64,000 nt of DNA from positions 7,158,501 through 7,222,500 of the forward strand of contig NZ_CP074380.1 of the NCBI RefSeq assembly GCF_022695595.1, given 5' to 3'. This document shows, piece after piece, positions 1 to 64,000 of this stretch (positions are counted from its first letter, which is position 1; the number at the start of each line of letters is the position of its first letter). The notes beneath the pieces are model-generated. The model did no database searches, was not told the origin of the DNA, and saw only the letters and a program-made list of their open reading frames with translations. Made by a program: the position numbers and the translations under genes. The stretch is from Streptomyces sp. MST-110588. GTDB taxonomy: Bacteria > Actinomycetota > Actinomycetes > Streptomycetales > Streptomycetaceae.

Positions 1-1612
1 GGATGAGGTTGTAGCCCTCACGGAAGCGCCGGTTGAGCCGGTTGCGGTCACAGAACGCCACATAGCGGCCGTCGGGGGACCAGCTCGGGCGGCCCGGCAG
101 CCCGCCGGCGCCCAGGGGCGCGGCCAGGACCGTCTCCTTGCCGTCGGCCAGGGTCCGTACCACGAGATTTCCGGACATGTCGAGTGCGGCCAGTCGCTCA
201 CCATCGGGGGAGAGCGCCGGCTGCACCCGCCCCCCGGTCGCCAGCACGGTCTCCTCGCCGGAGGCCACATCCCGGCGGCGTACGGCGAAAAGCCCGTCAC
301 GGTCGTCCGCGTACAGCAGGAAACGGCCGTCCCGGGACCAGCTCGGCCCGAGCACATAACGGGTCGGACGGGCCCGGACGATCTGCCGCGGCGCGCCGCC
401 GCCCGAAGTGGGCGCCAGCCACAGGGCGTTGAGGGCGGCGAAGGCCACCTGCCGGCCGTCGGGGGACAGCGCGGGCAGATGCACCCCGCGCACCGGCCGC
501 ACCCCGGCCCGTTCGAAACCGTAGTCCTTGACCTCGTAGCGCGGACGGTTCAGCTCCAGCTCCGCGTCGAAGGGGATCGTCTCCGCCTTCTCGGGGGCGC
601 TGGGCCGCAGCACCTGGAAACGGCCGCCGACCGTCAGCAGCAGCTCCTCCGGCGAGATCCAGCGCGGCGGTACGGGCATCACATCGCCCTCGACCGGCAC
701 CGCGGCGCCGTCCACGACCAGGGTGCAGGTGGGCCCGGGGAAGTCGGTGATCCGCAGATAGGCCAGCCGGCCGGTGCCGGCGCCCCTGCCAGGAGCGGGC
801 GGCGCCAGGGCCGGGGCCATGACCTGCGCGGCGGCGGTCTCGGTGTGCTCGACGCGCACCTCGCCGCCGCCGTCGGCCTGCACGGAGGCGACCGTACGGG
901 AGAGCAGCGCGGTCCCGGCCACCCGGCCCCGTACGAACACCAGCCGTGCGCCGTCCGGCGACCACGACGGGTCGAAGTCCTCCCAGGCGCCGTCCTGATG
1001 GGGCCCCTGCTGTCCGGGAAGGCCCGTGATCCGCGTCAGCTTCCCGGTCCGCAGGTCCAGGACCCAGATGCGGTACGGGCTGCCGGTCACCGGATCGCCC
1101 TCGCGCTCCGAGGCGAAGGCCAGCCGGCTGCCGTCGGGGGACCAGGCCGGGCCGCGGTCGTCCCAGGGACCGTCGGTGACCTGCCGCAGGCCGGAGCCGT
1201 CGGGGCGCAGCGTCCACAGGTGGAAGTTGCCGCCGCGGTAGGCGCAGACGGCCAGCCGGCTGCCGTCGGGGGAGAAGACGGGGCGGGTGGGCTCCAGGTC
1301 GGGCGGGGTCAGCGCGCGGGCGTCACCGCCCTCGCGGGGGAAGGACCACAGCACGTTCTGGACCTCGGCGACCAGCCGGTCACCGGCGGGGGAGAGGGTC
1401 GCCGAGCCGTTGGTGGCCTCGGTGAAGGAGAGCGTGGGGTGCGAGGTACGGGCGCGGGTGGCCGCGGGAGCCGTGGCGGCCGTGGCCACCCCTCCCGGCA
1501 GGCCCGCCAGCCCCGCAGCGGCGGCGGCCGTGGCCGTGCCCTGCAGGAACCTGCGCCGCGAGAGGGGGCCGGAGTGGGGGGAAGGGAGTTCGGATCTGTC
1601 GGTGGTCTCCAA
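1..1612 (-). CDS. Tat-exported TolB/PD40 beta-propeller protein, probably an amidohydrolase (C-terminus outside window)
   Basis: About 537 codons are visible and the gene runs off the left edge. The start is TTG at 1612, preceded by a GCAGGAGG ribosome site four to five bases upstream. Residues 16-40 form a twin-arginine signal (SRRRFLQG followed by an Ala/Gly-rich segment), so the product is exported folded. The rest carries at least seven copies of the PD40/TolB blade signature (FSPDGSRLAV, WSPDGSRLAF, WSPDGARLVF, LSPDGRQVAF, WSRDGRFLLY, LSPDGERLAA, WSPDGRYVAF). In Streptomyces this architecture usually precedes a C-terminal amidohydrolase domain in a protein of about 1,000 residues. That domain is not in the window, so the enzyme call is inference; a propeller-type S9 peptidase is the alternative. 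Confidence 0.7.
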   Translation of the reverse strand, partial: METTDRSELPSPHSGPLSRRRFLQGTATAAAAAGLAGLPGGVATAATAPAATRARTSHPTLSFTEATNGSATLSPAGDRLVAEVQNVLWSFPREGGDARALTPPDLEPTRPVFSPDGSRLAVCAYRGGNFHLWTLRPDGSGLRQVTDGPWDDRGPAWSPDGSRLAFASEREGDPVTGSPYRIWVLDLRTGKLTRITGLPGQQGPHQDGAWEDFDPSWSPDGARLVFVRGRVAGTALLSRTVASVQADGGGEVRVEHTETAAAQVMAPALAPPAPGRGAGTGRLAYLRITDFPGPTCTLVVDGAAVPVEGDVMPVPPRWISPEELLLTVGGRFQVLRPSAPEKAETIPFDAELELNRPRYEVKDYGFERAGVRPVRGVHLPALSPDGRQVAFAALNALWLAPTSGGGAPRQIVRARPTRYVLGPSWSRDGRFLLYADDRDGLFAVRRRDVASGEETVLATGGRVQPALSPDGERLAALDMSGNLVVRTLADGKETVLAAPLGAGGLPGRPSWSPDGRYVAFCDRNRLNRRFREGYNLI

Positions 1613-1827
1613 CGGTCCTCCTGCGACGGGCGGTTACGTGGATGCAGCAACGAGAGATACGGGAGCAACGGACGAGCCGCCTGATCGTGTCATGAGTCGT
1701 GGCCGTGGGGTCAACCCCGTTTTCCGCACGTCTCTTGGCGTCTCATGGGCCACCGGGGAAGAGTGGGCGCCGACCGCGGGCGGATCCGGATCCCGCGCCC
1801 CGTCCCCGACCGTCAGGAGGCGACGTC

Positions 1828-2751
1828 ATGCAGGCCACGCGGCAGGAATACCACCAGGCCCCGGACGGCGCACGCATCGCCACGTACACCTGGTTCCCCG
1901 CTTCCGGCCGGCCGCGCGCGCTCGTACAGATCGCCCACGGCGCCGCCGAGCACGCCCGCCGCTACGACCGCTTCGCCCGCTTCCTGGCCGGCCACGGCTA
2001 CGCCGTCCTGGCCTGCGATCACCGCGGCCACGGCCGCACCGCGCCCTCGACGGGCGGTCTGGGCATCGTCGGCGAGGACGCCTGGCGCGCGATCGTCACC
2101 GACCTCAAGAGGATCGGTGACCAGGCCGCCGGTGCCCACCCCGGCGTCCCCCTGGTGCTCCTGGGCCACAGCCTGGGCTCCATGCTGGCCCGTGACTACG
2201 CCCAGGAGTACGGGGCCGACCTGGCCGGCCTGGTCCTCATCGGCACCTTCCGTACGCTGGTCGGAGCGGAGATCGAAAGCTCCCTCGCCGAACTGGAGGC
2301 ACAGGTCGCCGAGCGGGGCCGCACCGCGCCCAGCGACTTCCTCCCGCGCCTGTTCGGCTCCTTCAACGACCGCCATCCTTACCGCACCGGTTTCGAATGG
2401 CTCTCCCGGGACCCGCGGGAGGTGGACCGCTACGTCGCGGACCGGGAGTGCGGCTTTCCCTTCTGCACGGGGCTGGTGCTGGACTGGGTACGGGCGGTCC
2501 GCAAGGTCAACGACCCGCGCAACCTGGCCCGCGTCCCGCGCGGCCTGCCCGTCCACATCGCCGTCGGCGACCAGGACCCCTGCAACCAGCGACTGACACA
2601 GGTGCACGAACTCCTGGAGGACTTCCGCTACCTCGGCACCCGCGACCTGACCTGGAAGGCGTACGAGGGCGCCCGCCACGAACTCCTCAACGAGACCAAC
2701 CGCGACGAAGTCCACGACGATCTCCTGGGATGGCTGCGCGACCACCTGTGA
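1828..2751 (+). CDS. alpha/beta hydrolase, monoacylglycerol lipase / lysophospholipase type
   Basis: A 307-residue cytoplasmic hydrolase. The ATG at 1828 has AGGAGG seven bases upstream and is preferred to the upstream in-frame start at 1699. It reads QIAHGAAEHARRYDRFA near residue 37, the oxyanion HG loop typical of the serine aminopeptidase S33/Hydrolase_4 family. The nucleophile elbow GHSLGS lies near residue 115. A late acidic residue in GDQDPCN and a histidine in GARHELLNE complete the triad. Family members cleave acylglycerols or lysophospholipids; the substrate here is unknown. It is transcribed divergently from the propeller gene, sharing a 215-bp promoter region. Confidence 0.85.
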   Translation: MQATRQEYHQAPDGARIATYTWFPASGRPRALVQIAHGAAEHARRYDRFARFLAGHGYAVLACDHRGHGRTAPSTGGLGIVGEDAWRAIVTDLKRIGDQAAGAHPGVPLVLLGHSLGSMLARDYAQEYGADLAGLVLIGTFRTLVGAEIESSLAELEAQVAERGRTAPSDFLPRLFGSFNDRHPYRTGFEWLSRDPREVDRYVADRECGFPFCTGLVLDWVRAVRKVNDPRNLARVPRGLPVHIAVGDQDPCNQRLTQVHELLEDFRYLGTRDLTWKAYEGARHELLNETNRDEVHDDLLGWLRDHL

Positions 2752-2830
2752 GACGCCGTCGACCGCCCCCACCGTCGCCGTCGGAGGCCCGCACCGCCGT
2801 CGTCAGCCGCCGCACCGCCGTCGCCGCGTC

Positions 2831-3730
2831 CTACCCCAGGAAGGCGGTGATCCGCTCGCGCAGCGACCGCGCGTCCAGGCCCTGCCCGGCCAGGTACTCG
2901 TCGATCTGTCCGTAACGGCGCAGCTCGCGCCGTCCGACGCCGATTCCCAGCACCCGGTGCGGCACATCCGCCAGCGCGTCGTTGGCGAAGGAGGTGGACG
3001 TCCCCGCCAGGTACGGCTCGACGATCACGATGTCGGTCGTCCCGGCGGCCCCGGTCGCGGCCCGCAGCGTCTCCCCGTCGAAGGGCCGTACGGTCGTCGC
3101 GTACAGCACGCTCACATCCAGCCCTTCCGTGGCGGCCAGCACCTCCTCCAGCATCGGCCCGACCGCCACGACGACCGCGTCGCGGCCCTCGCGCAGGGTC
3201 AGGAAGCGGGCGCCGTCCACCGGCCGCGGTGCCTGGTTGACCTGCACCGACAGGCGTACGTAGACCTTGTCGTCACCGGCCGCGGCGGCGTGCCGCAGCA
3301 GCGTCTCGGCCTCGTCCGGGTGGCCGGGTACATGTACGGTCCAGCCGTCGAGGGTGTCCATCAGCGCCACGTCACCGGGCGCCATATGGGTGAAGCCGCC
3401 CGCCGGCCAGTCGTAGGAGCCGCCCGCGCTCACCAGCACCCCGCCCACCCCCTGGTGGCCGAAGTCCAGCTTCACCTGTTCGAAGGGCCGCTCCACCAGG
3501 AAACTGGCGAAGGTGTGCAGGATGGGGCGCAGCCCGGTCAGGGCCAGTCCGCCGCCCACCCCGACCAGCAGTTGTTCCCTGATCCCGACGTTCACCACCC
3601 TCTCCGGATGCTTTTCCCGGGCCTCGGCGAAGCCGTCCTTGCCGATCTCGGCGAGGACGAGGGCCAGTCGCGGGTCCTCGTCCAGCAGACGGGAGGTGAC
3701 CGAGGCGAAACGCTCACGCATGGTGTCCAT
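2831..3730 (-). CDS. transketolase-like C-terminal (pyrimidine plus C-domain) subunit
   Basis: A 299-residue protein covering the pyrimidine-binding and C-terminal domains of a transketolase that is split into two polypeptides, as in many actinomycete and archaeal enzymes. It contains the Pyr-domain stretch GIREQLLVGVGGGLALTG and a C-terminal domain from about residue 180. It should pair with the N-terminal half at 3899-4672 to give a thiamine-diphosphate enzyme moving two-carbon units between sugar phosphates. GGAGAGG lies seven bases before the ATG at 3730. It is second in the operon, with a 168-bp gap after the N-terminal subunit gene. Confidence 0.85.
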   Translation of the reverse strand: MDTMRERFASVTSRLLDEDPRLALVLAEIGKDGFAEAREKHPERVVNVGIREQLLVGVGGGLALTGLRPILHTFASFLVERPFEQVKLDFGHQGVGGVLVSAGGSYDWPAGGFTHMAPGDVALMDTLDGWTVHVPGHPDEAETLLRHAAAAGDDKVYVRLSVQVNQAPRPVDGARFLTLREGRDAVVVAVGPMLEEVLAATEGLDVSVLYATTVRPFDGETLRAATGAAGTTDIVIVEPYLAGTSTSFANDALADVPHRVLGIGVGRRELRRYGQIDEYLAGQGLDARSLRERITAFLG

Positions 3731-3898
3731 GAGAAGACCTCTCCAACAAGCTGTGTGACTGCGTATCCATGTATGTGTCTGTGGTGTCCTGCGTCCGGAT
3801 GGCCAAGCGGTGTGCCGGACGGCCGTACGGCCCTCGGCGCTTCCTGGATCTCGGCCGTCCTTGGGCTCGGCCGTCCTCGGCCTCAGCCCTTCCCGGCC

Positions 3899-4672
3899 TC
3901 AGCCGTTCTTGGGCTCCACCCGGGCGACCACCGCGTGCGGCCGGCCTTCGTGCGGCGCGGTGAACGCCTCGTACAGCGCCTGGTGATCACGGCCGTCCAC
4001 CGTCACCGCGGACCACCCCGCGGCCTCGAAGTGCGAGGCGATGCCGCCGTACCAGCCGTGGGTGGCGGAGGTGTTGTCGATGACCAGCGTGTGCAGCCGG
4101 TGCAGGCCCGCGGCGCCTGCGTAGGCGATGGCCTCGTGGTTGCTGCCCTCGTCCAGTTCGGCGTCGCCGATCAGCACCCACACCGCCGGGTCGTCCAGAC
4201 CCTGCGCGCGCAGCCCCAGCGCGGTCCCCACGGCCAGCGGCAGACCGTGCCCGAGCGAGCCGCTGCCGATCTCCACGCCCGGCACCAGTTGACGGTCGGG
4301 GTGGTGCCCCAGAGGGGAGTCGTACGAGCCGAAGCCCGGCAGCCACTCGACGGGGAAGAAGCCCTTGGCGGCGAGCACCGCGTAGTACGCCATCGGGCCG
4401 TGCCCCTTGGAGAGCAGAAAGCGGTCCCGCTCCTGGTCCTCGACGGTCGCGGGGGAGACCCGCAGCACCCGGTCGTACAGGACCCACAGGGCGTCGAGGG
4501 TGGAGGTGGCCGCCGGGCCGTGCTTCTCGTCACCGGTCATCAGCCCCATGAGCCGGGTCAGTTCGCCGTAACCGGACCCGCCGCCGGGTCCGGTTACGGG
4601 TATGGACTCCGCCGCACCCGTGGCCGGTCCCGTCATCGCACTCACTGCCGTGTTCGTGGTCGCGTTTGTCAT
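3899..4672 (-). CDS. transketolase-like N-terminal (thiamine diphosphate-binding) subunit
   Basis: 257 residues. The protein has LLSKGHGPMAYYAVLAAKG (substrate/phosphate region) and the ThDP/Mg motif GDAELDEGSNHEA, so it is the PP half of a split transketolase. The first 35 residues are a Thr/Ala/Gly-rich extension. There is no convincing ribosome site before the ATG at 4672. The predicted transcription start from the SoxR-type promoter falls within a base or two of this ATG, so the message is probably leaderless. Divergent neighbour: the SoxR-type regulator. Inference: redox-responsive pentose phosphate flux. Confidence 0.85.
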   Translation of the reverse strand: MTNATTNTAVSAMTGPATGAAESIPVTGPGGGSGYGELTRLMGLMTGDEKHGPAATSTLDALWVLYDRVLRVSPATVEDQERDRFLLSKGHGPMAYYAVLAAKGFFPVEWLPGFGSYDSPLGHHPDRQLVPGVEIGSGSLGHGLPLAVGTALGLRAQGLDDPAVWVLIGDAELDEGSNHEAIAYAGAAGLHRLHTLVIDNTSATHGWYGGIASHFEAAGWSAVTVDGRDHQALYEAFTAPHEGRPHAVVARVEPKNG

Positions 4673-4679
4673 GGCAGAG

Positions 4680-4710
4680 AGCCTGCAACTTCAAGTGCAC
4701 TTGATGTCAA
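4680..4710 (-). promoter_or_regulatory. SoxR-type promoter with 19-bp spacer and perfect palindrome
   Basis: Read leftwards, a consensus -35 TTGACA (4710-4705) and a CAGGCT -10 (4685-4680) are separated by 19 bp, the overlong spacer typical of promoters activated by MerR-family proteins. The spacer contains the perfect 14-bp palindrome TCAAGTGCACTTGA (4691-4704), close to known sox boxes. A start about seven bases past the -10 lands at the transketolase ATG (4672). The box also lies just upstream of the divergent SoxR gene, so autoregulation is possible. Confidence 0.75.
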
Positions 4711-4727
4711 GCGCTAACCTCCAGGGC

Positions 4728-5267
4728 ATGACCTCGCCACGCGACCGCCTTCCGATCGGCGAACTTGCCGCCCGCAGCGGACTGGCCACCTCCGCACTGC
4801 GCTACTACGAGGAACTGGGCCTGATCCAAGCCGAACGCACCTCGGGCAGCCGGCGCCGCTTCCCCCGCGCCACCCTCCGCAGGGTCGCCTTCATCCGCGC
4901 CGCCCGGACCGTCGGCCTCTCCTTGGAGGAGGCCCGTACGGCGCTGGCCGCCCTCCCGCAGGACCGTGCGCCCAACGCCGCCGAGTGGAACTCCGTGGCC
5001 CGGGCCTGGACCGGGCGCATCGACGAGCAGATCGCCGAACTCCAGCAACTGCGGCGCCGGCTGACGGGGTGCATCGGCTGCGGCTGCCTGAGCCTGCGCA
5101 AATGCGCCCTCTACAACCCCGGCGACATCGCCTCCGCCAAGGGAGCCGGCGCCCGCTACCTCCTCGGTGACAGCAGCCCTGAGCAGCCGACCGGCACGCC
5201 AAGCCCTTCCAAAACAGGCAAGAGCCGTAAAAACGAGCGAAGCGGGCGAACCGGCGACGGGCCGTAG
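4728..5267 (+). CDS. soxR: SoxR-type redox-sensing MerR-family regulator
   Basis: 179 residues starting at the ATG at 4728; the longer frame from 4602 is unlikely because it covers the promoter. Residues 8-77 are a MerR winged helix (IGELAARSGLATSALRYYEE). A dimerisation helix follows, then the SoxR [2Fe-2S] ligand cluster with cysteines at 115, 118, 120 and 126 (CIGCGCLSLRKC). Streptomyces SoxR proteins respond to redox-cycling compounds by oxidation of this cluster and activate a small regulon. The adjacent sox box and divergent transketolase pair suggest that pair is a direct target. No strong ribosome site precedes the ATG. Confidence 0.9.
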   Translation: MTSPRDRLPIGELAARSGLATSALRYYEELGLIQAERTSGSRRRFPRATLRRVAFIRAARTVGLSLEEARTALAALPQDRAPNAAEWNSVARAWTGRIDEQIAELQQLRRRLTGCIGCGCLSLRKCALYNPGDIASAKGAGARYLLGDSSPEQPTGTPSPSKTGKSRKNERSGRTGDGP

Positions 5268-5271
5268 CCGC

Positions 5272-5565
5272 TCACACCTGCCCCGGCTTGAAGACGTCCT
5301 GCTCGATGAGCAGCTTGTCGATGCGTGCCTTGTCCACCCGGTTCGTCACCTCCTGGACCTCCTGACGGTCCCGTATGCACTTGGCCAGCGTGAACGCCGA
5401 CGACACCACGAAGATCAGCCCCAGCGCGAGAAACCCCCGCTCCCAGGGGCCCACGGGCAGCTTGACGATCCCGGTCAGCAGCGCCGCCAGGGACAGTCCG
5501 AACGAGATCGCCGCCTGCGCGAAGAAGGCCGTGGTCGTCGGCCGCTGAATCGATGGAGTGGTCAT
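5272..5565 (-). CDS. YiaA/YiaB two-helix inner membrane protein
   Basis: A 97-residue protein starting MTTPSIQRPTTTAFFAQAA. Two hydrophobic helices span roughly residues 12-36 and 42-62, and a charged C-terminal segment (RVDKARIDKLLIEQD) follows. This matches the YiaA/YiaB two-helix domain, whose function is unknown. The ATG at 5565 is chosen over the upstream frame, which has no membrane-protein character. The gene is convergent with soxR, with only four bases between the stops. Confidence 0.8.
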   Translation of the reverse strand: MTTPSIQRPTTTAFFAQAAISFGLSLAALLTGIVKLPVGPWERGFLALGLIFVVSSAFTLAKCIRDRQEVQEVTNRVDKARIDKLLIEQDVFKPGQV

Positions 5566-5789
5566 GCCCGCAGCGTCGCGCCCTCCCGGTGCCCGCGCAT
5601 GAGTACGCGTACTCATCCCGCCGTGGCCCGCCACGGCCCTCCGCCGCCGCCCTCCCGGCTCCCGTCCGCCGCCCTCCCGGCACCCGCCCCGGCCGGTCCC
5701 CGGCCGGAAATGGCGGCAGCCACCCTCTGACATGCGGTATTGTTCTCGTGCACGGCCAGCCGGGGGAAAACCCCGGACCGGACGGGCAT

Positions 5790-5863
<74 letters not shown>

Positions 5864-5869
5864 CAGTGA

Positions 5870-5913
5870 ATCCGCCCTCTGGGCCGGGAGAAATCCTGGC
5901 TCAGAGGGCGGAT
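5870..5913. terminator. hairpin terminator after tRNA-Pro, possibly bidirectional
   Basis: A 16-bp stem with a single G-T wobble (arms 5870-5885 and 5898-5913) encloses a 12-nt loop and is followed on the plus strand by the T-rich stretch GTCGTTGTT. It lies between the tRNA and the convergent end of ctaD, so it may stop transcription from both sides. Confidence 0.75.
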
Positions 5914-6025
5914 GTCGTTGTTCCCGGGGGTATGCGCGGATGCGGACGCGGGCGCGGTATGCCCGTCGGCGTGTTTTCCGGCGAGGGCGTCGCGAAGGGG
6001 AGCCCGGCGAGCGGGGCGGGGCGGG

Positions 6026-7753
6026 TCAGGGGTGTTTTGCGGGGGTGGCCAGGTCCTGGTGTTTGTCGGTGATGTCTCGGCGGCCGGTGTTCCGGGACTG
6101 GTCCAGGGCGGCGATGTCCGGGTGGTGGAGGTCGAAGGCCGGGGATTCCGAGTGGATGGCGGGGAGGGTGACGAAATTGTGGCGCGGGGGCGGGCAGGAA
6201 GTGGCCCATTCCAGGGATCGGGCGTAGCCCCAGGGGTCGTCCACGGAGACCTTCGGGGCGTATTTGGCGGTCTTCCATACGTTGTAGAGGAAGGGCAGGG
6301 TGGACGCGCCCAGCAGGAAGGCGCCGATGCTGGAGACGGTGTTGAGGGCGGTGAAATCGTCGGCGGCCAGGTAGTCGGCGTAGCGGCGGGGCATGCCTTG
6401 CGCGCCGAGCCAGTGCTGGACGAGGAAGGTGGTGTGGAAGCCGGTGAAGAGGGTCCAGAAGTGGATTTTCCCCAGGCGTTCGTCGAGCATCTTGCCGGTG
6501 AACTTGGGCCACCAGAAGTGAAATCCGCCGAACATCGCGAAGACGACGGTGCCGAAGACGACGTAGTGGAAGTGGGCGACGACGAAATAGGTGTCGCTGA
6601 CGTGGAAGTCCATGGGGGGTGAGGCCAGGACGACGCCGGTCAGGCCGCCGAAGAGGAAGGTGACCAGGAAGCCTACCGACCACAGCATCGGGGTTTCGAA
6701 GGAGAGGCTGCCGTTCCACATCGTTCCGATCCAGTTGAAGAATTTCACGCCGGTCGGCACGGCGATGAGGAAGGACATGAAGGAGAAGAAGGGCAGCAGG
6801 ACCGCGCCGGTGACGAACATGTGGTGTGCCCATACGGTGATGGACAGGCCGGTGATCGCGATGGTGGCGCCGATGAGGCCGACGTAGCCGAAGACCGGCT
6901 TGCGGGCGAAGACCGGGATGATCTCGCTGACCACGCCGAAGAACGGCAGCGCGATGATGTAGACCTCGGGATGGCCGAAGAACCAGAAGAGGTGCTGCCA
7001 CAGGAACGCCCCGCCGTTGGCGGGGTCGAAGACGTGGGCACCGAATTTCCGGTCCGCCTCCAGTGCGAACAAGGTGGCGGCCAGTACCGGGAAGGCCATC
7101 AGGACCAGCACACTGGTCAGCAGGATGTTCCAGGTGAAGATCGGCATACGGAACATCGTCATGCCCGGGGCCCGCAGGCAGATGATCGTGGTGATGAAAT
7201 TGACCGCACCGAGAATCGTGCCGAATCCCGACAGGGCCAGGCCCATTGCCCACATGTCGCCGCCGGTGCCGGGAGTGTGCGTGCCGCCGGACAGTGGCGT
7301 GTAGGCGAACCAGCCGAAGCCCGCCGCGCCTTGCGGGGTGAGGAGGGAACCCGCGGCGATCAGCGAGCCGAGGAGATAGAGCCAGTAGGCGAGCATGTTC
7401 AGCCGGGGAAAAGCCACGTCCGGCGAACCGATCTGGAGGGGCATGACGGCGTTGGCGAATCCGGCGAACAAGGGCGTGGCGAACATCAGCATCATGATCG
7501 TGCCGTGCATCGTGAACGCCTGGTTGTACTGCTCGTTGGAAATGAGCTGAGTTCCCGGCCGGGCCAGTTCCGCCCGCATCGTCAGCGCCAGTACTCCGCC
7601 GAGGAGGAAAAAGGCGAAGGAAGTGATCATGTAAAGCGAGCCGATCTTTTTGTGGTCGGTGGTCGTCAGCCACGCCACCACCACCGCGCCCCGCTTTTGG
7701 CGGCGCGGTTTTTCCTCCCGTACCACCTGTGGTTCTCGCGTCCGCGCCGTCAC
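6026..7753 (-). CDS. ctaD: cytochrome c oxidase subunit I (aa3-type)
   Basis: About 575 residues with twelve predicted membrane helices, the catalytic subunit of the terminal oxidase (haem a, haem a3, CuB). Visible motifs are [11 protein letters not shown] at the N-terminus, the low-spin haem ligand region [12 protein letters not shown], the CuB/Tyr motif HPEVYI, HHMF, and [12 protein letters not shown] with the haem a3/CuB histidines. Two GTG starts are possible. The one at 7789 sits inside its own AGGAGGTG sequence, so the GTG at 7753, after AAGGGA, is preferred. No ctaC, ctaE or qcr genes are adjacent, so this is a stand-alone, probably secondary, subunit I copy. Confidence 0.93.
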
Positions 7754-8127
7754 GGCGCCACATCCCTTCCCTGCCGGTTCTCCCGTCACCTCCTCTAGCT
7801 ACTGCCACGGCCCGCCCGGGGCCCGGGTTGCGCCATTGGTGGGCGCGTTGCGGGAGGGACCGGGACGCGGGGCCGATGCGCGGGCCGGTCGGCCGGGGCG
7901 AGGACCGGGGCGGTACCAGGTCAACCACTGGTTAAGACCGGGAGGCAGAACTGACGGGCCCTCACGGTCTGTATTGGGGCTGGTGCAGTGCGTTCCCGGC
8001 GTGACAGGATGCGTGCTGCGGTTCCGGCGGCCTTAACTGTTCGTTGGGACCGGACAGGTGTCGCCGGGAGCCGGAGGGCAGTAGTGATGAACGTGGGGGC
8101 GAGAGCCGTCCGCAGGAGACGCGCAGC

Positions 8128-8592
8128 GTGCTCGCGGAACGGCTCAACCACCTCTTCGCCAACATGCACCCGCCGGGGGCCCCGTACACCAACGCCCACG
8201 TGGCCCAGGAGATCACCCGGGGAACCGAGGAGTACGGCGGGGCCCGCGTCACCGAGCAGTACCTGTCGATGCTGCGCAACGGCCGCCGCACCAATCCCAG
8301 CCCCGAACTGCTGCGCGCGCTGGCCAAGTTCTTCGCGGTGCCCGTCGGCTACCTGCTGGGCGACCTGCCGCAGTCGCAGGCCGAGCGGGTGGAGGAGGAG
8401 GTCCGCTTCCTCGCCGCCATGCGTGACCAGCGCGTACGGGCCATCGCGCTGCGTTCGGTCGGACTGCCGCCCGAGGTGCAGGACAGCCTGACGACGATCA
8501 TCTCCCAGTTCCGGCAGCAGATGAACCTGCCGGCCGACCCACCGGCCCCGGGCCGTGGGGAGCACAGGGGAGAGCACCGTGCGGACGAGTGA
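8128..8592 (+). CDS. XRE-family helix-turn-helix regulator
   Basis: 154 residues from the GTG at 8128, which has CAGGAG nine bases upstream; an in-frame TTG at 8044 would add 28 unconserved residues. The N-terminal half is an XRE-like HTH of the actinobacterial type (VAQEITRG, VTEQYLSMLRNGRRTNPS, ELLRALAKFFAVPVGYLLGD). A helical tail (VEEEVRFLAAMRDQRVRAIAL) follows. It overlaps the ImmA/IrrE-type gene by 14 bases and so is translationally coupled to it. XRE/ImmA pairs usually work as repressor plus derepressing protease. Confidence 0.85.
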   Translation: MLAERLNHLFANMHPPGAPYTNAHVAQEITRGTEEYGGARVTEQYLSMLRNGRRTNPSPELLRALAKFFAVPVGYLLGDLPQSQAERVEEEVRFLAAMRDQRVRAIALRSVGLPPEVQDSLTTIISQFRQQMNLPADPPAPGRGEHRGEHRADE

Positions 8593-9241
8593 GGACGGCC
8601 GGCTCTTCTTCTCCTGGCGGCACAGCGGCGACAAGGACGGTGCGGACATGCGAGTCGGGCGGATACGCAGACGGTGCAGACAGCTCATCAAGGAGCTCTC
8701 GCTGCCCGCCTCGACCGATCTGCGGGGAATGTGCGACGCGGTGGCGGCCCGCGTCGGCTGCCCCGTCCGCATGGTGCCGATGAGCCTGGGCGGCGCGGTC
8801 TCCGGGATGACGGCCCGTACGGACGGCGGCTACTGGATCTTCTACGAGCTCAGGACGTCCCCGTGGCACCAGGCCCACATCGTCCTGCACGAACTCGGTC
8901 ACCTGCTGCTGGGCCACGACCAGGACCCGCGGCTCACCGAAGAGGCGCTGCGGGTGTGGACGCCGTCGGTCGACGTGCCCACGGCGCTGAGCCGGATGGG
9001 CCTGACCATGGGATTCGCCCGGCACCACGGCTATGACAACCTCGCCGAGCGGGAGACGGAGGTGCTGGGCACGCTGCTCATGGAGCACCTGGTGCCCTCG
9101 GCCGCGGACCGCGAACCGCCTCTGGAGGGGGAGGCGGCGGAGCTGGCCGCCGCGCTGGGGCCCGCGCTGCGGCACGTACGGCCCACGGCGGACGGTGGCG
9201 AGGGCGACGGCGGCGAGAGCGGTGGGGGATCGCGTGTTTGA
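8579..9241 (+). CDS. ImmA/IrrE-type metallopeptidase domain protein
   Basis: 220 residues from the GTG at 8579 (GGGGAG six bases upstream). The zinc-metalloprotease signature HELGHLLLGH occupies residues 104-113, after FYELRTSPWHQAHIVL. It is often annotated as a toxin component, but in ImmA/ImmR and IrrE/DdrO systems this fold cleaves or inactivates the partner XRE repressor. The 14-base overlap with the XRE gene and 8-base overlap with the membrane gene imply one co-translated unit. The C-terminal 40 residues are Gly/Glu-rich and probably disordered. Confidence 0.85.
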   Translation: MRTSEDGRLFFSWRHSGDKDGADMRVGRIRRRCRQLIKELSLPASTDLRGMCDAVAARVGCPVRMVPMSLGGAVSGMTARTDGGYWIFYELRTSPWHQAHIVLHELGHLLLGHDQDPRLTEEALRVWTPSVDVPTALSRMGLTMGFARHHGYDNLAERETEVLGTLLMEHLVPSAADREPPLEGEAAELAAALGPALRHVRPTADGGEGDGGESGGGSRV

Positions 9242-10046
9242 CCTGGTGTATCTGTCCTTCGGGGCGGTGGCCTGGGCGATCGTCGCCTACAAGGCCCGCG
9301 CCTGGTTCCGCGACCGGGCCAACGCCGACCTCGGGCTGACCTGTGTGATGACCGCCGGCGTCGCGACGGTCTTCCTCTTCTCCGCGCCCAGCCTCTACCG
9401 CTGGTTCGACCGCCTGGTGGGTGTGGCGAATCTCGCCATGGTCTTCCTGTACTCCTCCGTCGTGGTCTTCGCCGCGGGCGCCCTGGTCCTGCTGCTGCGC
9501 TGGACGGGCGGCGAGGGCGAGGCGGCCCGGGCCCGTACCCGCGTACGGACCCGTACGGTCCTGGCGGCCGTGACCGTCCTGTGGGCGGTGGCGGTCACCG
9601 GCTTCGCCGTCGGCCGCCCCGACGCGGTGGAGCACCCCCGGGACTTCAGCACCGCCTATACCGGATCACCCGGCGTCATGACGTTCCTGGTGCTGTATCT
9701 GGCCATTTTCGGATCGAGCCTGGCGGGCCTGGGCACCCTGTGCCCCCGGTACGCCACCCGGCTCGGCCCGTCCTGGCTCGCCCGGGGCCTGCGCGTACTG
9801 GCGGCCGGCTGCTGGCTGGGCCTGGCGTACTGCGCCTGCAAACTCATCGGGTTCGTCCTGTCCTGGACGGGCCACGAGGCGCTGTGGCTCTCCAACGGCG
9901 TGGCCCCGATCAGCGCGTCGGTCGCGGCGATCCTGGTCCTCGCCGGGTTCGCACTGCCCGCCGCCGGCCCCCGGGTGGCAGCCTGGCGCAGACTGCGGCG
10001 CCTGAACCCGCTGTGGCGGGCGGTGACCGCCGACGCCCCGAGGTGA
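9234..10046 (+). CDS. multi-spanning membrane half of an MAB_1171c/DUF6545-type protein (frame interrupted)
   Basis: 270 residues from the GTG at 9234 (an alternative GTG lies at 9222), with about seven hydrophobic helices (VFDLVYLSFGAVAWAIVAY onwards). It ends at RRLNPLWRAVTADAP, the point where family members normally continue into a cytoplasmic DUF6545 domain. That domain is found in the -1 frame immediately downstream. A CCCC run at 10036-10039 directly precedes the break, and one extra C would fuse the two parts into a 406-residue protein of normal family size. Family annotation as a transporter is tentative. It is the third gene of the XRE-ImmA operon. Confidence 0.8.
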   Translation: MFDLVYLSFGAVAWAIVAYKARAWFRDRANADLGLTCVMTAGVATVFLFSAPSLYRWFDRLVGVANLAMVFLYSSVVVFAAGALVLLLRWTGGEGEAARARTRVRTRTVLAAVTVLWAVAVTGFAVGRPDAVEHPRDFSTAYTGSPGVMTFLVLYLAIFGSSLAGLGTLCPRYATRLGPSWLARGLRVLAAGCWLGLAYCACKLIGFVLSWTGHEALWLSNGVAPISASVAAILVLAGFALPAAGPRVAAWRRLRRLNPLWRAVTADAPR

Positions 10047-10048
10047 CG

Positions 10049-10453
10049 ATGGAACGCGCGCCGTGGTCGGGGCGGTGGCCGCTGGCCGACCTCCAGTGGC
10101 GGGCCAACCGGCAGATGGCGGAGATCCGGGACGTACAGCGCGGCATCCGGTGTTATGTGGAGTCCGACGCCGTCGACATCGCACGGGAACGCGGACGGGC
10201 GGTCGCCCTGGACGAGCGGCAGTTGGCGGCCGTCGCGGAGGCCGCCGCCCTGCGCCGCGGCCTGGAGAACCGTGCGCGCGGGTACGTCCCCGTGCCCGCC
10301 GCCGACAGCGTCGTGGTGCCCGCGGGCGCCGAACCGGCAGGTCTGGCCGACGAGTACGAACATCTGACGCTGGTCGCGGACGTCTACCGGTCACCGCTGA
10401 CCGAGACGGTGCTCGCCGAACTGCGGCAGCGCAGCCGCGCCGGGCGGCGCTGA
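10049..10453 (+). CDS. cytoplasmic DUF6545-like half of the split membrane protein
   Basis: 134 residues starting at the ATG at 10049, two bases after the stop of the membrane half, with GAGGTGACG upstream so re-initiation is possible. The segment DLQWRANRQMAEIRDVQRGIRCYV corresponds to the family pattern with a conserved EIRDG-like core. The rest is helical and charged (LTETVLAELRQRSRAGRR at the end). It is either a separately translated partner of the membrane half or, more likely, its natural C-terminus displaced by one missing base. Confidence 0.7.
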   Translation: MERAPWSGRWPLADLQWRANRQMAEIRDVQRGIRCYVESDAVDIARERGRAVALDERQLAAVAEAAALRRGLENRARGYVPVPAADSVVVPAGAEPAGLADEYEHLTLVADVYRSPLTETVLAELRQRSRAGRR

Positions 10454-10721
10454 GGACGCGCCGCGTGGACGGGGTGGCCCGGTACGGGGGTCCGGGCTGC
10501 CCGTGGGACGGGGCGGTACCGGTCCGTACGCCGGTGCCGTCCCGCCCCGCCCCGCCCTGCCTCGTACGGTGGTGCCGCTGCTTCGCCTCGTACGCCGGTG
10601 CCGCCGCTTCGGCGCGTACGTCGTACCGATCCGTAACCGGTCCTGGCGCCACCCCGCAAGCCCGTCACCCACCCACCCCGCCCGGCAGTTGGAGCGCCCG
10701 CCGCGTCTAGAGTCGTGATCC

Positions 10722-12002
10722 ATGCAGAACTCCACCCCGCCCGGCACCGACGCGCCGCTCGCGCCGACCGACACCACCCCCCTCCTGGACGACCCGTACG
10801 CCGCCTACGCGGCGCTGCGCGAGGCCGGGCCCGTGCACCGGATCACCGGCCCCGACGGACACCCCGCCTGGCTGGTCACCCGTTACGACGACGTACGCCG
10901 GGCGCTGGCCGATCCGCGGCTCTCCCTGGACAAGCGCAACGCCCTCCCGGGCGGCTACCGGGGCTTCTCGCTGCCCCCGGCCCTGGACGCCAACCTGCTC
11001 AACATGGACCCGCCGGACCACACCCGGATACGCCGGCTGGTGGCGAAGGCGTTCACGCCGCGGCGGGTCGAGGCGCTGCGTGAGCCCGTACGGCGGCTCG
11101 CCGAGGAACTGCTGGACGCGATCGAGCCGAACGGCCGGGCCGATCTGATCTCCGCCTACGCCGCCCCGCTGTCGATCATCGTGATCTGCGACCTCCTGGG
11201 TGTCGCCGAGCGTGACCGGGTCGACTTCCGGGCCTGGTCCGACGCGCTGATCACGCCGGATCCCAGTCGGCCGCACCTGATGAAGGAGGCGATCGTGGCC
11301 ATGATGGGCTACTTCACCGGCCTCATCGCGGCCAAGCGCGCGGAGCCCGGTGACGATCTGCTCTCCGACCTGATCGCGGTCCGCGGCGAGGCGGGGGAGC
11401 GCGGTGACGCGTCGGGCGACGGCGGGAGTGCGACCGGCGCGACCGGCGCGACCGGTGCGGACCGGCTGTCCGAGGACGAGCTGACCTCGTTGGCCTTCCT
11501 CCTCCTCTTCGCCGGGTACGAGAACACCACCCACCTCATCGGCAACTCCGTCCTCGCCCTGCTGGACCACCCCGACCAGCTCCGCGAGATGCGTGGGAAT
11601 CCGGCCGAACTCGGCCCGGCCGTCGAGGAGTTCGCCCGTTTCGACGGTCCCTCCGCGCTGGCGATCCGGCGGTTCCCGCTCAAGGACGTGGAGATCGGCG
11701 GCGTACGGATTCCGGCAGGGGAGAGCGTGCTGCTCTCGCTGACCTCCGCCAATCACGACCCGGACCGCTTCGACGCCCCGCAGAAGCTGGACCCCGCCCG
11801 CGAGGTCTCCGGTCACCTCATGTTCGGGCACGGCATCCACTACTGCCTGGGCGCGCCACTGGCCCGGATGGAGACCGAGACCGCCCTCGCCGCGCTCATC
11901 AGCCGGTTCGCGGGGCTGCGGCTGGAGGTGCCGCGCGCGGAACTGCGGCATCGGCGGACGATCCGCGCACGTGGCCTGATCTCGCTCCCCGTGGCCTGGT
12001 AA
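10722..12002 (+). CDS. cytochrome P450 (CYP107-like)
   Basis: 426 residues. The I-helix oxygen-activation motif reads FAGYENTTHL, the K-helix ExxR lies in VEEFARF, and the haem-thiolate loop FGHGIHYCLGAP places the ligand cysteine near residue 375. Soluble class I bacterial P450s of this type hydroxylate or epoxidise secondary metabolites or lipids using ferredoxin; no ferredoxin gene is adjacent. A short Gly/Thr/Ala-rich insertion (ATGATGATGAD) precedes the I helix near residues 238-248. It lies 268 bp after the regulator/membrane operon in the same direction; co-regulation is only inferred. Confidence 0.92.
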   Translation: MQNSTPPGTDAPLAPTDTTPLLDDPYAAYAALREAGPVHRITGPDGHPAWLVTRYDDVRRALADPRLSLDKRNALPGGYRGFSLPPALDANLLNMDPPDHTRIRRLVAKAFTPRRVEALREPVRRLAEELLDAIEPNGRADLISAYAAPLSIIVICDLLGVAERDRVDFRAWSDALITPDPSRPHLMKEAIVAMMGYFTGLIAAKRAEPGDDLLSDLIAVRGEAGERGDASGDGGSATGATGATGADRLSEDELTSLAFLLLFAGYENTTHLIGNSVLALLDHPDQLREMRGNPAELGPAVEEFARFDGPSALAIRRFPLKDVEIGGVRIPAGESVLLSLTSANHDPDRFDAPQKLDPAREVSGHLMFGHGIHYCLGAPLARMETETALAALISRFAGLRLEVPRAELRHRRTIRARGLISLPVAW

Positions 12003-12212
12003 TCCAGAAGCGAACAAGTTTTTGAGGCATAACCGTTCCCGCGTGCGGTACAAAAGGTCGTGAGACCCGTCCGGTGTGCATCCCCCGTCGCACCGGGCGG
12101 GTCGCTCCGTTCCGGTGCCCCGCGCCCCCTCTTCCTTCCTTCCGCACCCTTCCTCCACCGTCTGGCGTAGGTCCCTGAGCGAGTGGCGCCGGGCGTACCT
12201 AGCGTTGAGCGC

Positions 12213-13424
12213 ATGGCATATGACGCCCTGTGGGCCAGGAAAGCCGGTGTGCTGGCGACCGTCGCCGCGGCCGGGCTGATGACGACCGGTACGGCGCTCG
12301 CGCCCATACCGGCGGCGGCCCGCCCGCACACCGCGGCGGTGGTGACCGTCCCCGGGGCCCCGGCGCTGCCCGATGCGTCCCTGACGGCCCAGTCGTGGGC
12401 CGTGATGGACGTCGAGACGGGACGGACCATGGCGGGCCGGGACATGCACCGGCGGCTCGCGCCGGCCAGCACCCTCAAGACCCTGTTCGCCGTCACCGTG
12501 CTGCCGAAGTTCCCGCAGACCACCGTCCACCGGGTGGCCGCCGCGGACCTGGCGGGCATCGGGGCGGGCAGCAGCGTGGTCGGCGTACAGGAAGGCAAGC
12601 AGTACAAGGTCGCCGACCTGTGGCGCGGCGTCTTCCTGCGCTCCGGCAACGACGCGGTACGCGTACTGGCGTCGATGAACGGCGGCTGGGCCGCCACCGC
12701 CAAGGAGATGCAGGCCAAGGCGCGGGCGCTGGGAGCCGGTGACACCCAGGTGAAGTCCCCGGACGGCTATGACACGCCCGGCCAGGTGTCCTCGGCGTAC
12801 GACCTGAACCTGTTCGGCCGCGCCGGGCTGGCCAACGCCGACTTCGCGCGCTACTGCGGCACCGCGTCGGCGCAGTTCCCCGGCGACGGCGGGAGCACGA
12901 CCGAGATCCAGAACACCAACCGGATGCTCAGCGGCACCGACGGGGTGCCGCGCTACCCGGGGATCATCGGGGTGAAGAACGGCTACACCACCAACGCGGG
13001 CAACACCCTGGTCGCCGCCGCCCGGCGGAACGGGCACACGATCCTGGTCACCGTGATGAACCCGCGGTCGGGGGTGCCCAACGCCGTCTACAGCGAGGCG
13101 CGTTCCCTGCTGGACTGGGGCTTCTCCGCCGTGGGCAGCCCCCAGTCGGGACAGGCCGGCGCGCCGGCCGGCCGCGGCTTTCACGCCGGCCCCGGCGGGG
13201 ACGGGGCGGCCGGGCTGCCGCCGGTCACCGCCGAGGTGGGGGAGAGCGCTCCGCTGTCGGGCGGCGCGCTGTGGGCGGGCGGCGGTGCCGTACTGTTCAC
13301 GGCGGGGACGACGCTGGCCTGGCGGCGGCGGTCGCGGGCCCGGCCGCGCGGGCGCGGAGCGGGTTCCGGCGCGGGTTCCGGTGCCGGCGCCGGTGTCGTA
13401 CGGGGGCCGGGCGGGCCGCGGTAG
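12213..13424 (+). CDS. D-alanyl-D-alanine carboxypeptidase, S11 family
   Basis: 403 residues exported by an N-terminal signal (about residues 10-37). The penicillin-binding catalytic motifs are complete: SxxK as STLK at 86-89, SGN at 144-146 and KNG at 255-257. The enzyme trims the terminal D-Ala of peptidoglycan stem peptides outside the membrane. The C-terminus has a hydrophobic segment (ALWAGGGAVLFTAGTTLAW) and a long Arg/Gly tail, so it is membrane-anchored. The ATG at 12213 is preferred over an upstream start at 12183 because the signal peptide begins there. The ribosome site is weak. Confidence 0.92.
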   Translation: MAYDALWARKAGVLATVAAAGLMTTGTALAPIPAAARPHTAAVVTVPGAPALPDASLTAQSWAVMDVETGRTMAGRDMHRRLAPASTLKTLFAVTVLPKFPQTTVHRVAAADLAGIGAGSSVVGVQEGKQYKVADLWRGVFLRSGNDAVRVLASMNGGWAATAKEMQAKARALGAGDTQVKSPDGYDTPGQVSSAYDLNLFGRAGLANADFARYCGTASAQFPGDGGSTTEIQNTNRMLSGTDGVPRYPGIIGVKNGYTTNAGNTLVAAARRNGHTILVTVMNPRSGVPNAVYSEARSLLDWGFSAVGSPQSGQAGAPAGRGFHAGPGGDGAAGLPPVTAEVGESAPLSGGALWAGGGAVLFTAGTTLAWRRRSRARPRGRGAGSGAGSGAGAGVVRGPGGPR

Positions 13425-13529
13425 CACCGAGTAGCATCACTCGACGGGTCACGGTCACGGCCGGCTCGGGCCGCGGGCGGTGAGTCGGGTACCGCGGACA
13501 GTCCACAAAACGGCGGGGATGGGGACGGC

Positions 13530-15896
13530 GTGAGCGAACCGGCGACGACGTGCAACTCGATCGGCGGCGGTGCCCGCGTCGAGACGGCCATCATGACGGG
13601 CGTCGTACATCACCTGACGGTCAATCAGTTCCAGGGTGAGGCAGCGGCGTACATCCCCGCCGCGGTACCGCGCCAGGCGCTGCCACCGACCGAAAGCTTC
13701 ACCAACCGCGGTCCCGAACGGCGTACCGTCGTCCGCGGCACCGAAGCCGGCCCGCGCCGCCACCGGCCGCTGGTCATCAACATCAGCGGTGCCGGCGGCA
13801 TCGGCAAGACGGAACTCGGCAGGATGTGCGCCCATGACCTCGGGCCGCGGTACCCGGACGGCACCTTATGCGTGGAGTTCGGCCGGTGGCGCAGGGACGG
13901 CCTGGTCGAGATCGGTGACGTCCTGGCGTACCTGCTCGAAGGGCTGGGGGTGGACCGCCGGGTGATCCCGGCCACGGCCGCGGGCCGGGCCGCCCTCTAC
14001 ACCTCCCGTACCGCCGGCCGCCGGCTGCTGCTCGTCCTGGACGACGCCCGCGAGGCGGACGACCTGACGTCGCTGATGCCCGCGTCGGCGCAGAGCGTCG
14101 TGCTGGTGCTCAGTCATCACCGGCTCACCGAACTGTTCGACGAGGCCGTGATCCCGGTCCCGCTGGGCCCGCTGGGGCCCGAGCACTCCCGGCATCTGCT
14201 GTCCGCGCTGGTGTCGGAGGACCGGATGGCCCGGGAACCGGAAGCCGCGGCGGAGCTGGTGCGGCTGTGCGCCGGGATGCCGGGCGCGCTGCGCGCCGCG
14301 GGCCGTCGGCTCCGCGAGCGTCCGCACCGGCCGGTCTCCCTCCTGGTGGACGAGTTGCGCGAGGCCGCCAACCGGCTGGACGGGTTCGCCTCGCGGGGCA
14401 GGAACGTGATGGAAGCGCTGTGGGACGGGGTGTACGAGGAACTGCCGCCCACGGCGGCGCGGCTGTACCGGCTGCTGGCCGGTCACCCGGGCCCGGACTG
14501 CACGGTGGCCTCGGCGGCTGCGCTGCTCGGGCCGGATGCGGGCGACGCGGAGGAGGCGCTGGAGGAACTGGTGCGCGCCGGCCTGCTGGAGTGTGCACGC
14601 TCCGCATCCCGCTCCCACTCCGGCTCCCCCTCCCGTTCGCAGGGGTCCTCCTCCCGTTCGTTGGACGATCGTGTCCGTGACCGCTACTTCTTCCTGGAGC
14701 TGCTGCGGCTGCACGCCGAGCGGCGAGCGGCGGAAGACGGACCGGACGACGGTCCCGGCGACGGTCCGGGTGACGGCACGGGCGACGGCGCGCAGGACGG
14801 GCCGGCCGCCGGTTGGCTGCGGGTGGCCAGGTGGTACGGCCGGCAGGCGGCCCGCGCCGAGCGGGTGATCAAGCCCGACCGGCTGCGGATCGCCGCCCTG
14901 CCGCCGGTGCACGCGGCGCCCGGGCCCGACCTCGACTTCCGCGGCGCCGCGGCGGCCACCGACTGGCTGGAGCGGGAGCGGCACGCCCTGTTCGACTGTG
15001 CGGAGCGGGCGGCCCAGGACGGCCAGGTGGACCTGGCCTGCTCCCTGGCCGAGTCCCTGGACATCCTGTTCGAGAGCCACCGCCACTACGACGATTCCGC
15101 GCGGGTGCTGCGGGCGGTGATCGAGGCGGTCGTGCGGTCCGGGCACCGGGACGCCGAGGCGTGGATGCGCTGCCTTTACGCGCGGGTGCTGTGGGAGCTG
15201 GAGCGTTACGACCGGGCGGCGGAACAGATCGAGGGCGCCTTCGCCGCCGTACGGGGCTCGGCCAACCGGCGCCTGGAAGCCGCGGTGTGGGAGCGGGCCG
15301 GCAAACTGCACCGGGAGCGCGGCGAGCCGGACCGCGCCGAGGAGCACTTCCGGCGGGCACTGGCCCTCAACGAGGAGATCGGCAACCGGCGCGGCGAGAT
15401 GATTCAGCTCTACCTCATCGCGGGCCTGCGGACCCGTTCCGGAGCCGCGGCGGAGGCCGTGGTCCTGCTGGACCGGGCGGCTGCCATCGCCCGGGGCGAG
15501 AGCACGGGTACGGACGACGCCGGCAGGGACGGGGCCGGCAGGGACGGCACCGGTACCCCGCCCGACGAACGGATGCAGGGCCGGATCGCCCATGCGGCCG
15601 GTCTGGCCAGGCTGGCGCTGGGGGAGCGGGAGGCGGCGCGGGAATGCCTTCGTACGGCGCTGGAGGTGGCGCTGCGGCGCGGCGCGGACTTCGATGAGGC
15701 GCTGACCCGTGAGGCACTGGCGGAACTGGCACGGGACCCGGCCGAAGCCGCGGAGCACCGGGCCCGGGCCCGGCAGATCTACGCGGCGGCGGCCGGGATG
15801 GTCGTGCCGGACCAAGGGCAGGGCGGCCCGGGCGGCACCGGCGAGGCGGGCGGGACGTCGGCCGGGGCGGGCGGGAACGCGGGCTCAGGGGGATGA
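13530..15896 (+). CDS. NB-ARC ATPase with TPR repeats (STAND family)
   Basis: 788 residues. The P-loop GAGGIGKT is at 87-94 and the Walker B strand LLLVLDD near 166-172. A winged-helix/ARC region follows, and from about residue 480 a helical TPR array (repeated A-W, A-L and L-ALNEEIGNRRGE-like units). There is no SARP or other DNA-binding domain before the P-loop. Instead residues 9-33 read SIGGGARVETAIMTGVVHHL, resembling short effector-association tags in actinobacterial STAND proteins. Two low-complexity Asp/Gly and Ser stretches interrupt the middle. Such proteins act as ATP-driven signalling or defence switches; no effector is adjacent. The stop overlaps the convergent gene by 12 bp. Confidence 0.85.
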   Translation: MSEPATTCNSIGGGARVETAIMTGVVHHLTVNQFQGEAAAYIPAAVPRQALPPTESFTNRGPERRTVVRGTEAGPRRHRPLVINISGAGGIGKTELGRMCAHDLGPRYPDGTLCVEFGRWRRDGLVEIGDVLAYLLEGLGVDRRVIPATAAGRAALYTSRTAGRRLLLVLDDAREADDLTSLMPASAQSVVLVLSHHRLTELFDEAVIPVPLGPLGPEHSRHLLSALVSEDRMAREPEAAAELVRLCAGMPGALRAAGRRLRERPHRPVSLLVDELREAANRLDGFASRGRNVMEALWDGVYEELPPTAARLYRLLAGHPGPDCTVASAAALLGPDAGDAEEALEELVRAGLLECARSASRSHSGSPSRSQGSSSRSLDDRVRDRYFFLELLRLHAERRAAEDGPDDGPGDGPGDGTGDGAQDGPAAGWLRVARWYGRQAARAERVIKPDRLRIAALPPVHAAPGPDLDFRGAAAATDWLERERHALFDCAERAAQDGQVDLACSLAESLDILFESHRHYDDSARVLRAVIEAVVRSGHRDAEAWMRCLYARVLWELERYDRAAEQIEGAFAAVRGSANRRLEAAVWERAGKLHRERGEPDRAEEHFRRALALNEEIGNRRGEMIQLYLIAGLRTRSGAAAEAVVLLDRAAAIARGESTGTDDAGRDGAGRDGTGTPPDERMQGRIAHAAGLARLALGEREAARECLRTALEVALRRGADFDEALTREALAELARDPAEAAEHRARARQIYAAAAGMVVPDQGQGGPGGTGEAGGTSAGAGGNAGSGG

Positions 15897-17764
15897 GGCG
15901 GGCTCCGGCCCGGCGGGCAGGACCTGGAGCGTACGGCTGCCGCAGACCACCGCGAACGGCGCCGTGAGGCCGTCGGCGTCCGTCGCGCGCAGCCATTCGT
16001 AGAGCGCGGAGGCGACCAGCGCACCGTCCACGGCATCCACCGGACCGCCGTCGGCGCGCCGATCACCGCCGTCGTCGCGAACACCGTCGCTGTCGCGAGC
16101 ACCGTCGTCATCGCGGTCGAACCGCACCGCGACGGGCGGCCGGTCCCGGCGGAAGAGGGTCAGCCGGCCGCGCTCGTCCCCGCTCGCCACCGCGCGGCAG
16201 GACGGGTGGGCGGCGAACAGCCCGGCGGCGCGCCCGGGTTCCGCCTCGGCCCCGGACGCCGGCCACGGCGCGGCGCGGCTCAGCAGCACCGCCGCGTTCT
16301 GCGCGGCACGCAGGTCCTCGCCGCCGTCCGCGTCGGCGACCAGATGCGTCCGCGTGCCGCCGCCCCGCCGCCCCCGCCGGGCGGCCAGGACACCGGCGTA
16401 CCGGACGGCGGTGTATCGGACGGCGGCTCGCAGTCGCGCGGTGCCAACTCCCGTACGGAGACGGGGAAGCGCTCCAGGCGGACGGTGCCGGGCGTGACCC
16501 GCGCCCGTACGAGCAGTGCCGAGGCCGTCTCCCGCGCGGGGCGGGGCACGGGCGGCGCCGGCGGCACGGCCTCGCCCGGCGGCTCGCTCAGCTCCAGCAT
16601 CCCGTACAGCAGCGTACGCAGCGCCCCCGTCGAGCCGCCCACCAGCGAAAAGGCCCGGTCGCAGGCGCGTTGCAGACTGCCCGGCTTGTGGTCGGCGACG
16701 ACGCCTTCCACCTGGCCGCGCAGGGGGAGCGCCGGGTCGAGCCGGGGCGCCAGGGCCGCGAGGTCGGTGAGCGGGCTGCCCGCCACCACCTCGCCGTCCC
16801 CGGTGCCGGTCAGCAGCACCGGCCGGTCCAGGGCGGCGGCGTACAGCGCGAGAGAACCGTGATCGGCCACCACACAGTCGGCGGCGACCAGCGCGGCGCG
16901 CCAGCCCTCCTCGGGCGGCAGCAGCACCAGCCCCGCGGCCAGTTCACCGGCGAGCCAGTGGCGTATCTGCCACTCGCCGTGCCGCGCCCAGACGTTGGGG
17001 TGCAGCACCAGCGCCACGCGGTGGTCGTCGTACGGCAGCTCCGCGAGCAGCCGGCCCGGAAGATCGGTCAGCACGCCGTACAAGGAGCGCGGGCCCCAGG
17101 TGGAGGCGACCACGGTCAGCCGCCGGCCGGGCCGTACGCCGAACGCCGCCCGGTACCGCTCCCGCCACCGCACCCCGGCGAGCATCCGGTCCAGACACGG
17201 GTCGCCGATGATCCGCGCCCGGGGGAGCGCCTTGGGGCAGGCGGTGGCGAGCCGCGTCATCTGGTCCGGGTGGGCCAGGCCGATGGCGGCGGCGGTGACC
17301 CGGCCCCGGTGCTCCAACTGGCGGGCGGACAGGCCCGAGGCGTCCGGTTCGTCGCCGGAGCCGCGCCGGCCGCCCGCCAGCCGCTTGTTGAAACCGGCGC
17401 CGTGCGGGACCAGGACCAGCGGTGCGCGCAGACGGTGCAGGGGGCCGTTGGGGCTGGCGGCCAGGGCCAGGTTGAAACGGGTGCGCACGGCCTGGGACCA
17501 CGGGAGGTGTACGGTGCCGAGCCGGTCGAGGGCGGCGGGCAGCCGGCCGCCGAAGTCCGAGCCGGGGACGACGGTGAAGGCCAGCTCGACGCGCGGGTCA
17601 CCGGCGAAGACCGGCAGGACGTCGAGTATGCGGTGCAGTGTCGTCTCGGTGCGGACGGCGACCAGGACGGTGCGGTGGCTGCGTATGGTGGCGGACCGGT
17701 CGAGCGGGCGGCCACGGGGCGGTCGCGGACTCACCTCGGGGGCCGGGCCCGCCGCGGCGCGCAC
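15885..17764 (-). pseudogene. GT-B-fold-like hypothetical protein, frame broken once
   Basis: Two frames make one protein. Residues 1 to about 465 (17764 to about 16370) read like a GT-B/TagF-type fold: VLVAVRTETTLHRILDVLPV, LVLVPHGAGFNKRL, VVASTWGPRSLYG, LHPNVWARHGEWQIRHWL and VVADHGSLALYAAALDRPVL. The frame then becomes nonsense. The -1 frame continues with THLVADADGGEDLRAAQNAA to a stop at 15885. CCCC (16363-16366) and CCCCC (16371-16375) on the plus strand mark the break; one added base gives about 626 residues. Streptomyces homologues are sometimes labelled translation initiation factor 2, which the sequence does not support. The start is uncertain (GTG 17764 or 17734). Confidence 0.7.
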
Positions 17765-17771
17765 GCGTCAG

Positions 17772-17820
17772 CCGGTGTCCGGTGTCCGGTGTCCGGTGTC
17801 CGGTGTCCGGTGTCCGGTGT
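17772..17820. repeat. heptanucleotide tandem repeat, CCGGTGT x7
   Basis: Seven perfect head-to-tail copies of CCGGTGT fill exactly 49 bp immediately upstream of the GT-B-like gene. The array sits where its promoter or ribosome site would be expected. Confidence 0.98.
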
Positions 17821-18013
17821 AACAAGGGTCTGATTGTAGTGGTGCGTGCGTATCGGCCGCGCCGTTATCGCGATTTCGCCCGCACGGCATCCCCGCGCCG
17901 ACCGAACCCCTGGCAAAACGTACCCTCCCCGACCCTTTCCGGCCGCTTTCCTTGCCTTCCCCTGCCTTCCCGCGCCTTCGCTTCCGACCGCGCGGCGACC
18001 GCGCGGCGTGATG

Positions 18014-18707
18014 CTACCCCTCGCCCGGCGCTCCGCCGCCCACGGGATGCCGGCCGGCGGCCTCGGTGCGCAGGAGCCGGGGAGCATTCCCGGCGGCCGA
18101 CACCGGGCCGCCCGGTCCCTGCGAACCACCCGGAGCGCCCGAGCCGCCCGGACCGCCCAGCCGTCCCGCCAAGTGCCGCGCCCAGCCCGTCAGCCCCGCG
18201 ATGTCGATGCCGTACGGACCGGCCTCCCCGTACGGACCGGCCTCCCCATCCGGACCGGCGTCCCCGTACGGAGCGATGGCGTCGGCCCCCCTGAGCAGCA
18301 GCGCCGCCCCGCCGGCCGCGTTGCCCGGGCGGCATGCGTCAGGCCCACGGCGAGCTGGGCCAGCCCGCGCCACAGTTGCCGCTCGGGTTCCGAAGCCGCC
18401 TTCCAGGCGTCCTCCAGGACTTCGTGCGCATGGAAGGGCATCCCCGCGTCGAGCAGCCGCTGCGCTTCGGCGAGCGACTGTGCCGGGGTGCGCGGCACGC
18501 CTTCGGGCTGCCGGGCGACGCCCGGAGCGCCGTACGGCAGCGGACGGCCCAGACCGTCGCGCGGCCGGGCGTTGCGGGCCCGCCCCTGCGGGTCACGGTC
18601 CCGCCGACGCCGCGTACCCGCTCCGCCCCCGGACCGTCCTGCCCGTTGTCGCGGTCCGGGCCGTTCTGCCCGTTGTCGCGGCTGCTGTCGCGTTGCGTTG
18701 CGTCCAC
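18014..18707 (-). pseudogene. DUF309 protein, frame broken (probably twice)
   Basis: The core LLDAGMPFHAHEVLEDAWK and RQLWRGLAQLAVGLTHA is the DUF309 signature (HAHEVLE plus W and R residues), a small helical family of unknown function. After LTHAA the reading moves to the -1 frame (NAAGGAALLLRGADAIAP, then GIDIAGLTGWARHLAGRL). Restoring one G in the CCC (plus strand) at 18324-18326 gives the expected ARGNAAGG. Upstream, GRARNARPRDGLGRPLPYG has no start codon in its own frame. A GTG at 18707 opens another frame (VDATQRDSSRDNG) that needs a second -1 shift near 18610-18640. With both repairs the protein is about 231 residues. Confidence 0.65.
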
Positions 18708-19060
18708 CCCTCGATTGTGCGCCGGGGCGCGGACGCTCAGCACGCCGGCACCGGCGAGGAGCCGCCCGGCACCCGCAGGGACGCGGCACCGGAGCCTCCG
18801 GCCCGCACACCGACCGGACCGGCTCGCGGATTCCGTACAGCGCGCCGGTGGACCAACGACGCTGTTCTGTATGGCCCGGCCGTTGACCCGGTTCGGGAAA
18901 ATGTGAAGTCCCGTCTGCAGCAGGCAGATTTCGATGAGCGGAATAGTACATGCCGGGGGTTGCGAGCGTATCCTGCTTCCCGATGCGTGACTCTGAGCCG
19001 CAGCCGTCGGAGGGTGCCGGATCATTCCGCTCCGTGCGCCTCGAGGTAGGGGGAATCTCG
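18708..19060. other. 353-bp gap upstream of the biosynthetic unit
   Basis: No gene is supported. The last 190 bp are noticeably richer in A/T than the surroundings (for example around 18895-18955) and include an inverted repeat TCTGC-AGCAG-GCAGA near 18910. This is a plausible promoter and operator zone for the rightward gene set starting at 19061. I cannot place the -35 and -10 elements with confidence. Confidence 0.5.
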
Positions 19061-20122
19061 ATGAATGCGCAATCTCTGTTGCATGAATTACGTGACACCG
19101 AATACTTGGACGGAATCGATGTGGGTGCCTATCTCGATCTGACCCGCGAGCAGCACCCACAGCTGTACGCGGAACTCGACTTCGGCCGGGACGGCGCCCG
19201 GGAGGCCTTGAAGTCACTGGCCCAGGTGTTCAACGAGTTCGAGACCGACGACCGGGAGAACGGCCGTGGGGATTCCTATCGTCGAGCTCAGAAGCACATC
19301 GCCGTCCGGATGACGGGAATCCGTCGGCTTTTCGAGCTGGCCGGTGGGGTGAAGGACGTGCGGGACCTGTCTCCCACATGGCGCACGCTGGACCTGCTCG
19401 CGGGCGACGGGCTGCTCACACGCGCCCTGCGGGTGCTGGCGCCGCAGGTGCGCGACGGGGTGATCAGCAGCGACATCGCGCGCACGATGGTGACCGCGGC
19501 GCTGAGCGCGGGCCTGCCCGCGATCCGGCAGGACGCCCGGTTCCTCTTCATGCGGGACGCCGCCATGGACGCCGTCATCCTGGCCTACGGAAGCCACCAC
19601 GTGCCGTCGGACGACCGCACCACGGTGTTCCTGGAGGCCGCGCGGGTGCTGAGGCCGGGCGGGCGGTTCGTCGTCCACGACTTCGAAGAGGGCTCGCCCT
19701 CGGCGCGCTGGTTCTCCGAAGCCGTCCACCGGCACTCCGCGGCCGGCCACCCCTATCGGCACTTCACGGCGGAAGAGCTGCGCGAGGGCTTCGGTGCGGC
19801 CGGGCTCCGCGACATTCGCGTCCACCGTGTCTACGACCCCTTCATCATGGGGGCGGCCACACGCGAGGACGCCGTCGGGGAACTCGCCGATTACCTGCAC
19901 GACATGTACGGCCTGTGCGGTCTCGACCACGGCGACGCGACACGGGAATCGGTGCGGGCGCGGGTGTGGCAACTCTGCGAGGAATGTTTCCGCTTCGGCC
20001 CCGACGATGGTGGCGCCGACCGCACCGACGCGTGGCTACGAACTCCCGCCGTCCACCGAGTGGGTGGACAGTGGGTCGCGGAGATTCCACGCATCGCGCT
20101 CGTCGGAGTGGGCGAGAAATAA
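19061..20122 (+). CDS. class I SAM-dependent methyltransferase
   Basis: 353 residues from the ATG at 19061, with a GGGGGA ribosome site eight bases upstream. The SAM-binding motif I is a variant, TLDLLAGDGLLTRAL at about 109-123. The post-I region VISSDIARTMV and the motif VLRPGGRFVVHDFEEGS near residue 200 support a class I Rossmann fold. An extra helical domain of about 100 residues precedes it and a C-terminal lid of about 120 residues follows. First gene of the unit; the asparagine-synthetase-like gene starts 64 bp downstream. The substrate is not predictable from sequence. Confidence 0.8.
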   Translation: MNAQSLLHELRDTEYLDGIDVGAYLDLTREQHPQLYAELDFGRDGAREALKSLAQVFNEFETDDRENGRGDSYRRAQKHIAVRMTGIRRLFELAGGVKDVRDLSPTWRTLDLLAGDGLLTRALRVLAPQVRDGVISSDIARTMVTAALSAGLPAIRQDARFLFMRDAAMDAVILAYGSHHVPSDDRTTVFLEAARVLRPGGRFVVHDFEEGSPSARWFSEAVHRHSAAGHPYRHFTAEELREGFGAAGLRDIRVHRVYDPFIMGAATREDAVGELADYLHDMYGLCGLDHGDATRESVRARVWQLCEECFRFGPDDGGADRTDAWLRTPAVHRVGGQWVAEIPRIALVGVGEK

Positions 20123-20186
20123 CCCTCCGATCGCACGCAGGGAAAGCAAAGAAAAGTCTGGACAGGAAAGCAGGGGGACTCGGAAG

Positions 20187-21725
20187 ATGTGTGGAATTGC
20201 CGTGGAATTACGGTCACATACGCCGGGAGAAGTGACCGTCGCGCGTATCGAGAAAATGCTCGCGGAGATCGTGCACCGCGGCAATCCGGAGAACTCGGGC
20301 GGGGTCCGCGGGCTGCCGGGAGCGGCTCTGGGCTGCAACCGGCTGGCCATCGTGGACCGGGAGTCTGCGGTCCAGCCGATGTGCGACAGCACCGGCAACC
20401 TGTGGGTCGCGTTCAACGGGGAGATCTACAACCACGCCGCCCTGCGACGCGAACTGCGCCGCCTCGGCCACACCGTCCGTACCGGCTCGGACACCGAGGT
20501 CCTGCTGCACGGATACCGGGAGTGGGGCCATGACCTGCCCGCACGTCTGGACGGCATGTTCGCCTTCGTGGTGTACGACGTCGCCCGACGCCAATTCTTC
20601 GCGGCCCGCGACCGGTTCGGGGTCAAGCCGCTCTACCGGGCCACGGACGGCGACGCGGAGTACTTCGCGTCGGAGATGAAGTGCTTCCTCCCCTTCGGAC
20701 TGACGCCCGAGGTCTTCCCGCCCGGCCACTGGACGGACGGCAGCACCACGGTCCGCTACCACGAGGAGCCCGAACGGCCACCGACCGGGACGGACAGCAC
20801 GCTGGTCGCGGACTTCGGGCACCTGCTGGACGAGGCCGTTCGTAAACGGGTGAACACGGATCTGCCGATCGGCGTCATCTACAGCGGCGGTCTGGACAGT
20901 GCCTCCGTGCTGGCCCTGGCGGCACGGCACCATCCCGACGTCACCGCCATTTCGGTCGGCTTTCCCGGCTCGCCCGATCTCGCGTTCGCCATCAGGTCCT
21001 GCGCGGACCTCGGCATCCGCCACGTGGTGCGGTACCTGACCCTCGACGGTCTGGTGCGGGATCTGCCCAAGCGGGTCCGGGAGGCCGAGACGTTCGAAAC
21101 GGTCGACATCATGGACGCCTCCGTCATGGCACCCGCCTTCGAGGTCGCCGCCGAACTCGGTCTCAGGGTCGCCCTGGTAGGCGATGGGAGCGACGAACTG
21201 CTGGCCGGCTACGACCTCTTCCGGGAGCACCCCGACCCGGTGGAACTCATGCGGTACCGGGTCGGGAACCTGCACCGTACCGATCTGCAGCGGGTCGACC
21301 GGGTGTCGATGCACCGCACCGTCGAGGCCCGGGTGCCCTTCCTGGACCGCGACCTCGCCGATTTCGCCTGGTGGCTGCCGATGGACGTCAAGTACCGCGA
21401 CGGCACCGAGAAATGGATCCTGCGGGAAGCCATGGACGGCATCCTCCCGCCGTACCTCGCCCGACGTCCCAAGATCCGGATGCCCGAAGGCACCGGCCTG
21501 CTCTACCAGTTGCTGGAGCACGTCAAGGGGCAGTGGCCCGGCCGTGCCCCCGGCCGGGACCCGGAGCTGCGGCGCCGGATCGGCCTGGACCAGCCGGACG
21601 CCGCGTACCTCCTGGAGCTGTATCTGGACCAGGGCTATCCGCCGCCCCGCAGCCGTCATAAGCGGCCCGGCTGGGACTTCGCCCCCCACGGCTACTTCAC
21701 CTTCCCGGGCGCCCGGGGCCGGTGA
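20187..21725 (+). CDS. asparagine-synthetase-like, glutamine-hydrolysing amidotransferase
   Basis: 512 residues. MCGIAVEL provides the N-terminal nucleophile Cys2 of a class II glutaminase; NRLAIVD (51-57), NGEIYNH (77-83) and SDTEV are the glutamine-site elements. The synthetase domain has the PP-loop SGGLDS (233-238) and GDGSDELLAGY (332-342), and HRTVEARVPFLD late in the domain. Both half-reactions should therefore be active: ATP-dependent adenylation of a carboxylate and transfer of ammonia. Because Cys2 is present it is not a beta-lactam-synthetase-type enzyme lacking glutaminase. Its place between a methyltransferase and an ATP-grasp ligase argues for specialised amide formation rather than housekeeping asparagine supply. 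Confidence 0.85.
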   Translation: MCGIAVELRSHTPGEVTVARIEKMLAEIVHRGNPENSGGVRGLPGAALGCNRLAIVDRESAVQPMCDSTGNLWVAFNGEIYNHAALRRELRRLGHTVRTGSDTEVLLHGYREWGHDLPARLDGMFAFVVYDVARRQFFAARDRFGVKPLYRATDGDAEYFASEMKCFLPFGLTPEVFPPGHWTDGSTTVRYHEEPERPPTGTDSTLVADFGHLLDEAVRKRVNTDLPIGVIYSGGLDSASVLALAARHHPDVTAISVGFPGSPDLAFAIRSCADLGIRHVVRYLTLDGLVRDLPKRVREAETFETVDIMDASVMAPAFEVAAELGLRVALVGDGSDELLAGYDLFREHPDPVELMRYRVGNLHRTDLQRVDRVSMHRTVEARVPFLDRDLADFAWWLPMDVKYRDGTEKWILREAMDGILPPYLARRPKIRMPEGTGLLYQLLEHVKGQWPGRAPGRDPELRRRIGLDQPDAAYLLELYLDQGYPPPRSRHKRPGWDFAPHGYFTFPGARGR

Positions 21726-21814
21726 ACCGGTTCCGGCACCTGCCGAGGAAGCCCGCCGAGGAAGCCGGTTGAGGAAGCTGGACGAGGAAGCACGAAGAGG
21801 AAAGGGACGACCAC

Positions 21815-23194
21815 ATGGGGGATTCAACGGTGCTGCTGGTGTACGCCCGGGGCGGGCCGCCACCGAGCGATGCCATACCGAAGGTCGCGGCCACCACGGA
21901 CCGCCTTCACCTGCTGCTCCTGGACCCACTGCCGCTCCCGGCGGTCGCCCCGGCGGCCCGGTGCTGCACCTCGGTCACCGACCTCACCGTCGGCCGCCCG
22001 GAACCGGGTGAACTGATCGACACGATCGTCGCCCTGGCCCGCCGCACCGCGGCTGACGCGGTGCTGACCTTCTCGGAGTTCGCGCTGCTCGCCGTCGCGG
22101 AGGCCGCCGAGCGGCTCGGCCTGCGCGGACCCGGCCCGGGTGCGACCAGGGCCCGCAGCAAGCGCCTCATGCGGCGCGCCTGGGCGGACGCGGGCCTGCC
22201 CGTACCCCGCTTCCGCTACGTCGACTCGCTCACCGACCTGGAACGGGCCTGGGCCGAACTGGACCCGCCCGTGCTGCTGAAGTCGGCGTGGGGCGCCGGG
22301 TCGATCGGCCAGACCGTACTGGAACGGAGGACTCAACTGGCCGGTGCGTGGAGCCACATGCTCGGGGCGCTGACGGCGGCGAGGGCCCGTGGCATGAGCG
22401 AGCTGAAGGCCGGCGAGGCCGGCCACGAACTCATCGTGGAAGAACTCATCCCGGCCACCACCGAGTCCTGGTACGACGGATCCGGCTACGGCGACTACCT
22501 CAGCGTCGAGGGAATGGTCGTCGACGGCGTCCACCACCCGGTGTGCGTCACCGGGAGGCTGCCTACGGCGCCGGACTTCACCGAACTGGGGAACATGGCA
22601 CCCTGCGTGCTTCCCGAGGCACTTCAGCACACGGTGTCCGACCTGTCGCGGCGGGCGGTCGACGCCCTCGGCCTGGGGACCTGCGGTACCCACACCGAGA
22701 TCAAACTGATGGCGGACCGCCGTCTGTGCCTGCTGGAGACCGCGGCCCGGTTCGGCGGCCTGCTGCTCACCCAGCAGATCGAGGCCATCTACGGTGTGGA
22801 CCTGGTCGGTGCGCTCACCCGGGCGCACCTCGGACAGGACCCGGGCCTGCCGGACGGCCTGCTGACCGGCCCCGGCCGCTGCGCGGCCGGCTCGGTCAAC
22901 GTCCTTGCGACCGACGCCCGGGGCCGGCCGTGGACGACCCGGCCGGTCTTCGTCCCCGAGGCGGTGGACTGGGACCGCCTGTTGTCCCCCGGCAGCAGGA
23001 TCCGGGTGGCACCCGATTTCACGGTCCCCTCCGGTACCCTGCTGCACCATTACCGGACCGGCCACGGTTCCCTGAACCTGGCGGGTGTCCTCCTGCTCAC
23101 GGCGCCCACCCCCCAGGTTCTGCTGCGCGATGCCTACACGGTCCTCAACGGTCTCGAAAAGGCCCTGGCGGGCGCCGCCCTCGCTCATGACTGA
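21815..23194 (+). CDS. ATP-grasp ligase (L-amino acid ligase / carboxylate-amine ligase type)
   Basis: 459 residues. An N-terminal Rossmann-like lobe is followed by the ATP-grasp fold: PPVLLKSAWGAGSIG with Lys156, VEELIP (adenine-contact strand), and the metal-binding end HTEIKLMADRRLCLLETAARFGG with Glu295, Glu308 and Arg312. This late pattern resembles BacD-like L-amino acid ligases that join amino acids through an acyl-phosphate. A C-terminal beta domain of about 130 residues follows. The ATG at 21815 begins MGDSTVLLVYARGG, after a purine-rich AGAGGAAAGG. Together with the upstream amidotransferase it suggests a dipeptide or amide product. Confidence 0.82.
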   Translation: MGDSTVLLVYARGGPPPSDAIPKVAATTDRLHLLLLDPLPLPAVAPAARCCTSVTDLTVGRPEPGELIDTIVALARRTAADAVLTFSEFALLAVAEAAERLGLRGPGPGATRARSKRLMRRAWADAGLPVPRFRYVDSLTDLERAWAELDPPVLLKSAWGAGSIGQTVLERRTQLAGAWSHMLGALTAARARGMSELKAGEAGHELIVEELIPATTESWYDGSGYGDYLSVEGMVVDGVHHPVCVTGRLPTAPDFTELGNMAPCVLPEALQHTVSDLSRRAVDALGLGTCGTHTEIKLMADRRLCLLETAARFGGLLLTQQIEAIYGVDLVGALTRAHLGQDPGLPDGLLTGPGRCAAGSVNVLATDARGRPWTTRPVFVPEAVDWDRLLSPGSRIRVAPDFTVPSGTLLHHYRTGHGSLNLAGVLLLTAPTPQVLLRDAYTVLNGLEKALAGAALAHD

Positions 23195-24458
23195 CCGGCC
23201 CCGGCCGCACACCACGCCGGGCCGCCGTGCCCCCGGTCCTTCGCGCGCCGGGGTCACGACGACCTGGCGCGAGGCCCCGCCCGCGGCCCGCGCCCTGATC
23301 GGCGGCATGTTCGTCAGCCGGCTCGGCGGGTTCGTCCAGGTGTTCATCGTCCTCTACCTGACCGGCCTGGGGTTCTCCGCGACGCAGGTGAGCCTGACGC
23401 TCGCCGCGTACGGCACGGGCTCGGTGGTGGGAGTCCTCGCGGGCGGCCGGCTGTGCGATCACATCGGCGGGCACGCCACCATCGTCGGGTCCATGGTGGT
23501 GTGCTCGGCGCTGCTGCCCGCTGTTCCGTACACGAGCAACTTCACCGTGCTGCTGCTCGTCCTCGCCCTCCAGGCAGCCGCCGGGCAGGCCTACCGCCCG
23601 GCCGCGGCCGACCTGCTGAGCCGGATGCTGCCGGCCGACCGGCACGTCATGATCTTCGCGATGTACCGCTTGGCGATCAACCTCGGCGCCGCGGCGGCCC
23701 CGCTGCTGGGCGCGGTACTCATCGCCCAATCGTATGAACTCCTGTTCTTCACGGAGGCGGCCGTCGGCCTGGTCTACGCGGCCGTCGTCGCCCGTTGCGT
23801 GCCCAGGCAAGGACGCCGGGAACCAGCGGCCCGTGCCCGCCCGGGCCCGCGCGCACGCGGCTACCGTCCGCTCCTCGCCGACCGCCGCTATCTGCTCCTG
23901 CTGTTCGCGATGCTCATCAGCACCCTGGTCTACGTCCAGTACCTATCCGCCCTGCCGCTCGCCGTACACGACCAGGGCCTGTCCACCACGGTCTACGCGG
24001 TGCTCATCACGGTCAACGGGCTCACCGTCGTCGCCTTCGAACTCCCGGTCACCCGCTTCACCCAGCGGTGCCGCGTGCGGCCGGTGGCCGCCGTGGGAAC
24101 GGCACTGACCTGCCTGGGGATGACGCTGTACGGACCGTCCTGGGGCATCGCCGGACTGGTGGTCGCGACCCTGATGTGGTCCTTCGGGGAAGCCGTGTCG
24201 GCTCCTACCCTGTTCCTGGCCTACCCGGCCAGGGCGGGCCCGCCGGATCTGCGGGGCCGCTATCTGGGCGCGGCGAGTGCGATGTACGGCCTCGGAGCCA
24301 CCGCGGGCCCGGTTCTCGCGGTCGCCGGCTGGAACCTGCTCGGCCGTTCCCTGTGGTGGTGGTCGGCCGTCGCCGGGCTGATGGCCGTACCCGCCGCATG
24401 GGCAGGTGTACGGCCCGGCGCACACGGCGACGGCTCACGTCCGGCCGTCGGCCCCTGA
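23187..24458 (+). CDS. MFS transporter, probable exporter of the cluster product
   Basis: 423 residues with about twelve membrane helices. The start ATG at 23187 overlaps the ATP-grasp stop by eight bases, so the two are translationally coupled. The N-terminal domain has the MFS motif-A-like loop GVLAGGRLCDHIGGHATI between helices 2 and 3. A central Arg-rich loop lies near residues 205-235. By position it should export or give self-resistance to the product of the preceding three enzymes. The last gene of the unit: the next gene is convergent. Confidence 0.88.
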   Translation: MTDRPRPHTTPGRRAPGPSRAGVTTTWREAPPAARALIGGMFVSRLGGFVQVFIVLYLTGLGFSATQVSLTLAAYGTGSVVGVLAGGRLCDHIGGHATIVGSMVVCSALLPAVPYTSNFTVLLLVLALQAAAGQAYRPAAADLLSRMLPADRHVMIFAMYRLAINLGAAAAPLLGAVLIAQSYELLFFTEAAVGLVYAAVVARCVPRQGRREPAARARPGPRARGYRPLLADRRYLLLLFAMLISTLVYVQYLSALPLAVHDQGLSTTVYAVLITVNGLTVVAFELPVTRFTQRCRVRPVAAVGTALTCLGMTLYGPSWGIAGLVVATLMWSFGEAVSAPTLFLAYPARAGPPDLRGRYLGAASAMYGLGATAGPVLAVAGWNLLGRSLWWWSAVAGLMAVPAAWAGVRPGAHGDGSRPAVGP

Positions 24459-24546
24459 ACCGGCCGACCGGAACCGTTCGGCCGAGGCTGCCGCGCAGGG
24501 CGTCGGCTTGGCGCCCGGTGCGGAACAGCCCGTGCTTGGTGCGCAT

Positions 24547-24885
24547 TCATTGCGCATCCTCGACCTGGGTGTCGTAGAAGCAGAAGTGGTCCTTGATCCC
24601 CGCCACTTCGGGTTTCGGCTCGGGATAGGCCCACGCCACGTCCTCCGGGCCGCCGGGCAGCGACCAGTAGGAGGCGTCGCCCTTGAAGGGGCAGTGGGTG
24701 CGGGTCGGTGAGGGGGTCAGCAGCTCGGTGCGTACGTCCTCGGGCGGGAGGTAGTAGCGCACGGGCAGCCCGGTCTCGTGCAGCAGCAGCGGGCGACGGC
24801 TCTCGGCCAGCACCTGCCCGTCCCGCTCCACGCGGACATGCGCGCTGCCCTGCTCAACGGTGATGCGGTGTCCCAACGGGGGCAT
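24547..24885 (-). CDS. DUF427 domain protein
   Basis: 112 residues from the ATG at 24885 (AAAGGA six bases upstream). It is a single DUF427 domain: HVRVERDGQVLAESRRPLLL, LPVRYYLPPEDV, THCPFKGDASYWSLPG and DHFCFYDTQVED. These are small beta-barrel proteins of unknown function that are widespread in actinomycetes. It stands alone between the convergent MFS gene and the divergent phosphatase gene. Confidence 0.85.
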   Translation of the reverse strand: MPPLGHRITVEQGSAHVRVERDGQVLAESRRPLLLHETGLPVRYYLPPEDVRTELLTPSPTRTHCPFKGDASYWSLPGGPEDVAWAYPEPKPEVAGIKDHFCFYDTQVEDAQ

Positions 24886-25031
24886 GTCCGTTCCTTTCGT
24901 CCTGGCGAAGTGGCGGTCATGATAGGCCGCCGGGCCCCTTCCGGCGACCGGGCGCCGGACCGCTCCGCCTTCACGGCGGTCCTCCGGCCAAGGACAGCCC
25001 GAAGTCATGATGAATGTGGCAAAGTGACGAT

Positions 25032-27155
25032 ATGGCTGACCGGGGAGCGAAGCCGCCCGCCGCGTCGCCGCCGGACGACTGGCCCGCTCACCCGGACCTG
25101 ATGCTGGCCCTCAACGGCATGGGCGGCTTCGACTGGGACCTCGACAGCGGGCTCCTGCACATGGACGACTCCGCTCTCAAGGTCTTCGACCTGACGCCGG
25201 AGGAGTACGACTCCCGCCCGGCGACCCTGTCCTGCCGTCTGCCGCCGGACGAGGGGGCCCGCCTGGACGCCCTGGTCTCTCGCGCCCTGAAGGACGGCAG
25301 CACCTCCTACGGCGGCTCCTTCCGTATCCGGCTGCGGGACGGCACGCCGCGCCGGGTCCACACCCGCGCCAGCATCCGCCGCGACGGCACCGGCCGCCCG
25401 CACCGCATCATCGGCGTCATACAGGACGCCGACCAGGAATACGACCAGGAGTATGGCCAAGAATCCGATCATGAGCACGGCCAGGAACACGAGCACGGAG
25501 ACGACCGGGCCGCGCGTCTCCCGGCGGTCGTCGAGGAGGCCCCGCGCCACACCGGCGTCGTAGAACGCACCACGGCCGCCCTGGCCCATGCCCGCACCGT
25601 CCACGACGTCATCGCCGTGCTCGGCGACGCCCAGGGACTGAGCAGGCTGGGCGCGCAGAACGTGATCGTCGGCCTGGTCGAGGCGGGCCGCATCCGCCTG
25701 GTCTCCGAAGGCCGGGCGGGCAGCTTCGTCCCTGACCACGAGCTGACCCGCGTCGATGACGAGTTCCCGATGAGCGAAGTGGTACGCACCCTCGCCCCGC
25801 GCTTCGTCCGCTCCCGCCAGGAGTTCGCCACCCACTACCCCCGGCTGTGGCCGCACGTCGAGCCCCTGGACATCGGCTCCGCCGCGTATCTGCCGCTGAT
25901 CGCCCAGGCCCGGCCCATCGGCGTGATCGGCCTCTTCTACCAGGACGAGCACCCCTTCGGCGCCCAGGAACGCAGCCTGCTCATCGCGCTGGGCTCCGGC
26001 ATCGCGCAGAGTCTGGCCCGCGCCATGCTCTACGACCAGGAGCACGACCTCGCCGAGGGCCTCCAGCAGGCGATGCTGCCCCGCCGTATCCCGGGCGTCC
26101 CCGGCGCCCAGATCGCGGTCCGCTACCACTCCGCGCGCCTCGGCCGGGACATCGGCGGCGACTGGTACGACGTGATCCCGCTGCCCGCCGGAAGGGTCGC
26201 GGCGGTCATCGGAGACGTACAGGGCCACGACACCCAGGCCGCGGCCGTCATGGGGCAACTGAGAATCGTGCTGCGCGCCTACGCCACCGAGGGCCACGCG
26301 CCCGCCACCGTCATGGCCCGCGCCTCCGCCTTCCTGCGTGAACTGGACACCGACCGCTTCGCCACCTGCACCTACGCCGACGCCGACCTGACCACCGGCG
26401 CCGTACGGTTCGTACGGGCCGGGCACATCGACCCGCTGCTGCGCCACGCCGAAGGCATCTGCCGCCGGCTGCCGGTGGCCGGCGGACTGCCTCTGGGACT
26501 CTCCGCCGAGTTCGCCCATCTGGACTACCCGGTCACCACCGTCCACCTCACGGCCGGTGACACCCTGCTGCTGTTCACCGACGGCCTGGTGGAACAGCCC
26601 GGCACCGACCTGGACGACGGGATGCGGCAGCTCGCCAGGGAAGTACGGGAAGGCCCGCAGGACGTCCAGCGGCTGGCCGACCGGCTGTGCGAGTCGGCGG
26701 CGCAGCGGTCCGCCGGGGACGACATGGCCCTGCTGCTCCTGCGCCGCAGCGGCACACCCCCGCGGCCGGCCACCGGGCGCTTCCAGCAGCAGGTGGCACC
26801 CGCCGACCCCGAGGCGCTCTCCGCCGCCCGCCAGATGGTCCGCACGGCCGTACGGTCCTGGGGCGCCCGGGAACGGTCCGAGGAGATCGAACTGGTCGCC
26901 CACGAACTGATCACCAACGCACTGCTGCACACCGACGGGGCGGCCACGGTGGCGGTCAGCATGCCGCCCGGCGCCGAGCGGCGGCTGCGCCTGGAGGTCG
27001 AGGACTGCTCCAGCACCCTGCCCCGGCGCCGGGAGCCGGGCGAGGCGGGGGTGTCGGGGCGCGGGATGCTGCTGGTGGACCGGCTGGCCGATGTGTGGGG
27101 TGTGGAGCCACGCGGCACCGGAAAGTGCGTATGGTGCGAGTTCGCCTGCCCGTGA
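25032..27155 (+). CDS. PAS-GAF-SpoIIE phosphatase with C-terminal HATPase (copy 1)
   Basis: 707 residues from the ATG at 25032 (an alternative GTG lies at 25014). In order: a PAS-like sensor (about 20-125, GGFDWDLDSGLLHMDDSALKVF); a linker rich in His, Asp, Glu and Gln (about 134-158); a GAF domain (about 180-330); a PPM/SpoIIE phosphatase (about 345-560, with GGDWYDVIPLP, GDVQGHD and FTDGLVEQP plus GDDMALLLL); and a HATPase_c_2 serine-kinase-like domain (about 580-700, HELITNALLHTDG, GRGMLLVDRLAD). Such proteins regulate anti-sigma/anti-anti-sigma partners. A paralogue with the same order lies at 38854-40992. Confidence 0.92.
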   Translation: MADRGAKPPAASPPDDWPAHPDLMLALNGMGGFDWDLDSGLLHMDDSALKVFDLTPEEYDSRPATLSCRLPPDEGARLDALVSRALKDGSTSYGGSFRIRLRDGTPRRVHTRASIRRDGTGRPHRIIGVIQDADQEYDQEYGQESDHEHGQEHEHGDDRAARLPAVVEEAPRHTGVVERTTAALAHARTVHDVIAVLGDAQGLSRLGAQNVIVGLVEAGRIRLVSEGRAGSFVPDHELTRVDDEFPMSEVVRTLAPRFVRSRQEFATHYPRLWPHVEPLDIGSAAYLPLIAQARPIGVIGLFYQDEHPFGAQERSLLIALGSGIAQSLARAMLYDQEHDLAEGLQQAMLPRRIPGVPGAQIAVRYHSARLGRDIGGDWYDVIPLPAGRVAAVIGDVQGHDTQAAAVMGQLRIVLRAYATEGHAPATVMARASAFLRELDTDRFATCTYADADLTTGAVRFVRAGHIDPLLRHAEGICRRLPVAGGLPLGLSAEFAHLDYPVTTVHLTAGDTLLLFTDGLVEQPGTDLDDGMRQLAREVREGPQDVQRLADRLCESAAQRSAGDDMALLLLRRSGTPPRPATGRFQQQVAPADPEALSAARQMVRTAVRSWGARERSEEIELVAHELITNALLHTDGAATVAVSMPPGAERRLRLEVEDCSSTLPRRREPGEAGVSGRGMLLVDRLADVWGVEPRGTGKCVWCEFACP

Positions 27156-27439
27156 CGGGGTGACTGGTGCCCGTGACGGGGTGGCTGCCCGGGAGCGGGA
27201 CGGGCCTGCGTGTACGGGCTCCGAAGAACCGGCCAACTGCCGGTGACCATACCGCCGCTGGTGCGGACGGTGATAGAGGTAGAGGGTGCAGAGGGTGCAA
27301 CAGCACCACAGCACACCACCGCAACGCACTACTGAGACACACCACCACCGCACCGCACGAGAACGGCATCGGGCGTCGGGGGCCGGGCCGGGCGCACCCC
27401 GGCGCCGGCCGCCGGCACGGCGAAGTGAGGACGAGCGCT

Positions 27440-28903
27440 ATGGGATCGGGGCCTGCCGAGCAGGAGGACCACGCCCGCCGGGCGACGGCGCGGCTGGACG
27501 CCGAGGGCGTCCGGACCATCGCCCTGACCTGGGTCGACAACGCGGGCATCGTACGCGTCAAGACCGTCCCGACGCCGCGTCTGGCGCAGGTCGTCCACAG
27601 CGGCGTCGGCATGTCGCCCATCTTCGATGTGTACACCTCCGACGACATCGTCGCGGCCTCCGCGCACCTGGGCGGCCCCGACGGCGACCTGCGCCTGTTC
27701 CCCGACCTGGACCGGCTCACCGTGCTCGCCGCGCAGCCCGGCTGGGCCTGGGCGCCGGTCGACCGCTACGACCAGCTCGGCACCCCGCACCCCGCCTGCC
27801 AGCGGCAGTTCGCGCGCCGGATGGCGGACCGGGCCGCCGCCGAGGGCCTGGAGATGCGGATGGGGTTCGAGACCGAGTGGGTGGTCGTGCGCGACCCGGC
27901 CGCCGTGGCGCCCGGCGGGTTCGCAGGGGCCGGGGGCGTGGGCGGGCCCGCATGGCCGGACGGCACCGGCGGGGCCGCCGTCCCCGGTTCCTCCGAAGTG
28001 CTGCACTACCCCTGCGCCGGTCCCGCGTACGGCATGACCCGCGTGGTGGAACTCTCCGACTACCTCCGCGATGTCGCCGAGGCGCTGGCCGTACAGGGCA
28101 TCGAAGTGCTCCAGCTCCACCCCGAATACTCCCCTGGCCAGTTCGAGATCTCCACCGCCCCCGCCGACCCCGTACGGGCCGCCGACGACCTGGTCCTGGT
28201 GCGCGAGACCATCCGGGCCGTCTCCCAACGCCACGGTCTGCGGGCCTGCTTCGCCCCCACGGCCGTGGCCGGACAGGTCGGCAACGGCTGCCATCTCCAC
28301 CTGAGCCTGCGGCGCGAGGGCCGCAGCCTGCACCGTGACCCGGACGCGCGGTGGGGACTGGCGCCCGACGCCGTACGGTTCCTCGGCGGCATCCTGGACT
28401 CGCTGCCCGCGCTGCTCGCCGTCGGCGCTCCCTCACCCGCCAGTTACCTGCGGCTGGTGCCCTCGCAGTGGGCAGGCGCGTACCGGTGCTGGGGCGTGGA
28501 GAACCGGGAGGCCGCCCTGCGCCTGGTCACCGGCTCCCCCGCCGACCCGGAAGGCGGCAACGCCGAGATCAAGTGCTTCGACGCGGCTGCCAATCCCTAT
28601 CTCCTCATCGGCACGGTCATCGCCGCCGGACTGCACGGCATCACCTCCGGCGGACAGCTCCCGCCTCCGGTCACCGGCGACCCGGGCGCCCTGGGCGTAC
28701 GGGAGCGTGCCCGGCGCGGCATCACCCGGCTGCCCGTCTCGCTCACCGAGGCCGCCGACCACCTGGAAGGGGCCGCGCCACTTCTCGAGGCGCTGGGGGA
28801 GGTGCTGTACGGCGCCGTCATGGCCGTACGAAGGGCGGAGGCCGCGCAGTTCGCCGAGAGCGACCCCGAGGAGATCACCGCCGCGTTCCGCTGGCGGTAC
28901 TGA
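27440..28903 (+). CDS. glutamine synthetase-like protein, FluG / gamma-glutamyl-amine ligase type
   Basis: 487 residues from the ATG at 27440. It has the type I glutamine synthetase fold: WVDNAGIVRVKTVP at the N-terminus, MGFETEWVVV for the metal-binding glutamate, NGCHLHLSLR for the ATP/Glu-site histidine, and RCWGVENREAALRLV plus NAEIKCFDAAANPYL. A Gly/Ala/Pro-rich insertion (about 155-180) is unusual. It overlaps the following amidohydrolase as TGATG, reconstructing as a split pair the fusion seen in fungal FluG. Actinomycete relatives include gamma-glutamylpolyamine and ethanolamine ligases, so housekeeping glutamine synthesis is unlikely. Confidence 0.85.
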   Translation: MGSGPAEQEDHARRATARLDAEGVRTIALTWVDNAGIVRVKTVPTPRLAQVVHSGVGMSPIFDVYTSDDIVAASAHLGGPDGDLRLFPDLDRLTVLAAQPGWAWAPVDRYDQLGTPHPACQRQFARRMADRAAAEGLEMRMGFETEWVVVRDPAAVAPGGFAGAGGVGGPAWPDGTGGAAVPGSSEVLHYPCAGPAYGMTRVVELSDYLRDVAEALAVQGIEVLQLHPEYSPGQFEISTAPADPVRAADDLVLVRETIRAVSQRHGLRACFAPTAVAGQVGNGCHLHLSLRREGRSLHRDPDARWGLAPDAVRFLGGILDSLPALLAVGAPSPASYLRLVPSQWAGAYRCWGVENREAALRLVTGSPADPEGGNAEIKCFDAAANPYLLIGTVIAAGLHGITSGGQLPPPVTGDPGALGVRERARRGITRLPVSLTEAADHLEGAAPLLEALGEVLYGAVMAVRRAEAAQFAESDPEEITAAFRWRY

Positions 28904-30159
28904 TGCCCGGACACCCGCCCACTCCCGCCCCGGAATCATCCCTCCTGTCCCTCACGTCTCTCTCGCCCCTCCCGCCCCTGGTGGATCACCACTGCCACGG
29001 CGTGCTCCGGGGCGAGCCGGACCGCGCCACGTTCGAGGCGCTGCTCACCGAATCGGATCGCCCGCCCGCCGCCGGAACGTCCTTCTTCGACACCCAGACC
29101 GGGTTCGCCGTCCGCCGCTGGTGCCCGCCGCTGCTCGGGCTGCCGGCCCACTGTCCGCCCGAGGACTACCTCGCCCGCCGGCGCGAACTGGGCCCGGCAC
29201 GCACCCGTGAACTCCTGCTGCGCGCCACCGGCATCGGTACCTACCTCCTGGACACCGGCCTGCCCGGCGACCTCACCGGGGTGGCGGAGACGGCCGAGGC
29301 CGGCGGCGCCGCCGGCCACGAGGTCGTCCGCCTGGAATGGCTGGCGGAACGCCTGGGACGGCGCATGGCGGACGGCATGCGGCCAACGGGGGAGGGCCGG
29401 GCAGCCCCGGTCACAGCGCCAGCTCCAGTCACAGCGCCAGCCCCGGCATCAGCCCCAGCCACGGCCGCGGCGGAGTTCACGGCCGCCCTCGCCGACGCCG
29501 TACGGGACGCGGCGCGCGACGCCGTAGCGTTCAAGTCGGTGGCCGCCTACCGCCACGGGCTGGCCCTGGCCCCCGAACCACCCGCCCCCGACGCCGTCCT
29601 GACCGCCGCCCGCACCTGGCTCGCCGCCGGCGCCCCGCGGCTGACCGACCCCGTACTCCTGCGTCACCTCCTGTGGCTGGCCGTCGCCACCGGCCGCCCC
29701 CTCCAACTGCACACCGGCTTCGGCGATCCCGACCTGCGTCTGGACCACGCCGACCCGGCGCTGCTCACCGGCTTCGTACGGGCCACCGCCGACACCGGCA
29801 CCGACCTGGTCCTGCTGCACTGCTACCCGTACCACCGACAGGCCGCCTACCTGGCGAACGTCTTCCCGCACGTCTACGCCGACATCGGCCTGACCCTGAC
29901 CCACACCGGCCCGCGCGCCGCATCCGTACTCGCCGAGTTCCTCGAACTCGCCCCCTTCGGCAAGCTGCTGTTCTCCACCGACGCCTACGGCCTGCCCGAG
30001 CTGTACGTCGTGGGCAGCGCCCTGTTCCGTACGGCCCTGGACGCCGTCCTGACCGGATGGGCCCGCTCCGGCGCCTGGTCCACCGCCGACGCCGGCCGCG
30101 TCGCGGCCCTGATCGCCGCCGGCAACTCCCGCCGTGTGTACGACCTGCCGGAACCCTGA
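28903..30159 (+). CDS. FluG-type amidohydrolase (TIM-barrel metal hydrolase)
   Basis: 418 residues. The start ATG at 28903 shares one base with the upstream stop. Metal-site motifs of the amidohydrolase superfamily are visible: VDHHCHG (HxH) near residue 27, AFKSVAAYRHGL carrying the strand-4 lysine, LQLHTGFGDPDL, VLLHCYPYHRQAAYLA and LLFSTDAYGLPELY with the catalytic aspartate. A low-complexity Ala/Pro/Thr insertion interrupts the domain near residue 170. With the partner ligase it probably handles a gamma-glutamyl amide: one enzyme makes and the other cleaves. That pairing is inference. Confidence 0.83.
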   Translation: MPGHPPTPAPESSLLSLTSLSPLPPLVDHHCHGVLRGEPDRATFEALLTESDRPPAAGTSFFDTQTGFAVRRWCPPLLGLPAHCPPEDYLARRRELGPARTRELLLRATGIGTYLLDTGLPGDLTGVAETAEAGGAAGHEVVRLEWLAERLGRRMADGMRPTGEGRAAPVTAPAPVTAPAPASAPATAAAEFTAALADAVRDAARDAVAFKSVAAYRHGLALAPEPPAPDAVLTAARTWLAAGAPRLTDPVLLRHLLWLAVATGRPLQLHTGFGDPDLRLDHADPALLTGFVRATADTGTDLVLLHCYPYHRQAAYLANVFPHVYADIGLTLTHTGPRAASVLAEFLELAPFGKLLFSTDAYGLPELYVVGSALFRTALDAVLTGWARSGAWSTADAGRVAALIAAGNSRRVYDLPEP

Positions 30160-30243
30160 CCGCCCGGCCCCCTTCACCGACGGCAGCCACCGCACCCCCA
30201 CCCACCGGGCGCCGGTCCCCGGTAAGGACCACCACGTACTCTT

Positions 30244-31545
30244 GTGCTTTACTGCCCCGTGCCTCCTGCCATATCCACTCCCCTTCCACACCCACCCACC
30301 CGGCCCCCACTGCGGTCCCGCATCTTCGCCGACATCACCCCCCTGCGCAGCTCCGTGCACTACCGGCGCCTGTGGTTCGGCAACACCATCTCCTGGGTGG
30401 GGCAGCAGATGACCGCCCTGGCGGTCTCGTTGCAGGTCTACGCCATCACCGGGTCGACCTTCTCCGTCGGGCTGGTCGGCCTGTGCTCGCTGGTCCCGCT
30501 GATCGTCTTCGGGCTGTACGGCGGCGCCGTAGCCGACACCGTCGACCGCCGCAAGCTGGGCCTGGCCAGCGCCGCGGGCGCGACCTCGATGTCGGTGGTG
30601 CTGGCCGCCGCCGCGCTCGCGGGCTTCCACCAGGTCTGGCTGCTCTACACGGTCGTCGCCCTCCAGGCCGTCTGCTTCGCCATGAACTCGCCGGCCCGCA
30701 GTTCGATGATCCCGCGGCTGCTGCCCGCCGAGCAGTTGCCCGCGGCCAACGCCCTCGGCTCCCTCACCAGCAACCTCGGCCTGATGGGCGGCCCCATGCT
30801 GGGCGGCGTCATCGTGGGCCTGTGGGGCTACCAGGCCGCGTACCTGATCGACGTCCTCGCCTTCACCGCCTCGCTGTACGCGATGTGGCGGCTGCCGTCC
30901 ATGCGGCCCGACCAGGAGGAGGGCGCACGCAAGCGGGCCTCCGTCCTGGACGGCCTGCGCTTCCTGGCCACCCGCCCCAACGTACGCATGACCTTCTTCA
31001 CCGACCTCGCGGCCATGGTGCTGGCCCAGCCGCGGGCCCTGTTCCCCGCGGTCGCCGCACTGTGGTTCGGCGGCGACGCCAAAACGGTGGGTCTGCTCGT
31101 CGCGGCCCCGGCCGTCGGCGCCGTACTGGGCGGCCTGTTCTCCGGCTGGCTCGGCGGCATCCGGCGGCACGGCCTGGCCATCCTGCTGTCCGTCGCGGCC
31201 TGGGGTGCGGCCGTCGCCGCCTTCGGACTGGCCCACCACCTGTGGCTGGGCCTGTTCTTCCTGGCCGTCGCCGGGTGCGCCGACACCGTCTCGATGGTCT
31301 TCCGCAGCACCATGCTCCAGGCCGCGACACCGGACCACATGCGCGGACGCCTCCAGGGCGTCTTCATCGTGGTGGTCGCGGGCGGACCGCGCCTGGGCGA
31401 CTTCCTCACCGGCTCCGCGGCCGACCTGACCTCCCCCACGACGGCGATCATCGCCGGCGGCCTGGCCTGCGTCCTGACCGTTACCCTCCTGGGTCTGACC
31501 TCCCGCGGCTTCCTCCGCTACGACGCCCGCGACCCCCAGCCGTAA
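30244..31545 (+). CDS. MFS transporter (enterobactin exporter / multidrug type)
   Basis: About 433 residues with 10-12 membrane helices. The body begins YRRLWFGNTISWVGQQMTALAVSLQVY, the opening of EntS-like and Enterobacter-type MFS exporters, and motif A appears as LYGGAVADTVDRRKLG. The start is uncertain: GTG 30244 and GTG 30259 are both in frame and neither has a well-placed ribosome site. It stands alone after the FluG-like pair; a link to it is unproven. Confidence 0.87.
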   Translation: MLYCPVPPAISTPLPHPPTRPPLRSRIFADITPLRSSVHYRRLWFGNTISWVGQQMTALAVSLQVYAITGSTFSVGLVGLCSLVPLIVFGLYGGAVADTVDRRKLGLASAAGATSMSVVLAAAALAGFHQVWLLYTVVALQAVCFAMNSPARSSMIPRLLPAEQLPAANALGSLTSNLGLMGGPMLGGVIVGLWGYQAAYLIDVLAFTASLYAMWRLPSMRPDQEEGARKRASVLDGLRFLATRPNVRMTFFTDLAAMVLAQPRALFPAVAALWFGGDAKTVGLLVAAPAVGAVLGGLFSGWLGGIRRHGLAILLSVAAWGAAVAAFGLAHHLWLGLFFLAVAGCADTVSMVFRSTMLQAATPDHMRGRLQGVFIVVVAGGPRLGDFLTGSAADLTSPTTAIIAGGLACVLTVTLLGLTSRGFLRYDARDPQP

Positions 31546-31550
31546 CGACC

Positions 31551-31588
31551 GGCCCGGCCGGCACCACAACCGTCGCGGCCGGCCGGCC
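31551..31588. terminator. GC-rich hairpin between convergent genes
   Basis: GGCCCGGCCGGC (31551-31562) pairs with GCCGGCCGGCC (31578-31588), with one bulged C and a 15-nt loop. The hairpin fills the gap between the MFS stop and the convergent peptidase stop, so it can serve both. There is no T tract. Confidence 0.55.
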
Positions 31589-33126
31589 TCACGGCGAAGG
31601 AACGGTTCCTTTCGCGGCGCAGGTGAGGTCCGCGGCGGGCAGCGTTCCTGCGCGCAGGTAGGCGTTGACGGCCCGGTCGGCGCAGGGGACCGCCGTCCTG
31701 CCCTCGGCGCCGCGTCCGTACACGCCGTGCGAGCGGATGTCCGCGGTGATCAGGCGCGAGCCCGTGAGCTTGCGGTGCAGTGCCAGGGCACCTTCGTACG
31801 GGACGTTGTTGTCCTGCCGGGCCTGGAGCATCAGGACGGGCACCTTGTTGCCGATACGGGTGGCGGGCTCGCGGGGCTCGGTCTCCCAGAACGCGCAGGG
31901 CGCCGTCATGTCGTTGACGAGCGGGCCGAACACGGGCTGGCCGGCACGGCTGCGGACGATGTTCTTCCAGTACGTCTCCGGGTCCTTGGGCCAGCCGCCC
32001 GCGGGCCAGCCCCGGTCGCCGCACATGAAGACGGCCCCGCCGGTCATCATGTCCCCGAGCTCCGGCGAGTTGAGGAGCTCCAGCATCGCGGCGAGTTCGG
32101 GGTTCGGCTCGACCGGCTCGCCCGCCGCCGCGTCGGTCAGGGTGCGTACCGTACGGGCGAGGGCCGGGTCGTTCTCCTGGTGCTGGACGAACTGCCGCAG
32201 GAACAGGCGCAGCAGGGGCGCGCCCAGCCGGGTGCCGCCGATGGCGACGGGCCGGCGCCCGGCGCCGTCGAGGAGTGTCTGTACGGTGGCGCGCACCTGG
32301 GGGGCGGTGCGGCCGAGTCCGTAGGTGTCCGCGTGCCGGGCGGTCCACGTCGCCCACGCGTCGAGTCCTTCCTCAAGCGGCTTGCCCGCCCGGCGGAAGA
32401 GCTCGTACTGGGTGGCGTCGGGGTCGGTGGAGGAGTCGAGGATCACGCGGTCGGCCCGGCGCGGGAACATCTGGGTGTAGAGGGCTCCCAGGTCGGCGCC
32501 GTAGGAGACCCCGTAGTACGACAGCTTGTCCTCGCCCAGGGCGGCGCGGATCGCGTCCATGTCACGGGCGACGTTGCGGGAGGAGGCGTGCGGGAGCAGC
32601 GCCGCGTTCTCGCCGTGGGCGAAGCAGCGCCGGGCCGTCTCCCGGGCGCGCCGCACCGTGTCCTCGAAGTCCCGGCGGGGGAGGTCACTTGGCGGGGCGG
32701 GTCCGGCGGCGTGGCCGGACCGCAGGTGAGGGGGGTGCTTGCGCCCAGGAAGCGCGGGTCGAAGCCGATCAGGTCGTACCGGTCCGCCACGTCCTTCAGC
32801 GTCTGCCGCAGCCCCAGGGTGGTGGACAGGCCGGGACCGCCGGGGCCACCGGGGTTGGACAGCAGGATGCCGCGCCGGTGTGCCCGGTCCTTGGCCTTGA
32901 CGCGGGAGACCGCGAGCCGGATGGTACGGCCGCCGGGGTGGGCGTGATCCAGGGGGACGGTCACCTCGGCGCACTCGGCTCCCGCCTCGTTCAGCTCCTG
33001 CTGGGCCGCCGGGCAGGGTCCCCATCGCAGAGTGTCCGACGGGCTGGGCCGGGCCGTCGCGGGGGCCGTGCCCGCGACCAGCCCGGCCAGGGCGAGCCCG
33101 GCCGCGAGCAGGGGTTTGACGCGCAT
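31589..33126 (-). pseudogene. secreted S33 tripeptidyl aminopeptidase-like hydrolase, frame broken once
   Basis: The first about 140 residues (from the ATG at 33126, AGGAG upstream) give a Sec signal (MRVKPLLAAGLALAGLVAGT) and the hydrolase core entrance (LLSNPGGPGGPGLSTT, LIGFDPRFLGASTPLTC). The frame then fails. From about 32705 onward the -1 frame reads DFEDTVRRARETARRCF, the nucleophile elbow GVSYGADLGALY, and a TAP-like C-terminal domain to the stop at 31589. The break lies at 32676-32705, where GGGGG and GGGG runs occur. One added base gives 512 residues, normal for this family. Exported enzymes of this type release N-terminal tripeptides. Confidence 0.82.
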
Positions 33127-33455
33127 GTTTCTCCTGGGGGAAGCAACGACGGTCGTGACCTGACGACATTAGGGGAAACCCGGGAGAGGGGACATGGGGT
33201 CAGCGGGACAGTGGATGCGGGGATTGCCCCATGGCGGACGGCCATCCGGCTTCGTACGGTGGGACGTTGGGCATCCGAGGTGGCGGATTGAGCATCCCTG
33301 GCGGCGGGTTGAGTACCCCGAGCGGCGGGCGGCCGGTCTCCAGGTACGGCCGGGCTGCTCGCGTACGGGCGACCGCCTGCGTACGACCAACTGCCTGCGT
33401 ACGGCCAACTGCCCGCTGTCGTCCCTGTACCGGCCGGTCGGCGCCTCCGCCCCCG
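33127..33455. other. 329-bp intergenic region with short direct repeats
   Basis: No gene is supported. It lies between the peptidase start and the phosphoketolase stop on the same strand, so it must hold the peptidase promoter. A near-perfect 18-bp tandem duplication reading CTGCGTACGRCCAACTGC occurs around 33378-33413, and GGCGG-GTTGAG units repeat around 33282-33330. Confidence 0.6.
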
Positions 33456-35924
33456 TCAGCGTCCCTGCCCCGGCCAGTGCCACTCCGCGACCTCCGGAAG
33501 GTCGGTGCCGTGCTCGCGGACCCATCGGTGGTGGCGGTGGCGCGCGTCCGCCATGGCCTGGCGGATGCCGGCAGCCTGCACCGCCAGGCCCGGCACCCGG
33601 TCGATGACGTCCATGACCAGCCGGTAGCGGTCCAGGTCGTTGCGGACGACCATGTCGAAGGGGGTGGTCGTGGTGCCCATCTCCTTGTAGCCGCGGACGT
33701 GCAGGTTCGGGTGGACGGCCCGGCGGTAGGCCAGTCGGTGGATCAGCCACGGATAGCCGTGGTACGCGAAGACGACCGGCGTGTCCGGGGGGAGCAGGGC
33801 GTCGAACTCGTGGTCCGCCATCCCGTGCGGATGCTCCTCCCGGGGCAGCAGTCGCGTCATGTCCACGATGTTCACCACCCGTACGGCCAGATCCGGCAGG
33901 TGTCTGCGCAGCAGGGACGCGGCGGCCAGCGTCTCCTGGGTCGGTACGTCACCGGCGCAGGCCAGGACGGCCTGCGGCCCGTGCCCGGCCCGTTCGGTGC
34001 CCGCCCACTCCCAGATCCCCGCGCCGCGCGCACAGTGGGCCCGTGCCTGGTCGACGGTCAGCCAGTCGAAGCACGGCTGCTTGCCCGCCACCACCACATT
34101 GACCACGTCGCGGGTGCGCAGTACGTGGTCGGCCACGCACAGCAGGGTGTTGGCGTCCGGCGGCAGATAGACCCGTACCGCGTCCGGGCTCTTGTTGAGG
34201 ATGTGGTCGACGAAGCCCGGGTCCTGGTGGGAGAAGCCGTTGTGGTCCTGCCGCCACACGTGCGAGGTGAGCAGGTAGTTCAGTGCCGGAACCGGCGCCC
34301 GCCAGGGGATGCGGTGCGCCGTGCGGATCCACTTCACGTGCTGCGCGGCCATACTCGCCACGATGTGCGCGAACGCCTCGTAGGAGGAGAACAGGCCGTG
34401 CCGGCCGGTCAGCACATAGCCCTCCAGCCAGCCCTGGCACAGGTGCTCGGAGAGCACTTCCATGACCCGGCCGTGCCGCCCCAGGTGCTCGTCGGTGGGC
34501 AGACCGGCCGCCTGCCACGCCTTGTCCGTGGTCTCGTACACGTCCTGGAGGCGGTTGGAGGCGGTCTCGTCCGGCCCGAACAGCCGGAAGTCACGGCGGT
34601 CGGCGGTACGGTCCATCAGGTCACGCAGCAGACCGCCCAGCACGCGGGTCGGCTCGTGCGAGGTGGCACCGGGCTCGTCGACGGGCACGGCGTAGTGCAC
34701 CGGGTCGGGCAGCGGCAGCGTACGGGCCAGCCGGCCGCCGTTGGCGTACGGGGAGGCGCTCAGCCGGCGCTCGCCCCGGGGCACCTGCGCCAGGACGTGC
34801 GGCCGTGGGCGCCCGTCCTCGTCGAAGAGTTCCCCGGGCGCGTACGAGCGCAGCCAGCGCTCCAGTTGCCGCCGGTGCCCGGCGTTCTCCCGGACACCGG
34901 CCAGCGGCACCTGATGGGCCCGCCAGGTGCCCTCGACCGGTACGCCGTCCACCTCGTCGGGGCCCGTCCAGCCCTTGGGAGTACGCAGCACGATCACCGG
35001 CCAGCGGGGGCGGGTGTCCGCGCCGTCCTGGCGGGCGGCCCGCTGCGCGGCGTGGATACGGTCCACGGCGGTGTCCATGGCGGCGGCCATCGCACGGTGC
35101 ACCCGGGCGGGGTCGTCACCGGTGACGTACAGGGGGTCGTGCCCGTAACCGCGCAGCAGCGCGTCCAGTTCCTCGTCGGTCAGCCGGGCGAGCACCGCCG
35201 GATTGGCGATCTTGTAGCCGTTCAGGTGCAGGATCGGCAGGACGGCCCCGTCGTGCACCGGGTCCAGGAACTTGTTGGCGTGCCAGGACGCGGCCAGCGG
35301 ACCGGTCTCCGCCTCGCCGTCCCCGATCACGCACGCGACCAGCAGATCCGGGTGGTCCAGCGCGGCCCCGTAGGCGTGCGCCAGCGAATAGCCCAGCTCA
35401 CCGCCCTCGTGGAAGGAGCCGGGCGCGTCGGGCGCGGCGTGGCTGGGCACCCCGCCGGGGAAGGAGAACTGCCGGAACAGCCGCGCCATGCCCGCGCCGT
35501 CCCGCGACAGGTCGGGGTCCAGCTCCTGGTACGTACCGTCCAGCCAGGCACCGGCGAAGACGGACGGTCCGCCGTGGCCCGGCCCCCACACGCACACCGC
35601 GTCCTGCCCCCGGGTGCTGATCACCCGGTTGAGGTGGGTGTGGACCAGGTTGAGGCCGGGGCAGGTTCCCCAGTGGCCGAGCAGCCGGGGCTTGATGTGC
35701 TCGGGGCGCAGCTCCTCGGTGAGCAGGGGATTCCCGGTCAGATAGATCTGTCCGGCGGCGAGGTAGTTCAGCGCCCTCCAGTGCGCGTCGAGAGTGTGCA
35801 GGTCACTGTCCGACAGGTCGCTGCCGGTCACGTTGCTGCCGGTCACGTCGCTGTTGGCCAGGTCGTTGTCGGTCAGGTCGCTGTCGGTCAGGTCACGGCT
35901 GGTCAGCGGCTCGGGCGACTCCAT
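33456..35924 (-). CDS. xfp: phosphoketolase (xylulose/fructose 6-phosphate)
   Basis: 822 residues from the ATG at 35924 (GGAGGG four bases upstream); the frame extends further upstream without support. Thiamine-diphosphate enzyme that cleaves xylulose 5-phosphate or fructose 6-phosphate with phosphate to acetyl phosphate. Recognisable stretches are [48 protein letters not shown], the ThDP motif [26 protein letters not shown], and [17 protein letters not shown] near the end. The N-terminus carries about seven five-residue repeats ([25 protein letters not shown]) encoded by 15-bp tandem repeats before the conserved domain starts at [10 protein letters not shown]. Confidence 0.95.
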
Positions 35925-36130
35925 AGGGCCCTCCGTCGGGAAACGGTGATCAGGGAGCGCCTCTCCACCGTACGGGGCCTCATGCGTACCTGCCTTCCCA
36001 TGGCTCCCGTCTTCCGCGACCGGCCGCACGGCACCGTGGCGCCTCGCACGGTTCCCTCGCCACAGCACCGGCGTGCGGGCGGGGAATTGGCCGCCGGCGA
36101 TGTCAGAGGCGGCCGGTAGCCTCGGGCACC

Positions 36131-36604
36131 ATGGGAATCAAGATCGATGTGGTGGTGGACTACCCGGTCGACGATGAGGTGGAGAGGGTGCTCGGGCTGG
36201 CCGAGGCGGTCGGCGAGCCCGTCACCGTCACGTTCCGGTGGGAAGGGCGTCAGGCGGCGGAACACGCGGTGCTGGTGCCCGCGGCCACGCTGGCGCTCTG
36301 GGAGCACTGGGCCCCCACCGCCTATACGGCGAGTGACGCCGGGGAGGGAGAGCGGGGTGCGGCGGAGGAGCCGGAACTGGCTCACCCGGTGGAATGGGGC
36401 GCGTTCACGCTCTTTCGTCGTCGCACAGGAGGGCGCACGGCGGTGGCCCGCGAAGGCGTGGTGGTCGCCGAGCTGCTGAACCCGGACGAGGCGCACTGGC
36501 TCCAGGAGAAGGCCCGTGATGTCCGCCAGGGCTTCATGGATCCGAAGCAGAAGGCGGCGTTCGAGGAATTCCTCGCCCGGCAGGCATCCCTTGATGAGCA
36601 GTGA
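36131..36604 (+). CDS. conserved hypothetical protein
   Basis: 157 residues from the ATG at 36131, beginning [21 protein letters not shown] do not recognise the family. It looks like a soluble alpha/beta protein: an N-terminal beta-strand/helix segment, a Glu/Gly-rich loop (about 75-90), then [19 protein letters not shown] and a helical, charged C-terminus ([19 protein letters not shown]). Divergent from the phosphoketolase gene with a 206-bp gap. Confidence 0.7.
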
Positions 36605-36672
36605 TGTGAGCAGTGACGCGCAGTGCTGTGATGCGCAGTGCTGTGACGCGCAGTGCAGTGATGCGCCGGCTC
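36600..36672. repeat. imperfect 15-bp tandem repeat (GCGCAGTGCTGTGAT type)
   Basis: Directly after the hypothetical gene, a CAGTG(C/A)(T/A)GTGAYGCG motif recurs about every 15 bp, four to five times. It begins within the stop-codon region (GAGCAGTGATGTGAGCAGTG), suggesting that slippage has extended the gene end. Confidence 0.75.
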
Positions 36673-36924
36673 ATGCTTCGCGGCTTCGTCGTTGATCTCC
36701 GGGCTCCGGTCCGGTCACGGCCTGCGGGACGCCGTCGACGTACGAGGGACTTCTTCGGCGTACGGCTGGAGGCGGCGCGGTGCCCGATGCGGCAGGACCG
36801 GGGCGGAACCGGCCGGAAAAGGCGGCGGCGCGCAATCCACCGTGCGCGGGTGCCGTAGAGAGGCGAAACTCGGGTACGGGGGCCGGAGGACCATCAGCCA
36901 CCGACCTTTCTCAGGAGGCACACC

Positions 36925-37155
36925 GTGGAGCCACAGACGATGACGTGCCGCACGCCCGGACCGGACCGCGACCCCACGCCGCCGGTACCGACCCCGCCGC
37001 CGGGACCCGGCGGCCCGGAGCCCGGCCCGGTCCCGGGTCCGACGCCGGGACCCACGCCCCTGCCGCCCGATCCCGTGCCGCCGGACCCCGTGCCGCGTCC
37101 TCCGGGCCCGGACCCGGTGCCCGAGCCGTCGCCCGCCCCCGGCCCGCTGACCTGA
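36925..37155 (+). CDS. small proline-rich protein
   Basis: 76 residues starting GTG at 36925, with AGGAGG seven bases upstream, an excellent ribosome site that is the main support for the gene. After MEPQTMTCRTPGPDRDPT the protein is almost entirely Pro with Gly, Asp, Glu, Val and Thr. There is no signal peptide. Its function is unknown. It precedes the aldehyde dehydrogenase by 221 bp in the same direction. Confidence 0.55.
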   Translation: MEPQTMTCRTPGPDRDPTPPVPTPPPGPGGPEPGPVPGPTPGPTPLPPDPVPPDPVPRPPGPDPVPEPSPAPGPLT

Positions 37156-37376
37156 GCGGACCGCCGCCGGGGCACGGGTCCCGGACGCACGGTTCCGTAC
37201 GGGCGGACGCCGGTTCCGTACGGCCGGTTCCGCACGGGCGGTTCCGTACGGCGGCGACGGCCGTGTCCCCGGCCGGCCCGGGGGCACGGCCCGGCCGCTC
37301 CTGCGTACACCCCCATAACGCGCATTACCTCCCTACCCACCTTCCTGTCCCGCCTCATCGAGGAGGTGTCCCTCCC

Positions 37377-38774
37377 ATGGCCATCGCCACGGTCAACCCG
37401 GCCACCGGCGAAACCCTCCAGACCTTCGACCCGATCGACGCGGGCGAGATCGAAGACCGCCTGGTCCGGGCCGAGCAGGCGTTCCAGGAATACCGCGGCA
37501 CGTCCTTCGCCCGGCGCGCCCAACTGCTGCGCCACGCCGCCGACCTGCTGGAGGCCGAGCAGGACGCCATCGCCCGCACCGTGACCACCGAGATGGGCAA
37601 GCCGCTGGCGGCGGCCCGCGCGGAGGCCGCCAAATGCGTCAAGGCGATGCGCTGGTACGCCGGGCACGCCGAGGAACTGCTCGCCGACGAGCACCCGTCG
37701 GCCGAGGACGTCAAGGACTCCGGAGCCGCCCGCGCCTATGTGCGCTACCGCCCCCTGGGTCCCGTCCTGGCCGTCATGCCCTGGAACTTCCCCCTGTGGC
37801 AGGTCATCCGCTTCGCCGCCCCTGCTCTGATGGCCGGCAACACCGGTCTGCTCAAGCACGCCTCGAACGTCCCGCAGACCGCGCTCTACTTGGAAGACCT
37901 CTTCCACCGGGCGGGCTATCCGGGGGGCTGCTTCCAGACCCTGCTGATCGGCTCCGGCGCCATCGAGGGCATCCTGCGCGACCCGCGGGTCGTGGCGGCC
38001 ACGCTGACCGGCAGTGAGCCCGCGGGCCGGTCGGTGGCCTCCGTCGCCGGGGACGAGGTGAAGAAGACGGTGCTGGAACTGGGCGGCAGCGACCCGTACA
38101 TCGTGCTGCCCTCCGCCGATCTGGAGCGGGCCGTCGGCACGGCCGTCACCGCGCGCGTACAGAACAACGGCCAGTCCTGCATCGCCGCCAAACGCTTCAT
38201 CGTCCACCAGGACGTCTACGACGACTTCGCCGCACGGTTCACGGAGCGGATGGCGGCCCTGAAGGTCGGTGACCCGATGGCGGACACCACCGACATCGGG
38301 CCGCTCGCCAGCGAGCAGGGCCGCTGTGACCTGGAGGAACTGGTCGAGGACGCGCTCGGGCACGGCGCGACCGCGCTGTGCGGCGGCCGACGGCCGCCGC
38401 GGCCGGAACAGGGCTGGTTCTACGAGCCGACCGTGCTGTCCGACGTCACCGCGCAGATGCGCATCCACCGCGAGGAAGCGTTCGGGCCGGTGGCCACCCT
38501 CTACCGGGCCACGGACCTCGACGAGGCCGTGGCGATCGCCAACGACACTCCCTTCGGCCTCAGTTCCAACGCCTGGACGCGGGAGGAGTCCGAACAGGAG
38601 CGCCTGGTACAGGACCTGGAGGCCGGCGGGGTCTTCTTCAACGGGATGACGGCCTCGCACCCCGCGCTGCCGTTCGGCGGCGTCAAGCGCTCGGGGTACG
38701 GGCGCGAACTCGCCGGGCACGGCATCCGCGAATTCTGCAACGCCACGACCGTGTGGTACGGCGCGGACGGCTGA
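37377..38774 (+). CDS. NAD(P)-dependent aldehyde dehydrogenase, succinate-semialdehyde type
   Basis: 465 residues from the ATG at 37377, preceded by AGGAGGTG. ALDH superfamily motifs: [12 protein letters not shown] (cofactor-site start), [23 protein letters not shown] with the general-base Glu near 234, and [14 protein letters not shown] with the catalytic Cys near 267. The shortish length and the [10 protein letters not shown] variant are typical of the YneI/Sad branch of succinate-semialdehyde dehydrogenases that feed succinate to the TCA cycle. There are no gab genes nearby, so the exact aldehyde is uncertain. Confidence 0.92.
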
Positions 38775-38779
38775 GGGTC

Positions 38780-38828
38780 CCGGCAGCGGGAGCGGTCCCC
38801 GGCCGGCAGCGGGAGCGGTCCCCGTCCG
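38780..38828. repeat. two-copy direct repeat GGCAGCGGGAGCGGTCCCCG
   Basis: Two adjacent copies, 24 bp apart, occupy the gap between the convergent aldehyde dehydrogenase and phosphatase genes. Each copy can fold GGGAGCGGTCCC, so the pair may act as a weak terminator. Confidence 0.7.
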
Positions 38829-38853
38829 GTGGCGAGCACCTGGCCACCGGCGG

Positions 38854-40992
38854 TCACTCCGCCCCGGTGGGCTTGCGTTCCTCCTCCGGGGCGTCGAACT
38901 CGCACCACAGGGCCTTGCCCGACCCGCGCGGCTCCGCGCCCCAGCGGTCGGAGAGGGCCTCGACGAGCATCAGTCCCCGTCCGGAGGTGGCGGTTTCGCC
39001 GGGGTCGCGGCGCCGCGGCATCTGGCTGGACCGGTCCTCCACCTCCAGCCGGATGCGGCGCGGCGGGCCCGGAGACAGTTCCATGCACACCTGGGCGCCG
39101 CTGTCGGTGTGGGTGAGCGCGTTGGTGATCAGTTCGGTGGCGGCGATCTCGATGTCGTACGCCAGGGCGCCGGCCCGCCACTGGTCCAGGGCCCGGCGCA
39201 GCGCGCAGCGGACCTCCGCCGCACCGCCCGGGTCCGCCTGGTGGACGCGCAGGCGCAGCCGCGGGGTCGTGGTGGTCCCCGGGCACGGCAGCCGGCGCAG
39301 CAGCAGGAGCGCCATGTCGTCGTCGGAGCCCGGCTTCGCCCACAGTGTGTCCGAGAGCTGGTCGGCGAGGGATTCCAGGTCCGCCGGTCCCTCCCGTACG
39401 GCGGCGCCGAGCGCTTCGATGCCGGCCGAGATGTCCTGGCCCGGCTGTTCGACCAGGCCGTCGGTGCACAGCAGCAGAGTGGAGTCCGGCTCCAGGAAGA
39501 GCTGGGTCTCGGGGAAGTGGTCGTGGCCGAAGGCGGTGGCCAGCCCCAGCGGCAGACCGCCGCGGACCGGGGGCCAGTCGACGTGGCCGGCCGCGTCACC
39601 GATCAGCGGGCCGAGGTGACCGGCCCGGGCCACGTACAGGGCACCGGACTCCAGGTCCGCCTGGATGTACGTACAGGTCGCGAAGCGGTTCGTCTCCAGG
39701 TCGGCCAGGAAACGCGAGGCCCGTACGAGGACGGTCTCGGGGGTGTGTCCCTCGGTGGCGTACGCCCGCAGCGCGATGCGCAACTGGCCCATCACGGCGG
39801 CGGCATGGGTGTCATGTCCCTGCACATCGCCCACCACCAGGCCGGTCCTGCCCTGTGGCAGCGGGATCACGTCGTACCAGTCACCGCCGATGTCCCGGCC
39901 GGTGCGCGCGGCGTGGTAGCGGACGGCGACCTCGGCCCCGGAGATGTCCGGCACCCGGCGCGGCAGCATCGCCGCCTGGAGGCCCGTGGCGAACTCCCGT
40001 TCCTGGTCGAAGAGCATCGCCCGCTGCAAGGACTGGGCCACCACACCGGCCAGCGCCAGCGCGAGGTTGCGGTCCTCCGCCGAGTGCGCCTTGGGCTCGA
40101 CGTGCAGCAGGGCCAGCGCCCCTATGACCCGGTCCTGTGCCACCAGAGGCAGGATCGCCGCGCTGCCCAGCGGGATCCGGTCCGTGTACGGGCGCAGCCG
40201 CGGGTAGCGCGCGATCAGCTCGGCGCGCGAGGCCAGGAAGCAGGGGCGGCGGGTGAGGACGGCGTTGGCCAGCGGCAGCGACGTGTCCAGCCGGGAGTGC
40301 ATCAGCTCCTCCGGCGCCTCGCCGAGCAGGCCCGTGGCCGCGATGACGTCGAAGCGCCCCTTGTCGACCAGGCCCAGGATCAGCGCGTCCGCGCCGAAGC
40401 GCCGGGCGCCGCCGGGGCCGGCCAGCACCCGCGTCACGTCCTCGACCGACAGCGCGCGGGCCAGCGCGGCGGTGGTCTGCTGGACCATGACGGTCTGCCG
40501 CTGCCGGTTTTCCTGGAGCGAGCGCAGCAGCGCCGAGTCGGCCAGCTCCGTCGTCGCCTCCCGGACGATCCCGATGATCCGGTAGGACCGGCCGTGTTCG
40601 TCGGCGAGGATCCTGCCCTGGGAGTGGGTCCACCGCGGGGTCCCGTCACGGCAGTGGACGCGGAAGTACGCGCCGTAGGTGGCCGCGCCCTCCTGGAGGG
40701 CCTGGGTGACGGCCGCGTCCAGCCGGTACGCCTCCTCGGGCGGCATCCGCGCGGCCAGCGACATCGGCGACCCGTCGTACTCCTCCGGCCGCAGGTCGAA
40801 GACCTCCAGACCGTTGGGGTCCAGCTCCATGATCCCCCGGTCGAGGTCCCAGTCGAAGGTGCCCGTCCGGTTGAGTGCGAGCCGCTCCCGCAGGCCGATG
40901 TGGTCCAGGCCCGCCGCCCCGGGGACGTCCCGTTGCTCGTTCGGGGCGCCCGGTGGCGTGCCGTGCCGTCCGCGCGGCGTCACCTCCCGCAC
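38854..40992 (-). CDS. PAS-GAF-SpoIIE phosphatase with C-terminal HATPase (copy 2)
   Basis: About 712 residues if started at the GTG at 40992; the frame is open far upstream into a repeat array, so the start is uncertain. Domain order equals the 25032-27155 paralogue: PAS (TGTFDWDLDRGIMELDPNGLEVF), helical linker, GAF, SpoIIE/PPM phosphatase (GGDWYDVIPLP, GDVQGHD, CTDGLVEQPG, DDDMALLLLRR) and HATPase_c_2 (ATELITNALTHTD, GRGLMLVEALSDRWG). The His-rich linker of copy 1 is absent here. The likely role is control of anti-sigma-factor partner switching. Confidence 0.9.
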   Translation of the reverse strand: MREVTPRGRHGTPPGAPNEQRDVPGAAGLDHIGLRERLALNRTGTFDWDLDRGIMELDPNGLEVFDLRPEEYDGSPMSLAARMPPEEAYRLDAAVTQALQEGAATYGAYFRVHCRDGTPRWTHSQGRILADEHGRSYRIIGIVREATTELADSALLRSLQENRQRQTVMVQQTTAALARALSVEDVTRVLAGPGGARRFGADALILGLVDKGRFDVIAATGLLGEAPEELMHSRLDTSLPLANAVLTRRPCFLASRAELIARYPRLRPYTDRIPLGSAAILPLVAQDRVIGALALLHVEPKAHSAEDRNLALALAGVVAQSLQRAMLFDQEREFATGLQAAMLPRRVPDISGAEVAVRYHAARTGRDIGGDWYDVIPLPQGRTGLVVGDVQGHDTHAAAVMGQLRIALRAYATEGHTPETVLVRASRFLADLETNRFATCTYIQADLESGALYVARAGHLGPLIGDAAGHVDWPPVRGGLPLGLATAFGHDHFPETQLFLEPDSTLLLCTDGLVEQPGQDISAGIEALGAAVREGPADLESLADQLSDTLWAKPGSDDDMALLLLRRLPCPGTTTTPRLRLRVHQADPGGAAEVRCALRRALDQWRAGALAYDIEIAATELITNALTHTDSGAQVCMELSPGPPRRIRLEVEDRSSQMPRRRDPGETATSGRGLMLVEALSDRWGAEPRGSGKALWCEFDAPEEERKPTGAE

Positions 40993-41273
40993 CCCCGGTG
41001 TGCCGGGGGGCACGGGCGGGGGCCGGGAGCAGGGCACGGCGGCAGGGCGGCCCCGGCCGGCGGCGGCACCGGGACGGCGCGGGACGCCGTCCTCGGTCGC
41101 GGGCCGCCGGCCGGGCACCGCCTCAACCGGGAAACGGCCATGCGCCCACCATAGGCCGGGGCCCCCACCTGCGCATTTTCGCCGGCCGCCGGCTGTTGCC
41201 GTTGCCATGGCTGCTGCCCGGCGGCTGGTCCCTCCGCCCGTCTGCCCGCCCGTTCGTCGAACGCTGCTTGTCG

Positions 41274-41315
41274 TCTGACGTCTGACGTCTGACGTCTGAC
41301 GTCTGACGCCTGACG
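41274..41315. repeat. heptanucleotide tandem repeat, TCTGACG x5 plus one variant
   Basis: Five perfect copies of TCTGACG (41274-41308) plus CCTGACG (41309-41315) lie in the 349-bp gap between the phosphatase and the metallophosphoesterase genes. Apart from this array I see nothing coding in the gap. Confidence 0.97.
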
Positions 41316-41341
41316 ACACCTGTCGGCCGTCGGCTGCCGCC

Positions 41342-42619
41342 CTACGTGAGGGCCCCGGCAGCCGCCGCGACCGGGGTGGTGGTCCGGGTGCGATGGGCCA
41401 GGACGGCCTTGCGGGTCGCGATGTCGACCGTATAGGCGTCGATGGTCAGGGCCTGCGGCCCGGCTTTGAGCACCATGAAGCCGTGGCGGGAGAAGTCCTG
41501 CCAGGCGGCCGGGTGGCCGAAGTGGGCCCGGCCGTCGCCCGTCTTGGCGGCGGCGCCGCACACGATCTGCCGGGTACCGCCCGTACGGGCCGTGGGCTCA
41601 AGGACCTGCAGGGTGTGGTCGTGGCCCGACAGGATCAGGTCGGCGCGTCCGCAGACCACCTCCTCGTACAGCTCCTTGAGGTGGACTCCGCTGGTGTAGT
41701 GCCCGATCACGAAGCCGTCGTAGGCCCCCGCGCTGCCGTGCCGGCCGTTGTTCAGGTAGGGGTGGTGGCCCAGCACCACCTTCCAGCGGGCCCGCGAGCC
41801 CTTGAGGGCGGCGTCCAGCCAGGCGCGCTGCTCGCGCATGTACGGGCCGTTCCAGCGGTAGTGCGGGTCGGTCTGTACGACGGTGGAGGCGACCGGGTTG
41901 GTGTCGAGGGCGAAGAACTCCACGAGCGGCTCCTGCCCGCCCGTACGGCCCGCGCTGCCGGGGCTCGTCGCGGGGAGCGCGAGGTTGTAGTAGCGGGCCG
42001 GCATGTACCAGCGGCGGGAGGACGCGGCGTAGGCGACCTCCCGGTCACCGCGCGAGGGATCGCCGCCGCTGCCGGGTATCAGACCCGAACAGTCGTGGTT
42101 GCCCAGGACCATCAGCCAGGGGACGTCGATCCCGTCGTTGGGCTTCTCGAACTTCTCCTGGAACTCCGGGTCCCGGTCCGACTCGGGGCCGTTCTCGTAG
42201 ATGTTGTCGCCGAGGCCGACGGCCAGGGACACCCCTTCGGCGCGGCAGACCTCCCGGGCCGCGGCGGCCACCGCGTACTGCGCCTGGTCTCCCGTCCCGG
42301 CGTCCCCGGTGACCAGGACGGCGAACTCCCCCGAAGCGCCGGGCGCGGCGGGGAGCGGGAAGCCGTGGGCGCCGCCCGCGCGGGGAGCGGCGACCGCCGG
42401 TGTCCGTGCTCCGTACGGCAGTACGGCCAGCGCCGCGCCCGCCACCGCACCGCCCAGCAGGGTCCGCCGCCCGACCGCGCCCGCGTACGGGGCGCGTGCC
42501 GGACCCGGGGTGGCTGCTTCGCGCGCGAAGGCGCCCTCCGGCAGACCCGGTCCGCCGGCCCGCAGCCACTGTTCCTCGGTCATGTCCGCCCGCGGCGGTG
42601 TCAGTTCGTCCTCGCACAT
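41342..42619 (-). CDS. Tat-exported metallophosphoesterase (purple acid / type 5 phosphatase-like)
   Basis: 425 residues. A 50-residue leader precedes a twin-arginine signal (VGRRTLLGGAVAGAALAVL). The binuclear-metal motifs of calcineurin-like phosphatases follow: VTGDAGTGDQ (D), VGLGDNIYENG (GDN), VLGNHDCSG (GNHD), VVLGHHPYLNNG (GHHP) and LSGHDHTLQV (GHDH). The spacing fits the small, tartrate-resistant type 5 acid phosphatases. The enzyme would release phosphate outside the membrane. GAGAGAA lies ahead of the ATG at 42619. Confidence 0.9.
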   Translation of the reverse strand: MCEDELTPPRADMTEEQWLRAGGPGLPEGAFAREAATPGPARAPYAGAVGRRTLLGGAVAGAALAVLPYGARTPAVAAPRAGGAHGFPLPAAPGASGEFAVLVTGDAGTGDQAQYAVAAAAREVCRAEGVSLAVGLGDNIYENGPESDRDPEFQEKFEKPNDGIDVPWLMVLGNHDCSGLIPGSGGDPSRGDREVAYAASSRRWYMPARYYNLALPATSPGSAGRTGGQEPLVEFFALDTNPVASTVVQTDPHYRWNGPYMREQRAWLDAALKGSRARWKVVLGHHPYLNNGRHGSAGAYDGFVIGHYTSGVHLKELYEEVVCGRADLILSGHDHTLQVLEPTARTGGTRQIVCGAAAKTGDGRAHFGHPAAWQDFSRHGFMVLKAGPQALTIDAYTVDIATRKAVLAHRTRTTTPVAAAAGALT

Positions 42620-42759
42620 GGCTGGTTTCTCTCATGATCGGCCAGGCACGTGGTGACGAACTGATGAACGAGCTGTGGACGTATGGCGGCTTCGGGGCGC
42701 GGTGGTACGGCCGGGGGAGGGGTGCGGTGCGGCCGGCGGCCCCGTACGTCCGGCGGGTC

Positions 42760-43284
42760 TCAGCCGGCCAGCCGCCGCAGCGTCCGGCCGCAGTGGCGCG
42801 CGTACCAGCGCTGGAGGAAGGGGACCACCGGGCCGGCCAACCGGGTGTACCAGACGGCCGGGCGGCTGAAGGCGGTGACGGTGAACCGGACCGAGCCGTC
42901 CGCCCGCAGTTCGACCATGAACGCCTCCTCGCCGCACTCAGGGTGACCCTGCACAGTGCCGTACGCGAAACCCGTGCGCTGCGGTCCGTACGTGGCCGAC
43001 ACGACCCGGCACGGTGCGGCCAGCCGGACGGGCCCGATGCCCAGGGAGACCTCGACCGCCACACCCGGTTCGGCGCGCGGCGCGGAGGCGCTGATCCCCA
43101 CGCCCGACGCGCGGTGCATCCGGAATGTGGTGACCGCCTCGCCCGCGGCCTCGAAGACCTTCCGGCCGTGGCCGATCAGGACTTCTTCGTGCAGGTGGTG
43201 GTAGCCGGGCGGCAGCGGGGAGCGGGCGGTGGCGCCTTCCTCGGGGTAGCTCAGGGGGGTGGCGGTGCGATCGGGGCCGTTCAT
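42760..43284 (-). CDS. DUF1990 family protein
   Basis: 174 residues, a complete DUF1990 domain: LSYPEEGATARSPLPPGYHH, GHGRKVFEAAGEAVTTFRMH, GTVQGHPECGEEAFMVEL and FSRPAVWYTRLAGPVVPFLQ. The family is widespread, of unknown function and often found with YndJ. Its ATG at 43284 overlaps the stop of the upstream YndJ-like gene (ATGA), so the two are translationally coupled. Confidence 0.9.
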   Translation of the reverse strand: MNGPDRTATPLSYPEEGATARSPLPPGYHHLHEEVLIGHGRKVFEAAGEAVTTFRMHRASGVGISASAPRAEPGVAVEVSLGIGPVRLAAPCRVVSATYGPQRTGFAYGTVQGHPECGEEAFMVELRADGSVRFTVTAFSRPAVWYTRLAGPVVPFLQRWYARHCGRTLRRLAG

Positions 43285-44210
43285 GCGGCTGTCCTGCCTT
43301 TCGGTGCGGAGCCGGGTGTGGGGGCGGTTGCGGAGCCGGGTGCGGGGGCGGTGGGCGGGGTGTGGTCCGGTCCGGCGGACGGCCGGCCGGCGGAGTGCTG
43401 GATACGGCCCCAGGCGAGCAGCGCGCACAGCGCGAAGCCGAGGGCGTTGCCCAGTCCATGGGTGGCGGCCATCCACCCCAGGGTGGGGTGTGGCAGGCCG
43501 GTGGCCTCGCCGAGCGCCCAGCTCAGGGCGAGCAGCATGGTCGCCACAAGGACGGCCGCGCTGACGCCGAGCAGCGCCCGGGTCGTGCGGTCCGGGACGG
43601 TGCCCCGGACATCGCGCCAGGTGAGCAGGCCGACCAGCCACATACCGGCGGTCAGGACGAGAGCCCCGGCCAGTTCGGCCCAGTCGTCGACGAAGTAGCC
43701 GAGGAGGACGAGCAGGGTGCCCGCAGGGACGCTGAGCGCGGCGAGCCGGCCGCTGCGCCGTCCGGTGGCGTGGCAGACCAGCCCGGCCGTCAGCGCGGCG
43801 GCGAAGCCGGCGAAGTGGAAGTGCGGCACGGTCAGCGACAGGATACGCAGATCGAAGCCGCACAGCCGGTGTCCGGCGCGTTCGGCCACCAGGGCGGTTC
43901 CGGCGACGGCCGGGGTCACCAGGGCGGTGAGTACCGCGATCTCCCGGGGCGCCAGGGAACGCGTACGGATCAGGCGGTACGGCGCGTGCAGCGCGAGCAG
44001 GAGCGTGGCCGCGGCGTACGCTCCGGCGAGCGTGGCGGCCAGTGGCCCGCGCGGCAGCCACAGGGCGGTGCTTCCGGCGACGGCGGCCAGGGGCCAGATC
44101 CGCCGGACGCGGCGCAGCGGGCCGGGGCGTGGGCCGTCGATCAGGGCCAGGCCCATCGGCACCACGGCGAACATTCCCAGCATGACGATGAGATTCACCA
44201 GTACGGTCAC
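43281..44210 (-). CDS. YndJ-like multi-spanning membrane protein
   Basis: 309 residues from the GTG at 44210 (GGGAAGCC just upstream) with nine or ten hydrophobic helices. The conserved VPHFHFAGFAAALTAGL segment is the YndJ hallmark, the histidines probably sitting in the membrane. Its function is unknown. It is the first gene of a two-gene operon with DUF1990, about 126 bp downstream of a well-formed promoter with two palindromic operators. Confidence 0.88.
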   Translation of the reverse strand: MTVLVNLIVMLGMFAVVPMGLALIDGPRPGPLRRVRRIWPLAAVAGSTALWLPRGPLAATLAGAYAAATLLLALHAPYRLIRTRSLAPREIAVLTALVTPAVAGTALVAERAGHRLCGFDLRILSLTVPHFHFAGFAAALTAGLVCHATGRRSGRLAALSVPAGTLLVLLGYFVDDWAELAGALVLTAGMWLVGLLTWRDVRGTVPDRTTRALLGVSAAVLVATMLLALSWALGEATGLPHPTLGWMAATHGLGNALGFALCALLAWGRIQHSAGRPSAGPDHTPPTAPAPGSATAPTPGSAPKGRTAA

Positions 44211-44316
44211 GGCTTCCCGGCCTTCCCGCCGCTCCGGCGCCCGCCACCGCACGCTTCCCCGACGACCTGTGGCCGGTCGGTCAGGTGGTGCGGCGGGCGT
44301 GCTGCCCTGCGGCGTT

Positions 44317-44371
44317 CTGAACGTGTTCAACTGCCGACACGGACAGTACGCCGTGAATTGAACGCGTTCAA
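44317..44371 (-). promoter_or_regulatory. YndJ operon promoter with two palindromic operators
   Basis: Read leftwards: -35 TTGAAC (44371-44366), 17-bp spacer, -10 TACTGT (44348-44343). The -35 is part of the perfect palindrome TTGAACGCGTTCAA (44358-44371). A second copy with two mismatches, CTGAACGTGTTCAA, lies at 44317-44330. The copies are 41 bp apart, four helical turns, so they are on the same DNA face. This fits a TetR-type repressor bound at both ends of the promoter. No regulator gene is adjacent. Confidence 0.72.
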
Positions 44372-44484
44372 CAGTGGGGGTGCGGAAGTGGGGAGAGGGC
44401 TGGTGCGGATGCGGATGCGGGTCCGGGCGGCGGGATGGAGTGGCGGAGCGGGGGCGGTGTGGTGGAGTGCGGGCGGGGCGGCGC

Positions 44485-45246
44485 TCAGAGGTCCATGGAC
44501 CCGTGGCGGCCGGCGCCCGCCGCGAAGCGGGCCGCGCCGGTGAGCGAGTCGTGCAGGGACTCCGTGCCGTGGCGGTATTCGGCGGCCATCGCCGCCTCCT
44601 CCGGCTGTCCCTCCTGATCCAGTACGGAGGCGCGGTCACCGCGCAGACACCTCTGCGGGAAGCGGGCGAGCGCGGCGGCCAGCCGCTGGGCCTCCGCGCG
44701 GGCCCGGCCGCGCGGCACCACACGGTTGACCAGGCCCATTCCCAGGGCCTCGGGCGCCGCCACCGGCCGCCCGGTCAGGATCATGTCCATGGCGCGGCCG
44801 GTGCCGATGAGCCGGGGCAGCCGCACCGTACCCCCGTCCATCAGCGGCACTCCCCAGCGGCGGCAGAACACCCCGAAGACCGCGTCCTCCTCGGCGACCC
44901 GCAGGTCGCACCACAGTGCCAGCTCCAGTCCGCCGGCGACCGCGTGTCCGCTGACCGCGGCGATCACCGGTTTGCTCAGCCGCATCCTGGTCGGACCCAT
45001 CGGCCCGTCGCCGTCCGCGGCGACCCGGCTGCCGCGCCCGGTGCCGACCGCCTTGAGGTCGGCGCCCGAGCAGAACGTCCCGCCCGCGCCCCACAGGACG
45101 GCCGCACTCGCCCCGTCGTCCGCCTCGAACTCCCGGAAGGCATCGGCGAGTTCCTCGGCCGTCGGCCGGTCCACGGCGTTGCGGACGGCGGGCCGGTGGA
45201 GGACCACCGTCGTCACCGGCCCCGAGCGTTCGACGCGTACCGTCAT
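44485..45246 (-). CDS. enoyl-CoA hydratase/isomerase
   Basis: 253 residues of the crotonase fold: TVVLHRPAVRNAVDRPTAEEL, the oxyanion loop GTFCSGADLKAV, and GHAVAGGLELALWCDLRVAEEDAVFG, with the second catalytic Glu region in RRWGVPLMDGGTVRLPRLIG. It would hydrate or isomerise an enoyl-CoA thioester. It follows the acyl-CoA dehydrogenase-like gene in the same direction with a 251-bp gap that I find empty of genes. Confidence 0.92.
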   Translation of the reverse strand: MTVRVERSGPVTTVVLHRPAVRNAVDRPTAEELADAFREFEADDGASAAVLWGAGGTFCSGADLKAVGTGRGSRVAADGDGPMGPTRMRLSKPVIAAVSGHAVAGGLELALWCDLRVAEEDAVFGVFCRRWGVPLMDGGTVRLPRLIGTGRAMDMILTGRPVAAPEALGMGLVNRVVPRGRARAEAQRLAAALARFPQRCLRGDRASVLDQEGQPEEAAMAAEYRHGTESLHDSLTGAARFAAGAGRHGSMDL

Positions 45247-45497
45247 CCGCCTATCCCGTTCCGTCGGGGCGCGCCGCCGTTCCGCCGGGCCGTCGCGCGC
45301 CGGACCGCCCGCCGTCCGTCGGCACTTCGCGCGTCCCGCCGGACGGCAGCCCGTGGAACATCACCTCAGCAGGCTTCGCGCCCTCCGGCAAGACATCGCG
45401 CCGTGCTCCTTGCGCGACGCGCTCCCCCCTGCCGTGCCCGTCCTTGCCCACCGGGGGCCTCCCTCGGCCTCTCCTTGCCGCCCTTGGTCCCCGGGCA

Positions 45498-47149
45498 TCA
45501 GCCCTCGGAGGTCTTGGGCCGTGCGCGCTCCAGGATCGACGTCAGGTCGGCGGTGACGGGCAGCGTGCCGTAGGCGTGCCCCCACTCCCCGCCGAGCCGC
45601 GTGGCACAGAAGGCGTCGGCGACGGCCGGGGGCTGTGCCGTACGAGCAGGGAGCCCTGGAGCGCCAGCGCCATCCGCTCCGCCAGGGAGCGTGCCGTGAG
45701 CTGGGCCCGCTCCGGGTCGGCCGGGGTGCCGGACAGCGTCGCACGCAACCCGGCGACGGCCGCGTCCAGCCGCCGGTCGGCGCCCGCCGCCGCGTCCACC
45801 TCGGCGAAGAAGGCGTCCAGCGTGGCCGGTTCCTTGCCCAGTGCGCGCAGCACGTCCAGCGCCGCCACGTTTCCCGAGCCCTCCCAGACGGACAGCAGCG
45901 GCGCCTCGCGGTACAGCCGCGGCATCCCCGACTCCTCGATGTAGCCGTTGCCGCCCAGGCATTCCAGTGCCTCGGCGGCATGGCCGCTGCCCCGCTTGCA
46001 CACCCAGTACTTGCCGGCCGCCAGCGCGATCCTGCGCAGCGCGGCAGCACCCGCGTCCCCGGCCTGCGCCCCGTCCACGACCGCCGCCAGCCGCATGGCC
46101 AGCACCGTCGCGGCCTCGGACTCCACCGCGAGGTCGGCCAGGACCGCGCGCATCAGCGGCTGTTCGTCCAGCATTCGCCCGAACGCCCGCCGGTGGGCCG
46201 TGTGGTGCAGGGCCTGCCGCAGTCCCGCCCGCATCCCGGCGGCCGTACCGATCACACAGTCCAGCCGGGTCAGGTTCACCATCTCCACGATGGTCGGCAC
46301 GCCGCGCCCCGGCTCACCCACCGGCCACACCACCGCCCCGTCGTACTCGATCTCCGCGGAGGCGTTCGAGCGGTTCCCCAACTTCTCCTTCAGGCGCATC
46401 AGATGCATCCCGTTGCGGCTGCCGTCGGGCAGCACCCGCGGGAGCAGGAAGCAGCTCAGCCCCTCGTCCGTCTGGGCCAGCACCAGGAACACATCGCTCA
46501 TGGGGGCGGAGGTGAACCACTTGTGGCCGGTGATCCGGTACGTGCCGTCACCGGCCGGTACCGCCCGCGTGGTGTTGGCGTGTACGTCCGAGCCGCCCTG
46601 TTTCTCCGTCATCGACATGCCGGCGATCAGACCCGCCTTGGTCAGCGGGGGCCGCAGGCCGTAGTCGTACGTACGGGAGGCGAGCAGCGGCTCGTACTGC
46701 GCGGCGAGGGCGGGGGCGGCCCGCAGTGCGGGCACCGCGGCGTACGTCATGGAGACGGGGCAGCCGTGCCCCGGCTCGGCCTGCGACCACACGTAGAACT
46801 TCGCGGCGCGGACGAGGTGGGCGCCGGGGCGGGCCTCGGCCCAGGGCGCGGCGTGCAGGCCGTGCTCCACCGCCGCCGTCATCAACTGGTGCCAGGCCGG
46901 GTCGAATTCGACCTCGTCGACGCGGTGGCCGAAGCGGTCGTGGGTACGCAGCCGGGGCGGGTGCTCCTCCGCTGCCCTGGCCTGCTCCTGCACCGTGTCC
47001 GTACCGGCGAGCGCGCCGAGTTCGCGCACCTCCCGCTCGCCCCATCCGGCGCCGTGGCGGCGCAGTGCCTCCAGCAGGGCCGGGTCGTCCGCCGTGCTGA
47101 AACCGGTCAACGGCGGTGCCTGGTTCAGGACTTCATGAGTGGCGGTCAT
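45498..47149 (-). pseudogene. AidB-like acyl-CoA dehydrogenase family protein, frame broken near the C-terminus
   Basis: From the ATG at 47149 about 505 residues read cleanly. They carry the acyl-CoA dehydrogenase FAD/active-site features in the AidB arrangement: MSMTEKQGGSDVHANTTRA, ITGHKWFTSAPMSDVFLVLAQ, ALECLGGNGYIEESG and SVWEGSGNVAALDVLRAL. After SLLVRHSP the frame fails. One extra C in the GGGGG run (plus strand, 45628-45632) restores LVRHSPPAVADAFCATRLGG to the stop at 45498, giving 550 residues as expected for AidB. AidB proteins bind DNA and are linked to alkylation protection, though many actinomycete members sit in fatty-acid operons, as here. Confidence 0.87.
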
Positions 47150-47159
47150 GGCATCGACG

Positions 47160-47193
47160 TTACAGAGATCCGACGCGCGTGAGAAGACTGTAA
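47160..47193. promoter_or_regulatory. inverted repeat TTACAG-22-CTGTAA between divergent genes
   Basis: TTACAG (47160-47165) and CTGTAA (47188-47193) are perfect inverted hexamers 11-45 bp upstream of the AidB-like ATG, in the region shared with the PaaX-like gene. It is a plausible operator for that regulator; it does not match the E. coli PaaX consensus as I know it. Confidence 0.4.
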
Positions 47194-47311
47194 TGGCGAG
47201 ATGATGGGCCCGGATAGGATTCCGTGCCGGTGGCAGTTCCGGGGGCGGTTCCGGTTCCGGTCGCGGTTCCGGGGCGGGAGCGGACCTCGACACGGATTCG
47301 GAGGGGCGCGG

Positions 47312-48076
47312 ATGCGCGGGAGTGCGGGCGAGGCCGATGCCGGGCGTCTGGTGCTGCGGCCCCTCACGGCCCGTTCGATCGTGCTCAGCACCCTCCTCGG
47401 CCACCACCCGCCCCGGCTTCCCGCCCGGGCCCTGGTACGGGTCGGCGAGCTGTTCGGCGTCGCCGAGGGCACCGTACGCGTCGCGCTCTCCCGGATGGTC
47501 GCCGCCGGGGACCTGCGGCAGGACGACGGCTCGTACGCGCTGACCGCCCGGCTCCTGGAGCGCCAGGCCCGGCAGGACGAGAGCCGTTTCCCCACGACGC
47601 GCCCGTGGACGGGGGAGTGGGAGATCGCCGTGGTCACCGCCGAGCGCCGGGCGGCTGCCGAGCGCACCGCGCTGCGCCGGGCCATGGCGGATCTGCGGCT
47701 GGCCGAACTGCGCGAGGGCACCTGGCTGCGGCCCGCCAACCTGCCGCGGACGCGCCCGGGCGTCGTCACCGCGCAGTGCACCTGGCTCACCGGCGCCCCG
47801 GACGGCGACCCCGGCGCGCTGGCCCGCGGCCTGTGGGACCTGAAGGGCTGGGCGCGGCGGGCGCGGGCGCTGCTGGCCGCGCTGGAGCGGGCGGGCTCCC
47901 TGGCCGAGCGCTTCACGGTCTCGGCGGCGGCGCTGCGCCACCTCCTCGCGGATCCGCTGCTGCCGGAGCTGCTGCTGCCGCCCGGCTGGCCGGGCACCGA
48001 ACTCCGCTACCGGTACGGGGCGTTCGAGTCGGAGCTGGGGGACGTGCTGCGGCAGTACGTGACGCCTGGGGTGTGA
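47312..48076 (+). CDS. PaaX-like transcriptional regulator
   Basis: 254 residues from the ATG at 47312 (GGAGGGG upstream); a 37-residue Arg/Phe/Gly-rich N-terminal extension in the open frame is discounted. Features: LTARSIVLSTLLGHHPPRLPARALVRVGELFGVAEGTVRVALSRM, a winged helix of the PaaX type, then SYALTARLLERQARQDESR and a C-terminal domain with DLKGWARRARALLAAL. PaaX family repressors sense aryl- or acyl-CoA ligands. Its divergent position to the acyl-CoA dehydrogenase and hydratase genes suggests it controls them. Confidence 0.85.
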   Translation: MRGSAGEADAGRLVLRPLTARSIVLSTLLGHHPPRLPARALVRVGELFGVAEGTVRVALSRMVAAGDLRQDDGSYALTARLLERQARQDESRFPTTRPWTGEWEIAVVTAERRAAAERTALRRAMADLRLAELREGTWLRPANLPRTRPGVVTAQCTWLTGAPDGDPGALARGLWDLKGWARRARALLAALERAGSLAERFTVSAAALRHLLADPLLPELLLPPGWPGTELRYRYGAFESELGDVLRQYVTPGV

Positions 48077-48252
48077 CGATGTAACGGCGTTACGGGGTTA
48101 CGGAGTGCATGGGCCGTTCGGCTCTCCCTCCGGGACCGCGGCCCTCGTATTCCCCGGCCCCTTCCGTTCCGGTTCCGTTCCGGTTCCGCTCCGGACCGGT
48201 GGATCCTCCGAGCGGGGGCGCATCTGCCAGGTGCTCACTAAGAGATCAATTG

Positions 48253-48270
48253 CAGATGAGAGGGCATCTG
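48253..48270. promoter_or_regulatory. inverted repeat CAGATG-6-CATCTG upstream of the molybdate regulator
   Basis: CAGATG AGAGGG CATCTG lies 17 bp before the ATG of the HTH-TOBE regulator, a good position for an autoregulatory operator over the transcription start. No -10 or -35 can be assigned with confidence. Confidence 0.45.
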
Positions 48271-48286
48271 GCCTACGGTGCCGCAC

Positions 48287-48682
48287 ATGCAGTCCTACAC
48301 CATCGGTCAGGCGGCGCGTCTGCTCGGCGTCAGCCCCGACACGGCCCGCCGCTGGGCGGACGCCGGCAAGGTCCCCACCTACCGGGACGAGGCCGGCCGC
48401 CGGCTGATCGACGGCCGCGACCTGGCCGCCTTCTCCACCGAGCTGGCCCGGAGCAGCGGCGGCGAGGAGGACCCCTCCTACACCTCGGCCCGCAACGCCT
48501 TCCCCGGCATCGTCACGGCGATCAAGCTCGGCGACGTCGCGGCCCAGGTGGAGATACAGGCCGGGCCGCACCGGCTGGTCTCCCTGCTGACCCGGGAAGC
48601 GGTCGAGGAACTGGGCCTGGAGGTCGGGGTGCGGGCCACCGCCCGTGTGAAGTCGACCAATGTCCATGTCGACCGGCTCTGA
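48287..48682 (+). CDS. HTH-TOBE molybdate-responsive regulator
   Basis: 131 residues. The N-terminal MerR/BldC-like helix-turn-helix ([36 protein letters not shown]) is joined to one TOBE/Mop domain ([35 protein letters not shown] to [14 protein letters not shown]) that binds molybdate or tungstate. It would sense intracellular oxyanion and control the transporter genes that follow. ATG 48287 is preferred; GTG 48278 would add three residues. Confidence 0.88.
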
Positions 48683-48818
48683 AGCGTCCGCACCCCGGCG
48701 ATCCGCCCGCCGTCCCCCACCCGATTCCGTATCCGCCCTGGTACCTGCCCTGTCTGCCCTGCCCACACCGCCTGTCTCACCCGCCCTGCCTGTCCTCCCC
48801 GTCCCCCAGGAGCCGACC

Positions 48819-49661
48819 ATGCGCCGCGTCCCCGCCCGTACCTCCGCCGCCTCCCCCCGGTCCGCCGTCCCTTCCTCCGGCCGGCGCCGTGCCGCGGCGG
48901 CCGTGCTGGCGGTCGCGCTGATCGTCCCGCTCGCCGCCGCCTGCGGTGGTGAGGACAAGAGCGGCGCACAGGGGAAGGGCGAGAGCGGCGGTACCCGGAC
49001 CACGATCAAGGTGCTCGCCGCGGCCTCCCTCACCAACGTCTTCGCCAAGGCGGGCGCCGCGTACGAGAAGGACCACCCCGGCACCACCGTGAAGTTCTCC
49101 TTCGCCGGCTCACAGCAGCTCGCCGCGCAGGTCAACCAGGATTTCCCCGCGGACGCCCTGGTCACCGCGGACACCAAGACCATGGACGGGCTCAAGGGCA
49201 AGACGTCCGCACCGGCCGTCATCGCCAGAAACCGGCTGGTGATCGCCACGGCCGACGGCAACCCGAAGAAGATCAAGGCGCTCAAGGACCTGGCGGACAA
49301 GAAGCTCAAGGTGGTGCTCGCCGCACCGGCCGTTCCCGTGGGCCGCTACAGCAAGAAGGTCCTGGACAAGCAAGGCATCGAGGTCCAGCCGGTCTCCCAG
49401 GAGCAGGACGTGCGCGGGGTGCTGAGCAAGGTCGAGCTGGGCGAGGCCGACGCGGGCATCGTGTACGCCACCGACGCCATGACCGCCCCCGGCAAGGTCG
49501 ACGCCGTGGCGATCCCCGACGACCAGAACGCCGTCGCCCAGTACCCGGCGGCCACCTTGAAGGTCTCCCAGCACACCAAGGAGGCCGACGCGTTCGTCAA
49601 GTGGCTCAGTGGCGCGCAGGGGCAGCGGATCCTGCGCGACGCCGGGTTCCAGAAGCCCTGA
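48819..49661 (+). CDS. modA: molybdate ABC transporter substrate-binding lipoprotein
   Basis: 280 residues from the ATG at 48819 (CAGGAG six bases upstream). A signal peptide ends in a lipobox, LAAACGG, so the mature protein is membrane-tethered at Cys. The body is a type II periplasmic binding fold: [89 protein letters not shown]. These are the standard ModA oxyanion-site segments. The stop overlaps the ModB start as TGATG. Confidence 0.93.
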
Positions 49662-52053
49662 TGGCGGGCGCGCGCGCCCCTTGGCGCAGCCACGCGGCCG
49701 GCTCCGGGCGGGGCCGGAGCACCGCGCCCGAGGACGGCCGGGAGCCTGGCCGGGAGCCGTCCGCCGGCCACGGCGGTCAGGGCCGGCCGGACCACGGCCC
49801 CGGCCACGGAACCGGGCGGGAGCAGGGCGGCCGGCCGCTGTCCGCCCGCCGGCGCAAGGCCGTCCCCGGCCGGCGGGCCCCCCTGACCCTGGCCGTGCCC
49901 GCCGCCCTGGCCGTGCTGTTCCTGCTGGTGCCGCTGGCGGGCATCCTGGCCCGTACGTCCTGGGGCGACCTCGGGACGCACCTGACCGCGCCCGAGGTCA
50001 CCCAGGCGCTGCGGATCTCGCTGGTGGTGTCCCTGTGGGCGCTGGGCCTCTCCCTGGTCCTGGGCGTGCCCCTGGCGTGGCTGCTGGCGCGCGTGGACTT
50101 CCCCGGCAAGTCCTTCGTACGCTCCCTGGTCCTGCTGCCCATGGTGCTGCCGCCGACCGTCGGCGGGGTGGCGCTGCTGCTCGGCTTCGGGCGCCGCGGG
50201 CTGCTCGGCGGCTGGCTGGAGGACCACTTCGGCGTCCAGTTCCCCTTCCACACCTCCGGCGCGGTGCTCGCCGCGACCTTCGTCTCGATGCCGTTCCTGG
50301 TCATCAGCCTGGAAGGCGCGCTGGCCGGGCTGCACTCCCGCTACGAGGAGACCGCCGCTTCGCTGGGAGCCTCGCCGCTGCGGGTCTTCCGTACGGTCAC
50401 GCTGCCGATGGTCGCCCCCGGCCTGGCCGCCGGAGCGGCGCTCACCTGGGCCCGCGCCCTGGGCGAGTTCGGGGCCACGATCACCTTCGCCGGAAACCTG
50501 CCGGGCGTCACCCAGACCCTGCCCCTCCAGGTCTATCTGCTGCTCCAGGACAGCCCCGAGGCTGCCACCTCCCTCTCCCTGCTGCTCCTGGCCATCGCCA
50601 TGGCGGTGCTCACCGCGCTGCGCGGCCGGTGGTCGGGCGGCGGGGCGGGCGGCGCCACGGCACGGGGGCGCGCCGGTGGCGGCACCCGGCGGACGGTCTT
50701 GGGCGCTGTGGGCGGCAGGGGTGGTACGGGCGGTGCGCCGGGCGGGCCGGCCGGAGGGGCACGGGCGGCGCGGGGAGCGGCGCGCCGTACGACGTCGAGG
50801 GGGCATCAACACACGACGGACCGGCCGGGACCACGGCAGGCACCCCGGGCGGGCCGGACGGGACCGCGGCCGTCGGGGAGTCCGCCACCGGCCGCGGCCC
50901 GAGCGCCGGTTCGTGCGGCCCCGGCCCCCTGCGTCACCCCGGCCCCCGCCACCCCAGCCTCGGCGCGGCCGGCGGTCCGGGACAGGCACCCGGGCCCGGC
51001 GATGCGCCCCCGGACGCCCGCTGGCCGCTGCGTGCCCGCATCACCGGCTTCACCCGCCTCACCCTGCACGCCGACCCGGGCACCACCATCGCGGTCGTGG
51101 GGCCCAACGGCGCCGGGAAGACCACGCTCCTGCGCGCGCTGCTCGGCCTCACCCCCCGGGCGCACGCCGAACTCACCCTCGGCGACCGGGAGGTCACCGC
51201 GCTGCCCCCGCACCGCCGCGGTGTCGCCTGGGTCCCCCAGGACGGCGCGCTCTTCCCCCACCTGACGGCGCTGGGCAACACCGCGTACGGGCTGCGCGCC
51301 CACGGCGTGCCCCGGGCCGAGGCCAGGCGGACGGCGGGGGAGTGGCTGGACCGGCTGGGCGTCGGGCATCTCGCGCACCGCAGGCCCGCCCAGCTCTCCG
51401 GCGGCCAGGCCGGCCGGGTCGCGCTGGCCCGCGCGCTGGCCGTACGCCCCCGCCTGCTGCTGCTCGACGAGCCGCTGGCGGCGCTCGACCAGAGCACCCG
51501 GGCCGAGGTACGCCACACCCTGCGCCGCCACCTCGCCGGGTTCGGCGGCGTCTGCCTGATGGTCACCCACGACCCGGTCGAGGCGGTCTCGCTCGCCGGG
51601 CGGGTGCTGGTCCTCGAAGACGGCCGCCGGCTCCAGGACGCGCCGCCCGCCGAGGTCTCCCGGCACCCGCGCTCGCCGTGGGTGGCCCGGATGCTCGGCC
51701 GGAACGCCTGGCCCGGCACGGCGACCCGCGAGGGGCTCCAACTCCCGGGCGGGGGGAGGCTGGTGGCTGCCGAGCCGCTGGCCGAGGGAACCGAGGCGCT
51801 GGCGGTCATCGGGCCGGAGGCCGTGTCCGTGCACCGCGAGCGGCCCTCGGGCAGTCCGCGCAACGTCTGGCCCGGGCACATCCGGGAGATCGCCGGGCTC
51901 GGCAGCCGGCTGCGGCTGCTCATCGGCTCGCGGGAGGTTCCCGACCTCGCCGCGGAGATCACTCCGCAGGCGGCGGCGGAACTCGGGCTGGCCGAGGGCG
52001 GCGCCGTATGGATCAGTGTGAAGGCGACCGAGGTCACGCTCGTGCCGGTCTGA
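49661..52053 (+). pseudogene. modBC: fused molybdate ABC permease-ATPase (ModBC), frame broken in the linker
   Basis: The permease half (ATG 49661) has five or six helices and the EAA-type loop YEETAASLGASPLRVFRTVTLPM. The ATPase half is in the -1 frame from about 50790: Walker A GPNGAGKTT, signature LSGGQAGRVALARAL, Walker B LLLLDEPLAAL, switch VTHDP, and a C-terminal TOBE-like domain. The ATPase frame has no ATG, GTG or TTG for more than 250 bases before Walker A, so it cannot be a separate gene. One added base near the GGGG runs at 50772-50813 gives a 797-residue fusion. The upstream ModA overlap marks one operon. Confidence 0.82.
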
Positions 52054-52070
52054 GGCGGACCCGCTCCGGC

Positions 52071-52108
52071 CCCCACAGCATAGGTACCTAGGTACCTATG
52101 CTGTGGGG
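52071..52108. terminator. perfect 38-bp palindrome downstream of modBC
   Basis: The arm CCCCACAGCATAGGTACCT is followed with no spacer by its exact reverse complement, starting 17 bp after the modBC stop. In RNA it would fold into a stem of about 17 bp with a minimal loop, so it is a likely transcription terminator. It lacks a T tract and could alternatively be a protein-binding site or cruciform. Confidence 0.7.
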
Positions 52109-53310
<1,202 letters not shown>

Positions 53311-53452
53311 GCGCATACGGCGCGGCTGCGTACCTTCCGTACGACACGGGAACACGGACACGCAGCCGCGCCGCTCGCATGCCCCGGACGGGGAAGACCC
53401 GCCCGGCCGCATGCGGGGGGGGGAAAAGGTGCGGTGGAGATACGGCGGGTGG

Positions 53453-53556
53453 CTGCGAACCGGTTGCCAGGGCCTGCGAACCGGCCGCGGCGGCTGCGAG
53501 CCGACTGCCGGGGCGTGCGAGCCGACTGCCTGGGCCCGCGAACCGGCCGCGAATCC
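53453..53556. repeat. about 21-bp tandem repeat, five copies, next to a G9 run
   Basis: Units starting at 53453, 53474, 53494, 53515 and 53536 follow the pattern CTGCGARCCGRYTGCCNGGGC with a few changes. The array lies in the 317-bp gap between rpf and the convergent lactonase. A run of nine G at 53415-53423 lies just upstream. No gene is supported in the gap. Confidence 0.85.
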
Positions 53557-53627
53557 GTCGCGGAATCCGGTGAATTGTCGGCGGGAATCCACGGACCCTA
53601 TTCGGTGAATACGGCGAATTCCACGGA

Positions 53628-54862
53628 TCAGCAGGGAAGTACGCACACCGGCACCGGAGCGGCGAACGGCTCGCCCACCCGCCGCAGTTCGCCCGAGCCC
53701 GTGTTCACCGAGAAGACCGTCACCGTCCCCGACTTCTGATTCGCCGCGAAGAGCAGCCGGCCGTCCGGCGAGAAAGCGATATGGCGCGGGAAGTCACCAC
53801 CGACCGGCACGGTGTCCAGCAGGCACAGCCGCGCCCCGCCCGCTTCGACGGCGAACCGTGTGAGGCTGTTGTGCCCGCGGTTGGCCAGAAAGGCGAAGGC
53901 CCCGTCGGCGGTGACGAGGAACTGCGCCGGATAGCTGGTACCGGGGCCCGTACCGGTGGGCTGCGCGGCACCCGGCGTCAGCCGCCCGGTGAAAGGGTCG
54001 TACGCACACACCACGACCGTGTTGTCCACCTCGTTGGCCAGATAGGCGTATCTCCCGCAGGGGTGGAAGGTGAGGTGGCGCGGGCCCGCGCCGGGCCGCA
54101 GCGTCGCGTGGGAGACCTCGCGCAGGGTGCCGGCGGCCGGGTCCAGCCGGTAGGTGTAGACCGTGTCGTTGCCCAGGTCGACGGCGAGGACATGACCGCC
54201 GTCCGGTGTGGTGAGGATCTGGTGGGCGTGCGGGCCGCTCTGTCCGGGGCCGGGCGGTGGCCGGTGGTGGGTGACCAGGTCCGTACGTTCACCCGGTGCG
54301 CCGTCGCCGTACACGGGGTGCACGGCGACGCTGCCGGAGAGGTAGTTGGCGCTCAGCAGCCACCGCCCACCGGGGTGGACGGACAGGTGGCACGGCCCGG
54401 CCCCGCCGGTGGAGCGGGAGCCGAGCACCCGGTGCCGGCCGTCCGCGCGCAGCGCGACGGCGGTCACCGTCCCCCGCCGCTGTTCGCCGACCGCGTAGAG
54501 CCTGCGGCGGCAGGGGGACAGGGCCAGGTAGGAGGGGTCGGCGAGGCCGGTCACGACGCCGGTGGCGGTGATCTCCCCGCTCTCCGGGTCGTACGCCGCC
54601 AGCCCGATGCCCGTACCGCCGCCCGGGGCGGAGGTGTACGTCCCCAGGAACAGCGGGCGTGCGCGGCGCCCGGGAGGCGCGGGGCGCGCGGGTGGGGCCG
54701 GACCGAGCCGGTGGGGGCCGGCCCCGGGCTGCCGCCACCGATGTCCCCGGCCGCTGCCGCGCTGCCCACTCCTGACACCCCTGCCGCCCCGGCCACTCCC
54801 GCCACGATCGCCGTGACGAAGCGGCGGCGATCCGGCCCGGTCCGTGCTGCTGCGCTGTCCAT
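53628..54862 (-). pseudogene. Tat-exported lactonase (YbhE/6-phosphogluconolactonase fold), frame broken once
   Basis: The ATG at 54862 (GAGGTGGGGC upstream) opens a twin-arginine signal: MDSAAARTGPDRRRFVTAIV with an Ala/Gly-rich core. After about 55 residues the frame fails. The -1 frame carries the seven-bladed lactonase from FLGTYTSAPGGGTGIGLAAYD to the stop at 53628, with blade motifs PCHLSVHPGGRWLLSANYLSG, HQILTTPDGGHVLAVDLGND, HLTFHPCGRYAYLANEVDN and HIAFSPDGRLLFAANQKSG. A GGGG run at 54694-54697 is a likely site for one missing base; the repaired protein has 411 residues. The substrate is probably a lactone outside the cell. Confidence 0.82.
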
Positions 54863-55256
54863 GCCCCACCTCACGAATGAGCCGGTACCTCGAACGGTGC
54901 CCGCGAACGGTGCCCTCGGATGATGCCCGCGAACGGGGCCGAAGAACGAGACCCGCGAACCGCGTCCCCGACAGCGCCCCGGGCCGCCCCCTCGGACGGT
55001 GATCCCGCCCCGTCAGCAGGGCGGGGCCCGTCCGCCCGCGTGCGGGCGAAAGACCCGCCCCGGCGCGCGCTTCACCAGGTCACCGGGCGTATACCGAAGG
55101 ACGGAGTCCCCGTACATCCCGATGATGACCACCCCCCTCACACGTAGCACCGCAGTCGTACGGCACAACCCATACGCGGACTGATTCGCCCGCACCCCGT
55201 CCCCTCGTAGCTTGTGGATCAAGCACGTGAACGACGGACCGGGAGGCCGCGAATAC
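54863..55256. other. 394-bp gap between divergent genes
   Basis: Contains the promoters of the lactonase (leftward) and the TPR gene (rightward). Short ORFs here are not supported by ribosome sites or codon pattern. A GGCGAAAGACCCGCC stretch and CCCCGTCAGCAGGGCGGGG (about 55008-55026, CCCCG/CGGGG arms) could fold, but nothing stronger is visible. Confidence 0.4.
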
Positions 55257-56342
55257 ATGTACGGCAAGGCATTCGCTCCGGAATACCAGGGCGAGCTCGC
55301 GTCCGCGCTGGGTGTGAACTCCTCGTACGAAGAGGTCCTGGCGACGGCCCGCCGGGCCCGCCGGGAGGCGGCCTCGGAACTGGAGCGCGCCCGTGCCGCG
55401 CTCGCGGTCGCCGAGGCCGCCCGGCGCCTCGGCCGGGTGAGCGAGGCGGGCACGGCCTGGCGCGAGAGCTACCGGGCCGCGCGCCGCGCCGGTGACCGGG
55501 GCGCCATGGCCTGGGCGCTGTGGAGCGGCGGCACCCTCGCCCGCCAGTGCGGCGGCCTCGCCCTCGCCCGCCGGCTGCTGGGCCATGCCGTCACCCTCGC
55601 GGACCGGGGCGGCGACCGCCTCGCGCACGGCTACGCCCTGGCGGGCCTGGCCGAGACCGGCCGTATCCAGGGCGACTACGAGGCCGTCGCCGCACTCCAC
55701 GACCGGCTCCTGGAACAGGCGCGGGCACACGGCGAGACCCGGCACATGGTCTGGGCGATGTCCGGCATCGCCCAGATGCACCGCAACACCGGCGCGTACG
55801 ACAAGGCCCTCGAACTGTTCGAGGAGTCCGCGCGGATCGCGGCCGACGGGGACGACGCCCGTGGACGCGCCTGGTCGCTGCGCGGCATAGCCGACATCCT
55901 CTCCCTCCAGGGACACGTGGACCGGGCGCTGTCCCTCTTGAGCGAGGCCGAGGCCATATGCCGCCGGATGGACCTGGCCGGCGCCCTGGCCTACAACCAC
56001 AAGATGCGGGGCAACGTCCTGCACCGCGCCGGCCGCCACGAGGAGGCCCTGCGCACCTACGCCGGGGCGCTGGCGGAGTTCGAGGCGATGCAGGAGCCGC
56101 GCGGCAGCGCCCTGTCCCGCCTGGGCCTGGTCAAATGCCGCTCCAGGCTGGGCCGCCCGCACCACGAGACGCTCGCCGAACTCGACGCCCTGGAGCGCGA
56201 CTTCCGGCGCATCGGGCTGCGCCAGGCCCAGGACGCCGTCATCGCCTTCCGTGCGGAACTCGGGCGGTCGGCGGCAGGAACTCACGTACCTCGGTGCGAT
56301 GCCACCACGCCCCGGTCTCCCGCAGTTCCCGCCACGTCGTGA
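55257..56342 (+). CDS. tetratricopeptide repeat protein
   Basis: 361 residues from the ATG at 55257 (GGGAGG ten bases upstream). Almost the whole protein is helical, with at least six TPR-like units (for example AMAWALWSGGTLARQCGGLA, HMVWAMSGIAQMHRNTGAYDKALELFEESARIA, GRAWSLRGIADILSLQGHVDRALSL, ALAYNHKMRGNVLHRAGRHEEAL). There is no signal or enzymatic domain, so it is a protein-protein scaffold or regulator. The last 30 residues (SAAGTHVPRCDATTPRSPAV) lose TPR character and overlap the convergent gene by 104 bp. Confidence 0.82.
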   Translation: MYGKAFAPEYQGELASALGVNSSYEEVLATARRARREAASELERARAALAVAEAARRLGRVSEAGTAWRESYRAARRAGDRGAMAWALWSGGTLARQCGGLALARRLLGHAVTLADRGGDRLAHGYALAGLAETGRIQGDYEAVAALHDRLLEQARAHGETRHMVWAMSGIAQMHRNTGAYDKALELFEESARIAADGDDARGRAWSLRGIADILSLQGHVDRALSLLSEAEAICRRMDLAGALAYNHKMRGNVLHRAGRHEEALRTYAGALAEFEAMQEPRGSALSRLGLVKCRSRLGRPHHETLAELDALERDFRRIGLRQAQDAVIAFRAELGRSAAGTHVPRCDATTPRSPAVPATS

Positions 56343-57678
56343 AGCGGTAGAGGAAGACCCGGGCCCGCACCTGGGCGGGCGGCACGTCGGGGAAGGGGTT
56401 GTGGCGCAGCAGCCGCAGCGTCGCCGGGTCGTTCTCCAGCAGCCGCTCCACGAACGGGCCGAACCAGGTCCGGGCGTAGGCCGGTGAGAGCGCCGCGAAC
56501 CACATCATCCAGTCCAGGCGCAGATGGTACGGGGCGTACTGGCGCGGCAGCCGCCGTACGTCCCCCGGCTTGCCCCGGAACCCGTACTCGTGCCAGACCG
56601 TCGCCGGCGTCACCACGGCGTCCTCCGTGCCCTCCACCACGATCTCCCGGCGGCTGCGGGTGACGCTGCCGAACGCGCCGTAGGAGTTGACCAGGCGCAG
56701 CGGGTCAAAGGAGGTGTTCATGCGCTGCTGACGGGACAGGAGGTTCAGGGCCGGACGGTAGCTGAGGACGGCGACCAGGACGGTGACGGCCACGACCAGC
56801 ACCTCGAACCACACCGGGGGCCCGGCGACCGAGGAGGGACGTACCGGGTCCGAGAAGCCCAGCAGGCCCGGCAGGTCCACGGCCGAGGCCGCCAGGACGA
56901 TCGTCAGCCAGTTCAGCCAGGCGAAGTTGCCCGACAGGACCAGCCAGAGCTGGGTGACGACGACGGCCAGCGCGGCCCAGCCCGCCACCGGCTGCGGGGT
57001 GAACAGCAGCAGGGGGAAGACGAGTTGGGCCACGTGGTTGGCGGCCACCTCCACGCGGTGCAGAGGTTTGGGCAGATGGTGGAAGAACCAGCTCAGCGGC
57101 CCGGGCATCGGCTGGGTCTCGTGGTGGTAGTACAGACAGGTCAGATCCCGCCAGCAGCGGTCGCCGCGCATCTTGATCAGGCCCGCGCCGAACTCCACCC
57201 GGAACAGCAGCCAGCGCAGCAGCCACATCACCAGCACCGGCGGCCCGGTGTCCGCGTTGCCGAGGAACACCGCCAGGAAACCGGTCTCCAGCAGCAGCGA
57301 CTCCCAGCCGAAGCCGTACCACGTCTGCCCGACGTTGACGACCGACAGATACATCACCCACAGGGCCGCCCACATCACCATCGCGGCCCACAGCGGTACG
57401 GCGTCGGCCGCGCCCCCGGCGACGGCCGCCGCCAGCAGGGCCCCCGCCCACGACCACGCGCCGAAGAGGCGGTCGCTGTAGCGCAGGTGGAAGACGCTGG
57501 GGGCCTTGCGGAACGGCACCCGGCGTACGAAAAGGGGCACCGGCAGCATCCCCCGTTCGCCGATCAGCGCGCGGAACTGCCGCGCTGCCGCCACGAACGC
57601 GACGACGTAGACCACGGCCAGCGCCCTTTGGAAGACCAGCCGGCTCAGCCAGTAATCGGAATTCGTGAACCACTCCAC
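56239..57678 (-). CDS. lipase maturation factor family membrane protein
   Basis: 479 residues from the GTG at 57678 (GGGATGGGCAG upstream). The N-terminal half has about six to eight hydrophobic helices and the family-typical VNVGQTWYGFGWESLLLETGFLAVFLG, LLRWLLFRVEFGAGLIKMRGD and CLYYHHETQPMPGPLSWFFH. The C-terminal soluble part has WHEYGFRGKPGDVRRLPRQYAPYHLRLDWMMWF and YRFTTWRELRETGAWW. Relatives (LMF1-like) assist folding of secreted lipases; bacterial functions are unproven. Confidence 0.9.
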   Translation of the reverse strand: MEWFTNSDYWLSRLVFQRALAVVYVVAFVAAARQFRALIGERGMLPVPLFVRRVPFRKAPSVFHLRYSDRLFGAWSWAGALLAAAVAGGAADAVPLWAAMVMWAALWVMYLSVVNVGQTWYGFGWESLLLETGFLAVFLGNADTGPPVLVMWLLRWLLFRVEFGAGLIKMRGDRCWRDLTCLYYHHETQPMPGPLSWFFHHLPKPLHRVEVAANHVAQLVFPLLLFTPQPVAGWAALAVVVTQLWLVLSGNFAWLNWLTIVLAASAVDLPGLLGFSDPVRPSSVAGPPVWFEVLVVAVTVLVAVLSYRPALNLLSRQQRMNTSFDPLRLVNSYGAFGSVTRSRREIVVEGTEDAVVTPATVWHEYGFRGKPGDVRRLPRQYAPYHLRLDWMMWFAALSPAYARTWFGPFVERLLENDPATLRLLRHNPFPDVPPAQVRARVFLYRFTTWRELRETGAWWHRTEVREFLPPTARVPHGRR

Positions 57679-57867
57679 CTGCCCATCCCTAACACCGACA
57701 GCGTCTGCGCGCCGCCCGGGCACGCGGCACGGGGCCGTACGGCGGGGGCCGTGAGGCCGTACGGCGGGCCGCGGGGACCGCGAGGCGGCGGTACGGCGCG
57801 GGCCGTGGAGAGCCACGGGAACCGCGCCGAAGATGTCCCGGGCGCGCGCTACGGGCAGGCTGGAAGC

Positions 57868-58799
57868 ATGCCCGAGCTGCCCGAAGTCCAAGCCCTGCGG
57901 GAATTCCTGGCCGAGCACGCCGTGGGCCGGGTACTGGTGCGTGCCTACCCGGTGGCCGTCAGCGTCCTTAAGACCTACGATCCGCCGCTGACCGCGCTGG
58001 AGGGGGAAACCGTCACCGCGGCCGGCCGGCACGGCAAGTTCCTCGACCTGACGGTCGGCGGCGCGCATCTGGTGATCCATCTGGGCCGGGCCGGCTGGCT
58101 GCGCTGGCAGGACATGCTGCCCGAGGCGCCGCCCCGGCCCGGCAAGGGGCCGCTGGCCCTGCGCGTCCGATTGGGGGACGACTCCGGTACGGATGCGGGT
58201 ATGGGTACGGGGGGTACGGATTCAGGTACGGGCACAGGGGATGCGGGTGGCCGGCCCGGCTTCGACCTCACCGAAGCCGGTACGCAAAAGCGGCTGGCCG
58301 TCTACTGCGTCCGCAGCCCCACCGAGGTCCCCGGCATCGCCCGCCTGGGCCCCGATCCGCTCGCCGCGGACTTCACCGAGGAGTCCTTCGCAGCGCTCCT
58401 TGAGGGGGACCGGCGCCGGATCAAGGGCGTGCTGCGCGACCAGAGCGTGCTGGCCGGCATCGGCAACGCCTACTCCGACGAGATCCTGCACGCGGCCCGT
58501 ATGTCCCCTTCAAACCGGCCGCCGGACTGAGCCGTGCGGAGACGGCGCGGCTGTATACGGCCGTACGGGACACCCTCGGGGCGGCGGTGGAGCGCTCGCG
58601 CGGACTCGCGGCGGGTCGGCTGAAGCAGGAGAAGAAGAGCGGGCTGCGGGTGCACGGGCGTACGGGGCAGCCGTGCCCGGTGTGCGGCGATGTGATCCGG
58701 GAGGTCTCCTTCAGCGACTCCTCCCTCCAGTACTGCCCCACCTGCCAGACCGGCAGCAGGCTCCTGGCCGACCGCCGGATGTCCCGTCTGCTGAAGTAG
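57868..58799 (+). pseudogene. Fpg/Nei-type DNA glycosylase, frame broken once
   Basis: The ATG at 57868 gives MPELPEVQALREFL with the catalytic Pro2 and Glu3. The N-terminal beta-sandwich has GRHGKFLDL, and the H2TH domain ends at AGIGNAYSDEILHAARMSP. The frame then shifts by -1 at the CCCC run 58505-58508; restoring one C gives MSPFKPAAGLSRAETARLY. The rest includes the zinc finger CPVCGD and CPTCQTG to the stop at 58799, a 310-residue protein. It excises damaged bases and nicks DNA by beta/delta elimination. A Gly/Thr/Asp repeat insertion (about 110-132, GTDAGMGTGGTDSGTGTGD) is unusual. Confidence 0.88.
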
Positions 58800-59138
58800 C
58801 CGGAGCGGGTGCGGCGGACGCAGGCCGGGACGACCGGCCCCGTCACCCACAAGGCCGGGTACGGCCCCGGTCGTGGCGGCTCGGGCCGTACGGACGGCGG
58901 ACGCCCCTGGTGGGCGGAATCTGTGGTTCTTCGCAAGTTGGTTACAGTCGCCACTCCCGCCGGTAAACGCCGAGCGGGGGACGAGGGGTGTCGTTAGTCT
59001 GGTGGGCGACGGACACCTGTCTGGGAGATGCCAACACCCTTGGCCCGTCGCGGGAAACGCCGCAAACCCTGGCTGACATCCCGGTTTGTGAAGATGGCGC
59101 CACCGCGTCGGAAATGTCCCTTGGTGAAGGAGTGCGTG

Positions 59139-59309
59139 GTGGCATTGGAGAAGGCGCAGCACAAACAGCCCCGGCTGAAGAGAGCCGAGCGGCCCGGCCG
59201 GATCAAGGAAGTCCGCAACCTGGAGGTCCTGGGGCGCTGTGTCCCGGTCCGCCTCGCCGGATGCGAGGAGGAGCCGGGGGAGCCGCACATCTTCCGCGGC
59301 GTCGACTGA
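59139..59309 (+). CDS. small basic hypothetical protein
   Basis: A 56-residue frame starting GTG at 59139 with AAGGAG six bases upstream. It is rich in Lys, Arg and Glu (VALEKAQHKQPRLKRAERPG, then EVRNLEVLGRCVPVRLAG). I do not recognise it. The ribosome site and balanced composition are the only support. Upstream, 58800-59138 holds no other gene. Confidence 0.35.
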   Translation: MALEKAQHKQPRLKRAERPGRIKEVRNLEVLGRCVPVRLAGCEEEPGEPHIFRGVD

Positions 59310-59492
59310 CCGGGCACGCCGGCCGAGGCGGTCCGCCGCACGGCCGAGGCGCTTTGCCGCAGGGCGGTGACCGTGCGCCGGCCGGGCCCGCAGCGGCCAC
59401 CGGCGCACGCCCGCGGTCCGCCGCACCTCGCGGTGCCGCACGCGCCGCACCTCACCACGCCGTGCGACCGGGCCCGGACTCCGGCAGTGCTC

Positions 59493-60137
59493 TCAGGGCC
59501 GGCGCCCCAGCAGGCACAGCAGCCGGGTGAGGTCGTCGGCGCCGGGCGGCGGCTCGACGGGAGCGGCGAACAGTCCGGACTTCTCCAGCCCGTCCGCGTA
59601 CGGTTCCACCTCGCGCAGCGCCGCCGTCGCCAGCTCGGGCGGCAGCTCCTCCTCGGCCCCGATCGCGCGGGACAGGTCCCAGGCGTGCACGACCGCGTCG
59701 GACATCATCTGCGAGCAGTACGGACCCGCCGGCCCGGGGCCTGAGGACAGGTGCACCGTCCGGTCCAGCGCGCCGGGTTCACGGAAGGCCACCACGGCTT
59801 CCGCCGCCGCGCGGTCCCAGGCGCCGACCGGATCGTCACCCAGGTGGTCGCCGTCGAACGCGTCACCCACCTCCTCTATGGTGGCGCCGTCCCGGACCAG
59901 CCGCGGCACCCACAACTGCTCGACGGTGAGGTGGTTCACCAGGTCGCGCACCGACCACTCGGAGCAGGGCGTCGGGGCGTCCCACTGGTCGGGCCGTACG
60001 GCGTGCACCCGCGCCCCGAACAGGGAGATCGCCTCGCCGTGCGCGCTGAGAATTTCCTCATGACCGCGGATCCGGCCGGCCCGGTCCCCACTGTTGTGAC
60101 GGCCGTCGGCCCCGTGGCTGTTCGTGTCATCGCTCAT
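59493..60137 (-). CDS. TIGR03086 family metal-binding protein (mycothiol-dependent isomerase superfamily)
   Basis: 214 residues with a DinB/MDMPI-like four-helix fold: FGARVHAVRPDQWDAPTPCSEWSVRDLVNHLTVEQLW, then MMSDAVVHAWDLSRAIGAEEELPPELA. The histidines in VNHL and VHAWDL and a glutamate are the expected metal ligands. Relatives use mycothiol as thiol cofactor or act in detoxification; the substrate is unknown. The gene stands alone, divergent from the ABC exporter. Confidence 0.85.
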   Translation of the reverse strand: MSDDTNSHGADGRHNSGDRAGRIRGHEEILSAHGEAISLFGARVHAVRPDQWDAPTPCSEWSVRDLVNHLTVEQLWVPRLVRDGATIEEVGDAFDGDHLGDDPVGAWDRAAAEAVVAFREPGALDRTVHLSSGPGPAGPYCSQMMSDAVVHAWDLSRAIGAEEELPPELATAALREVEPYADGLEKSGLFAAPVEPPPGADDLTRLLCLLGRRP

Positions 60138-60406
60138 GTCTCCCGAGGATAGGAGCGGGCACCGACAACGCCACCGCGACGCACGGAGCCACGGCCCCGG
60201 CCGTCGTCACCGGGAGGGGAGCCCGGAAGGAGAGCCCGGAAGGGGAGCGAACCGCCAGGAGGCGGGCGAACCGAAGGCGGCAGCCGCGCGCTCACGCTCC
60301 GCACGGGGGAGCGCGCACCGGCGCCGTGTCCATTCGGCTCATCCTGCCCACGAAAGAGGGAAAGCGACGGCTCCGGGGCCGGAATGTGGCCATACCTCCC
60401 GCTTTT
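60138..60406. other. upstream half of the gap between divergent genes
   Basis: Together with the promoter element that follows, this makes a 304-bp gap without a supported gene. The purine-rich GGGAGGGGAGCCCGGAAGGAGAGCCCGGAAGGGGAGC stretch, split into GGAGCCCGGAAG units around 60211-60250, is a short direct repeat. The TIGR03086 gene promoter should lie at its left end. Confidence 0.4.
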
Positions 60407-60434
60407 CTGGACTGTCAGTGACAGCGGGTAATCT
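60407..60434 (+). promoter_or_regulatory. ABC exporter promoter with inverted repeat in the spacer
   Basis: CTGGAC (60407-60412) and TAATCT (60429-60434) are separated by 16 bp, and the inverted repeat CTGTCA-G-TGACAG (60412-60424) lies between them. Initiation about seven bases beyond the -10 falls at the ATG (60442), so a leaderless message is predicted. The layout fits a repressor blocking RNA polymerase. Confidence 0.55.
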
Positions 60435-60441
60435 GCTGATC

Positions 60442-61113
60442 ATGTTGAGAATGGTGGGGGCCGGGCGCAGCTTCGGTGAGCGTGCGGCACTGTGTCCGGT
60501 TGATCTCGAGGTTCCCGCGGGGACGTGTGTCGCGCTGCTGGGCCGCAACGGCTCCGGCAAGTCGACGCTGCTGCGCCTGGCCTGCGGCCGTGACCGGCCC
60601 ACCACCGGGACCGTCGAATGGGACGGGTCCCCGATGACGGAGGACGACCCGCGGTTGCGCCGCCGGATCGCCGTCGTCGGCGACACCCTGTCCTGCTACC
60701 CGGACCTGACCGTCCGCCAGCACCTCGAACTGGTCGCGATCGGACACGGCGTGCCCGACGCCGACGCCCGCGTCCAAGAGGCGCTGGAGCGGCAGCGGCT
60801 CACCGGCCGTCAGGACGCCCGCCCCGGCGCCCTGTCCTCCGGCCAGCTCCAGTCCATGCTGCTCGCCGCCGCCCTGCTGCGCCCGCGCGACCTGCTGATC
60901 CTGGACGAGCCGGAGCAGCGGCTGGACCCCGCGGCCCGGCGGCGGCTGCGGGATGTGCTCCGTGCCGAGACCGAGCGCGGCACGACCGTCCTGTTCGCCA
61001 CCCATCACCAGGAACTGGCGCGCGAGGCCGCCGACCGGGTGCTGGTGCTGGAGGACGGCGTGGTGATCGCCGACGGCAGTCCCGAACAGGCCCTGGCGAG
61101 GGTCGAGCTGTGA
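60442..61113 (+). CDS. ABC transporter ATP-binding protein
   Basis: 223 residues from the ATG at 60442; the longer frame from 60124 is not supported. Walker A GRNGSGKST (about 33-41), Q-loop region, a weak signature LSSGQLQ, Walker B DLLILDEPEQRLDP and the switch His in FATHHQE. It is a single-domain exporter-type ATPase. Its stop overlaps the permease start (GTGA), so the two are co-translated. Confidence 0.93.
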   Translation: MLRMVGAGRSFGERAALCPVDLEVPAGTCVALLGRNGSGKSTLLRLACGRDRPTTGTVEWDGSPMTEDDPRLRRRIAVVGDTLSCYPDLTVRQHLELVAIGHGVPDADARVQEALERQRLTGRQDARPGALSSGQLQSMLLAAALLRPRDLLILDEPEQRLDPAARRRLRDVLRAETERGTTVLFATHHQELAREAADRVLVLEDGVVIADGSPEQALARVEL

Positions 61114-62829
61114 ACGGCCCGGGAGTACGTAAGGAACAGACCGTGCCACCGGCCGCGGAAGGCGCCGCCGGGGCAGTTGCCACCGCGCCTTCTGCCGCCA
61201 CGCCTTCTGCCAACGTATCTGCCGCCACCGCACCTGCCGCCGCCGTGAGCACCCGGGACACCCTGGCGTGGCTGCGGCGGCAGCGAGGTGACGGCCGGGC
61301 CGCCAAGGCCCTGTACGCCGTCTACCTCTGCGTGATCTTCATCGCGGGCTGGTACGGCCTGTTCGCCTTCGGCCTGTCCATGAAGCTCCGCGAAGGCCGC
61401 CCGCTCGCCGGGCACGCCGAGCGCATCCTGCACGCCTTCCCCTGTGCCGCGGTCCTCCTGGGCGTGGCCGCGTTCCTCCTGGCAGCCCGGGACGCCCTGT
61501 GGCGCGGGCCGGTCACCCCGCCCCGCGGACACCGACTGGCTGCTCGCCCTGCCCATACGGCGCGGGCCGCTGGTCCTGCCGTGGTTCGCACTCTCCCTCG
61601 GGGCGGCGCTGCTGGCGGCGCTCATGGCCGGGTTCCTGGGCGCGCTGCTGCTGACGGCGGCCGGGCTCGGCGAACTGGGACCGCTGGCCGCGGCCTGCTG
61701 CGTCCCGGCCGGCTGCCTGGCGGTGATCGCCACGGTCGGCGCCGCCGTCGTCGTACGGTCCGGGCGGGCCGCCCGCAGGGTCCGCCGCGCCACCCCGCTC
61801 GTACTCATACTCCTGACGGCGCTGGCCGCACAGGGGGGTCTGGCGGCCACCGGACGGCGGCTGCCGTGGCTGGAGAGCGCCGAACTGTGGCTGGGGCCCT
61901 GGGGCTGGGCCGCGCAGCCGGCGCTCGCCGCGGCCGGCGGCCCGGCACCGTACTGGCCGCTCGCCCTGGCCCTGCTGGCCGTCGCGACCCTGGCCGCCGC
62001 ACTGTCCGCCGTCCGTGTGGTGACCACGATTCCGGCCGCCGAACTGCGGGCGCGGTCCCGGGCGTCGGGCGGGGTGGCCACCGGCCTGATGATGATGAAC
62101 GCCCGCGCGGCCCGGCTGACGGCGGCCGGGGCGGCGCGGTCCGGCGAGCCGGGGATCACCGCCCGCTGGTGCGCCCGGCTGCGCCCGCCCCGTACGCCCG
62201 CTCTGCTGATTCCCTGGCGGGACGCCCTCGCCCTGCTCGCCGAGCCCAAACGGCCGGGCCTGGCCCTGCTGCTGACGGTGACGACGGGCGGCATCGCGGC
62301 CCTCGGCACGGCCGTGCGGGGCGGCGCGACGTACGGGCTGACCGCGCTGGGCGCGGCCCTCGGCTGCATGGCGGCTGCCCAGCTCCTGGAGCCCGCACGG
62401 CTGGACGCCGACGACCGGCACCGCGCGTCCTGGTCCCCGAGGCCGCCGGAGCGCAACGCCTTGGCGCACGCCATCACCCCCACCCTGGTCCTGCTGTTCC
62501 TGGGCACCCTGATATCCCTGCCCGCCGTGGCCGGGCACGGGCCGCGGGTGCTGCTGTACGGCGCCGCGACCGCACCCGTACTGGTCGCGAGCGGGCTGCT
62601 GAGCGCCTATCGCGCCCCGGTACCGCTGTGGGTGCTGGCCAGCGGCGCGGAGGTGGCGCCGCTGGTGGTGGCGGTCTGGTACGGCGCGGGCCCGGTGCTG
62701 GCCGTGCTGGGCGTGACCGGGATGCTCGGGGGAGGGCCGGGCTGGGGCAGCCTCGCCGGGTGCTGGGTGCTGGCCGCGCTGATGCTGGGACTGCTGTGGC
62801 TGCGCGTCCGCCGCTCGGCGCGCCGCTGA
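61110..62829 (+). pseudogene. ABC transporter permease, frame broken once (one extra base)
   Basis: The start GTG at 61110 gives a 50-residue Ala/Pro/Thr-rich cytoplasmic leader, then TRDTLAWLRRQRGDGRAAKAL and two helices. After DALWRGPVTPP the reading moves to the +1 frame: ADTDWLLALPIRRGPLVLPWF and eight or more further helices to the stop at 62829. Removing one C from CCCC at 61521-61524 joins the frames into a 572-residue protein. DTDWLLALPI is typical of bacterial ABC-2-like permeases. It works with the adjacent ATPase as an exporter of unknown substrate. Confidence 0.8.
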
Positions 62830-62849
62830 CGGCCGCCCGCCTGCCTCGG

Positions 62850-62898
62850 CCCGTACGGATACGGAGGCGCGGTGACGTCGCTTCCGTATCCGTACGGG
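62850..62898 (+). terminator. strong hairpin terminator after the ABC operon
   Basis: CCCGTACGGATACGGA (62850-62865) pairs perfectly with its complement at 62883-62898, and four further inner pairs extend the stem to 20 bp with a 9-nt loop. It starts 20 bp after the permease stop. There is no T tract, as is common in Streptomyces. Confidence 0.75.
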
Positions 62899-63190
62899 CG
62901 TGGATGCCGGCGCTCCGGGCACGGGTTGTGGGTGACGGCGCTCCGGTCACGGTGCCATGAGTGTCGGTGCTTCCGTCACACCGTTCCGCCACCGTGGTCC
63001 GGTTGCGTGGCCCGCTCACGGCGGGCCGGTGTGATCCGGGGCGGTCCGGAGCGGTCCGGGGCGGTTCCGGTGTGATCCGGCGCGGTCGGCTGACGGCGGC
63101 TCTCTGGAAATCGGACGGATGCGCCTGTTCAATGGGGCCCGAGCCGTAATCGCGCCGTAATCGTGCTGTGCGCACGCGCTTGGAGGCCGC
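62899..63190 (+). other. upstream region of the acyl-CoA ligase gene with short GGTCCGG repeats
   Basis: No gene is supported. GATCCGGGGCGGTCCGGAGC-like units recur between about 63010 and 63095, followed by a somewhat AT-richer promoter-like stretch (63140-63175) before the TGGAGG ribosome site. Confidence 0.45.
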
Positions 63191-64000
63191 ATGGACGTCG
63201 CCCCCGTACCCGCCGCGATCCGTTCGGCCGGGTTCGAGCGCTCGTACCCAGACTTCTTCGAACGCGCCGCGCGCATCGCGACCGGCCTGCGCGACCTGGG
63301 GGTGGAGCCCGGCGACCGGATCGCGGTCGTGCTGCGCAACGAGCCCGCCTACCTGGAGATCACCGCCGCCGCGGCCCTGATCGGAGCCTCGGCGGTCCCC
63401 GTCAACTGGCACTTCAAGAACGACGATCTGCGCCATGTGCTCGCCGACAGCGCGAGCAGGGTGGTCTTCGCCCACACCGACCTGCTGCCCGGCGTGGCCG
63501 CCGTACTGCCGGAAGGCGCCCGGCTGATCGAGGCCCCGGTCCCCGCCGAGATCGCCGATGCCTGCGGCTTCCCGCCCCCGTCGCCCACCGGCGGCCACCC
63601 GCTCCTGGACACCTGGCTCGCCGGCCACGCTCCGCTGGCCGAGGCCGCCGCCGAGCGCCCGCCGACCATCATCTACAGCTCCGGAACCACCGGCCGCCCC
63701 AAAGGAGTGCTGCGCGAACCGGTCAGCGCCGAGCAACTGGCCGCGGCGGTGGAGAAGTTCCTCGAACACTTCGCGATCCGTCCCGGCGGCAGCACCCTGA
63801 TCCCGGCGCCGCTCTACCACGCCTCGCCCAGCCAGCACGCCGTACTGGCCCTGGCCGCCGGACTCGACATCACCCTCATGCCGCGCTTCGACGCGCAGGA
63901 GTTCCTGCGGCTCATCGAGCGCCACCGCATCGAGCAGGCGCAGGTCGTGCCCACCATGTTCGTCCGCCTGCTGCGGCTGCCCAAGGAGGTGCGCGAAGGG
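63191..64000 (+). CDS. acyl-CoA synthetase / AMP-dependent ligase (C-terminus outside window)
   Basis: 270 codons are visible. The ATG at 63191 has TGGAGG four bases upstream. Features of the ANL superfamily N-domain are SYPDFFERAARIATGLRDLGVEPGDRIAV, VLRNEPAYLEITAAAALIGASAVPVNWHF and the P-loop-like motif IIYSSGTTGRPKGV (A3). PLYHASPSQHAVLALAAGLDITLM lies further on. The enzyme adenylates a carboxylate and transfers it to CoA or a carrier. The N-terminus is short (about 15 residues before the first conserved segment), so the true start could be slightly different. The acid specificity cannot be read from this part. Confidence 0.9.
   Translation, partial: MDVAPVPAAIRSAGFERSYPDFFERAARIATGLRDLGVEPGDRIAVVLRNEPAYLEITAAAALIGASAVPVNWHFKNDDLRHVLADSASRVVFAHTDLLPGVAAVLPEGARLIEAPVPAEIADACGFPPPSPTGGHPLLDTWLAGHAPLAEAAAERPPTIIYSSGTTGRPKGVLREPVSAEQLAAAVEKFLEHFAIRPGGSTLIPAPLYHASPSQHAVLALAAGLDITLMPRFDAQEFLRLIERHRIEQAQVVPTMFVRLLRLPKEVREG

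Follow-up and report, generated by a model that had tools for sequence, protein, structure and literature searches.

Results

Four genes at the locus

The window is the whole stretch of DNA analysed, 64,000 nucleotides of Streptomyces sp. MST-110588. As the first-pass annotation had proposed, four open reading frames run in one direction on its + strand. They encode a class I SAM-dependent methyltransferase (MT; 19061..20122, 353 aa, ATG start at 19061), an AsnB-like glutamine-dependent amidotransferase (20187..21725, 512 aa, ATG start at 20187, beginning MCGIAV), a BacD-like ATP-grasp amino-acid ligase (21815..23194, 459 aa), for which BacD is the nearest solved relative, and a predicted MFS exporter (23187..24458, 423 aa, ATG start at 23187). 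The genes for the ligase and the exporter overlap by the eight bases described earlier (exporter ATG at 23187, ligase to 23194). The remaining gaps of 64 and 89 nt are short but not tight, unlike the two tight spacings of the annotation. The DNA before the MT gene is AT-richer, as had been noticed, with a GC content of 0.643 (18803-19060) versus 0.762 in the preceding 17765-18802 and 0.731 in the whole window. This upstream region (18803..19060, + strand) is presumed to be the operon promoter or leader; a simple promoter scan detected no sigma-70-like site in it. Searches with Pfam and NCBIfam (E<=0.001) assigned none of the four proteins to a carrier, adenylation, condensation or ketosynthase family, which agrees with the annotation.

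Conservation and probable mobility of the cassette

The four genes are one bounded cassette. In blastn searches (E<=1e-10) the window shares a single match with the Streptomyces rimosus loci L031 and L038 and no further one; it extends from 18803 to 24531 (5763 columns, 90.9% DNA identity) and thus delimits the full common block on the + strand, upstream region included. S. rimosus NRRL WC-3904 (L031) has all four genes, with protein identities of 91, 93, 93 and 90% for MT, AsnB, ligase and MFS protein, on a separate contig and with other flanks. All four are present also in Streptomyces G068 (L033; 68, 77, 84 and 81%) and in Streptosporangiaceae G925 (L086; about 53, 66, 55 and 48%), where the MFS gene is placed divergently. 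Genes in the fetched loci were called by a crude codon-position caller, with approximate starts, and Pfam was run on parts of these loci. Kept as a unit in S. rimosus, G068 and G925, the block is more than a chance arrangement, and the conservation of the four genes together beyond this strain is confirmed. The AsnB is rare: of 323 Streptomyces genomes sampled, 3 have it, one of them being its own.

Parts of the window's neighbourhood occur in S. rimosus at 78-85% identity with the cassette absent there, and the S. rimosus stretch carrying orthologues of the window's neighbours (L102) gave no cassette match. This stretch also lacks 13.1-18.2 kb of the window and has other DNA in its place, which disqualifies it as a clean empty site. 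Altogether, the four genes seem to have travelled together from one genome to another, presumably by horizontal transfer.

The AsnB-like protein belongs to a distinct subfamily

AsnB domains were recognised by Pfam (2.9e-56 and 5.3e-43), and the protein scores above the cut-off of TIGR01536 (1.3e-106; 357.7 bits, cut-off 267.1). It remains under the equivalog cut-off of the stricter E. coli-type model NF006949 (317.9 bits, cut-off 499) and under those of the N-acetylglutaminylglutamine amide (NAGGN) amidotransferase TIGR03104 (211.4, cut-off 570.1) and the lasso-peptide/macrolactam cyclases NF033535 (147.3, cut-off 525) and NF033561 (48.7, cut-off 300). Alignment to E. coli AsnB (from NC_000913.3) found the glutaminase residues Cys1, R49, N74, G75, E76 and D98 intact and the PP-loop, GSDE, R387/K449 and the equivalents of D351 and E352 retained; among the matches listed, Cys1 is present in 115 of 120 relatives. 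Where E. coli AsnB has the Arg of its TTIRAS motif, the window protein has Met. According to a review (PMC12018205), which numbers it Arg325 (324 counted from Cys1), this Arg is implied in aspartate binding. None of the 120 relatives among the matches listed keeps it, and 117 of them have Asp at the following position; the window AsnB is of a D-x-M-D-type subfamily. The two other AsnB-like proteins of the strain also lack the TTIRAS Arg, so its loss alone is no proof of a new substrate. Plain asparagine formation is possible, since the residues given in PMC11615228 are kept in the window AsnB, as judged by motif.

A split with support of 1.0 sets the protein apart from E. coli AsnB and the strain's two other AsnB-like proteins, either of which may be housekeeping, in line with the first-pass annotation. 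Its structural model (pLDDT 91.4) matches E. coli AsnB (1ct9) with a TM score of 0.85 at 29% identity, and TsnB9 is among its structural neighbours. Relatives at ~48-51% identity are found in EPSP-synthase-like, NRPS and halogenase clusters; because these clusters are quite different, the acceptors may differ as well.

Methyltransferase, ligase and exporter

The MT contains a Methyltransf_11 domain (Pfam, 9.2e-11). Its family is small and has an additional stretch at the N terminus; 65 proteins match at E<=1e-3, and 57 of these, a number that counts the window MT itself, reach E<=1.5e-38. Its AlphaFold model has a mean pLDDT of 94.5, and comparison with the PDB identified a class I methyltransferase fold. 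No AsnB lies within ~9 kb of the MT gene in any of 17 distant MT loci (36-44% identity), so the MT family as such is not tied to amides. In nine of these loci (L065, L066, L067, L068, L071, L072, L074, L076, L077) selected neighbouring genes were scanned with Pfam, and ATP-grasp genes were found in five: L065 (weak), L071, L072, L074 and L076.

The ligase matches the BacD model NF053745 (9.8e-49; 166 bits, under the equivalog cut-off of 850), Pfam ATPgrasp_N (1.4e-07) and, across residues 62-352, the BacD structure 3wo1 (E 4.4e-46). BacD-type motifs are conserved in the aligned proteins, THTE (T292-E295) in 33 of 33 and the Arg of AARF (R312) in 32 of 33. Trp332 of BacD, named as a specificity residue in PMC6920838, corresponds to Leu316. 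The exporter is an MFS_1 protein (Pfam, 3.3e-35); its best NCBIfam neighbour is YdeE (2.7e-15, under the YdeE cut-off), and its nearest MFS models include efflux pumps.

MT and AsnB recur without this ligase

Plasmid pTM2 of Tistrella mobilis carries relatives of MT (38%) and AsnB (45%) beside a LysE exporter, and the actinobacterial locus L087 has AsnB and MT together with two EPSP-synthase-like genes; both lack this ligase. Relatives of MT and AsnB on contigs of equal size gave five exact pairs (100 shifted controls: mean 0.38, maximum 1), of which four remain because one contig (1726 bases) is too short for both. ATP-grasp and AsnB relatives gave three such contigs (shifted controls: mean 0.47, maximum 3) and MT and ATP-grasp none. 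These counts do not support linkage of the ATP-grasp gene. The Nonomuraea pair P0006/P0128 and the pair P0013/P0124 are matched by equal contig size alone. On the comparative evidence MT and AsnB are a recurring pair, with the ATP-grasp ligase and the exporter as exchangeable add-ons. Of the four-gene unit first proposed, joint conservation stands, but the genes do not behave as equal partners, since MT-AsnB recurs without this ligase.

Discussion

Proposed pathway

On balance we favour the view that the cassette directs the carrier-free synthesis and the export of a small amide: AsnB amidates, MT methylates, and the ligase forms a dipeptide amide, which leaves the cell through the MFS protein. 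AsnB would hydrolyse glutamine at its N-terminal Cys and channel the ammonia to a carboxylate activated as acyl-AMP; the acceptor is probably amino-acid-like, being either a modified aspartate or a molecule other than aspartate. MT would act on the same compound, in all likelihood placing its methyl group on a nitrogen. MT-AsnB would be the core yielding a modified amino acid. Via an acyl phosphate, the BacD-like ligase would couple this intermediate with another amino acid, and the MFS protein would export the resulting dipeptide amide; the order AsnB, MT, ligase, export is the presumed one. A comparable succession has been proposed for fosfazinomycin, with the AsnB homologue FzmA and the N-methyltransferase FzmH acting sequentially on one amino-acid acyl nitrogen (PMC6133997). 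The product is probably a small amide of an amino acid or dipeptide that carries a methyl group and is made with none of the large assembly-line enzymes usually required. A carrier-free route to such a methylated amide or dipeptide fits every domain. The reading of the first-pass annotation is partly supported.

Alternative explanations

AsnB might be an ordinary asparagine synthetase that a small operon has acquired, its asparagine then being ligated into a dipeptide and methylated; the amide would merely be the Asn side chain. The TIGR01536 score, E. coli AsnB as nearest structure and the retained equivalents of D351, E352, R387 and K449 speak for it, as does the L-amino-acid ligase Plu1440, which places Asn N-terminally (PMC6920838). 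We nevertheless consider it unlikely, given the score under the NF006949 cut-off, the Arg-less, Asp-containing acceptor motif of the listed relatives and the occurrence of subfamily members in specialised clusters. It is improbable that MT-AsnB resembles FzmH-FzmA or TsnB9, with a glutamyl hydrazide or hydroxamate as nitrogen donor and an N-methyl hydrazide or hydroxamate as product. FzmA and TsnB9 are indeed AsnB homologues tied to N-X groups on glutamyl carriers (PMC6133997), and TsnB9 structurally neighbours our model. However, the sharp-edged cassette holds no extra gene able to form an N-N or N-O bond, and the benzohydroxamate cassette has the partner genes SaAmOx-AS and SaAmOx (PMC13418202).

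We have little faith in a resistance or detoxification cassette, in which a toxic amino-acid analogue would be methylated, amidated and expelled rather than made. The unit is rare, lies at different places in related species and ends with an MFS exporter whose nearest models include efflux pumps, all of which would suit such a role, but three ATP- or SAM-consuming enzymes would be a costly detoxifier and the AsnB relatives reside in NRPS, halogenase and EPSP-synthase-like clusters. Most doubtful is an intramolecular ring closure of the beta-lactam- or lactam-synthetase type with no ammonia added. Beta-lactam synthetase and carbapenam synthetase do neighbour the AsnB model (TM 0.65-0.73), yet E. 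coli AsnB is clearly closer. The known ring-forming enzymes of this type have lost the glutaminase Cys, which here is intact along with the glutamine-binding residues and is kept by nearly all listed relatives.

Relation to known systems

The cassette belongs with the carrier-free ATP-grasp peptide pathways. Bacilysin is likewise a dipeptide formed without carrier by an ATP-grasp L-amino-acid ligase, the alanine-anticapsin ligase BacD, next to which lies an MFS exporter as in the cassette; the anticapsin genes are missing from the window cassette, and the bacilysin pathway is not known to include an AsnB or MT. NAGGN biosynthesis combines ATP-grasp peptide ligation with AsnB-type amidation, as in the cassette, but uses an amidotransferase and a GNAT/ATP-grasp synthase, whereas the window has MT in place of the acetyltransferase and an MFS protein in addition. 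Fosfazinomycin requires hydrazine-forming genes, which are missing from the cassette, and FzmA and FzmH are likened to our enzymes by described role, not sequence. The clusters L087, L088 and L091 share the AsnB subfamily of the window (48-51% identity) and L087 also its MT family. They contain two or three EPSP-synthase-like enzymes, presumably making or altering the acceptor, and, unlike the window, another ATP-grasp type (dapdiamide-like, under cut-off) or NRPS. A literature search found no characterised EPSP-synthase-like/AsnB cluster, and the open-access literature searched yielded no cluster of this four-gene composition.

More tentatively, MT and the D-x-M-D-type AsnB could constitute a two-enzyme module that is portable, having reached both actinobacteria and an alphaproteobacterium, and whose methylated amino-acid amide would be of a new kind. 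Genomes would complete it in different ways, by an ATP-grasp dipeptide ligase plus MFS protein, by nothing more than LysE export, or by EPSP-synthase-like enzymes, while NRPS clusters would employ related AsnBs without the MT. The window cassette would then be a minimal self-contained mobile version, and the dipeptide amide that it exports would represent a new class.

Rule-based genome mining will probably overlook clusters that lack carrier proteins and NRPS or PKS domains. The AsnB subfamily, with glutaminase motifs intact and the acceptor region altered, gives a handle on the acceptors of a set of clusters. The cassette measures 5.7 kb, combines enzymes and exporter, is found in two actinobacterial families and has a counterpart in S. 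rimosus that is 91% identical; it can be cloned whole and is directly testable.

Gene organisation and composition

The cassette (18803-24531) is real and compact. As the first-pass annotation had claimed, its four genes all run in one direction; they lie on the plus strand and encode a SAM-dependent methyltransferase (MT; 353 aa, 19061-20122), a glutamine-dependent AsnB-like amidotransferase (512 aa, 20187-21725), an ATP-grasp ligase (459 aa, 21815-23194) and an MFS exporter (423 aa, 23187-24458). MT and AsnB are separated by 64 nt, AsnB and the ligase by 89 nt, and the ligase and exporter genes overlap by 8 bases. The AT-richer upstream region described there is likewise found, with a GC of 0.643 at 18803-19060 versus 0.762 in the preceding stretch. 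GC3 of MT, AsnB, ligase and exporter (0.836, 0.881, 0.887 and 0.891) is in each case below the window mean (0.911, sd 0.024, 39 called genes >200 aa), clearly so in the MT only. The surrounding genome is that of a Streptomyces of 7.9 Mb.

Elsewhere in the window, the sole tRNA in the ARAGORN listing is a tRNA-Pro (ggg) at 5790-5864, and 13530-15896 encodes a protein of 788 aa that contains NB-ARC and TPR regions. A glutamine-synthetase-like protein, an Amidohydro_2 protein and an MFS transporter follow in a row (27167-31545, matched in S. rimosus locus L102); the first two we take to be a FluG-like pairing.

Distribution and placement in other genomes

The cassette is rare. Own genome included, AsnB (E<=1e-100) occurs in 3/323 genomes of the genus Streptomyces and MT (E<=1e-20) in 18/392, three of these (own, G048 and G068) at >=68% identity and 15 at 36-44%. 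In a class sample, MT was detected at E<=1e-20 in 4/394 genomes, own included. The ligase is found at the same threshold in 32/199 genomes including its own, three of them at >=84%.

The first-pass annotation had asked whether the genes are kept together in relatives, and three loci show that they are. In S. rimosus NRRL WC-3904 (locus L031; taken to be genome G048), MT, AsnB, ligase and exporter are 91/93/93/90% identical to those of the window, and at the DNA level the entire window matches this locus in one block only, 18803-24531, at 90.9%. The gene order is identical in a third Streptomyces (G068, L033), at 68/77/84/81% protein identity, and DNA comparison revealed no flanks common to this locus and the window. 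In L086 of G925, a putative member of the Streptosporangiaceae, MT, AsnB and ligase stand in cassette order with a divergent MFS gene just upstream.

Parts of the DNA around the cassette have orthologues on a separate S. rimosus contig (L102), which matches window 12430-13137, 18256-18650, 24572-24898, 25013-27159, 27435-31547 and 33434-35420 at 78-85%, and DNA comparison found no cassette match in this stretch. L102 also lacks window 13.1-18.2 kb and carries unmatched DNA, and so does not represent a cleanly empty site. Horizontal transfer would be the simplest reading, since the cassette is differently placed in the two species and more alike than the neighbouring DNA; the cassette has probably been moved in this way.

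The encoded enzymes

AsnB scores above the TIGR01536 cut-off and below the stricter model for E. coli-type asparagine synthetase. The two other AsnB-like proteins of the strain share 43-44% identity with it in the glutaminase part and 32-33% in the longest aligned pieces. Grouping with housekeeping enzymes had been proposed as a check, and the tree sets these two proteins and E. coli AsnB apart from the remaining 128 sequences, which include the cassette AsnB, at support 1.0. The clade of relatives at >=60% is unsupported (0.085); its Streptomyces core is supported (0.993). The structure model (pLDDT 91.4) best matches E. coli AsnB (1ct9, TM 0.85), and by alignment the glutaminase residues and PP-loop are intact. 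Among the 120 relatives listed, the equivalents of Asp351, Glu352, Arg387 and Lys449 are conserved in all, and position 348, Asp in the window, is Glu in 74 and Asp in 46. None of them has the Arg of the E. coli TTIRAS motif (87 Met, 14 Ile, 7 Ala, 12 others); 117 have Asp at the position after it. Excerpts of a review assign this Arg a role in aspartate binding and transition-state stabilisation (PMC12018205). Its loss hints at an acceptor other than aspartate, a pointer and not proof, because both AsnB paralogues of the strain likewise lack it.

The MT family is small, with 57 members at E<=1.5e-38 counting the window's own. Structure model and structural comparison give an ordinary class I methyltransferase fold, and conserved stretches resembling GRGDSYRRAQ, HDFEEGSP and AGHxYxHFT recur across 41 aligned proteins. 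One deposited S. rimosus copy (P0245) deviates over part of its C-terminal half, in the manner of a frameshift pair.

The nearest solved relative of the ligase is BacD (4.4e-46). Lys156, Glu232, T292-E295, Lys297 and Glu308 are invariant in 33/33 aligned proteins, and Leu316 takes the position of BacD Trp332, where Trp occurs in 0/33. A review describes Trp332 as a key pocket residue and BacD as taking small residues first (PMC6920838). The ligase pocket may be roomier than that of BacD, since Leu316 replaces this Trp. A second BacD-like ATP-grasp gene (44%) lies outside the window in the same genome (7425286-7426632; L034:7284-12368), beside an MFS gene and a gene for a 707-aa protein with a C-terminal PPDK_N ATP-binding domain; all three kinds of gene recur in locus L036, and at least two of them, ATP-grasp and PPDK_N, in L037.

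Linkage beyond the cassette

Exact contig-size coincidences between hand-typed lists of relatives were compared with 100 shifted controls. MT and AsnB relatives gave 5 coincidences (controls mean 0.38, maximum 1), one on a contig too short for both genes (1726 bases), which leaves 4. Wide linkage of the ligase is not supported by these lists, because ATP-grasp/AsnB gave 3 (controls mean 0.47, maximum 3) and MT/ATP-grasp 0. MT and AsnB homologues also adjoin on Tistrella mobilis plasmid pTM2, in the order MT (38%), AsnB (45%), LysE exporter, and in L087:3119-11931, where AsnB (51%) precedes MT (41%) downstream of ATP-grasp, OPT transporter, RidA-like and two EPSP-synthase-like genes. Counting against the pairing, the cassette-type AsnB was found within about 9 kb in none of 17 distant MT loci. 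AsnB further occurs with ATP-grasp, OPT, RidA-like and two EPSP-synthase-like genes in L088:5636-13626, which lacks a cassette-type MT. An S. microflavus plasmid (L091:9253-19931) carries AsnB together with an NRPS gene and three EPSP-synthase-like genes, and in S. cellulosae it lies next to halogenase and NRPS genes.

Distant MT homologues have other neighbours. One (39%, L068:8998-15390) lies upstream of genes for anthranilate synthase parts, a glycosyl-transferase-family-3 (TrpD-like) protein, IGPS and a class-II DAHP synthase, with similar gene sizes in L069 and L070; others (L072:3623-9978, L076:3668-10005) lie amid two ATP-grasp genes, an MFS gene and an M20 peptidase-like gene.

Proposed pathway

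The chemistry of all four protein families is well established. By homology, AsnB would carry out glutamine-dependent amidation via an acyl-AMP, the MT would methylate a small molecule, the ligase would join its substrates via an acyl phosphate and the MFS protein would export the product; acceptor, step order and product we infer. The synthesis of N-acetylglutaminylglutamine amide is presumably near in logic. The nearest logic found in print is that of FzmA, an AsnB homologue, and the N-methyltransferase FzmH of fosfazinomycin; in the excerpted text FzmA freed hydrazine from glutamylhydrazide, and transfer to arginine was not reconstituted (PMC6133997). The cassette proteins fall under the cut-off of every curated system model tested, the broad AsnB family excepted. 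The cassette probably makes a small molecule, as a variant of carrier-free ATP-grasp pathways, and a test of it would be simple.
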